NCBI GenBank assembly: GCA_017627275.1
Contig: JAGAHC010000018.1
Span: 1 to 37,219, forward strand
Reading direction: 5' to 3'
Length of the DNA: 37,219 nt
Origin: Lachnospiraceae bacterium
Lineage (GTDB): Bacteria; Bacillota; Clostridia; Lachnospirales; Lachnospiraceae
Shown one piece after another: positions 1 to 37,219 of this stretch. The translations under genes were made by a program, and so were the position numbers. The notes beneath the pieces are model-generated. The model searched no databases. It saw nothing but the letters and a program-made list of their open reading frames with translations, and had not been told where the DNA came from. How positions within the stretch are numbered: position 1 is the stretch's first letter; each line of letters begins with the position of its first letter.

Positions 1-190
1 ATCCAAACCGGTCCCGCTGTGTCAAAGCAAGTCTTACGTGTGCCGGTCGGTCCTTACGGCGTAAGATTCGGCACACCTCGCGTGGATCTTCCCACAACCA
101 GTCCGTGCGTGACGAAACTGTTGTTGGCCGGGAGAATAGCGCTTCCTGCCTGGTTCGTGCCGCTTCCGGCACAGAAAAGGAGGCCAATCT
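1..190 (+). promoter_or_regulatory. Structured 5' leader of rpn gene (copy 1)
   Basis: This non-coding stretch ahead of the rpn gene is clearly related to the stretch ahead of the second rpn gene (21080-21228). Both begin ATCCAAACCGG and end in a hairpin exactly 5 nt before AGGAGG. Pairings seen here: an outer stem 19-24 with 110-113 plus 117-118 (GAA bulge); an extra hairpin 38-45/69-76 with inner stem 53-57/61-65, absent from copy 2; 82-85/92-95; 126-134/142-150; and 157-162/167-172. Several pairs differ in base between the copies but stay paired. It may extend left of the window. That it acts as an RNA regulator is inference; it could instead be a DNA-level element. Confidence 0.6.
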
Positions 191-1072
191 ATGGCAAGAC
201 GCAAATCCTCTGCAAAACGTAACTACAAGGACTCTGTATTTCGAAAGCTGTTCTCGGACAAGGAATCGCTGCTATCTCTTTATAATGCGGTGAACGAGAC
301 GAACTACGAGAGCACGGAAGGACTGCAGATCACCACACTGGACAATGCCATCTATATTCACATGAAGAATGATGTGTCGTTTGTCTTCCAGTCCCGGCTT
401 CAGCTTTACGAGCATCAGTCGACCATCAATCCGAACCTTCCGCTTCGAAATCTGTTTTATGCGGTGGATGTCCTCCACACCATCACCAGAGATTTCAACC
501 TCTACACCACGAAGTTGCAAAAAATACCTACACCGGGCTTTGTTGTGTTTTATAATGGAATCAAGGAGCAGCCTGATCGTTCCGTGCTTCGCCTGTCGGA
601 CCTGTTTGAGGTCCCGACGGACAGACCAGAACTGGAACTGACGGTGACGCAACTCAATATCAACGCGGGACACAACCGGGAACTGTTATCCCGCTGCAGG
701 ATACTCAACGAGTATGCCATGTTCAACGATAAGGTGCAGCGCTACTTGAGAGAGTCCGGAGACATCCAGAAAGCGGTGCCTAAAGCCATCGACGATTGCA
801 TTGAGGAGGGTGTGCTCACGGACTTCTTAAGCCGGGAGAAAGCGGAGGTAAAGGCCATGACGATTTATGAATTCAATCAGGAACAATATGACAGAGATTT
901 GCGCGAGGAGGGGCGTGAGGAAGGCCGCGAAGAAGGCCGCGAGGAAGGCCGTGCCGAAGAACGTCTGAACACCGAGCGGGAACGCAAGCGCGCGGAGGAA
1001 GCCGAAGCTCAGCTTGAAGCATCACAAGCCCTCCTGGAAAAATACAAAGCGCAGTTTGGTGAATTGCAATAG
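191..1072 (+). CDS. Rpn family recombination-promoting nuclease / putative transposase
   Basis: The 293-residue protein resembles the Rpn (PD-(D/E)XK nuclease / putative transposase) family of Clostridia. The core has an Asp at about residue 61 followed by LYEHQ (Glu74-x-Gln76), the D...ExQ pattern of this nuclease fold, then NPNLPLRNLFYA. From about residue 236 it becomes a charged tail: four EEGR units, then an Arg/Glu-rich coiled coil (NTERERKRAEEAEAQL). The start is well set: AAGGAGG ends 7 nt before the ATG. Known family members are DNA endonucleases linked to RecA-independent recombination and, in E. coli, to toxin-like phage defence. A good internal ribosome site at codon 223 may give a short C-terminal product. 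It is followed by a palindrome that likely ends transcription. Confidence 0.85.
   Translation: MARRKSSAKRNYKDSVFRKLFSDKESLLSLYNAVNETNYESTEGLQITTLDNAIYIHMKNDVSFVFQSRLQLYEHQSTINPNLPLRNLFYAVDVLHTITRDFNLYTTKLQKIPTPGFVVFYNGIKEQPDRSVLRLSDLFEVPTDRPELELTVTQLNINAGHNRELLSRCRILNEYAMFNDKVQRYLRESGDIQKAVPKAIDDCIEEGVLTDFLSREKAEVKAMTIYEFNQEQYDRDLREEGREEGREEGREEGRAEERLNTERERKRAEEAEAQLEASQALLEKYKAQFGELQ
844..1072 (+). other. Candidate intragenic start for short Rpn C-terminal protein
   Basis: Inside the rpn frame, GGAGGT (844-849) lies 7 nt before an in-frame ATG at 857-859 (codon 223). Translation from there would give about 71 residues: MTIYEFNQEQYDRDL, then the EEGR repeats and coiled coil, without the nuclease core. 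E. coli Rpn genes are reported to make such small C-terminal proteins from internal starts, which block the full-length toxin. The site is seen directly; its use is inference. Confidence 0.45.
905..952 (+). repeat. Four tandem 12-bp units coding EEGR
   Basis: Four in-frame 12-bp units of the type GAGGAAGGCCGC encode EEGR repeated four times in the Rpn tail. The paralogue at 21229 has only two full units at the same place. Because units are multiples of 3, gain or loss changes linker length without shifting frame. Confidence 0.8.
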
Positions 1073-1082
1073 ACTAATTAAC

Positions 1083-1116
1083 AGGAACCACTTTCCTCAG
1101 GGAAAGTGGTTCCTTT
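1083..1116. terminator. Palindromic repeat, likely bidirectional terminator
   Basis: A perfect 14-bp inverted repeat (AGGAACCACTTTCC at 1083-1096, complement at 1101-1114, loop TCAG) with a short T run on the plus side. It lies between the convergent rpn gene and the last gene of the pilus operon, so it is well placed to end both transcripts. It belongs to a dispersed palindrome family found at five other sites in the window. Confidence 0.65.
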
Positions 1117-1125
1117 GAATCTGTC

Positions 1126-3201
1126 TTATTCGAAGCGTCTGCGTCTCCTGAAGAGGATGACCAGGAAGAGAAGGAGGGCAGCGACGCCGGTGCCGCCCCA
1201 GAAGAGCATGTGGCTCGAGTCTCCGGTCGAGGAGCCGTCGCCGGTGATGACCTCCGCGATGGGCGGCGGAAGGATGTTAATGACTTCCTCCGCAATCGCC
1301 TTCGGGAGCGATGGCGGTTCTTCGGAAGAGCCGCCGCCGGACGGCTTCTTGTCGTCTTTGACGTGCGGCTGGTAGAGGATGGTGACGGACAGTCCGTACT
1401 CGTCCACCGCGCGGATGAGACAAGGCTGCGGGTCGCCCACGAAGTCCTTGTTCGGGTTGAAGACCACGTTAATCTTGCCGTTTGCAAGGTCGGAGATCTT
1501 CAGGGTATAGGTGCCGATCTTCTTGCCGTTCTTATCGAGGGCATCGATCGTCAGCTTGTCCGTCGTTTTGCCGAGGTTCCTCTTCGTCTTGTCATAGGGG
1601 TTCACGGAATAGGGATCCACGAACTGGATACTGACGAATTTCCCGTCGCCCTTCTTGAAGCCTAAGGTCGTTACGGAATCGTCGGAGTTCTGCTGTCTGC
1701 CCTTGGGCCCCCAGGTCTCGGCGTCGGTTCCGGTCGGGGGATTGACGCTTGTCACGTGCGGCTGGTACTTTGCTTCCGCCGTGCTGTTATCCGAAGCCGT
1801 CGCCCTGATCCTCGCGGGCTGCGGGTCGCCGACGAAATCCGGATCCGGGCGGAAGATGATGCGGACCTTGCCCGTCACCTTGTCGACTTCCGCGACCTCG
1901 TATTCGCCGATCTTGTTGCCGCTTGCATCGAGCGCCGGCACCTTCTTGCCGGGCGTCGCCGGCTCAAATGAATCGGTGTCCGGATTATAGATATCAATGT
2001 CCGTGATTTCCACACCCTCCGCCGTAAACCCAACGGTGCCCGTGTTGGAGTCGTCACTATCCTGGCTCTCGCCTTTCTTGCCCCAGGTCTCCGCATCGGT
2101 CGCGGTCAACGACCCGGTGTGAGGCGTGTATTTTGCCGTGGCGGCATTGTGCTGTCTGGGACTTGTCTGCTTGTTCTTTACTGTCAGGATCGCAGGGTCG
2201 GGCGTCCCGGTATAGTCCGGGTTCGGCGTAAAGAGAACAGTCACCTTCTTCTCGCCGTCCGCGCCGGTCGTTACCTGCAATCTGTATGTACCAACCTGCT
2301 CCCCGTTCTCGTACGCGGGGATCACAGGATTCGCGTCGTTCTCACTGCAACTGTCGCCTGCGCCGTTTTTCCCATTGTTCATGGTCACGACGTACTCGTT
2401 GCTCTTTTTATTCGAAGAATCGATCGTGTCCTTGATCGGTTTGTTGTTCGCGCTGTCCGTCTCGTCCTTTTCGCGCAGGAAAGGATGCGTCGGGTTGTGC
2501 TCTGTGCTGTTCTTTGAAGAGCTCCCCTTGGAAGGGTTGGCGTTGTGGTCAAAGCCGAGCTGGTCTTCGTTCGGTTTTGCCCAGGTCTCCGCGTCCTGCG
2601 GAATAATGTTTTCAAACTCACATCTATCAAACTTATAAGCATACGAGTCCGTGCCGTCCTGAATGGTCTCGTCGTCTCCGCCCGGCTGGCCGTAATCATA
2701 CTCTCCGGTAAAGATGGAAACGTACGCCGTCTTGCCGGAACCATCCGGTACCTCCTCGCTGAAAACGCGAAGCAGCACCTTGTATTCCGTCGTTTCAAAC
2801 CCGGCCTCGCTGTTCGGATCCTGCTTCACGATAAAGCAGTAATCGCCAGGCAAAACCGTGTCATCCAGGTTGAACTTGAACGACGTACTGCTGCCCGCCG
2901 CAACAGACTGGCTTGCCGGTGTCGCCGCATCCAGCTTTGCAAGCAGTTCTTCCGCCTTCTGCGCATTCGGCGCGGAAGGATCCGCCGTGATCGTTACCGT
3001 GCTGTCTATCCCATACACGCTGACCGGGATCTCCGGCTTGTCGATGGTCGTCTTCTGCGTGCTTGGGACCGTTTCCGCCCGCGCGGAAAGAGGCATCCCT
3101 GCGGAAAAAAGCATGGCAAGCACCAGGAGGCCTGTCAGTAGGCTTCTTAAAATCCCTGTCGTATGCTTTTGTATTCTGTTCTGCGTCTTTTGCAAATGCA
3201 T
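1126..3201 (-). CDS. Wall-anchored pilus base-like protein with CshA-type repeats
   Basis: The 691-residue secreted protein is the last gene of the pilus operon, 4 nt after the class B sortase. It has a signal peptide (hydrophobic run about residues 20-42, ending ARAE) and an N-terminal domain to about residue 210 that resembles small Spy0128/FctB-like pilin domains (DDTVLPGDYCFIVKQ, YKVLLRVFSEEV). Three CshA-type repeats follow, each opening with (T)DAETW and containing an F-x-P-(N/D)-x-D-(F/Y)-x-G core. After a Ser/Pro linker come TGDGSSTGDSS, a hydrophobic segment and RRRRRFE. There is no LPXTG; anchoring probably uses a TGD-type signal and a housekeeping sortase outside the window. The position equals that of FctB, the wall-anchoring pilin of streptococcal FCT islands. 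Four or more cysteines are present, unlike the backbone pilin. The base-pilin role is inference. Confidence 0.7.
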   Translation of the reverse strand: MHLQKTQNRIQKHTTGILRSLLTGLLVLAMLFSAGMPLSARAETVPSTQKTTIDKPEIPVSVYGIDSTVTITADPSAPNAQKAEELLAKLDAATPASQSVAAGSSTSFKFNLDDTVLPGDYCFIVKQDPNSEAGFETTEYKVLLRVFSEEVPDGSGKTAYVSIFTGEYDYGQPGGDDETIQDGTDSYAYKFDRCEFENIIPQDAETWAKPNEDQLGFDHNANPSKGSSSKNSTEHNPTHPFLREKDETDSANNKPIKDTIDSSNKKSNEYVVTMNNGKNGAGDSCSENDANPVIPAYENGEQVGTYRLQVTTGADGEKKVTVLFTPNPDYTGTPDPAILTVKNKQTSPRQHNAATAKYTPHTGSLTATDAETWGKKGESQDSDDSNTGTVGFTAEGVEITDIDIYNPDTDSFEPATPGKKVPALDASGNKIGEYEVAEVDKVTGKVRIIFRPDPDFVGDPQPARIRATASDNSTAEAKYQPHVTSVNPPTGTDAETWGPKGRQQNSDDSVTTLGFKKGDGKFVSIQFVDPYSVNPYDKTKRNLGKTTDKLTIDALDKNGKKIGTYTLKISDLANGKINVVFNPNKDFVGDPQPCLIRAVDEYGLSVTILYQPHVKDDKKPSGGGSSEEPPSLPKAIAEEVINILPPPIAEVITGDGSSTGDSSHMLFWGGTGVAALLLFLVILFRRRRRFE

Positions 3202-3205
3202 GTTC

Positions 3206-4033
3206 TTATTCTTCTATCGCCACGAATACAGCGGTCCGCTTCGTGGTCGTCGGTGATTTGCAGGTCGTAAGACCTACGATCCGTTTTGCTGTCCCGTCTT
3301 CTCTGTGACCGCCCTCCGCGTAATGGTCCGCGTTCTGTTCGAGGTACGAAAGCATCGCGCTGTGGTCCTCATAAATGTTGAACACCATGCTGTTGCTCGC
3401 GTCCGTCTGGAAAAAGGCGATCACGGTGATCGGGAATTCTCCCCGTTCGGTGATCAGCGTTCCGGTCCTGTGTTTGTCAAAATACGTTCTGTCCGCAAAG
3501 GCGTCCAGTGCTCCGAACATATACTGCCCGGACATGTGGTGGCCGTATACCACCGTATAATCGTCAGAAAAATCTTTCGCGTTGTTACTGTCCATAAAGA
3601 TCGCGCCCGCCAGAGAATACTCTCCGAACGCGTTCTTATTCAGGTACTCCCGGTTGTCCTCACCCTGCATGATGGGATAATCGATGTAGGTATCATCCAG
3701 CGTGATCCACGCAACCGCGTCCTCAGCGATCTGCTGCAGTCCCGCGATGTCCCCGTTCTCCGGCCTGTACGGCGCTACCGCCGCGGCGCGGGAATTGTAG
3801 AAGACGTACACGGAGTCATACATAAAGTACAAGCCGATCAGTAAAAGCAGAATAAAGACAATGTCCACGAACCGGTCTACCAGCCAGTCCGCTGTCCGTA
3901 CCGCCCGTTCTGCCGGCGTGTACGGGAGCGCTTCCGCGCCTCCCCCTTTGTCATGGAACCTGTGCGCGGCGGCGCTTCCACCGCCGCGCGCAGGATTGCT
4001 CCCATTTATTCTAAAGGTTTGTCTTTGAAACAT
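3206..4033 (-). CDS. srtB: Class B sortase (pilus polymerase candidate)
   Basis: The 275-residue membrane transpeptidase has one N-terminal anchor helix (about residues 52-74, DIVFILLLLIGLYFMYD) and an extracellular sortase barrel. Catalytic residues are visible: His165 in VVYGHHM, Cys258 in GLTTCKSPTTTKR and Arg266, with the Cys-to-Arg spacing of class B enzymes. It starts 33 nt after the backbone pilin and ends 4 nt before the base-like protein. In Streptococcus pyogenes a class B-type sortase encoded in the FCT island polymerises the FctA/Spy0128 pilin at a VPTG motif; the pilin here ends IPTG, which fits. The N-terminal 45 cytoplasmic residues are Gly/Ala/Arg-rich and unusual. The ribosome site is weak, so the exact start is uncertain. 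Confidence 0.9.
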   Translation of the reverse strand: MFQRQTFRINGSNPARGGGSAAAHRFHDKGGGAEALPYTPAERAVRTADWLVDRFVDIVFILLLLIGLYFMYDSVYVFYNSRAAAVAPYRPENGDIAGLQQIAEDAVAWITLDDTYIDYPIMQGEDNREYLNKNAFGEYSLAGAIFMDSNNAKDFSDDYTVVYGHHMSGQYMFGALDAFADRTYFDKHRTGTLITERGEFPITVIAFFQTDASNSMVFNIYEDHSAMLSYLEQNADHYAEGGHREDGTAKRIVGLTTCKSPTTTKRTAVFVAIEE

Positions 4034-4066
4034 GGATTACTTGCTGTAAAACTCTCTGTCAGTCGA

Positions 4067-5941
4067 TCAATAGTCTTCTCTTCTGCCGCGAAGCAGGAAG
4101 TATGCCGCCGCCAGGATGACCATCAGAGCGCCGCCGCCGATGCTGACGAGCACGCCGGTCGGGATGACGCCGTCGCGCTTGTTGGTGACACCGGTGTAGA
4201 TGTCTTCATCTTCAGAATATCTGTCTCCGGTCCACTCAGTCGTATAAGTATCTTCTTTGTACGGCTTATTGTCCGCAGGATTGATATAGAGCTGTTTGTA
4301 AGTATCGCCGTCTTTGTACTTGTCTCCTGCGGCATCCTTGACATATGTCTTTGTTGATTTATTACCTACTTCTCCGGTCAGGGGATCCTTGTGGGCGTTC
4401 GTGATCTCTTCATTATCAATAACACCGACTGCTACATCCGTTCCATTGGTCTTGGTATAGCCGGTCGCCGGATCCGTTTCCTGGACGGTGTAGGTCACAC
4501 CGTTCGGGATACCCTTGATCTGGACGTACTGCCCATGCTGAAGATAGAGTTCCCATTCGAGAGTTTCTTTTGTCTCTACAACAAGGTAGTTTGTGGAAGT
4601 AGTGCCGTTCTTTGCAGCAGTAAATGCTTCCGTGACATCCGCGAGGTCACCCTTATCCGTAGCATAAGCTGCTTTCGTGTTTGCATTTTTCATATCCGTC
4701 GCATCATAAGAAGTTGCGGCATTCTTGGTCGGATCAAAGAAGTGCGCAGCGTTTGCAGGGTTGGTGGAAGTGTATGCGCCAACGTTCACCTCAAACTTGG
4801 TTCCTTTTTCAAGGTCCGCATTTGTAAGTGTCACCTTGAACTTGAACCACTGGTCTCTGGAGCCCTGGTTGCCTTCGACCTTTTTGCCGAATTCCAGATC
4901 CTGCGTGCCGTAGTCGTTCACAAACTCGCTGGACTTGTCGCCGGCTTCCGCGCCGTTCGGTGTCAGTTCTTTGGATGTAAAGCCTTTCATGGCAGCCTTG
5001 GCTGCAGCCCAAGTGGTATAGGGTGTGCCGTCAATGGTTACGCTGCCGGTGGAAGCTGCCGGAGGCTCCGCAATGGTTTCACCTGAGTCTGTCCAGGTTG
5101 TGCCACCATCTTCTGTGGTCTGAACTTTCCAAGTATTATTGCTGACATAAACATATTTTTTGTTCGTGTTGCTTGCATCTGTCCATTCAACACCCCAGGC
5201 GTTCTCGTCTGCAGCATCAGCTGTATGGTCCGGTGCAACTGTTGTAGCACGCTTCGTCTCATACCAGACATAACCGGATACTGCAAGGTTGCCCTCGCCG
5301 TTGTCGGTAACATACACATCCAGCGTTCTCCAGGTGGAGTTGTTCGCGTTCACGTCATAGGTGATACCAAGATCGCTGTAGGTCGTGCCGTTCTTTTCCT
5401 GTACGTAGTAACGGTACACGCCGGGCTCCGCGAACTTAATGGCGGAGAAATCAAGCGTGATCTGCTTCTTCACGTACTTTTCGTTTGCGGTCGCAATGTC
5501 AGCCTTCCCTGTTCTGTAAGGGCCGGCTGTTGTCGTGTCTGTCGGCTGGAATACAAGTTCCCCGATATTCGCCGCCACTGCAGGATCTTCTACAGCCACT
5601 GGCGTTACAACGACCTTATCCGGGCGGACACCCTTCCAGACGACCGGTGTGACGTCTGCAGAACCAGATGTCGGCTGAATGAGCGCGACCGGATAGATCT
5701 CCTCGTTGGCCGCATCGCTCGCGGGATTTCCCGTTGCCCCATCCGAAGTCACCTCGAACAGGAAGTCCGCGTACGGGACCTGTGCGTCCTTGTCCATGAC
5801 AAGGTACTTGTCAAAATTGGTGGTGGTTCCGGTTGCCTCTACGATTGGATCATTCGCGTCATACTTCTCGGCAAATACCGGTACGACGGTCAATGCTGCC
5901 AGCACGACTGCCGTAAACAATGCCAAAAATCTTTTCTTCAT
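4067..5941 (-). CDS. Spy0128/FctA-type major pilin, IPTG sorting signal
   Basis: The 624-residue precursor has a clear signal peptide (MKKRFLALFTAVVLAAL...VFAE). The N-terminal half matches Spy0128-type pilins (TTTNFDKYLVMDKDAQVP, ITLDFSAIKFAEPGVYRYYV), with a Lys, a Glu-containing strand and Asn positions expected for an intramolecular isopeptide bond. A second pilin domain starts near residue 345 with FGKKVEGNQGSRDQWFKFKV, nearly repeated in the giant adhesin. Between them (about residues 215-335) is an insert ending in TPYTTWAAAKAAM, one copy of the repeat expanded in the adhesin. The C terminus is NKRDGVIPTGV, a helix, then RGRREDY. I see no cysteine. AGAAAGGAAAGG precedes the ATG. The likely role is the covalently polymerised shaft subunit. 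Confidence 0.88.
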   Translation of the reverse strand: MKKRFLALFTAVVLAALTVVPVFAEKYDANDPIVEATGTTTNFDKYLVMDKDAQVPYADFLFEVTSDGATGNPASDAANEEIYPVALIQPTSGSADVTPVVWKGVRPDKVVVTPVAVEDPAVAANIGELVFQPTDTTTAGPYRTGKADIATANEKYVKKQITLDFSAIKFAEPGVYRYYVQEKNGTTYSDLGITYDVNANNSTWRTLDVYVTDNGEGNLAVSGYVWYETKRATTVAPDHTADAADENAWGVEWTDASNTNKKYVYVSNNTWKVQTTEDGGTTWTDSGETIAEPPAASTGSVTIDGTPYTTWAAAKAAMKGFTSKELTPNGAEAGDKSSEFVNDYGTQDLEFGKKVEGNQGSRDQWFKFKVTLTNADLEKGTKFEVNVGAYTSTNPANAAHFFDPTKNAATSYDATDMKNANTKAAYATDKGDLADVTEAFTAAKNGTTSTNYLVVETKETLEWELYLQHGQYVQIKGIPNGVTYTVQETDPATGYTKTNGTDVAVGVIDNEEITNAHKDPLTGEVGNKSTKTYVKDAAGDKYKDGDTYKQLYINPADNKPYKEDTYTTEWTGDRYSEDEDIYTGVTNKRDGVIPTGVLVSIGGGALMVILAAAYFLLRGRREDY

Positions 5942-6008
5942 GACAAACCTTTCCTTTCTGTGTTTTGTCTTGTTGCCTATCTATATCAAAAGCCGTATGG
6001 CTTGTTTT

Positions 6009-6800
6009 CTAAAAGCCTCTCCGCCGCAGCTGCAGCACAACCTTCCCCTTCAGTTCCGATACCGGGCCGAAGGACCGGGAGTCCACCGCCTCCTCACGCT
6101 GGTCGCAGAGGAGAAATACTTCGCCCTCTCCGACGGTGTACGGGTAGGTGATAACCGGATCCTGCGGGAGCGTCTGGTAAAACACCACCTCGTAGGGGTT
6201 CAGGCCGTTCACGGTGTAACCGCCCTCCGCCGGGAAATCGATCGTGTCGCCCGCGATCGCCACAACACGCCCGAAGGTCGTCATACCGTCCCGCTCGAAA
6301 GCCACGATGTCGCCGTTGTAATAGCCACCGAGGCGGTAGGTGATGCAGAGGTCACCGTCGCGGACTGCCGGGTACATGTTGTTGTCATGGGCGACGAATA
6401 CGCCGCCGACGATCTGCGTAAGGACGAATACCAGCGCTGCGATGAAGGCTACCTTGATAACGAGCCGCAGGATCTGGTCCCTCAAAGAGCGTCGTCTGCG
6501 GGGTCTTCGTTTTGCTGCCCCCGGATCGTTTTCGGTCAGTTCCTTTCCGTCCGCTTCCTTCCCGGCCGGACCCTTTTCCCCAATTCTTTTCCGGGACTTT
6601 GCCGCACCGCCCTGTCTTGCGCGGTGCGCCTTCCTGCGTTCCGCCGGCGTCAGCGCCTTCTTTCCCTTATGCTGTTGTCCGTCTTGCCCGGATCCGTCAT
6701 CCGCTTCCGGCGAAGCCGGAGCGTCCGGTGTATCTTCTCCGAAAATATCGAAAAAATCCGGTTCGTCCTGCGGGGCAGGACGCTTTTTTCTTACGTCCAT
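6009..6800 (-). CDS. SipA-like inactive signal peptidase I homologue for pilus assembly
   Basis: The 263-residue protein has the signal peptidase I (S26) layout: one membrane helix (about 111-133), box B as HDNNMYPAVRDGD, and box D as TFGRVVAIAGDTID. The serine expected just before Met142 is Asn141, and the lysine expected just before Arg178 is Gly177, so the Ser/Lys dyad is missing. Streptococcal SipA, essential for FCT pilus polymerisation, is reported to have Asp and Gly at these sites, so this is more likely an assembly factor than a protease. An unusual cytoplasmic N-terminal extension of about 110 residues is first acidic, then very basic (RRPRRRRSLRD). The start codon overlaps the end of the adhesin gene by 10 nt, implying coupled translation. 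Confidence 0.82.
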   Translation of the reverse strand: MDVRKKRPAPQDEPDFFDIFGEDTPDAPASPEADDGSGQDGQQHKGKKALTPAERRKAHRARQGGAAKSRKRIGEKGPAGKEADGKELTENDPGAAKRRPRRRRSLRDQILRLVIKVAFIAALVFVLTQIVGGVFVAHDNNMYPAVRDGDLCITYRLGGYYNGDIVAFERDGMTTFGRVVAIAGDTIDFPAEGGYTVNGLNPYEVVFYQTLPQDPVITYPYTVGEGEVFLLCDQREEAVDSRSFGPVSELKGKVVLQLRRRGF

Positions 6801-9800
6801 TCTTCTATCTCAAAGTCATCGCCGACGCTGAAGTCCTCCGCGGCATCCGCTATCTCGTCCACGTCGTCCGGCGCAAATTCGACAAAGTAGAATTCATCGG
6901 CATTCAGAATATCCTCGGAGGTCTCTTTCGCCGCCCTGAAATACTGTGCGTTATAAAACGCCTCTGCCTCCATGTCATCTGCATAAAGGCCTGCTGCCGC
7001 CCTGCTTCCCGTACCATACCCTTCCGCATACACGAAGTTCCTCCTGCGTCTGCGCATATAGAAGTGCGCGTACAGCAGGATCAGCATAAGCGGTCCCATG
7101 AGTCCGATCCACGGGTTCAGTCGGACTTCGGTCGGAACGGTGCCCTCTGACCGGTTGGTGAAGGTAATCTCCGTGGCGTGCTGGAAGAAATTGTCTCCAA
7201 CCATGTTCGAATTATCACCAAATGGAATATCATATCCGCCGTCGGTGGACGTGTAATCGGAAGTCCACCATTCGCCCGTCGTCATATCCGCAGTTAATTC
7301 GTCCACATCTAAAATTTCATTATGCTCTATCGGACCCGTGAAATCCGTGATCGGATAATAGTTTTCATTGGTTTCCGTTATTTCGTAGGACGCACCAAAC
7401 GGCAGATCGCGGATCGTCACGCTCTCGCCATGCTGGAGATAGACATAGATCGTGGCCTTGCCGTCAGTGCCGGTCTTAATGTGCTGCCCGTGCGCAAAGG
7501 TGCGGGTGGCCACGTCGATCGGTTCTTTCCCTTCCGCAAGCGGCGTGGTGGAGTCACCCGCGTAGGTGACCCAGCCTTCTTCGTTATCCCACTGAGAACG
7601 GTACGTCACATCGTCAGAATCGTCCCCCGGTGTTTCATTGTCGTCGACCCAGGTCCACTCGCAGGTTCTCTTCTGATCATCTGTGGCATTTCCGTAGGTC
7701 AGATTAGCGTCGTCATCGCGGGTATTTCCACCTTCGTTACCGCTGCCGCTCAAGATCACATTGCGAGTATAGATCGTGGCCCCGTTCGGCACCTTCGTGC
7801 CGTCCGCACCGGTTTCAAATGACGTCGTGGCATCAGACATATCCAGGTGCAGCGTACGCTCACCCGCGTTTGCGATCTCGATCTTAAATTTGAAATACTT
7901 GTCGCGGGATCCCTGGTTGCCGGTCACTTCCTTCTCGATCGTGAGCGGCACCTTAATCCTGTCGTTTAAGAAGCTGTGCGTGACCGTATTAACAGTCTCC
8001 AGGACATCATCAACACCAACAAACATATCTTCTGTTGTAATTTTATCTCCGTTAATGGCAACCAGCTTCCAGCCTTCTTCGACGAGACTGCCATCTGTAT
8101 CCTCAAGCTCCCAGATTTTGTAGTGGCTACCATATGGAAGAGTGATAAGTGCATGTTTCTCGTTTGAATTCGTACTGTTATCCAACCAGAACTCAAAGGT
8201 GGTGGTCTCGATATCCAGCTTCGTGGTGCTGGTCGTTGTACCACCTGAGGTGGTCGTCGTGGTAGTGAACTTATAGTTCATGCCATCCATATCGGTGAAT
8301 TCCTGTGGATATACGATGTTGAACGTAGGAATTTCGGTATTGTTTTTGTAGGCCTTCCAGACCTTCTCTCCGCTGACAGTTTCTTCCGTCATTTTATAAA
8401 CGTCACTGCCCACCGTGTATTTATATTCGGTATAAGTGTCATTGACTTCTACGTTTGTGACAGTCGCCGTACTTGCGGATTTTCCATCCGGATAGATGCG
8501 GGCAAAGCTAATCAGACTATCCGCCTGGTTAACTACGTCTGTATTCTTAACCACACGGCCTGTCATCATGCGGAATTTGAATTTTCCGCTGTCGTCGGAT
8601 ACTGTCTTTTTCTCAACCTTAACGACGCCCTTTTGACGCTCGTTGGTGAAGGTAGCCTTTCGATCCTCGTACGGTTTTTTCGTGACCGCAACTATTGCTG
8701 CCTTTTCGGCAATATACTTGGAATCGTAGACAGCAGGCAGTGTATAGGTCGCGCTGCTTCCCGAACCGGAGGTCTGAACCAGGTTCTCTGCTGCAGCCTT
8801 CGCCGCGGCATAGGTCGTTTTTTTCTGACGATTCACAGTGAAAGTGCTATCATCGTTTGCGGTGATAGTCGCAATTCCTACCGCTTCCGCCTCTGCCGCA
8901 GACAGGGAAGGATATGTATTGCTTTTATATGTATAGGCATGGTTCTCATCACTACCCGTTTCTTCAACATCAGCAAGGGCCAGCGGCTTAATCAGCATAT
9001 ATGTTTCAGATACGTTCGTATTGCCTTGATTATCCACGTATCTATACTTAATGACGCCGTCATCATCGAACTCTTCGATGTCCGCGAGAGCCTTATTCTC
9101 CACCGCCTCGCGAGTATAGTAAGGACTTCCGTTATAGGAGTAGGTGTTGTCACTATTCTTGCCGCTGATAACTTCGGCAACTACAGCATTATAAGCTGCA
9201 TCATAATTCTGATAATTACTATCGCTGTATTTCCATGTGTTGTCGTGGTTCCTGATGATAGCTGCCTCTACCGCAGCGTCCCTGTCGGTATAAACGGCAT
9301 TGTTTGTATAAACCGTGTTGCCGGAAACCGTGTTTTCTGCAACTGCACTCTTTGCTGCATTTACAGCCGCAGCGTAGGTTTGATACTCCCCTCCGTTGTA
9401 AAGCCAAATCTCGCTTAGCTGCCCGCTGTTGTCATTTTTCTGATCCATTTTGCCGGTGTCGTTGACCTTGCTCTTAAGATTCCATCCGGTCGGCAGCGTC
9501 TCAGTAATCTCATAGGAAACTCCAAGCGGAAGATCATTGAATGTAATCTTCTCCCCGTTTCGGAGTTTGAAATTATATGTACCATTTGCGCCGGTCACAC
9601 CATCCGGAAGCTGTTTCGGATAGGTGATCCCGTTTTTGGTTTCTGCAGCTGTCCTCAGGGTATATGGCTCGCCCGTTTTGACATAGAATTTTACGGTGTA
9701 CTCAAAGACGCCCGGCTCGTTGTCCTCCGTCTTTTTTTCAATGACGAGATCCCGGGTATCCATAATATTCGTGATATTGTAAACAATCTGACCGGTTTCA

Positions 9801-12800
9801 GTTGTGGTCTCGTATTCAACCTTGTGGTAATACTTCGGAATAATGGTTTCTTCCACGCCTAACACCTCATCGCTGTGAGCGATGTTAAATTCGTATATCC
9901 ATTCGCCGGCGGCATCATCTTTTTCGAAATCATCCGGGTCTGTGTATGTACGTTCATACGGAACGTTTACCGCAGGATATGCTGTATACTGTCCGGTATT
10001 TCCCTCTACGGCATCTATTACGTAGTCACCCGCAGGTAGCAGTGTCCCGACGGCTGTGTTAAGATGGACTCTCCTCGGTGCATAGGTCGATATGTCCGTA
10101 ATGCCATCAGATGCTTTCAACTCCGGAATGATGGTAGATCCCTCATATAGATCCCGCACCGCATAAAACGCAGTCTGCTGCTCAGCCGTACCTACGATGT
10201 CCGTCAGTACTGCGGGTCCCGTCTGTTTCCATCGGGTATAACTATCCATGGCGGTTACAGTTATACCCAGTGAAGCCTTATCCGAAGGTCTTTCACTCAT
10301 ATAGGCATTGTTACTTGCATCGTTTTCCCAGGTCTTGATCACGCGCAACGGATCGTTTTTAGCGTTGAGGAATGACGCTTCTTTGTCCTTGTTCAGTAGT
10401 CCTGTGGTGTTGCTCTCGGAGATCAGTGACCAACCGTCTACCGGGGTTTCGGTAACGCTGTATCGTATGCCGGCAGGGAGCTCCAGTTCAATCTCACCAG
10501 GCGGAGTCAGTATGAATTGGTATGTTCCCGGAGCGGTGCGCGTCAAAGAGCCATCGAGAAGTTTCGGATGGTTGTTCGGCAAATCGTATTTATTACTCTC
10601 CGTTATCGCCCAAAGTGTTAGCGTGAATGTGAACTTCTCGCTGGTAGCCGGATTTGATATTTTTTCTACTTTCAGTTTGTATTTCTTCCTGGTGTTGGTC
10701 AGGGTCGTAACGGACTTTGCAGTCGCGCCATGCGCGGGGTTATCTTCCGTCCCTATGCCGGCGCCCAGGTCCGTCATCGTTCCCTCCGCGTCCGTTTGCG
10801 TGGTCTTGCTCAAGGTGTAATAAGGAGAATAAGAATCCGAGAGTTTTTCCCAGACTTTCCAGCTGCTGTCTGCGGGCACCTCAAATTCATACACCCAGGT
10901 GTTGCCGCTGGGGTCGGTCTCATCCACGTCGTGTACTCGCGTCTGGATAATAGCTTCTGCCGAGTTGAAGAAATCGGCCTGCGTATCGGTCGGCTTTTCT
11001 GAGGAAGACTGGCTGTCATGCGTTGAGGCAACATTGTTGTATGACCCACCTGTATCGCTCCACGTACCCGGTCTCGCTGTAAAGACCGGAAGATTTACGT
11101 ACTGATTGCCTACCAAAGCGCTTCCGTTATTGGAGTTTTGGAACATACTGCCAAAGTTCGTACAAAGTCCCGGATCCCAGCCTTCGGCAAGCGCCGTCTG
11201 CTCGCTCAGAGCAGCCTTAGTGCTTGCAAACGCCTGGTTAAACGTAGTCACGCGCGTAACGTCCCATCCCGCAATATCGGAGAGGTCTTGGACGCTTGTG
11301 TTATAAAATATCTGCTGCATGTTCGTGACATTCCGCGTCTCCCAGCCGCTTAAGGGGCTCAGATCACTAAGCGCCATGCGGGAATAACCTCTGAAGGTTT
11401 GTAGCATGCTTGTAACACTTGCCGTATTCCAGCCTGCAAGCGGCCCTAAATCAGCAAGCGACCCGCAGTCATAGAATGTCCGATACAGGTTTGTTACATA
11501 ATCCGTATTAACATGCTCCAGGGCGCTGATGTTATTTAATTGCGTACAGGACGCGAATAGCTGTGCGAGCGTTCCCGTGAGGTAGATTTCCGCGTCACTA
11601 TAGAGATAGAGCTCCGTGCCCTCTTTCCAAACATAAACAGGCGTGTCGCCATAGGTATTTGTCACTGTGATCTTTCCGCTTGCCGCCTCCGCCTGCGCTT
11701 TCGTCCCCCATTTAAAGGCGGTCAGCTGGTTTTGCATCGCGTTTTGTCCGCCGTAAGCGTTATGCAGGGCCGATCTAAACGTCGTGCCGTCTACGCCGGC
11801 GACATCTCGCTGGATATATATGTTGATATTATTGGGACGGATATTGTCGGAATCCTCTTCCCATACTTTCTTGACTGTCAGGGTCTCATCAGGATTTGTA
11901 TCCTTTTTTCTCTTGTTGACGAAAGTGGCTTTGGCAAAGGGATCGTCCGTAGTGAGCTTGCCGCTTTTCACCGTGGAACCGACAGGCGTCCAGCCTTCCA
12001 GCGTGCCGTATTTTCCGCTTACCTCTACTTCTTGCACTTCATACTCAAAGTCAAAAGGAATAACGCCGGGCGGGATGCTGATAGTCTCGTAGCTGTCCAG
12101 CGTGAACTGATAAAGGCCGCTTCCGAGACTCGTAAAGCGGGACGCCAGAGAACCCATCGTGGCAGCGTCCGTGAAATCCACAAAATCATCGGTTCCATCT
12201 TCGTCAGGGTCGCCCCAGGCTTTGATGGTAAAGGTAAAAGTGTCGTCCGTTGAGCCGGAGCCGGCGACCGCTTTTCTGATGTCGAGAGCAGTCTGCACCC
12301 AGACGACATGGATGGCGTTGTCGGAATGGATCCCTTCAAAGGTATAGGTGTACCGGTCGATCACGCCGTCGCCGTCATCGTCGAAGGCTTCATAGGTGTT
12401 GCCTGTTCCGTCGCCCTCTTTGATCTTCGTTTTTGTATTCATCTGATCAATGGACGGGAAATCATCCGGGTTGGTCTTGTCCGGATCGTTCCAGACATAG
12501 ACGTCCTTCAAGGCATATCCCGGTTTCGGAGTAAAGGTATATACGATGGTCTGGCCCACGGCAGAAGCCACCATGGATGGGTTGATGATCTGGCCGTCAT
12601 TTAATTCGCCGTTATGGTTACCCTCACGGGTGGTCTGGATGGTGCCACCCTTGGTACCGTCGCTCTCGGGCTGTCCGTTACGATCCAGGGTCTCGGTGCT
12701 ATGGCGCAGGCGGTAGTTGTATTCGCCGCCGAGCATCGCAGCAGTAAACAGCGATCCAAAATTATTTCCACCGCTTGTTCTGACCGTCATCTTGAACTGC

Positions 12801-15439
12801 CCGTTCTGCACCAGCGCAAGGAATCCGGAATAGAATGTGTTATTGTCACCCTGCTTCGTTCCTACCGTGTACGCCCCGTCGTCGTATGTGATTACCGCTT
12901 TATAGTTCCCGTCTGCACCTGGGATATACATTCTGTCGCCGCTGGAATTGATGACGAGTCCGTCTTTTACCCGTACGGATTCGCTGTAGTTGTCTGAGGT
13001 CGGGTCATAATTGTCGAGCAGCGGATTGCCCTGGTAAAAGCCTGCAAATTTACCATTGGTAGTTCTGCTAACATCCAGGTCGGACATGGGGAAATACATC
13101 TTGACATCGATGAGATTACCGCTTTTATCCTTGATGTAAGGCTTGGCGTCGATCTGAAGGCCGTAGCGCTGCACCAGACCTCCGCCGGTAAGTGTCTTCG
13201 CACCGGGCGTGATCACGTTTCCTCCGAACAGACCGACATAATAATTGTTCAATGAGACAAGCTGGCTGGGATCCGTCACATTTGCAGCATTGGTCTGCCC
13301 CTGAGGGACGCTGTTCATCTGAGCATCCAGCAGGGGCTGGATTGTGATCATCGGGTTGGAATATTCGATATAGACGTCCAGGTATTCCTCTGTGCCGTCG
13401 TCCTTTAAACGCACGGCGGCGTTCTCCCATTTGTAGGTGCCCACCGTGCCTTCAAAATAGTTGTAGGATTGATAGACGGTTACCCCGTCGCTTGTTCTGG
13501 TTGTGGCAGCATAGCCATCCAGCGCATCGACGGTGGAATCGTAGTAAACGAAGTGTTTGCCTGATTTATTTGAGCCTTTGCTAATGCCCTCGTTGACAGG
13601 ATAGTCCTCCTTAAAAGCGGGGTTATACTTTGGGCTGGAGGGATCCATCAGTTCTCCAGGGATAAACTCATCCCAGTTTCCATTTACATAATTCTCGGTG
13701 GGATCTGACCATAATTTGTCTTGAGAATCGATCCAAACGTCCGCCACAGGGATCAGCGGCGCGAAGTTGGTCAGGTTCTCTCCCTGCGCCAGCCCCGGGA
13801 TGTTGACGTCCGTGCCGTCGCCCATGATGGCGTCAGTGACGATGATGTGATAGGTCGTGCCGTCCTCCATGAGGACGTCCAGCCACTCTTCGGTGGTGAA
13901 AGGCTGGTAAGAGGCGAGCCAGCGGACACTGCCCTCGGGGTCATTTATGGCAATGTAGGGCGCAAAGACCTTGCCGATGTTTTCTTCGTCGACTTCTTCG
14001 CTCGTTTCCCCTTCAGCTGCCGTGTCGGATCCTTCGGCGGCGCCTTCCTCGACTGCTCCTTCCGTTTCACCGGCGGTCTCCTCGGAAGTCTCCCCTTCGC
14101 TGCCCGTGCCTTCCGGCGCATAGATATACACAAAGCGCGGTCCCTCTTCCTTGCCCATGACGACATTAAAGAGTTCCGGCGCGCTGACGGTGGTGCCCTT
14201 GACCTTGCCTTCGATGCCGATTTCCGCCAGCAGGTCATCCAATCTGATAACGCCGTCGCCGTCGAGGACGTACTGCTTGTCCCCGTAGGTGAATTCCACG
14301 GTATAGTAGGAGAAGGCTGTCGTTTCGACCGTCGCGATCTGCTCCGCGGGCGCGGGAGATTCATTCGCGACGTGCTCCGGTGTATCGACGATATCGAGCG
14401 GCTGCGCCGTGAACGCCTTTTCGCTCAGCGGCTGCTCCTGCGCGGCCTTTTCGCCGGTCTCGATATCTGTTTCTTCTATATGATAGACGCGTGTATTGTA
14501 GTTGCTGTTCGCGACCTCCGGCATGGAGAAGGAGACGCGGACCTTGCTCTCGTCCGCGGGCTGGAGCTCAGTTCCCTCCGCATCCAGGATCTTGATATCA
14601 AAGGTGTAGGAGACCGCGACGTTCTTCTCCGTGCGGACTTCGCTGATGGCTTCTTCGATCTTCTCAAGGACTTCTTCGGAACCCTCCGCCTTCTCGTCCT
14701 CGACTTCTTCGATCGCCGGCGCAAGGACCGCTATCTTTTCCACGGAAAGCGTCGCGCCTTCCGGGAAGGTGCCCTCATCGGCATCGACATGGACGATGAC
14801 GTCGTCAAACGCGACGTTCCCGCTGAACGCAGGCATCGCAAGGGCTTCCGGCTCCGTCTCTTCTTCCGTGAGCTCTGTGTCTTCTTCTAAAAGTTCTTCC
14901 GGGATTTCTTCTATGATTTCCTCTACAGGGATTTCTTCTGTCTGACCTTCTTCCGGCGTCCCTTCCGGATTCTCCGGAATGGTCTCGCTTTCGGACGTCG
15001 TTCCTTCTGTCGGCGTGTCCGTTGTCTCTCCGGTCGTGCCGGTTGTATCCGTTGTCGTGCCTGTAGTGTTACCGCTCTCTGCGTCCGGCTGCGTCGTCTG
15101 CTCTGTTGTGCCGCTATCGGTCGCTGCCGTATCCGTCCCCGCCGTGCTGCCTGCCGCGGCGTCCTGTGTCTGCGTCTCTGTTGTCTGTGTATCGCCGCCC
15201 TGTTCCGTTGTACTTTCGACCGAAGTCGTTTCCTGTGAAGAGGTTTCCTGCACAGGTGCTTCCTGCGTAGCAGAAACGCCGGCAGCTTCCGGTGTAACCG
15301 GGATGCTTTCCGTAGCGAACGCAACGCTCTGCGATGACAACGCAACAACCAGCGCCAGTAAGAACGCAGTCAGCCTCATCACTCTATGTTGGTTTTTTCT
15401 TTTTCCAAATCTCAACATACTGCTCTTATTTTTCTCCAC
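6791..15439 (-). CDS. Giant multi-domain pilus-tip adhesin (2882 aa)
   Basis: First gene of the pilus operon. Visible layout: signal peptide (ends near AFATE, residue 43); Thr/Ser/Glu/Gln-rich stalk to about 205; N-terminal domains (NVAFDDVIVHVDADEG onward); a module at about 865-1057 shared with the 978-aa protein; FctA-like and Cna B-type domains starting near 1050, 1182, 1584, 1697, 1895, 2270 and 2495 (for example EVTGNQGSRDKYFKFKI); a BspA/DUF285-type leucine-rich block at about 1273-1436; eight degenerate units of about 29 residues at 2015-2253; and a C-terminal TVPTE, helix and RRRRRN. A highly acidic tail of about 80 residues follows on the cytoplasmic side, which is unusual. The start is uncertain: GTG at 15439 and ATG at 15418 both lack a well-placed ribosome site. 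It holds the position of Cpa in FCT islands. Confidence 0.85.
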   Translation of the reverse strand: MEKNKSSMLRFGKRKNQHRVMRLTAFLLALVVALSSQSVAFATESIPVTPEAAGVSATQEAPVQETSSQETTSVESTTEQGGDTQTTETQTQDAAAGSTAGTDTAATDSGTTEQTTQPDAESGNTTGTTTDTTGTTGETTDTPTEGTTSESETIPENPEGTPEEGQTEEIPVEEIIEEIPEELLEEDTELTEEETEPEALAMPAFSGNVAFDDVIVHVDADEGTFPEGATLSVEKIAVLAPAIEEVEDEKAEGSEEVLEKIEEAISEVRTEKNVAVSYTFDIKILDAEGTELQPADESKVRVSFSMPEVANSNYNTRVYHIEETDIETGEKAAQEQPLSEKAFTAQPLDIVDTPEHVANESPAPAEQIATVETTAFSYYTVEFTYGDKQYVLDGDGVIRLDDLLAEIGIEGKVKGTTVSAPELFNVVMGKEEGPRFVYIYAPEGTGSEGETSEETAGETEGAVEEGAAEGSDTAAEGETSEEVDEENIGKVFAPYIAINDPEGSVRWLASYQPFTTEEWLDVLMEDGTTYHIIVTDAIMGDGTDVNIPGLAQGENLTNFAPLIPVADVWIDSQDKLWSDPTENYVNGNWDEFIPGELMDPSSPKYNPAFKEDYPVNEGISKGSNKSGKHFVYYDSTVDALDGYAATTRTSDGVTVYQSYNYFEGTVGTYKWENAAVRLKDDGTEEYLDVYIEYSNPMITIQPLLDAQMNSVPQGQTNAANVTDPSQLVSLNNYYVGLFGGNVITPGAKTLTGGGLVQRYGLQIDAKPYIKDKSGNLIDVKMYFPMSDLDVSRTTNGKFAGFYQGNPLLDNYDPTSDNYSESVRVKDGLVINSSGDRMYIPGADGNYKAVITYDDGAYTVGTKQGDNNTFYSGFLALVQNGQFKMTVRTSGGNNFGSLFTAAMLGGEYNYRLRHSTETLDRNGQPESDGTKGGTIQTTREGNHNGELNDGQIINPSMVASAVGQTIVYTFTPKPGYALKDVYVWNDPDKTNPDDFPSIDQMNTKTKIKEGDGTGNTYEAFDDDGDGVIDRYTYTFEGIHSDNAIHVVWVQTALDIRKAVAGSGSTDDTFTFTIKAWGDPDEDGTDDFVDFTDAATMGSLASRFTSLGSGLYQFTLDSYETISIPPGVIPFDFEYEVQEVEVSGKYGTLEGWTPVGSTVKSGKLTTDDPFAKATFVNKRKKDTNPDETLTVKKVWEEDSDNIRPNNINIYIQRDVAGVDGTTFRSALHNAYGGQNAMQNQLTAFKWGTKAQAEAASGKITVTNTYGDTPVYVWKEGTELYLYSDAEIYLTGTLAQLFASCTQLNNISALEHVNTDYVTNLYRTFYDCGSLADLGPLAGWNTASVTSMLQTFRGYSRMALSDLSPLSGWETRNVTNMQQIFYNTSVQDLSDIAGWDVTRVTTFNQAFASTKAALSEQTALAEGWDPGLCTNFGSMFQNSNNGSALVGNQYVNLPVFTARPGTWSDTGGSYNNVASTHDSQSSSEKPTDTQADFFNSAEAIIQTRVHDVDETDPSGNTWVYEFEVPADSSWKVWEKLSDSYSPYYTLSKTTQTDAEGTMTDLGAGIGTEDNPAHGATAKSVTTLTNTRKKYKLKVEKISNPATSEKFTFTLTLWAITESNKYDLPNNHPKLLDGSLTRTAPGTYQFILTPPGEIELELPAGIRYSVTETPVDGWSLISESNTTGLLNKDKEASFLNAKNDPLRVIKTWENDASNNAYMSERPSDKASLGITVTAMDSYTRWKQTGPAVLTDIVGTAEQQTAFYAVRDLYEGSTIIPELKASDGITDISTYAPRRVHLNTAVGTLLPAGDYVIDAVEGNTGQYTAYPAVNVPYERTYTDPDDFEKDDAAGEWIYEFNIAHSDEVLGVEETIIPKYYHKVEYETTTETGQIVYNITNIMDTRDLVIEKKTEDNEPGVFEYTVKFYVKTGEPYTLRTAAETKNGITYPKQLPDGVTGANGTYNFKLRNGEKITFNDLPLGVSYEITETLPTGWNLKSKVNDTGKMDQKNDNSGQLSEIWLYNGGEYQTYAAAVNAAKSAVAENTVSGNTVYTNNAVYTDRDAAVEAAIIRNHDNTWKYSDSNYQNYDAAYNAVVAEVISGKNSDNTYSYNGSPYYTREAVENKALADIEEFDDDGVIKYRYVDNQGNTNVSETYMLIKPLALADVEETGSDENHAYTYKSNTYPSLSAAEAEAVGIATITANDDSTFTVNRQKKTTYAAAKAAAENLVQTSGSGSSATYTLPAVYDSKYIAEKAAIVAVTKKPYEDRKATFTNERQKGVVKVEKKTVSDDSGKFKFRMMTGRVVKNTDVVNQADSLISFARIYPDGKSASTATVTNVEVNDTYTEYKYTVGSDVYKMTEETVSGEKVWKAYKNNTEIPTFNIVYPQEFTDMDGMNYKFTTTTTTSGGTTTSTTKLDIETTTFEFWLDNSTNSNEKHALITLPYGSHYKIWELEDTDGSLVEEGWKLVAINGDKITTEDMFVGVDDVLETVNTVTHSFLNDRIKVPLTIEKEVTGNQGSRDKYFKFKIEIANAGERTLHLDMSDATTSFETGADGTKVPNGATIYTRNVILSGSGNEGGNTRDDDANLTYGNATDDQKRTCEWTWVDDNETPGDDSDDVTYRSQWDNEEGWVTYAGDSTTPLAEGKEPIDVATRTFAHGQHIKTGTDGKATIYVYLQHGESVTIRDLPFGASYEITETNENYYPITDFTGPIEHNEILDVDELTADMTTGEWWTSDYTSTDGGYDIPFGDNSNMVGDNFFQHATEITFTNRSEGTVPTEVRLNPWIGLMGPLMLILLYAHFYMRRRRRNFVYAEGYGTGSRAAAGLYADDMEAEAFYNAQYFRAAKETSEDILNADEFYFVEFAPDDVDEIADAAEDFSVGDDFEIEEWT

Positions 15440-15529
15440 GCAAAAAACTTACACGAAACTAATTGCGTTCTTTCCCGATCGCAATTCTTTTCGCGTGACA
15501 CCACACAATATAATGAAAGGTCCTTCTTT

Positions 15530-15553
15530 GTAATCACTCATTCTGATGATTAC
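15530..15553 (-). other. Hairpin in pilus operon 5' untranslated region
   Basis: GTAATCACTCA pairs with TGATGATTAC (15544-15553) with one bulge and a 3-nt loop. It lies in the roughly 240-nt untranslated leader between the putative promoter and the adhesin start. The rest of 15440-15731 holds a small inverted repeat (CGTTCCGTCGGAACG, about 15653-15667) and no gene that I can see. Function unknown. Confidence 0.35.
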
Positions 15554-15684
15554 GCTGCCCTTCTCCTCCTGTGGCCTTTTTCTGCGTTTCGGCCGGTTGC
15601 GCTGCGGGAATTACTTTTGCGAAATGATCTGTCCGCAGGGCAACATATAGTACCGTTCCGTCGGAACGACAACTATATAGAAAT

Positions 15685-15713
15685 AATGTATATTAATTCT
15701 ATATTTTTGTAAA
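15685..15713 (-). promoter_or_regulatory. Putative sigma-A promoter of pilus operon
   Basis: Read on the minus strand, TTTACA (15708-15713) is followed after 17 bp by TACATT (15685-15690) in very AT-rich DNA. It lies about 240 nt upstream of the adhesin gene. The 978-aa surface protein gene has a similar TTTACA promoter candidate. Assignment by eye only. Confidence 0.45.
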
Positions 15714-15731
15714 GTGATTATTTTGTGATTT

Positions 15732-16376
15732 TTAGCGGCGGAAACCTGCCCGGAAAATCTCCCGCAGTTCTTCTTTTTGCTCCTCGGTAAGAGGCAGATG
15801 CGGGTCGTCCCCCATTGCCGGGAGAGCGCCCTGGTGGTCATAGACGATCTCACCATCTTTAATATAGAAGATATGGGGCACATAGAGATGCCGGATCCCA
15901 TTGTTGTCGTACTCCAGACATTCGCCGAAGTACTCCGCAAAAAGGTCATAATCCGTTATGTCAAGATTGCTCTGCCAGGAGGGGTCTTTGCGGGTGTTGA
16001 GGCTGCCGACTTTGACGCCGGCTTCGAGCGCCGCGTCATTCACGTAGCGGATCGTCGCGTTGCACCAGGGGCAGTCCGGGAACGAGGTGAGCACCGCAAA
16101 GGTCTCTCCCCTGTCCATGAGCTCCAGGACGTCCTTCACCGTCATGTCAACGAAAACCGTCTCCTTGTCGTAGTCGGCAAGGCCCGCGTAGCCGGACATG
16201 TCCGCTTTCGGAAACTGCGCGAGGGGATCTTCTGCCGGAGTTTCCTCTTCGGCCTGCGGTGTCTCCTGCTGCTGGCTTTGCTGCGCGCCTTGCTGCGCGT
16301 TCGTCCCTGCGCAGCCGGAAGCTGCAAGAAGCAGGACGAACAGAATAGCCGACGCGAGTACAATTTTTTTACTCAT
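15732..16376 (-). CDS. Thioredoxin-fold lipoprotein (CPWC)
   Basis: The 214-residue protein has a lipoprotein signal with lipobox LLAASGC (Cys22), so it is tethered outside the membrane. A Gln/Glu/Pro-rich linker runs to about residue 55, and a thioredoxin-like domain follows. The redox motif is FPDCPWCN; YVPHIFYIKDGEIV carries the expected cis-proline strand. It probably oxidises or reduces thiols of exported proteins; the two large surface proteins and the base-like pilin nearby contain cysteines, whereas the backbone pilin does not. It starts 15 nt after the ATPase gene and ends about 290 nt before the adhesin start, so it may be cotranscribed with the former. The substrate is unknown. The ribosome site (GGGAA) is weak. 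Confidence 0.75.
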   Translation of the reverse strand: MSKKIVLASAILFVLLLAASGCAGTNAQQGAQQSQQQETPQAEEETPAEDPLAQFPKADMSGYAGLADYDKETVFVDMTVKDVLELMDRGETFAVLTSFPDCPWCNATIRYVNDAALEAGVKVGSLNTRKDPSWQSNLDITDYDLFAEYFGECLEYDNNGIRHLYVPHIFYIKDGEIVYDHQGALPAMGDDPHLPLTEEQKEELREIFRAGFRR

Positions 16377-16391
16377 TCTTGTATTCCCAAA

Positions 16392-17732
16392 CTACTGCAA
16401 CAAAAAAGCAAGATAATAGGGCATCGTGATCATATTTTCGTTTACTCCAACATTATTCTCACTTAGTTTAATGCTCTTTACAGCATGATATACGTCTTTG
16501 TTCTTTAACACCGTTTTAGCCGACTTGGTGTTTCCCGTCGTCGCCTTCACTTCAATAAGAGTGATTTCATCATTCTCTTTTGTAACAAAATCAATTTCCA
16601 GTCCGCTGTCTTTATGGAAATAGTAAAGAGCTTTGGCCTGTTTTGAAAAACAATCCGCAATAATATTTTCAAAAACGGCTCCTTTGTACATGCCCATTTC
16701 GCCGCTTAGTATTTTACCGGCACTACCTCTCTCGAGCATCGCAATAAACAGGCCGCTGTCTTGCATATACAGTTTGAAAATGTTTTCAACCTTGTTCCCT
16801 TCCAGCGGATCATCTATCGCACTTAAGTTATAACAGATATTGATAAGACCCGCGTCGTAAAGCCATTGTATTGCAGCCTGGTAGTTTTCGGATCGGCCCT
16901 TTTTTTCTAACTTTGCATATACGAATTTTTTGTTCTCTTTCGCCAATTGTGCAGGAATAGAATCAAAGACACGGTTGATCCTCGCCAATAACACTCTATC
17001 GACTTCCTCTTCTTCATCTTCATTTAAATGTTTACCGAAGTCATCCTTATATTTCTCTAAGAGATCCCTTTGTTCCCGATACACAATATTCATATCATTT
17101 GTCGATACAAATCGATCTACAATATACGGAAGGCCTCCTACACAAATATACTCCCTGAAATATCTAAGCATCGCAGAATGAACCGCATCGCGCACCGGCG
17201 TCCGGTCTCTGTAGCATTCCTTTATATAGTCAATGACAGGCTCCGATACCCCTTTTGCCCAGAGAAATTCCTCAAAGTCCATAGGCTTCATGTAGAGCGT
17301 GTGTTCAAAGCCCACCGGCACCCCTTTGCCTGTTTTTTTATTGTATCCTTTTATGCCAAGCAGAGAGCCCGTACAAATAATGTCGTATCTTCCGTCTTCC
17401 ATAAAAGGCTTGATGGCCGCCCTGGCTCCCGAACACTCCTGCACCTCATCAAAAATAATGCAGGTTCTCCCGGGAATAAAGCGCGCATCCGGAATGATGG
17501 CCGATAGATCCAGTGTGATTCTATCTACCGTAAGGTCGCCGTCAAAAGCCCGTTTCGCGGATATGTTTTTTTTGAAATCAATATATACTATGTTTTCATA
17601 GTTTTCTTCAGCGAAAGCTTTCACTATATATGTTTTTCCGGTTTGCCTAAGGCCCTTTATGACCAGTGCCTTTTTCTTTCCGGTATCGTTCTTCCAGGCC
17701 TCGATATCTCTGATAATCTTTCTTTTAAACAT
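16392..17732 (-). CDS. AAA-type ATP-binding protein with DUF4143 C terminus
   Basis: The 446-residue cytoplasmic protein belongs to the widespread AAA_14/DUF4143 family. The Walker A is GLRQTGKTY (about residues 26-34), the Walker B is CIIFDEVQEC, and a later region (LARINRVFDSIPAQLAKENKKF) is typical of DUF4143. The C terminus has a PD-(D/E)XK-like nuclease pattern (GLEIDFVTKENDEITLIEVKA). AAGGAG lies upstream of the ATG. Such genes are common, often mobile, and their job is unclear. The gene is noticeably richer in A/T than the surface-protein genes on both sides, suggesting separate acquisition. Positions 17733-17860 upstream hold no gene that I can see. Confidence 0.85.
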   Translation of the reverse strand: MFKRKIIRDIEAWKNDTGKKKALVIKGLRQTGKTYIVKAFAEENYENIVYIDFKKNISAKRAFDGDLTVDRITLDLSAIIPDARFIPGRTCIIFDEVQECSGARAAIKPFMEDGRYDIICTGSLLGIKGYNKKTGKGVPVGFEHTLYMKPMDFEEFLWAKGVSEPVIDYIKECYRDRTPVRDAVHSAMLRYFREYICVGGLPYIVDRFVSTNDMNIVYREQRDLLEKYKDDFGKHLNEDEEEEVDRVLLARINRVFDSIPAQLAKENKKFVYAKLEKKGRSENYQAAIQWLYDAGLINICYNLSAIDDPLEGNKVENIFKLYMQDSGLFIAMLERGSAGKILSGEMGMYKGAVFENIIADCFSKQAKALYYFHKDSGLEIDFVTKENDEITLIEVKATTGNTKSAKTVLKNKDVYHAVKSIKLSENNVGVNENMITMPYYLAFLLQ

Positions 17733-17860
17733 ACATAGATCTCCTTTTTATGATGCTACACTTTTTGTGGTCAGATTTCAATATTGTTTCGCACTTTTTT
17801 AAATGAGATTTAATCAATAAAACACACTTTTCTAACCCAGAATTCTATTCGCACAGGCAA

Positions 17861-17888
17861 TAAAAAGAGGCCGCAGGTTGCGGCCTCT
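17861..17888 (-). terminator. Rho-independent terminator of 978-aa surface protein gene
   Basis: A perfect 10-bp stem (AGAGGCCGCA, 17866-17875, with 17879-17888; 3-nt loop) is followed on the minus strand by TTTTTA. It begins just after the stop codon of the gene at 17912. Confidence 0.85.
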
Positions 17889-17911
17889 CAGGTTGGTCAG
17901 TATAAGGTTCT

Positions 17912-20848
17912 TTATCTGCGGCGTTTCAGAAGAAGTGCCGCAAAGGCCAGGATGGCGGCGATGCCGATGCCTCCCCAGAGGGCCATCCGGCTGCTGTCAC
18001 CGGTTGCCTGTGCCGCAGGGCCGGGGCTCGCCGGAGGCGGTGTCACGGGCTGCTCACCCGGGATCGGGGTGACGATGGGTTGTGCGGCCGGGGCGGCGGG
18101 AGCAGCAGAACTGCCGGAAGAGCTGCTGCCGGAGCCGGATTTCTTTTTGTCTTTCTGATACACGATGTATACGGTCGGCGGCTTGTCGTCCGCGCCGCTG
18201 ATGGTGTACGCTTCCGCCACGTCATCCGTCTTCCATCCGGAGATGCTCGGGTTCTTTACCGCGGGGAAGGTCTTGCCATTCGGGAAGGTCCAGTTGTCCG
18301 TCCAGACAATGCCGTTCTTGTCTGCTTTCGGGTTGTCCGGGTCATAGGTGCCTTCGCGCTTTGCGGGAAGTTCCTGCACTACTTCTTTGTGCGCGATCTT
18401 GCCGTCTTTGGTCTGATAGGTGTACTTGATCACGCGCTTGATCGTCTTTTCCTCTGTGGTATTGACGACGGTCGGCTTGTAGTTTGCCGTGCCGGTGAGG
18501 CCGTCCGCGTCCGTGACCTGCACAGTAACGCCGGAGGCGGTGCCCGTGAAATCGGGTTCCGGTTCAAAGGTCACTTCGCCGGTATCTTTATTAATGGTAT
18601 ATTTCCCTTCGCCGGGGACCGTGACACTGTCTGTCGGGTTGCCCGACTTATCCAGCAGGGTGTAGGCGCCGGTGGACGGGATGTCGGCCGTGCCTTTTTC
18701 AAAGACCGGGGTGCCGGTCTGGGATTGGCCCTTGCCGCCCTTGGAAGTCGCGTCTTTTCCTATCGGCGGATCCTGAAGGGTATTGGTGATCGTGCCGCCC
18801 GCAGCAACGATGCCGGTGTCGGGGTCAGCCGTATAGCCGGTCGGTACAGTCTCCTTCGCGTAGTAGGTAATAGGATCACCGTTGCTGTCAAAAGCAGGCA
18901 CGCCGGACCATTTAACAGTAATGCTGTTGCCGGAGCCGCTTTGCGTGGGCGTCGGCGGATCAACGGCCGCCGTAGACGCTGCGGCATCCGTGTAGAGTGT
19001 GAACATGCCTGCCACATCGCTCGGCCGCAGACCGTATTTATCGTTCTGGTCGTCCCAGGTCTTGGTGATCTCGACGTCCTTCTTGAGGGTGTTGGTGACG
19101 GTCGCCTGAAATACATCGTCCGGTTCGCGGCACTTGTTTTCTTTGCTCGGATCCGTCAGCGCGAAGCCGCCGTCGGCGGTGCGGTCTTCTTTATCCTTGC
19201 CGCTCCAGGATGCCTTCATATAGTCATTCGACACCGGGTCGTCGACCTCGGAAAGCGTGTAGGTGATGGCTGTCGTCGCATCTCCATTGGCATCGTAGTT
19301 GTAGATGGGCATCTTGGTCCAGGTGTGGACATCGTCGGAGGTCTGCGGGATCGCTTGCGAATCATCAAACCCCGCATCGGAAACGAGCTTCACATTGGCT
19401 GCCGCCGCCTTGCTGGCATCGTTCCAGACTTTGCTTACCTTGATGTCCGCCGTCGCTTTTTTCCAGGTGACGTAGATCTCGTGATCCTGGGTATTTGCCT
19501 GGTCGAAACTGTAGGTAAACTTGCCGCCGCCGAGGTATTTGAGCGTGCCGTTGCCGTCTGAGGAAGCGATCGTTGCACTGGCTTCCGGAGTATCCGGCAC
19601 CGTGTAGGTCGTGCCGTCCACGACGACTTTCTCCAATGTGTATCCTGTGTTTGGAGTCATCGTGTAGGTAACACTGGCCTTGGCATCGGGGACGACGTAG
19701 CGCTTCAAGCCATCCGGACCTGCGGGGAAACCGGAAGGAATACTGCCCTCCGGGAAACTGCCGCCGGGAAGTTCATCGCCGCTGGCGCCATTCTTATATG
19801 TTGCAATCTTGCCGTGTGGGCCAGAGCCGGACCAGATGCGGTGCGTGAGATCGCCGAGGGCGATGTATGAATTGTTTGAAAATGGACTGTTTGAGCTATT
19901 ATTTGTGCCACAGGGAGCATTTATCGTTACGGTGAAACCATTTTCACCAAAGGCAGCAAATCCCGCCTGATAGTTTCCGTCTGAGCCGGATACCCCGCCT
20001 GACGAATATGGGGGTTCGGGATTATACATAGCCTGCGTTCCTCCCCGCTGCACAAATGTAGAACCGTCATCTGTAATATACGTAAGGTTATCTGTGGGAT
20101 AAAAAACATTCTGGCTGTTATTAACGGTTGCCGTTTCAATTGAAGCATTATATCCATCGGCTCCATGATTATTCCGTAACGGCGAATAGGATCCTGCGCT
20201 ATTTCTGTTCTGATTGACTCCATTAACCGGAACTATAAAGTTGCCGCTTCCCCCATCAACCGATATCGAAACGGATTGTTCAACGGCGAATGCAAACACC
20301 ACGTTTCTTGCTGTCGGGCTGTTGCTCGCAGTGGTGACGATGTTTATACCATCCTTTGTATGATTGCTATTATAAATAGTTGCATAATCAGGCATAGCCG
20401 CATTGCCGCTTTGCGCAGTCATGACGCGTCCGATATCAACTGTTACTATTACATCCTTGTAGCTGCCGTCAGGCATGATGGCAGCTTTCTCGTATGTTGC
20501 AACATATTGTCCGGTAATCTCATTATCCTTTGTATCATGTGAGAGGGCACTGCCGAGAAGCCTCATTTGGGTACCGGAGCCATTAGTCTGCAACGCGTTG
20601 CTGTCATTATTCGTTATTACTATGCTGTCAGGGTCGGCATTGAACTTTTCTCTAACAAAATAGATTTCAGCAAGCGGCATCCCCGCCGCAAAGGTATTGG
20701 TCGCTACTCCTTCGTAGGCCTCGCCCCCGCTTCCTTCCTGCGTGGCGGCAAGCGCCGTGACCGCGCCTGTTGCGCCGCTCATCACCATCATCACTGTGAT
20801 CACGCATGCCATCAGGCGGACCAGTCTGCTCTTCATCGCTCTTTTCAT
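17912..20848 (-). CDS. Large wall-anchored surface protein with adhesin-shared module and Cna B/CshA domains
   Basis: The 978-residue precursor has a signal peptide (residues 1 to about 35, ALAATQ). Residues about 288-474 align by eye with residues 865-1057 of the giant adhesin: a GNY..GF.A.. opening, (V/Y)TYTMTPNTGYTLEKVVV against IVYTFTPKPGYALKDVYV, and a closing FTYSFD...EIYVTW. Cna B-like domains follow (KVSKVWND; EITKTWDD...LRPSD), then a CshA-type repeat (VTFEPEPDFTGTASG) and another beta domain (VYIVYQKDKK). A Ser/Ala/Pro wall-spanning linker leads to ATGDSS, a hydrophobic helix and KRRR, the same type of sorting signal as the 691-aa pilus protein. AGGGAG precedes the ATG. It is probably a second adhesin or fibril displayed with the pilus. 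The ligand is unknown. Confidence 0.75.
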   Translation of the reverse strand: MKRAMKSRLVRLMACVITVMMVMSGATGAVTALAATQEGSGGEAYEGVATNTFAAGMPLAEIYFVREKFNADPDSIVITNNDSNALQTNGSGTQMRLLGSALSHDTKDNEITGQYVATYEKAAIMPDGSYKDVIVTVDIGRVMTAQSGNAAMPDYATIYNSNHTKDGINIVTTASNSPTARNVVFAFAVEQSVSISVDGGSGNFIVPVNGVNQNRNSAGSYSPLRNNHGADGYNASIETATVNNSQNVFYPTDNLTYITDDGSTFVQRGGTQAMYNPEPPYSSGGVSGSDGNYQAGFAAFGENGFTVTINAPCGTNNSSNSPFSNNSYIALGDLTHRIWSGSGPHGKIATYKNGASGDELPGGSFPEGSIPSGFPAGPDGLKRYVVPDAKASVTYTMTPNTGYTLEKVVVDGTTYTVPDTPEASATIASSDGNGTLKYLGGGKFTYSFDQANTQDHEIYVTWKKATADIKVSKVWNDASKAAAANVKLVSDAGFDDSQAIPQTSDDVHTWTKMPIYNYDANGDATTAITYTLSEVDDPVSNDYMKASWSGKDKEDRTADGGFALTDPSKENKCREPDDVFQATVTNTLKKDVEITKTWDDQNDKYGLRPSDVAGMFTLYTDAAASTAAVDPPTPTQSGSGNSITVKWSGVPAFDSNGDPITYYAKETVPTGYTADPDTGIVAAGGTITNTLQDPPIGKDATSKGGKGQSQTGTPVFEKGTADIPSTGAYTLLDKSGNPTDSVTVPGEGKYTINKDTGEVTFEPEPDFTGTASGVTVQVTDADGLTGTANYKPTVVNTTEEKTIKRVIKYTYQTKDGKIAHKEVVQELPAKREGTYDPDNPKADKNGIVWTDNWTFPNGKTFPAVKNPSISGWKTDDVAEAYTISGADDKPPTVYIVYQKDKKKSGSGSSSSGSSAAPAAPAAQPIVTPIPGEQPVTPPPASPGPAAQATGDSSRMALWGGIGIAAILAFAALLLKRRR

Positions 20849-20931
20849 ATTATTCTCCCTGTCAGAGTTATATTTATCTCAACGAAAACAAGGCTGACCC
20901 CACGTGTTTTGTCAGGTCAACATGCAAAATT

Positions 20932-20961
20932 AATATACACTATATCTTGTGGGATTGTAAA
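20932..20961 (-). promoter_or_regulatory. Putative promoter of 978-aa surface protein gene
   Basis: On the minus strand TTTACA (20956-20961) and TATATT (20932-20937) are 18 bp apart in AT-rich DNA, about 85 nt upstream of the start codon. It resembles the pilus operon promoter candidate. By eye only. Confidence 0.4.
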
Positions 20962-20990
20962 ACTGTCCCTGACGATTCCTGCGGTTTTGA

Positions 20991-21023
20991 AGGAACCACT
21001 TTCTTCTGAAGAAAGTGGTTCCT
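20991..21023. repeat. Dispersed palindrome, copy 2
   Basis: A perfect 33-nt palindrome: AGGAACCACTTTCTTC, a central T, then its complement. It lies between the divergent 978-aa surface protein gene and the second rpn gene. The outer bases match the copy at 1083; the centre matches the copy at 29909. Confidence 0.8.
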
Positions 21024-21079
21024 GTTGACCTTCCTTCATGGGAGTGCTATTCTCACTTCACTAACTGCGCTCAGCCGCA

Positions 21080-21228
21080 ATCCAAACCGGCTACGCAGTG
21101 TCAAGACAAGTCTTTCGTGGAATTCTCCACATCCATTCCTTGCTTGACGAAACTTGATAACAGGCAGGGAGAAAGTTGTCTTCCTGTCTCATCGGCATCT
21201 GTTCCAGATGCAGAACAGGAGGAAGTCT
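21080..21228 (+). promoter_or_regulatory. Structured 5' leader of rpn gene (copy 2)
   Basis: It matches the leader at 1-190 from ATCCAAACCGG to the ribosome site, minus the extra hairpin of copy 1. Pairings: outer stem 21097-21105 with 21143-21148 plus 21152-21154 (same GAA bulge); 21117-21121/21126-21130; 21163-21171/21180-21188; 21195-21201/21205-21211. The last hairpin (GCATCTG/CAGATGC) replaces GTGCCG/CGGCAC of copy 1 yet sits at the same 5-nt distance from AGGAGG. Changed bases with kept pairing argue for a selected structure. Confidence 0.6.
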
Positions 21229-22035
21229 ATGACAAATCTTGAATCTCTTACTATCCAAAACCGTTTGATCTTTGCCCATGTCATGAGCAAGGAGGAAAAC
21301 TGCCTGCCTCTTCTCAAGATGCTCTTCCCCCATCTCAACATTTTACGGATCGAATATGTGGAGGCGGAGAAAACTGTGGAAGACACCCTTGTTTCCAAGG
21401 GCGTTCGTTTCGATGTATATGTGAAGGACGTGGAAGGCAGGGCCTTCACGCTGGAGATGCAGGTGGAGAACACCCGAAGCCTTCCCAGGCGCAGCAGGTA
21501 TTATTCTTCTATGATGGATGTGGATCTTTTGCAAAAGAGCGAATCCTATGACGCTCTGGCCCCGGCATATGTGGTGTTCATCTGCCCGTTTGACCTGTTT
21601 GGCAAAGGGTTACATAGATACACCTTTCGCAACACCTGCCTGGAAGATGGTACAATAGAATTGGGCGATCGCTCTGAGAAGATCTTCCTGAATGCCAAAG
21701 GCACAGCCGATGACGTCCCGGAGGAGTTAAAAGACTTTTTAGAGTACGTCGCCGGGAGTTATGAGGGGAAAGACGCATACGTTGAAAAGCTGAATCTGGC
21801 TGTGCAGGACGCAAGGCAAAGCATCAGCAGGAAGCGGGGCTATATGAACTACATAGACGAAATGAAGCATGAGCGGTATGAAGGTCGCGAAGAAGGTCGT
21901 GAAGAAGGCCGTGCCGAGGAGCGCGGGAACACCGAGCGGGAGCGCAAGCGGGCAGAGGAAGCGGAAGCCCAACTGCAACAAACCAGAGAATATGTTGAGT
22001 CCCTCGAAAAGGAATTAAAAGCATTGCGCGGATGA
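21229..22035 (+). CDS. Rpn family recombination-promoting nuclease / putative transposase, paralogue 2
   Basis: The 268-residue protein starts at the ATG 6 nt after AGGAGG; an ATG 25 codons upstream lies within the leader and lacks a ribosome site. The nuclease core shows RFDVYV (Asp62) and FTLEMQ (Glu76-x-Gln78), then RSRYYSSMMD and YVVFICPFD, as in Rpn/PD-(D/E)XK transposase proteins with a different N-terminal subtype from the gene at 191. The tail (GREEGREEGRAEER, NTERERKRAEEAEAQL) is almost the same as in that gene, so core and tail have evolved at different rates. A possible internal start lies at codon 206. It lies between the surface-protein region and the leucine operon, whose promoter begins 17 nt after the stop codon. 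Confidence 0.85.
   Translation: MTNLESLTIQNRLIFAHVMSKEENCLPLLKMLFPHLNILRIEYVEAEKTVEDTLVSKGVRFDVYVKDVEGRAFTLEMQVENTRSLPRRSRYYSSMMDVDLLQKSESYDALAPAYVVFICPFDLFGKGLHRYTFRNTCLEDGTIELGDRSEKIFLNAKGTADDVPEELKDFLEYVAGSYEGKDAYVEKLNLAVQDARQSISRKRGYMNYIDEMKHERYEGREEGREEGRAEERGNTERERKRAEEAEAQLQQTREYVESLEKELKALRG
21844..22035 (+). other. Candidate intragenic start, Rpn paralogue 2 C-terminal protein
   Basis: An in-frame ATG at 21844 (codon 206) follows CAGGAAGCGGGGC and would give about 63 residues starting MNYIDEMKHERYEG and holding only the EEGR/coiled-coil tail. The ribosome site is weaker than in the first rpn gene. Position relative to the tail is comparable. Use is inference. Confidence 0.35.
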
Positions 22036-22051
22036 TTCCTCCGGTTTTGTA

Positions 22052-22081
22052 TTGACAACCCCGAACGGCTTTTGATAAAAT
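22052..22081 (+). promoter_or_regulatory. Sigma-A promoter of leucine operon
   Basis: TTGACA (22052-22057) and TAAAAT (22076-22081) are separated by 18 bp, directly upstream of the T-box leader. The expected start of transcription is near 22088. Confidence 0.65.
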
Positions 22082-22104
22082 TTCAAACAATTTCATATAC
22101 AAAT

Positions 22105-22373
22105 GCTATGACAGGGAGAAAAACAGATCCCATCGCGTTCCAGAGAGCTGCCGGGCGGTGCGAGGCAGTACCGAGGTTTCTGTGTCACTGGCCCTCGAGC
22201 AGCACAGGCGAACTCCGCAAGAAATTAGTCTGTGACGGAAGCCCACCGTAACAGGGGCAGCGATTGTCAGATCGTGCAGAGTGGTCGGACGTAACGTCCG
22301 GCAACGGGAGTGGTACCGCGGGATTAACTCGTCTCTCAAAAGATAGAAGTCTTTTGAGAGACGTTTTGTTTTG
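22105..22373 (+). promoter_or_regulatory. T-box leader (probably tRNA-Leu) with terminator, controls leu operon
   Basis: The leader has the conserved T-box core GGAGTGGTACCGCGG (about 22307-22321) and a stem-III-type hairpin GGACGTAACGTCC just upstream. It ends in a strong terminator: a perfect 14-bp stem (22330-22343/22350-22363) followed by a T-rich run. Uncharged tRNA should favour readthrough into leuA. A CTC triplet at 22194-22196 in the stem I region is a plausible specifier codon for leucine, fitting the genes downstream; I did not fold the whole RNA, so the specifier is tentative. Confidence 0.9.
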
Positions 22374-22393
22374 TAAAGAAAGGAATGAACGAC

Positions 22394-24124
22394 ATGATGG
22401 ACGCGACCAAGTACAGGACAGGCTACTATCCGCCGCCGGAAGAGAGCTTTGACTGGGTGAAGAAGGATCACATCGAGAAGGCGCCCGTGTGGTGCAGTGT
22501 GGATCTGCGCGACGGGAACCAGGCGCTGATCGTGCCGATGGATCTGCATGAGAAGCTGGAGTTTTTCCAGCTGCTGATCGACATCGGCTTCAAGGAGATC
22601 GAGGTGGGCTTCCCCGCCGCGAGCGAGACGGAGTATATTTTCCTGCGTACCATCATCGAGAAGAACATGATCCCGGACGATGTGACGATCCAGGTGCTGA
22701 CGCAGTGCAGGGACCACATCATCCGCCGGACGTTTGAGGCCATCAAAGGCGCGCCGCGGGCCATCGTGCATTTTTATAATTCCACCTCGGTCGCGCAGCG
22801 CGAGCAGGTCTTTAAAAAGAGCAAGGAAGAGATCAAGGAGATCGCGGTCGAAGGCGCGAAGCTCGTGAAGCAGCTTTCCGGGGAGTACGACGGGAACTTC
22901 CTTTTCGAGTACAGTCCGGAGAGTTTCACCGGGACGGAGCCGGAGTATGCGGTCGAGGTGTGCAACGCCGTGCTCGACATCATGGAGCCGACGCCGGAGC
23001 GTCCGATGATCATCAACCTTCCCGTGACGGTAGAGATGAGTCTGCCGCACGTGTATGCGAACCAGATCGAATGGTGCAGCAAGAATCTGAAGCACCGCGA
23101 CAGCGTCATCCTTTCCACACATCCGCACAACGACCGCGGGACGGGCGTGGCGGACGCGGAGCTTGCGGTGCTCGCGGGGGCACAGCGCGTCGAGTGCTGT
23201 CTCTTCGGCAACGGCGAGCGCACCGGGAATGTCGACGCGGTGACGCTTGCCATGAATATGTATACGCACGGCGTGGATCCGGGACTTGATTTTTCGAACA
23301 TGCCGGCCATCATCGAAAAGTACGAGCGGCTCACCAACATGGAAGTGCACGCGCGTCAGCCTTACGCGGGAAGCCTTGTGTTTGCCGCCTTCTCGGGTTC
23401 GCACCAGGACGCGATCGCGAAGGGCATGACCTATTACCGGCAGAACGCGCAGCACGAATGGAACTGCCCGTACATTCCGCTGGATCCGACGGATATCGGG
23501 CGCACGTACGATGCGGACGTCATTCGCATCAACAGCCAGAGCGGCAAGGGCGGGATCGGCTTCCTGCTCGAGGAAAACTTCGGGTACTCTCTTCCGCCGA
23601 AGATGCGCGAGGAACTGGGCTACCGCGTCAAGAGCATTTCCGATCATCTGCATAAGGAGCTTTCCGTACGCGAAGTCTGCGATGTGTTTGAGCAGACCTA
23701 CCTCGACAAGGTGGCGCCGCTCGATGTGACGGAGGTGGCCTTCGTTGAGAAGGACGGCGTGGTGTTCGGCAATGTCACGATCGAGCTGAACGGCGTTTCG
23801 CATACGTACAAGGCGCAGGGCAACGGCCGCCTGAACGCGGTGACGAACGCCATCAAGGAAGCCATCGGGATGTATTTCCAGCTGGAGAAGTATTCCGAGC
23901 ATTCGCTGGACGTCGGCTCGACGTCGCGCGCCTGCAGCTATGTGCGCGTGCGCTGGGATGACAAGACGACGTCCTGGGGCGCGGGGACGGATACGGACAT
24001 CATCCGCTCCGGCATCAAGGCGCTGGTCTCGGCCGTCAATATGAACGCCGAAGCCTTTGCGGCAAAGAATCCGCACGCGACGGCGATCCCGGCGACGGAG
24101 CGCGCCTGGGCCGCGGCAAAGTAA
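22394..24124 (+). CDS. leuA: 2-isopropylmalate synthase
   Basis: This enzyme condenses acetyl-CoA with 2-oxoisovalerate, the committed step of leucine synthesis. The N-terminal TIM barrel shows VWCSVDLRDGNQALIVPMD, EVGFPAAS, and the metal-binding STHPHNDRGTG, with GNGERTGNVD after it. The C-terminal portion (about residues 430-550, VTEVAFVEKDGV...GSTSRACSYVRV) is the leucine-responsive regulatory domain. The sequence resembles the type-2 LeuA group with WCSVDLRDGNQ. AAAGGA lies 9 nt before the ATG chosen here; an ATG at 22385 is too close to it. First gene after the T-box. Confidence 0.95.
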   Translation: MMDATKYRTGYYPPPEESFDWVKKDHIEKAPVWCSVDLRDGNQALIVPMDLHEKLEFFQLLIDIGFKEIEVGFPAASETEYIFLRTIIEKNMIPDDVTIQVLTQCRDHIIRRTFEAIKGAPRAIVHFYNSTSVAQREQVFKKSKEEIKEIAVEGAKLVKQLSGEYDGNFLFEYSPESFTGTEPEYAVEVCNAVLDIMEPTPERPMIINLPVTVEMSLPHVYANQIEWCSKNLKHRDSVILSTHPHNDRGTGVADAELAVLAGAQRVECCLFGNGERTGNVDAVTLAMNMYTHGVDPGLDFSNMPAIIEKYERLTNMEVHARQPYAGSLVFAAFSGSHQDAIAKGMTYYRQNAQHEWNCPYIPLDPTDIGRTYDADVIRINSQSGKGGIGFLLEENFGYSLPPKMREELGYRVKSISDHLHKELSVREVCDVFEQTYLDKVAPLDVTEVAFVEKDGVVFGNVTIELNGVSHTYKAQGNGRLNAVTNAIKEAIGMYFQLEKYSEHSLDVGSTSRACSYVRVRWDDKTTSWGAGTDTDIIRSGIKALVSAVNMNAEAFAAKNPHATAIPATERAWAAAK

Positions 24125-24140
24125 GGGGAGTTGGGAAGGA

Positions 24141-24186
24141 AGGGACCAATGTCCAAGGGACCAATGTCCCTGGGACAGTGGTTCCT
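24141..24186. repeat. Dispersed palindrome, degenerate copy in leuA-leuC gap
   Basis: A half unit AGGGACCAATGTCC (24141-24154) is followed by a palindrome 24156-24186 (AGGGACCAATGTCCC, central T, GGGACAGTGGTTCCT) with two mismatched pairs. It lies between leuA and the leuC ribosome site, so it could form a hairpin within the operon message. Confidence 0.65.
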
Positions 24187-24205
24187 CAATAAAGGAGAAA
24201 AAATC

Positions 24206-25471
24206 ATGGGAATGACAATGACGCAAAAGATTCTGGCGGCGCACGCGGGACTGCCGGAGGTAAAGACGGGGCAGCTCATCAACGCGAAGCTGGATGTGGT
24301 GCTCGGCAACGACATCACGACGCCGGTCGCCATCAACGAGTTTGAGAAGGCGGGGTTCAAGGAGGTTTTTGACAAGGACAAGGTCAACATCGTCCTGGAC
24401 CACTTTGTGCCGAACAAGGACATTAAGAGCGCGCAGCAGAGCAAGCAGTGCCGCGAATTTGCCTGCGCGCATGGCATCAGCCACTTTTTTGATGTCGGAC
24501 AGATGGGAATCGAGCACGCGCTTTTGCCGGAGCAGGGGATCGTGACCGCGGGCGACTGCATCGTCGGCGCAGATTCGCACACCTGTACGTACGGGGCGGT
24601 CGGCGCTTTTTCGACCGGCGTCGGTTCGACTGACATGGCGGCCGCGATGGCGACGGGCGAATTGTGGTTCAAAGTGCCGTCTGCGATCCGCGTGGTGCTA
24701 ACCGGCGTGCTTCGTCCGTGGGTAAGCGGGAAGGATGTGATTCTTCACCTCATCGGAAAGATCGGCGTGGACGGGGCTTTGTATAAAAGTCTGGAGTTTA
24801 CGGGCGACGGTGTGGCATCGCTTTCGATGGATGACCGCCTTTGCATCTGCAACATGGCGATCGAGGCCGGCGGCAAGAACGGGATCTTCCCCGTCGACGA
24901 CGTGACCATCGAGTATCTCACCGGCCGCAGCAAGCGCGACTGGGTCGTCTACGAGGCGGACGCGGATGCCGTATATGACGAGGAGATCACGATCGATCTT
25001 TCGACGCTGGAGAGCACCGTCTCCTACCCGCACCTGCCGGAGAATACACACCCTGCTGCCGAGGGCGGAGACATCCGGATCGACCAGGTCGTCATCGGCA
25101 GCTGCACGAACGGACGGCTGGAGGACATGGAAGCCGCTTATAAGGTCCTGAACGGCAAGCACATCGCGGACGGTGTGCGCGGCATCATCATTCCCGGCAC
25201 CATGGAAGTATATAAGGAATGCATCCGGCGCGGGTGGACGCTCGCGTTTACGGAAGCGGGCTGCATCGTTTCGACCCCGACCTGCGGTCCGTGCCTCGGC
25301 GGCTACATGGGGATCCTCGCGGAAGGCGAGCGCTGCGTCTCCACCACCAACCGCAACTTTGTCGGACGCATGGGACACGTGACGAGCGAAGTGTATCTCG
25401 CCTCCCCTGCCACGGCTGCCGCCAGCGCCATCGCCGGGAGGATCGTGGATCCGCAGGGATATATGGAGTAG
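24206..25471 (+). CDS. leuC: 3-isopropylmalate dehydratase, large subunit
   Basis: The 421-residue aconitase-family subunit isomerises 2- to 3-isopropylmalate together with LeuD. Cluster and active-site motifs are present: [30 protein letters not shown] and PTCGPCLGG (the three 4Fe-4S cysteines lie in DSHTC, GSCTNG and CGPC). Its length fits the shorter archaeal-type LeuC/HacA group common in Clostridia. The start is the ATG 8 nt after GGAG; an upstream in-frame ATG at 24131 would run through the palindromic repeat and lacks a ribosome site. leuD follows after 19 nt. Confidence 0.95.
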
Positions 25472-25490
25472 GTAAATAAGGAGAACCGAC

Positions 25491-25973
25491 ATGAACGCAA
25501 AAGGAAAAGTTTTCAAATACGGCGATAACATCGATACAGATGTCATCATCCCGGCCAGATATCTGAACACGCAGGACGCGAAGGAACTCGCGACGCACTG
25601 CATGGAGGACATCGATACTTCCTTCGTGCAAAAGGTCGAGGCCGGCGACGTAATGGTGGGCGGCTGGAACTTCGGCTGCGGCTCGTCCAGAGAACACGCG
25701 CCGCTCGTCATCAAGACGAACAACGTCAGCTGCGTCATCGCCAAAAGCTTTGCGCGCATTTTTTACCGCAACAGCATCAACATCGGCATGCCGATCCTCG
25801 AATGCGAGGAAGCGGCGGAGGAGATTCAGGCCGGTGATGTCGTGTCTGTCGATTTCAAGACCGGCGTCATCACCGATGAAACGACCGGCAAAACGTATCA
25901 GGCGGAGCCTTTCCCGGAATTCATCCAGAACATCATGGATGCCGGCGGGCTGATGAACAGCATTCAGGGGTGA
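25491..25973 (+). CDS. leuD: 3-isopropylmalate dehydratase, small subunit
   Basis: The 160-residue swivel-domain partner of LeuC shows [17 protein letters not shown] near the N terminus, [11 protein letters not shown] (the substrate-contact loop) and [22 protein letters not shown] precedes the ATG. Its stop overlaps or nearly touches the leuB start, indicating coupling. Confidence 0.95.
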
Positions 25974-25975
25974 CT

Positions 25976-27061
25976 ATGGAAAAGAAGATTGCTCTTATTC
26001 GCGGGGACTATGCGAGTCCCGAATTCGTTGCGCAGGCCGTGCGCGTGCTTGACCGCATCGCGGAAAAGTACGGGCATACTTTCACTTATACGGAAGTCGA
26101 TATGGGCGGCGCCGCGATCGACAAATACGGCGAACCGCTGCCGGAAGCGGAACTGGCGAAGTGTCTTGCTTCCGACTCGGTCCTGCTTGGTTCCGTCGGC
26201 GGCCCGAAATGGGATGATGTTGCTGCGGACAAGCGTCCGGAGCGCGGGCTCCTTGGACTACGCAGCGGCATGAAACTGTTTTCCAATAACCGGCCCTCCA
26301 AGGTGTGGCCGCAGCTTGCGGAGGCAAGCCCCTTGAAATCTTCCATCGTGGAGAAGGGAATCGATTTCGTGGTGATCCGTGAGCTCACCGGCGGGATTTA
26401 TTTCGGCGAACACAAAACGGAAACCGTGACGGCGGCGGACGGCGCCTCCGAACAGGCCGCGACGGATGTCATGTATTACACCGAGCATGAGATCGAGCGC
26501 ATCGGACGGGTCGGTTTTGAGACCGCCATGAAGCGTCGGAAAAAGCTTTGCAGCGTCGACAAGGCCAACGTGCTGGACACCAGCAAGCTGTGGCGCAAGG
26601 TGATGCACCGGCTTGCGGAAGAATACCCGGAGGTGGAGTACAGCGACATGCTGGTCGACAACTGCGCCATGCAGATCTGCAAGGATCCCTCGCAGTTTGA
26701 CGTCCTTGTGACCGAGAACATGTTCGGCGATATCCTTTCGGATGAGGCCAGCGAGATCGTGGGCTCTATCGGCATGGCCTGCTCGTCGAGCCTGGGCGAG
26801 ACGACCTGCGGCGTGTACGAGCCGATCCACGGCAGCGCCCCCGACATCGCGGGCGAGGACAAGGTCAATCCCATCGCCACCATTTTGTCGGCGGCCATGA
26901 TGCTGCGCTACAGTTTTGATATGGCTGCGGAAGCGGATGCCATCGAGCAGGCTGTGAACGCCGTGCTTGACGACGGACTGCGGACGGCGGACATCATGAG
27001 CGAGGGCTGCACCCTTGTCGGCTGTAAGGCCATGGGGGATGCGATCCTGGCGAAGCTGTGA
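25976..27061 (+). CDS. leuB: 3-isopropylmalate dehydrogenase (divergent N terminus)
   Basis: This NAD-dependent enzyme oxidises and decarboxylates 3-isopropylmalate to 2-oxoisocaproate. Family motifs include LLGSVGGPKWD, VVIRELTGGIYFGEH, the metal site region VDNCAMQI and DILSDEASEI, and the NAD-loop EPIHGSAPDIAGEDKVNP. The usual GDGIGPE loop reads GDYASPEF and the usual NLRPAKVF reads NNRPSKVW, so it is a diverged branch. About 361 residues from the ATG at 25976; a GTG at 25970 overlaps the leuD stop and could be used instead. The ribosome site is AGGGG at the leuD end. Last gene of the operon; it converges with mtnN. Confidence 0.93.
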   Translation: MEKKIALIRGDYASPEFVAQAVRVLDRIAEKYGHTFTYTEVDMGGAAIDKYGEPLPEAELAKCLASDSVLLGSVGGPKWDDVAADKRPERGLLGLRSGMKLFSNNRPSKVWPQLAEASPLKSSIVEKGIDFVVIRELTGGIYFGEHKTETVTAADGASEQAATDVMYYTEHEIERIGRVGFETAMKRRKKLCSVDKANVLDTSKLWRKVMHRLAEEYPEVEYSDMLVDNCAMQICKDPSQFDVLVTENMFGDILSDEASEIVGSIGMACSSSLGETTCGVYEPIHGSAPDIAGEDKVNPIATILSAAMMLRYSFDMAAEADAIEQAVNAVLDDGLRTADIMSEGCTLVGCKAMGDAILAKL

Positions 27062-27068
27062 TTAAGAA

Positions 27069-27085
27069 AGGAACCACCCATCCCT
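27069..27085. repeat. Dispersed palindrome, truncated half copy
   Basis: AGGAACCACCCATCCCT matches one arm of the palindrome family but has no partner arm. It fills the gap between the convergent leuB and mtnN stops. Confidence 0.45.
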
Positions 27086-27086
27086 C

Positions 27087-27782
27087 TTACATATGTTTTA
27101 CGAGTTCTTTCGTAATGGCGGCGCAGTCCTGTGCCGCTTTTTTCTCGAAATCATCGTAGGAGATCTGGACGCTCTCATCCGCCTTGTCGGAGATGGCGCG
27201 CAGGATGACGAACGGAACCCCGTTCACATACGCGGCATGAGCGATCGCCGCGCCTTCCATTTCCGTGCACTGCGCCTGCATGGTCTTTGCGATGCCTTCC
27301 TTCACGTTGCGTCCTGCGACAAACTGGTCGCCGCTCGCGATGCGGCCTGCGAAGACGTTACAGTCGGGCGCCGCCTTGCGGATCGCCTCCATCGCCTTTT
27401 TCTGCAGGGTCAGGTCCGCCGGGAAGGACAGTCTCCCCATCTGCGGAACCTCGCCTTTTTGATAGCCGAAGACCGTGGCGTCCACGTCGTGATACACGGC
27501 ATCCGTCGAGACCACGATGTCTCCGATATTGATGGCGTTATGAAGCGAGCCCGCGACACCGGTGTTGATGATGGCTTCTGCCTGAAAAACATCTATCAGG
27601 ATCTGTGTGCACAGCGCGGCATTGACTTTGCCGACGCCGCTCCGCACTACGATGACGTCCTTTTTCTCCAGTTTTCCGACGCAGAATTCCATGTTCGCCC
27701 TGGTGACCGTCTCCTCGATCGTCATGGCCTCTTTGAGCGTTTCCACTTCGATTTCCATTGCGCCGATGATTCCGATTTTCAT
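27087..27782 (-). CDS. mtnN: 5'-methylthioadenosine/S-adenosylhomocysteine nucleosidase
   Basis: The 231-residue enzyme hydrolyses MTA and SAH to adenine and the thioribose or ribosyl-homocysteine products, recycling SAM by-products and feeding the AI-2 route. It begins MKIGIIGAMEIEVETL as in MtnN, with INTGVAGSL, GDIVVSTDAVYHDVDAT, ASGDQF, the substrate-binding CTEMEGAAIAHAA, and the catalytic Asp in RAISDKAD. Length is typical. GAGAGGA precedes the ATG. It stands alone on the minus strand. The stretch 27783-27881 upstream has no gene. Confidence 0.96.
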   Translation of the reverse strand: MKIGIIGAMEIEVETLKEAMTIEETVTRANMEFCVGKLEKKDVIVVRSGVGKVNAALCTQILIDVFQAEAIINTGVAGSLHNAINIGDIVVSTDAVYHDVDATVFGYQKGEVPQMGRLSFPADLTLQKKAMEAIRKAAPDCNVFAGRIASGDQFVAGRNVKEGIAKTMQAQCTEMEGAAIAHAAYVNGVPFVILRAISDKADESVQISYDDFEKKAAQDCAAITKELVKHM

Positions 27783-27881
27783 TCTATGTCCTCTCCGATT
27801 CGTCCCATCCTCTGATGCAGCAGTGGCAGCCAGTTTGTTCTACGGCTTATCCGCATTCTTTAATATACCATAATCCCGATA

Positions 27882-27980
27882 AGGAACCACTATCCCTGAG
27901 GAAACTGGTCCCGAGTGTGTCAAAGAGAACCGTCCCTTTTGACACACTCGGAACCAGTTTCCTCAGGGATAGTGGTTCCT
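27882..27980. repeat. 99-nt near-perfect inverted repeat of the palindrome family
   Basis: Two 43-nt arms (27882-27924 and 27938-27980) differ at one position and enclose a short loop that contains ACCGTCCC. The outer end is the same AGGAACCACT motif as in the other copies; inside are AAACTGGT and GAGTGTGTCAAA, so it appears built of nested units. It lies between the divergent mtnN and perR genes. No open frame. A transcript would form a very stable hairpin. Confidence 0.9.
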
Positions 27981-27999
27981 GTATTTAAAAAAGTTACGC

Positions 28000-28029
28000 T
28001 TGACTAACCAAATAGCGCAGTAATATAAC
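28000..28029 (+). promoter_or_regulatory. Putative perR promoter
   Basis: TTGACT (28000-28005) and TATAAC (28024-28029) are 18 bp apart, about 40 nt before perR. AGTAAT and ATTACT flank the region to about 28048, a weak inverted repeat that could be an operator. No clear PerR box. Confidence 0.4.
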
Positions 28030-28067
28030 AATATCAGGAATCATTACTATTTAGAAAAGGAGGCGCC

Positions 28068-28484
28068 ATGGCAGTTCGCTACAGCAAGCAAAGAAACGCC
28101 ATCTGGAATTGCATCAAGGATCGAAAAGATCACCCCACGGCAGACACGATCTATCAGATCGTACGCAAAGATCAGCCGAAGATCAGCCTTGGGACCGTCT
28201 ATCGCAACCTCGTTCTCCTGCGCGATATGGGACAGCTGACCACGGTCGATGTTGGCGATGGCCTCATTCACTTTGATCCGAACGTCGGCAGTCACTCGCA
28301 TTTCGTGTGTTCCTCCTGCGGCAATATCATCGACATTGCCGAGGCGCCGCCCGAAGAATACCGGAGAAAGATGCAGAAGGCCTTCCCCGGCAGGATCAAC
28401 AGCTGCGAGATGCTTTTCCGCGGCGTCTGCCTCTCCTGCCTGCAGGAGCAGGGCGTCATCCCGAAGAGTTTTCTGCAGCAGTAA
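28068..28484 (+). CDS. perR: Fur-family transcriptional repressor, PerR-like
   Basis: The 138-residue Fur-family regulator has an N-terminal winged helix (RYSKQRNAIWNCI, HPTADTIYQIVRK, ISLGTVYRNLVLL) and a dimerisation domain with metal ligands HFDPN and SHSHFVCSSCG, plus a second CxxC (GVCLSC) completing a structural zinc site. Length, and the gene lying 79 nt before a peroxide-scavenging rubrerythrin, favour PerR (peroxide sensing) over Fur or Zur, but sequence alone does not settle this. The ribosome site AGGAGG is strong. Confidence 0.85.
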   Translation: MAVRYSKQRNAIWNCIKDRKDHPTADTIYQIVRKDQPKISLGTVYRNLVLLRDMGQLTTVDVGDGLIHFDPNVGSHSHFVCSSCGNIIDIAEAPPEEYRRKMQKAFPGRINSCEMLFRGVCLSCLQEQGVIPKSFLQQ

Positions 28485-28563
28485 CGACGGCTATAAAATC
28501 ATTCGCATGATTTTTCTATAGTAGACAGCAAATTATTATTTCGAAAATCGAAAGGAGTCAGTT

Positions 28564-29130
28564 ATGAAGTACGTATGTGGTGTTTGTGGTTATGTATATG
28601 ATGAAGAAGCGGAAGGCAAGAAGTTTGACGAGCTCGCGGCAGACTGGGTTTGCCCGACCTGCAAGGCTTCGAAGGATAAGTTCATCGCACAGGGCGGCGA
28701 GCGCAGTTGGGCAGCCGAGCATGTGCTTGGCATAGCTGCCGACGCTCCGGAAGAAATCAAGGCAGGCCTTCGCGAAATGTTCCACGGCGAGTGCACCGAA
28801 GTCGGTATGTATCTGGCAATGGGCAGAGTCGCTATCCGTGAAGGATATCCAGAGATCGGCGCTTTCTACGAGAAGGCCGCATGGGAAGAGGCAGAGCACG
28901 CCGCACACTTTGCGGAGCTCCTCGGCGAAGAGCTGACCGACAGCACCAAGAAGAACCTGCAGCTGCGCGCTGACGCAGAGTGCGGCGCTACACAGGGCCG
29001 TGTCGACCTTGCAAAGAAAGCAAAAGAGCTGAACCTCGATGCCATCCATGACATTGTCCACGAGATCGGCCGCGACGAAGCCCGCCACGGCAGAGCTTTC
29101 GAGGGCCTGTTAAAAAGGTACTTCGGTTAA
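28564..29130 (+). CDS. rbr: Reverse rubrerythrin (rubredoxin domain first)
   Basis: The 188-residue protein reduces hydrogen peroxide in anaerobes. Residues 1-45 form a rubredoxin domain with two CxxC iron ligands ([11 protein letters not shown] and WVCPTCKAS). The rest is a ferritin-like four-helix diiron domain ([43 protein letters not shown]). This domain order is opposite to classical rubrerythrin and matches the reverse rubrerythrins of clostridia, which are induced by oxygen and peroxide under PerR. AAAGGAG precedes the ATG. It is probably regulated by the upstream perR. Confidence 0.95.
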
Positions 29131-29158
29131 GCATAAGTCGTACAAGAGCAATAATAAA

Positions 29159-29194
29159 CGGAGGGGATGCTTGCATACCCCTCCGCTTTTTTTA
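29159..29194. terminator. Terminator after rubrerythrin
   Basis: CGGAGGGG pairs with CCCCTCCG around an ATGC..GCAT inner stem and is followed by a run of seven T within CTTTTTTTATT. It lies between convergent rbr and the LUD gene. Confidence 0.85.
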
Positions 29195-29210
29195 TTAGAC
29201 TTATACGGCG

Positions 29211-29840
29211 TCAGAATCCAAGATCCTCATTCACCAGAATCACGTGGATCCTGTCCTCGTGTTTCGAAAATCTCGTGATCAGGAACTGGCAGCAAACCGT
29301 GTCTATCGACTTACAATCCGCGCATGCCCCCGTCTTTGAGCACGGCGTGGAAAGCCCGAAGCGCTGCGCGTTGATCGGCGCCGCCACATTTCTGGCGCGC
29401 TTCATCGCGCCGTCCAGGTCGGAGCAGATCTTGTTCATTCCGACGATCATCAGGATCTTCTTCGGCCCGTACGCCAGCGCGGAAACGCGATTCGCGTTGC
29501 CGTCGATGTTAACGATGATGCCGTCTTCCGTCATGGCATTGGCACTAATCAGATAGACGTCTGCGTCATAGGCTTTCAGCATTGCTGCGCGTTTATCATC
29601 GGTCATATCCCTGTCAAAATAATCGTAGGAACCGTTTTTCAAGGCTTCGACCAGCCCGATCTCGTGCGCGCTCATGCAGCCGCCCATCGTGACGGACGCC
29701 CCTTCCGGGATCAGGGCAAGGGCCTGTTTCAGGGCTTCCTCTTTGCTCGCGGCATAATATCCGGTCACGTTTCTTGATGCCAGCCCCTTGATGACCTTCT
29801 GCGCAAGCATTTCATTGCGTTTGAAAATGTTTTCATTCAT
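29211..29840 (-). CDS. LUD-domain protein (lactate-utilisation-like)
   Basis: About 209 residues of the LUD (LutB/LutC, DUF162) family. Visible motifs: GASVTMGGCMSAHEIGLVEAL, YLISANAMTEDGIIVNIDG and KILMIVGMNKI, with a C-terminal cysteine-rich stretch (TPCSKTGACADCKSIDTVCC) that could bind an Fe-S cluster. Stand-alone LUD proteins of this type are common in Clostridia and their substrate is mostly unknown; the family is named for L-lactate oxidation. AAGGAGGG lies 8 nt before the ATG at 29840; an ATG at 29846 is too close. Alone on the minus strand. Confidence 0.85.
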   Translation of the reverse strand: MNENIFKRNEMLAQKVIKGLASRNVTGYYAASKEEALKQALALIPEGASVTMGGCMSAHEIGLVEALKNGSYDYFDRDMTDDKRAAMLKAYDADVYLISANAMTEDGIIVNIDGNANRVSALAYGPKKILMIVGMNKICSDLDGAMKRARNVAAPINAQRFGLSTPCSKTGACADCKSIDTVCCQFLITRFSKHEDRIHVILVNEDLGF

Positions 29841-29908
29841 GCTCATCCCTCCTTCTTCTGGAAGACTTGTTTCTACCTAATAACTTTACCACAAATCGGG
29901 AATCACCA

Positions 29909-29941
29909 AGGAACCTGTTTCTTCTGAAGAAAATGGTTCCT
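29909..29941. repeat. Dispersed palindrome, copy near acyltransferase gene
   Basis: AGGAACCTGTTTCTTC, a central T, then GAAGAAAATGGTTCCT: a 33-nt palindrome with two mismatched pairs, nearly the same as the copy at 20991. It ends in TTTT and lies just upstream of the extended -10 element at 29955. Confidence 0.75.
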
Positions 29942-29954
29942 TTTGTTACAAAAA

Positions 29955-29963
29955 TGTTATAAT
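29955..29963 (+). promoter_or_regulatory. Extended -10 promoter abutting a start codon
   Basis: TGTTATAAT is a perfect extended -10 (TGnTATAAT). Transcription would start about 7 nt downstream at 29970, which is the A of the likely ATG. No good -35 is seen at the expected distance. Confidence 0.6.
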
Positions 29964-29969
29964 CGGCGT

Positions 29970-31103
29970 ATGCCTGAATACACAGAATACGAACAACCGG
30001 TTTACGCAGAAAAAGAATACTTTGAGGGGCTGAATGCGCTGCGGCTTCTGGCGATGTTTTTCGTCGTCATCCTGCATGTGTTGCTGCAGGGCGGGATCCT
30101 CAAAAACGCCGAGGGGGCGTCGCGTGTCGTGGCGTGGCTCCTGGAGACGGGCGCGTTCTGCGCGGTCAATATCTACGCGCTGACCACGGGGTTTTTGTCC
30201 TACAGTGAGGAGGAAAAGCCGTTCCGCTACAGCCGGGTGATCCGGTTGTGGTTTCAGGTGCTGTTTTACAGCGTGCTCCTGACACTGCTCCTCTTCCCTT
30301 TCCACAGGGAGGAGCTGTCGCTCGGGACCATCGGGCGGTCCTTCTTCCCGGTCATCAATGATATGTACTGGTACTTCAGCGCCTTTGTCGGCGTCATGCT
30401 GATTGCACCGCTCATCAACTATATCCTGCGGTCCCTGACGTCCGCGACGGTGATGGTCTGCGCGGGCTGCGCCGTCGTCTTCTTCAGCATCATCGGCGCC
30501 GTGGCTTCGCACTTCGCGGATCCGTTCGGGCTGTACTACGGCTATTCCTTTGTGTGGCTGGCCGTGTTGTATTTCATCGGCGCCGTCATCCGGAAAGTAC
30601 GCCTCTACGAAGTCTTTCCGCCATCGCGCGCGCTGCTTGGCATCCTCGTCTGCTGGATCCTGCTTTTCTTTTTCCAGTTTCTGATGGAGCGCTTTTCCGA
30701 AACGGTCCCCCTCCGTCCGCATGACGGGTTTTACTTTTCCTATCTGTCGCCGGCGGTCTTCCTGATGGCCGTGTTTTATCTTCTCCTTTTCGCGTCCTAT
30801 GTACCGAAAAGCACGCTCTGGAATTTTGCAAGGTTTTTCGCGCCGGCAGGCTTCGGCGTTTATCTGATCCACGCGCACCCGCTGGTGCTGCGCTTTATCC
30901 TGAACGATCTGTTCGTGCACATCGCGGAGTACCCCTTCCCGGTGGTCCTTTTGTTTGTGCTCGCCATCGCGCTGATGATCTTTGTCATCTGTCTGCTCAT
31001 CGACACAGCGCGCGGCATTTTGTTTGAACGGTTGTATATCGACCGGCTTTCCGAAAACATCGAAGGCGCCGTCCGCGCGCGTATCCGAAAGATGGTGTCC
31101 TGA
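29970..31103 (+). CDS. Acyltransferase 3 family membrane protein
   Basis: The 377-residue protein has about ten membrane helices and the family opening EYFEGLNALRLLAMFFVVILHV, with the expected Arg and His. Such proteins transfer acetyl or other acyl groups onto surface polysaccharides or peptidoglycan (OatA-type domains). The start at 29970 is needed to keep this opening; no Shine-Dalgarno sequence precedes it and a -10 element ends 7 nt upstream, so the message may be leaderless. A TTG at 29943 in frame would place the start upstream of the -10. It is followed after 1 nt by the GT2 gene. Confidence 0.85.
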   Translation: MPEYTEYEQPVYAEKEYFEGLNALRLLAMFFVVILHVLLQGGILKNAEGASRVVAWLLETGAFCAVNIYALTTGFLSYSEEEKPFRYSRVIRLWFQVLFYSVLLTLLLFPFHREELSLGTIGRSFFPVINDMYWYFSAFVGVMLIAPLINYILRSLTSATVMVCAGCAVVFFSIIGAVASHFADPFGLYYGYSFVWLAVLYFIGAVIRKVRLYEVFPPSRALLGILVCWILLFFFQFLMERFSETVPLRPHDGFYFSYLSPAVFLMAVFYLLLFASYVPKSTLWNFARFFAPAGFGVYLIHAHPLVLRFILNDLFVHIAEYPFPVVLLFVLAIALMIFVICLLIDTARGILFERLYIDRLSENIEGAVRARIRKMVS

Positions 31104-31104
31104 C

Positions 31105-32040
31105 ATGCTGACGATCATCATTCCCGCCTACAATGAAGAAGCCATGATCCCGCCTGCTGCCGCGGCCGTCCATGCCGCGCTGCAAAACTGCGCCGACGCG
31201 CAGCCCTACGAGATCGTCTTTGTCAACGACGGCTCTTCCGACCGGACCTGGCAGGAGATCTGTGCTCTCTCCGAAAAGGATCCTCTCGTCCGCGGCGTCT
31301 CCTTCTCGAGAAATTTCGGAAAAGAAGCCGCCATCTACGCGGGGCTTGCGGAAGCAGGCACGTCGGAGAACGATGCCTGTGTGGTGATGGACTGCGACCT
31401 GCAGCAGCCGCCGGAAAAGATCCCGGAAATGGTTGCGCGTTGGAAAGAAGGCTTCGAAGTCGTGGAAGGGATCAAGTCGGACCGCGGAAAGGAAAGCGTG
31501 ACGCACGGCCTCTTCGCGAAATTCTTTTACAAAATGCTCTCCGGCGGGACCGGCGTCGACATGTCGGCCACCTCGGATTTCAAACTTCTCGACGGGCGTG
31601 CCGTCAAAACGCTCCTCTCCATGCCGGAGAAAAAGACGTTTTTCCGCGCGCTCACAAACTGGATCGGTTTTCGCTCGACGACCGTCTCCTATGAAGTGGC
31701 GCCCCGCCTGGCCGGCAGCACCAAATGGTCGACGTTTGCGCTGGTGCGCTACGCGCTCTCGAACATCTCGTCGTTTTCGACATTCCCGATGCAGATCGTC
31801 ACTGTGCTCGGCGTCATCACCTTTATCGCCACGCTGATCTTAAGCATCATCTCCCTGTGCCAGCGGCTGTTCGGAAACGGGCTCTCCGGCTTTACGACCG
31901 TCATCCTGCTGCAGGGCTTCATCGGCAGCATCACGATGGTGTCGCTCGGGATCATCGGCTACTACATCGCAAAGATCTATGAAGAGATCAAGGCGCGTCC
32001 GAAGTACATCGTCGCGGAGCGGACAGGCAAAAAAGCATGA
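31105..32040 (+). CDS. Family 2 glycosyltransferase, polyprenyl-phosphate type (GtrB/DPM1-like)
   Basis: The 311-residue protein has the GT-A opening MLTIIIPAYNEE, VNDGSSDRTWQ, FSRNFGKEAAIYAGL, and the metal-binding MDCDLQQPPE. SDFKLLDGRAV and LAGSTKWS follow, and two C-terminal membrane helices (MQIVTVLGVITFIATLIL and a second near 275-295). This is the layout of enzymes that load a sugar onto undecaprenyl phosphate for later transfer outside the cell. It begins 1 nt after the acyltransferase stop and its stop overlaps the next start (ATGA), so the three genes form an operon. The sugar is unknown. Confidence 0.9.
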   Translation: MLTIIIPAYNEEAMIPPAAAAVHAALQNCADAQPYEIVFVNDGSSDRTWQEICALSEKDPLVRGVSFSRNFGKEAAIYAGLAEAGTSENDACVVMDCDLQQPPEKIPEMVARWKEGFEVVEGIKSDRGKESVTHGLFAKFFYKMLSGGTGVDMSATSDFKLLDGRAVKTLLSMPEKKTFFRALTNWIGFRSTTVSYEVAPRLAGSTKWSTFALVRYALSNISSFSTFPMQIVTVLGVITFIATLILSIISLCQRLFGNGLSGFTTVILLQGFIGSITMVSLGIIGYYIAKIYEEIKARPKYIVAERTGKKA

Positions 32041-34217
32041 AGAAAAAGATCCTCCTCTTCTCGCTTCTTTATCTTCTTCTTTCGCTGTGCATCAGTCTTT
32101 TTTACGCCTTCCCTTTTACGGCTTCCCGTGAAGGGTTTTCTTTTGACACTGCTGCGCTGCAGGCGGAGGAAATCGGACGTGCTTCCTACGATGCCGAAAA
32201 CGTTCTTCTGCAAAAGGGCATCTACACGGTGGAAGTGCCCTACGAAGCCAAAGATTACGCGATGGCCGTCGTCCAGGCGGACGGGCTCGAGGACAGTTCT
32301 TCGATGCACGGCATGCGCGGTACGATCTTTACCTTTTTTCCGGAAAAGACTTTCCTCTCCTTCCGTCTTTACATCGACAGCGAGGAGCTGAATACGCACT
32401 TCCGTTTCTTCCCGACGACGGAAAACAGCGCCTTTCGGCCGCACGCCCTGCACATCACCTATATGCGCGGCATGACCGTGCTCTATTATTTCCTCCGAGC
32501 CTTCGTTATCCTTGCGGGACTGTATCTGGCCGGCCTCTTTGTCTACGCGCTGTTCCGTGCACCGGACACCGCGTCCCGCCTCATTCCGATCGGATTCGTC
32601 CTTGTGTTCTTTGCGATGAATCTTCCGTTTTTTGAATCGTTCTACCCGCATGGTCACGACACGAACTTCCACATGCTGCGTGTCGAGTACATCGCCGAAG
32701 GCCTGCGAACGGGCGACTTCCCCGTGCGGATGCAGGTGGGATGGTTCAATGACTACGGCCTGCCGGTCGGCGTCTACTACCCGGATCTCTTCCTGTACCC
32801 GGCCGCCTTCCTCTATCTGGCAGGCGTCCCGCTCTTCGTGAGCTACCGCTTCTACGGGATGGGCATGAACCTGCTGGCGATCCTTGTCTCGTACATCTCC
32901 TTCCGGAAGATCTCCGGCGACAAGGTCATCGGCTTCTTTTCCTCCGCCCTGTATGCGCTGAGCGTGCGCTACTTTATGAATACCTACCCGCGCGGCGCCG
33001 CGGGGGAAGCGGCAGCCATGGTCTTTCTGCCGCTGATCGCGCTCGGCCTCATAGAGATCGGCAGGAAAAAATACAAGGCAGGCGCCGTTGCGCTGGCTCT
33101 CGGTTTTACCGGCGTGATGCAAAGCCATGTCATCTCCGTGCGCATGGTGCTGGTGTTCTGCGTCATCACCTGCCTCCTTTGCGGCAGGACCTTCTTTACC
33201 GCGAAAAGACTTCTCGCCGTCGTTTCCGCCGCCTTCTTCACGCTCTGCCTGAACGCCGGCTTCATCGTTCCCTTCCTCGACTACTTTTTAAAGAACGACA
33301 TCGAGGCGACCGGTTCGAACGAGATCTTTGCCAACTCGGGGATCTCCCTGCAGCAGGTGTTTCTGAAGCAGGGCGAACTCTCCTACTCGCCCGGATGGGC
33401 GATCGGTCTCCTGCTGCTCGTCGCCGCCTTTGTCCTGATTGCGGGCGGATTTAAGAAACAGAAGAATGGATTCTACGTCTCCTTCCTCGTGGCGCTCCTC
33501 GCTGTCTTTATGTCGATGGAAGCCTTCCCCTACGACGCACTGAACCGCGTCCTGCCGTTCACGGACGCGCTCATCGGTTCCTTCATGCGCATCAAGAGCC
33601 GCTACCTCTCCATCGCGGCTGTCGCCTTCGTCGTGCTTGCCGTTTACACTCTGCAGGCGCTCAAAGACATGTGGCGAAACAAACAGACGCTCTTCCTCGC
33701 CGTCTGCTTTTCTCTCTTTGCGCTCGCGCTTTCCCAGAACGTCCTGCTCGCGAGAGAATACATCGCCGCCGCGGAGTCGATGACGCCGTACAGCAGCGCC
33801 GGCATCACACCGTATGCCGAAACGCTCTATGTTTATAACGATGTGGATCTGGATCAGATCACGGATACCGAGTTGCATGTCCTCGATGACGCGCTGTCTC
33901 TAGCGCAGGTCGCAAGAAACGGCCTGCACTTTTCCCTGACAGCAGAAAACGCCTCCTCACAGGAAGCGTCTTTCGATCTGCCGATATGGAATTACAGCGG
34001 CTACAGGGCCTTGGCGTCCACCGGGGAATCGCTCCCCGTATCCGTCGGCGAAAACCATCGCGTGCGCGTTACCCTTCCGTCCGGCTTTTCCGGGATCGTC
34101 GATGTGCGCTTTCACGAACCTCTGTACTGGCGTCTTGCGGAGCTTCTATCTCTCGTCAGCGTTCTGTGCCTGCTGGGAATCCTTTGGCAGAACAAACGCC
34201 GTCCGCGCACACTGTAA
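32037..34217 (+). CDS. Multi-spanning membrane protein, YfhO / PTPS-related GT-C-like
   Basis: The 726-residue membrane protein begins with an N-terminal helix, has an extracytoplasmic beta region (about residues 30-150), then many helices. The motif HGHDTNFHMLRVEYIAEGLR after the early helices is typical of the 6-pyruvoyl-tetrahydropterin-synthase-related membrane family (YfhO-like), thought to be GT-C transferases using lipid-linked sugars. A soluble segment (about 590-690) precedes a last helix and a basic tail. The start overlaps the GT2 stop by 4 nt, suggesting that it uses the sugar lipid made by that enzyme. Activity is inference. Confidence 0.75.
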   Translation: MKKKILLFSLLYLLLSLCISLFYAFPFTASREGFSFDTAALQAEEIGRASYDAENVLLQKGIYTVEVPYEAKDYAMAVVQADGLEDSSSMHGMRGTIFTFFPEKTFLSFRLYIDSEELNTHFRFFPTTENSAFRPHALHITYMRGMTVLYYFLRAFVILAGLYLAGLFVYALFRAPDTASRLIPIGFVLVFFAMNLPFFESFYPHGHDTNFHMLRVEYIAEGLRTGDFPVRMQVGWFNDYGLPVGVYYPDLFLYPAAFLYLAGVPLFVSYRFYGMGMNLLAILVSYISFRKISGDKVIGFFSSALYALSVRYFMNTYPRGAAGEAAAMVFLPLIALGLIEIGRKKYKAGAVALALGFTGVMQSHVISVRMVLVFCVITCLLCGRTFFTAKRLLAVVSAAFFTLCLNAGFIVPFLDYFLKNDIEATGSNEIFANSGISLQQVFLKQGELSYSPGWAIGLLLLVAAFVLIAGGFKKQKNGFYVSFLVALLAVFMSMEAFPYDALNRVLPFTDALIGSFMRIKSRYLSIAAVAFVVLAVYTLQALKDMWRNKQTLFLAVCFSLFALALSQNVLLAREYIAAAESMTPYSSAGITPYAETLYVYNDVDLDQITDTELHVLDDALSLAQVARNGLHFSLTAENASSQEASFDLPIWNYSGYRALASTGESLPVSVGENHRVRVTLPSGFSGIVDVRFHEPLYWRLAELLSLVSVLCLLGILWQNKRRPRTL

Positions 34218-34234
34218 AAACCACTCCCTTTAAC

Positions 34235-35773
34235 TTACGCCCCTTGCCGGGTCCTGTTCGCCATAGCCGTCATCCGGTCGAAGCACACCTTCATCCCGTG
34301 CGCCGCAAACGGCAGCAAGTACAGCACGTAGCGCAGCGTATAGCGGCTCGACGCTTCCCAGAGCAGGTGAAACGCCATTCCGCCGAAAATAAACATCAGC
34401 AGGAAGGCCTCTCCTTCGCCGATCTTTCTCTTTCGCAAAAGCCGGATCCCCTCTATGGAGAACAGCAAAAACAGCAGGAAATGAAATACGTTCATGCCGA
34501 TGTGCAGCACATCCCGGCCTCTCCCGTAGACGATGCTTTCCTTCACGGCATTCGTCCTGCCGTGTCGCCCCGTCAGCTCCAGCTCGCGCATCGAGACGGA
34601 CGTCGGATCGCCCCACTGCGATAAAAACTTCAGCGCATAAAACTCCACAAAATACTTCGGATGCTCTTTGAAAAACCGAAGGTGCTCGCCCATTCTCTGT
34701 TTTGCCAGCTCTCCGGTCTTCTGCGCATCCCACCCGCCTTCGCGGTAGAGGCCGACGTTGGTTCCGTTGTACCAACCATACTTTCCTTCCGCCTCTTCCA
34801 TTCCCATGGCAAAGTAAGCGGTCGCGGGAACGCCCTCCGAGATGCGCTCTGCGCCGGATGCCATCCGGTAACCTTCAAAGATCACGGTACGCAGACCGTA
34901 GGATAAAAGGAACACGCAGGCCGCCATCACGAGGAGACGCGCGCCGCCCTTCTTTTCGATAAACTTCATGATCAGCGTCATCGCCATGGCGATGATTGCG
35001 ATCAGACAGTTGGTCTTCACGACATAGGCGATTGCGATGAGAAGGATCGCCTTCCCTTCGTCTCGCGTTTGCCCGCGTTTTAAAAACCGCAGATGATACA
35101 GCATCGCGCCCGCCTGCAGGCCGAAGCTCCAGATGTCGTTATAGACAAAGGTGGAAAACGTATAGAGATTCAGCAGCCCAAAGGACAGGAGCGCAAAGAA
35201 GCGAGCTGTCTTTTCATCCTCGTACAGTTCCTTGGTGATCCGGTACAGGCAGTAGACCGTGTACAGGATGGCCGCCGCGTTGAGGAGCATATAGACCGCA
35301 AACTTGCTGCGCCCGAACAGGACGTACAGGATCTGCCCGCAGAGGACATAACCCAGCTGGAAGGGATAGGTCCCGATGTACGTTCCCTTCTCGAGGAGCT
35401 CCGTAAAATCGCCCTCCATGAACTGATTGGTGATGCCGTCCAGGGTCAGCGCGTCCGTCGTCGCCCGGCCGTCAATCATCCCGATCATAAAGAGGCAGTA
35501 GATGGCGCAGAAGACGAGGGCCGCCCGTATCCAGGTCCCTTCCTTCCCGAGATCCTTTTTATACACATAGAAGCCAAACAACAGCACGAGCGCAGACAAG
35601 ACGACCAGCACCGGGATATTCTCCCGGTGATAGTCGAACAGGTCATTTTGCTCATAGAGACGAAATGAAATGGCGGTGCAAAAACTGAAAACACAGGTCA
35701 CAAGGCCCGCCAGAACGACGAGCAGGCTGTAAAGAAACGTAATCTTGTTTTTCAGGATGTTTATAACGCGCAA
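34235..35773 (-). CDS. Multi-spanning GT-C-like membrane protein (glycosyltransferase 39-like)
   Basis: The 512-residue protein has ten or more predicted membrane helices. DGRATTDALTLDGITNQFMEGDF in the first large loop, with acidic residues, and a terminal SRYTLRYVLYLLPFAAHGM resemble membrane mannosyl/glycosyl transferases of Clostridia. It starts with TTG directly after the lipoprotein stop (same reading frame, two codons between), with no good ribosome site, so translation may be coupled or re-initiated. No later start keeps the first helix. It converges with the YfhO-like gene. Function inferred from architecture only. Confidence 0.7.
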   Translation of the reverse strand: MRVINILKNKITFLYSLLVVLAGLVTCVFSFCTAISFRLYEQNDLFDYHRENIPVLVVLSALVLLFGFYVYKKDLGKEGTWIRAALVFCAIYCLFMIGMIDGRATTDALTLDGITNQFMEGDFTELLEKGTYIGTYPFQLGYVLCGQILYVLFGRSKFAVYMLLNAAAILYTVYCLYRITKELYEDEKTARFFALLSFGLLNLYTFSTFVYNDIWSFGLQAGAMLYHLRFLKRGQTRDEGKAILLIAIAYVVKTNCLIAIIAMAMTLIMKFIEKKGGARLLVMAACVFLLSYGLRTVIFEGYRMASGAERISEGVPATAYFAMGMEEAEGKYGWYNGTNVGLYREGGWDAQKTGELAKQRMGEHLRFFKEHPKYFVEFYALKFLSQWGDPTSVSMRELELTGRHGRTNAVKESIVYGRGRDVLHIGMNVFHFLLFLLFSIEGIRLLRKRKIGEGEAFLLMFIFGGMAFHLLWEASSRYTLRYVLYLLPFAAHGMKVCFDRMTAMANRTRQGA

Positions 35774-35779
35774 ATATCT

Positions 35780-36940
35780 TTATTCCGAAAGCGGTGTATA
35801 GTCGAATCTTTCGTACTCGCCGAAGTTGCTGCGTCTCTGTTCCCAGTCCTCTTCGGAAAGTGCTTCCCACTCAGGATTTTCGGGATCGAAGGAATAGGAG
35901 ACAAACCAGGGTGCGTCGGGATCTTCGTAAGTATCGATCTTGAAGTCAACGCTCTGCACAACTTCTCCGGTTCCCGGTTCGATGCTGATATAGCGATAGC
36001 CGCTTAAGCCCGCGCCCCCCGAATACTCGCAGCACAGGTCGGCGGATTCCAATGCGTAGAGTCTGGCGCGGTCCGTTCCGCTCATCGCGTGGACGGGCTT
36101 TCTGTCCGCGATTGTGTAGACATCATACACGATGCCCTTCCACTCGCCTTCTGTGATTTCGCCGACAAACAGCTCGTCGATGCCGTCATAGTTGCTGTCG
36201 CGATAGGCATAGCCGATGTGGTCCATGGGATTCTCCGTACTTGCGGCGATGACCGCGTACATGGGGCTCATGTCCTCTTCTTCCAGTTTGGAGGCATCCC
36301 ATCCTTCTTCGATGCTCTGTCTGTGCTTCGCCAGCTGCTCTGCATACAGGTCTTCGCCCTTCGTGCCGGCGCCGAGTGCGACCGTCGCGCCTTCCACGCC
36401 GGTCAGGGTCTCGGATACGTCTCCGAAGATATCATAGAGCTTTCTGTACTCTTCCTCTGCTTCCTTATTCTCAAAGTCGTACTGCACATCCGACGGGCGC
36501 TCGCTCACCAGATCGTAAAGCTTGCCGTCCGCTCCCGTGACCTCGCCGATCTTCGGTGTCATGCCGCCGAAGTAATCGCCCGGATCTTCAAAGGCAGAAA
36601 ACCCGAAGGCAAAGCCGCCGTAGTTTTCTCTGGATGCCTTGTGGTAGATGCGGATGCTCTCGTCCGTGATCTCTGCGTCATAGATGTCCAACACATCTTC
36701 CGGCAGTTCTATGGAAAACAGTTTGTTCTGCAGGACGCCGGCCGGTGCTTCCTCCGCCGTTTCTTCTGTTGCAGCTTCTTCTGCCGCAGCTTCCTCTGCT
36801 TCCGTGCTTTCTGCTGCTGCTTCTCCTGCGCTCTCTGCCGGCGCTTCCTGCGGCGTCTGTGACGGTGTCGAGGCGCAGGCTGTCAGAGCCAGCATCATAA
36901 TCAGCATCACTGATAAAAGTGCTTTCCAATTCCTTTTCAT
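35780..36940 (-). CDS. Secreted lipoprotein, unknown function
   Basis: The 386-residue protein has a lipoprotein signal (MKRNWKALLSVMLIMMLALTAC, lipobox LTAC), then an Ala/Glu-rich low-complexity linker of about 45 residues and a globular extracytoplasmic domain. That domain includes YRDSNYDGIDELFVGEI, an FG-GAP/calcium-loop-like stretch (DSNYDGIDE) seen in clostridial lipoproteins. I do not recognise a catalytic motif. GGAGG precedes the ATG chosen here; a GTG 9 codons earlier lies upstream of that ribosome site. It is followed by the GT-C-like gene and probably cotranscribed with it. Confidence 0.75.
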   Translation of the reverse strand: MKRNWKALLSVMLIMMLALTACASTPSQTPQEAPAESAGEAAAESTEAEEAAAEEAATEETAEEAPAGVLQNKLFSIELPEDVLDIYDAEITDESIRIYHKASRENYGGFAFGFSAFEDPGDYFGGMTPKIGEVTGADGKLYDLVSERPSDVQYDFENKEAEEEYRKLYDIFGDVSETLTGVEGATVALGAGTKGEDLYAEQLAKHRQSIEEGWDASKLEEEDMSPMYAVIAASTENPMDHIGYAYRDSNYDGIDELFVGEITEGEWKGIVYDVYTIADRKPVHAMSGTDRARLYALESADLCCEYSGGAGLSGYRYISIEPGTGEVVQSVDFKIDTYEDPDAPWFVSYSFDPENPEWEALSEEDWEQRRSNFGEYERFDYTPLSE

Positions 36941-36969
36941 CTCTATCCTCCCTATCGTTTTCGACACGT

Positions 36970-36997
36970 TTTATCCTTCATTAACGTTTTACTACAA
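36970..36997 (-). promoter_or_regulatory. Putative promoter of lipoprotein gene
   Basis: On the minus strand TTGTAG (36992-36997) and GATAAA (36970-36975) are 16 bp apart, about 30 nt before the lipoprotein start. Weak match, by eye. Confidence 0.3.
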
Positions 36998-37023
36998 ACG
37001 CGGGGAAAGGTCAAAACTCCCGC

Positions 37024-37219
37024 AATCGAGTAGGAGGCGGCCATGAGGCCGCCGACCTCTCACACCACCGTGCGTACTGTTCGGTACACGGCGGTTCAAC
37101 CAACTTAACAAGTGACACACCTTTCGGTGTAGTAGTCAACCATTGAGACTAATCCAAAGCGGGTTAGTCTCTCTTTTGTAACAGCCATATTCATGGCGCC
37201 ACGCTGGCATACAAATGCA
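37024..37219 (-). mobile_element. Group II intron, 3' end (domains V and VI), cut by window edge
   Basis: Read on the minus strand, GAACCGCCGTGTACCGAACA pairs with GTACGCACGGTGGTG (37057-37098), leaving a 2-nt CG bulge, the shape of group II intron domain V. It is followed by a GGCGGCC/GGCCGCC hairpin (37037-37054) like domain VI, then CCTACTCGATT, a typical intron 3' end near 37024. A maturase C terminus lies just upstream in the element. The 5' part lies beyond the window. The intron appears to sit upstream of the lipoprotein gene. Confidence 0.8.
37105..37218 (-). CDS. ltrA: Group II intron maturase/reverse transcriptase, C-terminal end (partial)
   Basis: An open frame runs in from the right edge and ends at the TAA at 37105-37107. 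The last residues include CQRGAMNMAVTKERLTRFG and LVSMVDYYTERCVTC, which resemble the C termini of LtrA-like maturases of bacterial group II introns. Only about 37 codons are in the window. The reading is supported mostly by the domain V/VI structure that follows. Confidence 0.65.
   Translation of the reverse strand, partial: AFVCQRGAMNMAVTKERLTRFGLVSMVDYYTERCVTC

Follow-up and report, generated by a model that had tools for sequence, protein, structure and literature searches.

We analyzed a window of 37,219 nt (i.e., the whole stretch of DNA studied here) from the genome of a Lachnospiraceae bacterium. ORF calling revealed five intact, co-directional, and nearly contiguous genes on the minus strand, encoding a giant putative tip adhesin (2882 aa; 6791..15439), a SipA/LepA-like pseudo-signal peptidase (263 aa; 6009..6800), an FctA-like major pilin (624 aa; 4067..5941), a class B pilus sortase (275 aa; 3206..4033), and a predicted basal pilin (691 aa; 1126..3201). 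The original prediction had placed five minus-strand genes in this order, and the ORF calls agreed with it in order and coordinates, with none of the genes interrupted. The predicted spacing was also reproduced on remeasurement: the adhesin and sipA genes overlap by 10 nt, and the gaps that follow are 67, 33, and 4 nt. The succession of adhesin, SipA/LepA, FctA, class B sortase, and FctB on one strand is the order that we take, as did the original prediction, to define the FCT-2/3/4 operons.

Between the base gene and a convergent gene (191-1072), we found an inverted repeat (1071..1126; 26-nt arms, 85% complementary, separated by 4 nt). It is possibly a terminator common to both genes, and it was absent from the terminator-like sites predicted in the region. 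Upstream of the adhesin gene lies a promoter-like TTTACA-17-TACATT sequence (15685..15713, minus strand; 9/12 matches), a kind of site that was not enriched in the region (13 versus 11.7 in shuffles). Nra/RofA/MsmR regulators are described as adjoining the pilus operon in GAS islands. None was present among the Pfam matches of the scanned subset of window ORFs; past the base gene, the contig continues for just 1.1 kb. A FUR-family gene (28068-28484) was the only regulator-type exception among the scanned window genes (Pfam). The minus-strand gene at 15732-16376, also upstream of the adhesin gene, encodes a lipoprotein-like product with a CPWC motif (both recognized by eye); its thioredoxin-like match was weak (0.0041, well short of the cut-off), and it is a possible thiol-redox protein.

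The major pilin was assigned from families, a PDB profile search, and alignments. Its sole Pfam match was DUF7601, a CnaB-like isopeptide domain according to a 2025 survey (PMC12617251). The TIGR03786 pilin domain fell just below its cut-off (31.2 versus 31.85 bits), and Pfam FctA (PF12892) was not among the matches up to an E value of 0.1. A single-sequence search of the PDB (phmmer) matched the T18.1 backbone pilin (8f70; 3.6e-12), and a profile of eight pilins (the window pilin and seven from fetched loci) matched T18.1 (8f70; 5.9e-37), T13 (6bbt; 8.7e-24), and Spy0128 (3b2m; 3.3e-20). Six residues that were invariant in all eight pilins make up two putative isopeptide triads, K45/E182/N342 and K353/E488/N587, which align with the two Lys-Glu-Asn triads of Spy0128. 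The pilin is therefore predicted to contain two CnaB-like domains, each with a Lys-Glu-Asn triad. K336, P594, and T595 were likewise invariant in the eight aligned rows, and in a 13-row alignment the key residues remained invariant or at least 90% conserved. The sorting signal, IPTG, occupies residues 593-596. As the sole listed invariant lysine outside the triads, K336 is the best candidate for the polymerizing lysine; it lies six residues before the isopeptide Asn, versus seven for K161 of Spy0128 (ungapped reading of the profile alignment). With a profile reaching the T18.1 and Spy0128 backbones and with the triads and IPTG kept, the predicted FctA-like pilin was upheld.

The SipA-like protein, assigned from families, PDB matches, and an alignment, matched Peptidase_S26 (Pfam) and, above the cut-off, signal peptidase I (TIGR02227). 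Against the PDB, SipA (4n31; 1.3e-25) and LepA (4k8w; 4.8e-23) were matched strongly, and signal peptidase I at just 0.0039. The catalytic sites are replaced, by Asn141 at the Ser site and by Gly177 at the Lys site; S. pyogenes SipA has Asp48 and Gly85 at the two dyad positions (PMC4049620). Among 18 SipA homologues (window included), the Lys was missing in all 18 and the Ser in 14. This agrees with the SipA-like assignment made earlier, namely, a signal-peptidase homologue without the Ser/Lys dyad whose nearest solved relatives are SipA and LepA. The SipA genes of four loci (L056, L063, L064, and L065) have kept the Ser and lost the Lys of the dyad; these homologues are perhaps intermediates in the loss of activity.

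The sortase was assigned from TIGR03064, the PDB, and an alignment. It scored 154.3 bits against TIGR03064 (class B; cut-off, 153.75), and its best PDB match was 3psq (4.6e-38), presumably Spy0129, with weaker matches to 4y4q (7.8e-29) and to the NPQTN sortase 1qx6 (1.7e-22). His165, Cys258, and Arg266 were kept in 22/22 aligned sortases. Both the score over the cut-off and the presence of the His/Cys/Arg residues bear out the predicted class B sortase. The genome encodes two sortases with PF04203, the pilus SrtB and one on another contig (C105). The C105 sortase is class-B-like too (33% identity to SrtB over 109 residues), so its proposed anchoring role is drawn solely from counts of sorting signals. 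Elsewhere in the genome, the last 169 residues of the adhesin matched only the end of the pilin, and weakly (0.0086). The last 56 residues of the base matched six other proteins of the genome, all with a TGD motif before a terminal span; four of these matches were weak (E values of 0.002 to 0.49) and were accepted with a visible motif. The set with TGD anchors includes a 978-aa protein of the window. The anchor signal of the base (TGDSS) is thus unlike the shaft and tip signals (IPTG and VPTE), and the occurrence of two kinds of signals and two sortases suggests that SrtB serves IPTG/VPTE and the C105 sortase serves TGD.

The base protein has three parts: an FctB domain (about residues 43-205), CshA repeats (about residues 206-616; three stretches of Pfam CshA_repeat), and a TGD-type anchor, TGDSSHMLFWGG, from residue 659. 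The presence of three CshA repeats is certain (2.8e-29, Pfam; 8.2e-27, TIGR families; 0.0021 for 6szc, PDB). An HMM of six small FctB-slot relatives, built with the window excluded, found the 691-aa protein at 3.2e-7. When its first 215 residues were aligned with 12 FctB-slot proteins, Lys190, which lies in the FctB domain, and F196 were invariant in 13/13 rows. The resulting 13-row profile (window included) matched the 8f70 pilin (1.6e-19), FctB3 (8k6t; 2e-19), and a pilus anchoring protein (3klq; 2.7e-19) in the PDB. The alignment thus points to an FctB Ig-like domain with a conserved last-strand lysine. The proline-rich tail typical of FctB is absent from the base; the CshA repeats stand there instead, between the FctB domain and the anchor, with a short Pro-containing stretch before the latter. 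From the FctB homology and the invariant lysine, we read the base as an FctB protein in which a CshA stalk replaces the tail. The original prediction of a base-like protein with CshA repeats was therefore correct for the repeats and too cautious for the rest, the protein being an FctB homologue with the conserved lysine. Seven FctB-slot proteins of other loci matched TIGR03786 (that of L060 below the cut-off), and none of these seven had a CshA match. A literature search, chiefly at the title and abstract level, returned no report of CshA repeats in pilus bases.

The adhesin was characterized from its ORF, Pfam/TIGR matches, and alignments. It begins with a signal peptide (recognized by eye) and a Thr/Glu-rich linker, followed by modules without a family match. 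Repeats of DUF285/PARCEL (best stretch, residues 1291-1410) and five stretches of DUF7601 were detected, and the C-terminal part resembles FctA domain 2. Homology of the protein to Cpa was considered and rejected, as no thioester domain was matched in Pfam up to an E value of 0.1 and no PDB entry up to 0.01. A VPTE motif (residues 2768-2771; 7127..7138) precedes a membrane span and RRRRR. Its context, TN-R-G-[IV]PT in TNRSEGTVPTE, resembles that of the IPTG signal in the pilin.

After RRRRR, the adhesin continues for 82 acidic residues (6794..7039; 23 D/E and 3 K/R), a tail that is predicted from the sequence to be cytoplasmic. We considered a frameshift as the origin of this tail and rejected it on the basis of codon usage, which favors the frame of the ORF: the last 95 codons (i.e., the tail and the 13 residues before it) scored 0.30 in frame, and the remaining two frames of that strand scored -0.47 and -0.60, under a model trained on six other window genes. 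For comparison, we counted the residues after the best span window in adhesin-like neighbors at the other 40 loci described below (ORFs that encode 600 aa or more and lie on the operon strand no farther than 1.5 kb from sipA/srtB/fctB matches). There were 89 such residues in the window adhesin versus 6 to 18 in 27 adhesin-like neighbors elsewhere. Nine ORFs were left out of this count, two because they were cut by locus ends and seven, probably nonadhesins, without a terminal span; a 779-aa ORF of L130, with its span far from the end, was one of these seven. A literature search at the title and abstract level yielded no report of long tails behind sorting signals. What is unusual at this locus is the CshA-stalked base, the VPTE signal on a giant adhesin, and the 82-residue acidic tail.

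We next consider the distribution of the system. A single-sequence search with the pilin gave no match in 40 relatives, 24 of them from the same genus, and matched 7 of 295 genomes of the order (own included). Among family genomes, the pilin profile matched 72 of 397, and among class genomes it matched 26 of 391 (own included in each); these counts are upper bounds because many of the weaker matches are stalk domains in long adhesin frames. Two relatives were found in named records, Ruminococcus and Clostridia MAGs. The SipA-FctA-SrtB-FctB order was present in 28 of 41 loci (window included), which were selected by pilin matches and are thus a nonrandom set; some of the 13 loci without the order are cut by contig ends. 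As the core mostly stays together, SipA, FctA, SrtB, and FctB travel as a unit, and there may be a wider set of which the streptococci form one branch. Of the 28 ordered loci, 13 had an adhesin-size gene upstream and 14 had one downstream, L064 and L132 having both (the rule, which takes any gene of 600 aa or more lying no farther than 400 nt away, admits some spurious ORFs). Other arrangements were also seen: two loci from same-family genomes (L123 and L125) have the order FctA-FctB-adhesin-SipA-SrtB, unlike FCT, and two FctA-SrtB-FctB loci (L019 and L131) had no SipA gene detected beside the pilin gene.

A CshA-stalked base was encoded by 3 of the 28 ordered loci (the window, L130, and L132). 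A profile of these three proteins, run against 397 family genomes, found the FctB-CshA fusion in the same three, one of them the own genome; in four further family genomes, the match was confined to either the FctB part or the CshA part. The single-sequence search with the base matched only its own genome among 391 class genomes. The fusion is a natural experiment on the length needed in the wall-spanning part of a pilus base. L132, from a genome (G807) of the same family and another genus, repeats the whole architecture. Its adhesin (2704 aa) has VPTE at the same position, DUF285 and DUF7601, and an 8-residue tail, and its base carries four CshA repeats. Identity to the window proteins was 54% for SipA, 53% for SrtB, 25% for FctA, and 30 to 37% for the base, and the two adhesins were alike in modules only. 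The assembly proteins are conserved, and the exposed proteins change fast.

The locus was then compared with known systems. With the S. pyogenes FCT-2/3/4 pilus (Cpa, SipA/LepA, FctA, SrtC of class B, and FctB), it shares all five roles and the gene order, as well as a dyad-less SipA, a class B sortase, an FctA with two Lys-Glu-Asn triads, the last-strand lysine of FctB, and a separate wall-anchoring signal on the base. It differs in its 2882-aa adhesin without a detected thioester domain, in its 691-aa base with three CshA repeats replacing the proline-rich tail, in its signals (VPTE/IPTG and TGDSS), and in the 82-aa adhesin tail. CshA-type fibrillar adhesins combine N-terminal adhesive CshA domains with a long repeat array. 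The base stalk has the repeat family in common with them (6szc; PF19076/TIGR04225), but it has just three repeats, and these stand behind an FctB domain. According to the portion of PMC8088525 available, the C. perfringens VR-10B pilus comprises CnaA, FimA, FimB, a signal peptidase, and a class B sortase, and its polymer was demonstrated by immunoblotting and electron microscopy. As described there, the resemblance of VR-10B to the window lies in a class-B-sortase operon that encodes a signal peptidase and three pilins, and in a second sortase B, whose gene adjoins the VR-10B operon. The VR-10B adhesin is CnaA, and CshA repeats are not mentioned in that portion of the source. Given that the streptococcal FCT-2/3/4 model covers every gene and that the VR-10B pilus is proven, this kind of system is already known, and the locus is a variant of a known pilus machine rather than a new machine. 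The gene order, families, and PDB matches support an FCT-like pilus operon in which the tip and base subunits are enlarged, as originally predicted. Of the further idea of a distinct version, the enlargement of tip and base stood, and the novelty of the layout outside streptococci did not, in view of VR-10B.

Judged from sequence comparisons, the five genes very probably specify a pilus of the streptococcal FCT-2/3/4 type that is assembled by a sortase and would work as follows. SrtB would cleave both substrates after the threonine of the sorting signal (VPT|E in the adhesin and IPT|G in the pilin) and would link that residue to a lysine of the next pilin, probably K336. The adhesin would thereby come to lie at the tip, and the shaft would consist of FctA subunits, each made rigid by two Lys-Asn isopeptide bonds. 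SipA, with its signal-peptidase fold without the dyad, would present or position the subunits. Growth would end with the attachment of the last pilin to Lys190 in the FctB domain of the base, and the base would be fixed to peptidoglycan via TGDSS by the C105 sortase, the one further sortase detected in the genome. The three CshA repeats, in place of the FctB linker, would serve as a wall-spanning stalk. We infer the polymerization, the acceptor lysines, the division of labor between the sortases, and the role of the stalk from this combination of features.

The CshA repeats of the base could instead serve in adhesion or in contact between cells and not as a wall spacer, as fibronectin binding is known for the adhesin CshA (PMC10952558) and as about 410 residues of repeats exceed the needs of a thin linker. 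Against this, the FctB linker at the corresponding position varies, being Pro- or Asn/Thr-rich in several ordinary FctB proteins and hardly present in others, which suggests a spacer of variable length. We consider the adhesive role rather unlikely and prefer the wall-spanning stalk.

It is also conceivable that the giant adhesin is not incorporated at all, its VPTE being dead and the span and the long tail keeping the protein in the membrane. The Glu in place of the usual Gly in VPTE would fit this, as would the length of the sequence past the span relative to that in the 27 adhesin-like neighbors of other loci. This reading appears improbable in light of L132, in which VPTE is kept at the same position in front of a short tail, and of the pilin of L018, in which IPTN replaces IPTG, so that the residue after the Thr evidently varies. 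Moreover, the overlap of the adhesin and sipA genes (10 nt here and 11 nt in L132) suggests a single transcript. For an adhesin that is cleaved and mounted at the tip, we also considered a function of the tail: the cleaved remnant with its cytosolic acidic tail might report tip mounting and tune pilus expression. This is highly speculative, and it is with equal reserve that such a reporter would be called an intracellular counterpart of the streptococcal adhesin C-peptide circuit. In S. gordonii, the remnant of a cleaved LPXTG adhesin signals via a histidine kinase, as cited in PMC11502775, and the C-peptide was dispensable in the species studied in that paper itself. If true, the adhesin tail would link pilus assembly to the cytosol.

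The 691-aa protein might instead be an independent CshA-type fibrillar adhesin that occupies the FctB slot, given that repeats dominate it and that its TGD anchor is of the kind common to other surface proteins of the genome. We regard this as quite improbable: an FctB domain, with its invariant lysine, forms the N-terminal part of the protein, the repeat was the only CshA domain matched in the Pfam/TIGR scans, the gene starts 4 nt after srtB, and the same fusion occupies the same slot in L132 and L130. Finally, that the sortase merely anchors separate surface proteins to the wall without forming a polymer, as known for class B sortases such as S. aureus SrtB (PMC3019223), is very improbable, because its nearest solved relative is 3psq rather than an anchoring SrtB, because the operon also encodes a SipA lacking the dyad, a pilin with two triads and one further invariant lysine, and an FctB domain whose lysine is invariant, and because C. 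perfringens VR-10B, with the same set of roles, makes pili (PMC8088525).

The surroundings of the operon showed several further features. Two plus-strand genes of 293 aa each (191-1072 and 21154-22035) flank the region of surface genes. The gene at 21154-22035 matched PDDEXK_2, and that at 191-1072 had no Pfam match. In DNA, their leader and 3'-end stretches are 79 to 83% alike, and the proteins align at the C-terminus only; they look like what we take to be Rpn-type genes with swapped nuclease domains. An arm of the hairpin at 1071-1126 recurs in inverted form at 21006-21026. Within the flanked region, a minus-strand gene (17912-20848) encodes the 978-aa surface protein mentioned above, with Cna_B, a CshA repeat, Muc_B2, and an anchor, ATGDSSRMALWGG, whose type matches that of the pilus base. 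Farther on, a plus-strand T-box leader (22099-22339; 113.5 bits) precedes leuA, leuC, leuD, and leuB-type genes (Pfam). The leuC beside the operon was matched in 33 of the 41 genomes of the genus (own included), with identities of 85% in one (G002), 64 to 69% in 14, and 41 to 45% in the remaining 17. With mis-binning in mind, we take this pattern of identities to fit the genus, although it is no proof. No insertion site could be defined at the leu locus from six same-genus stretches, in which leuC/leuD lie beside other genes; these neighbors were ilvC-like or acetolactate-synthase-like (by eye).
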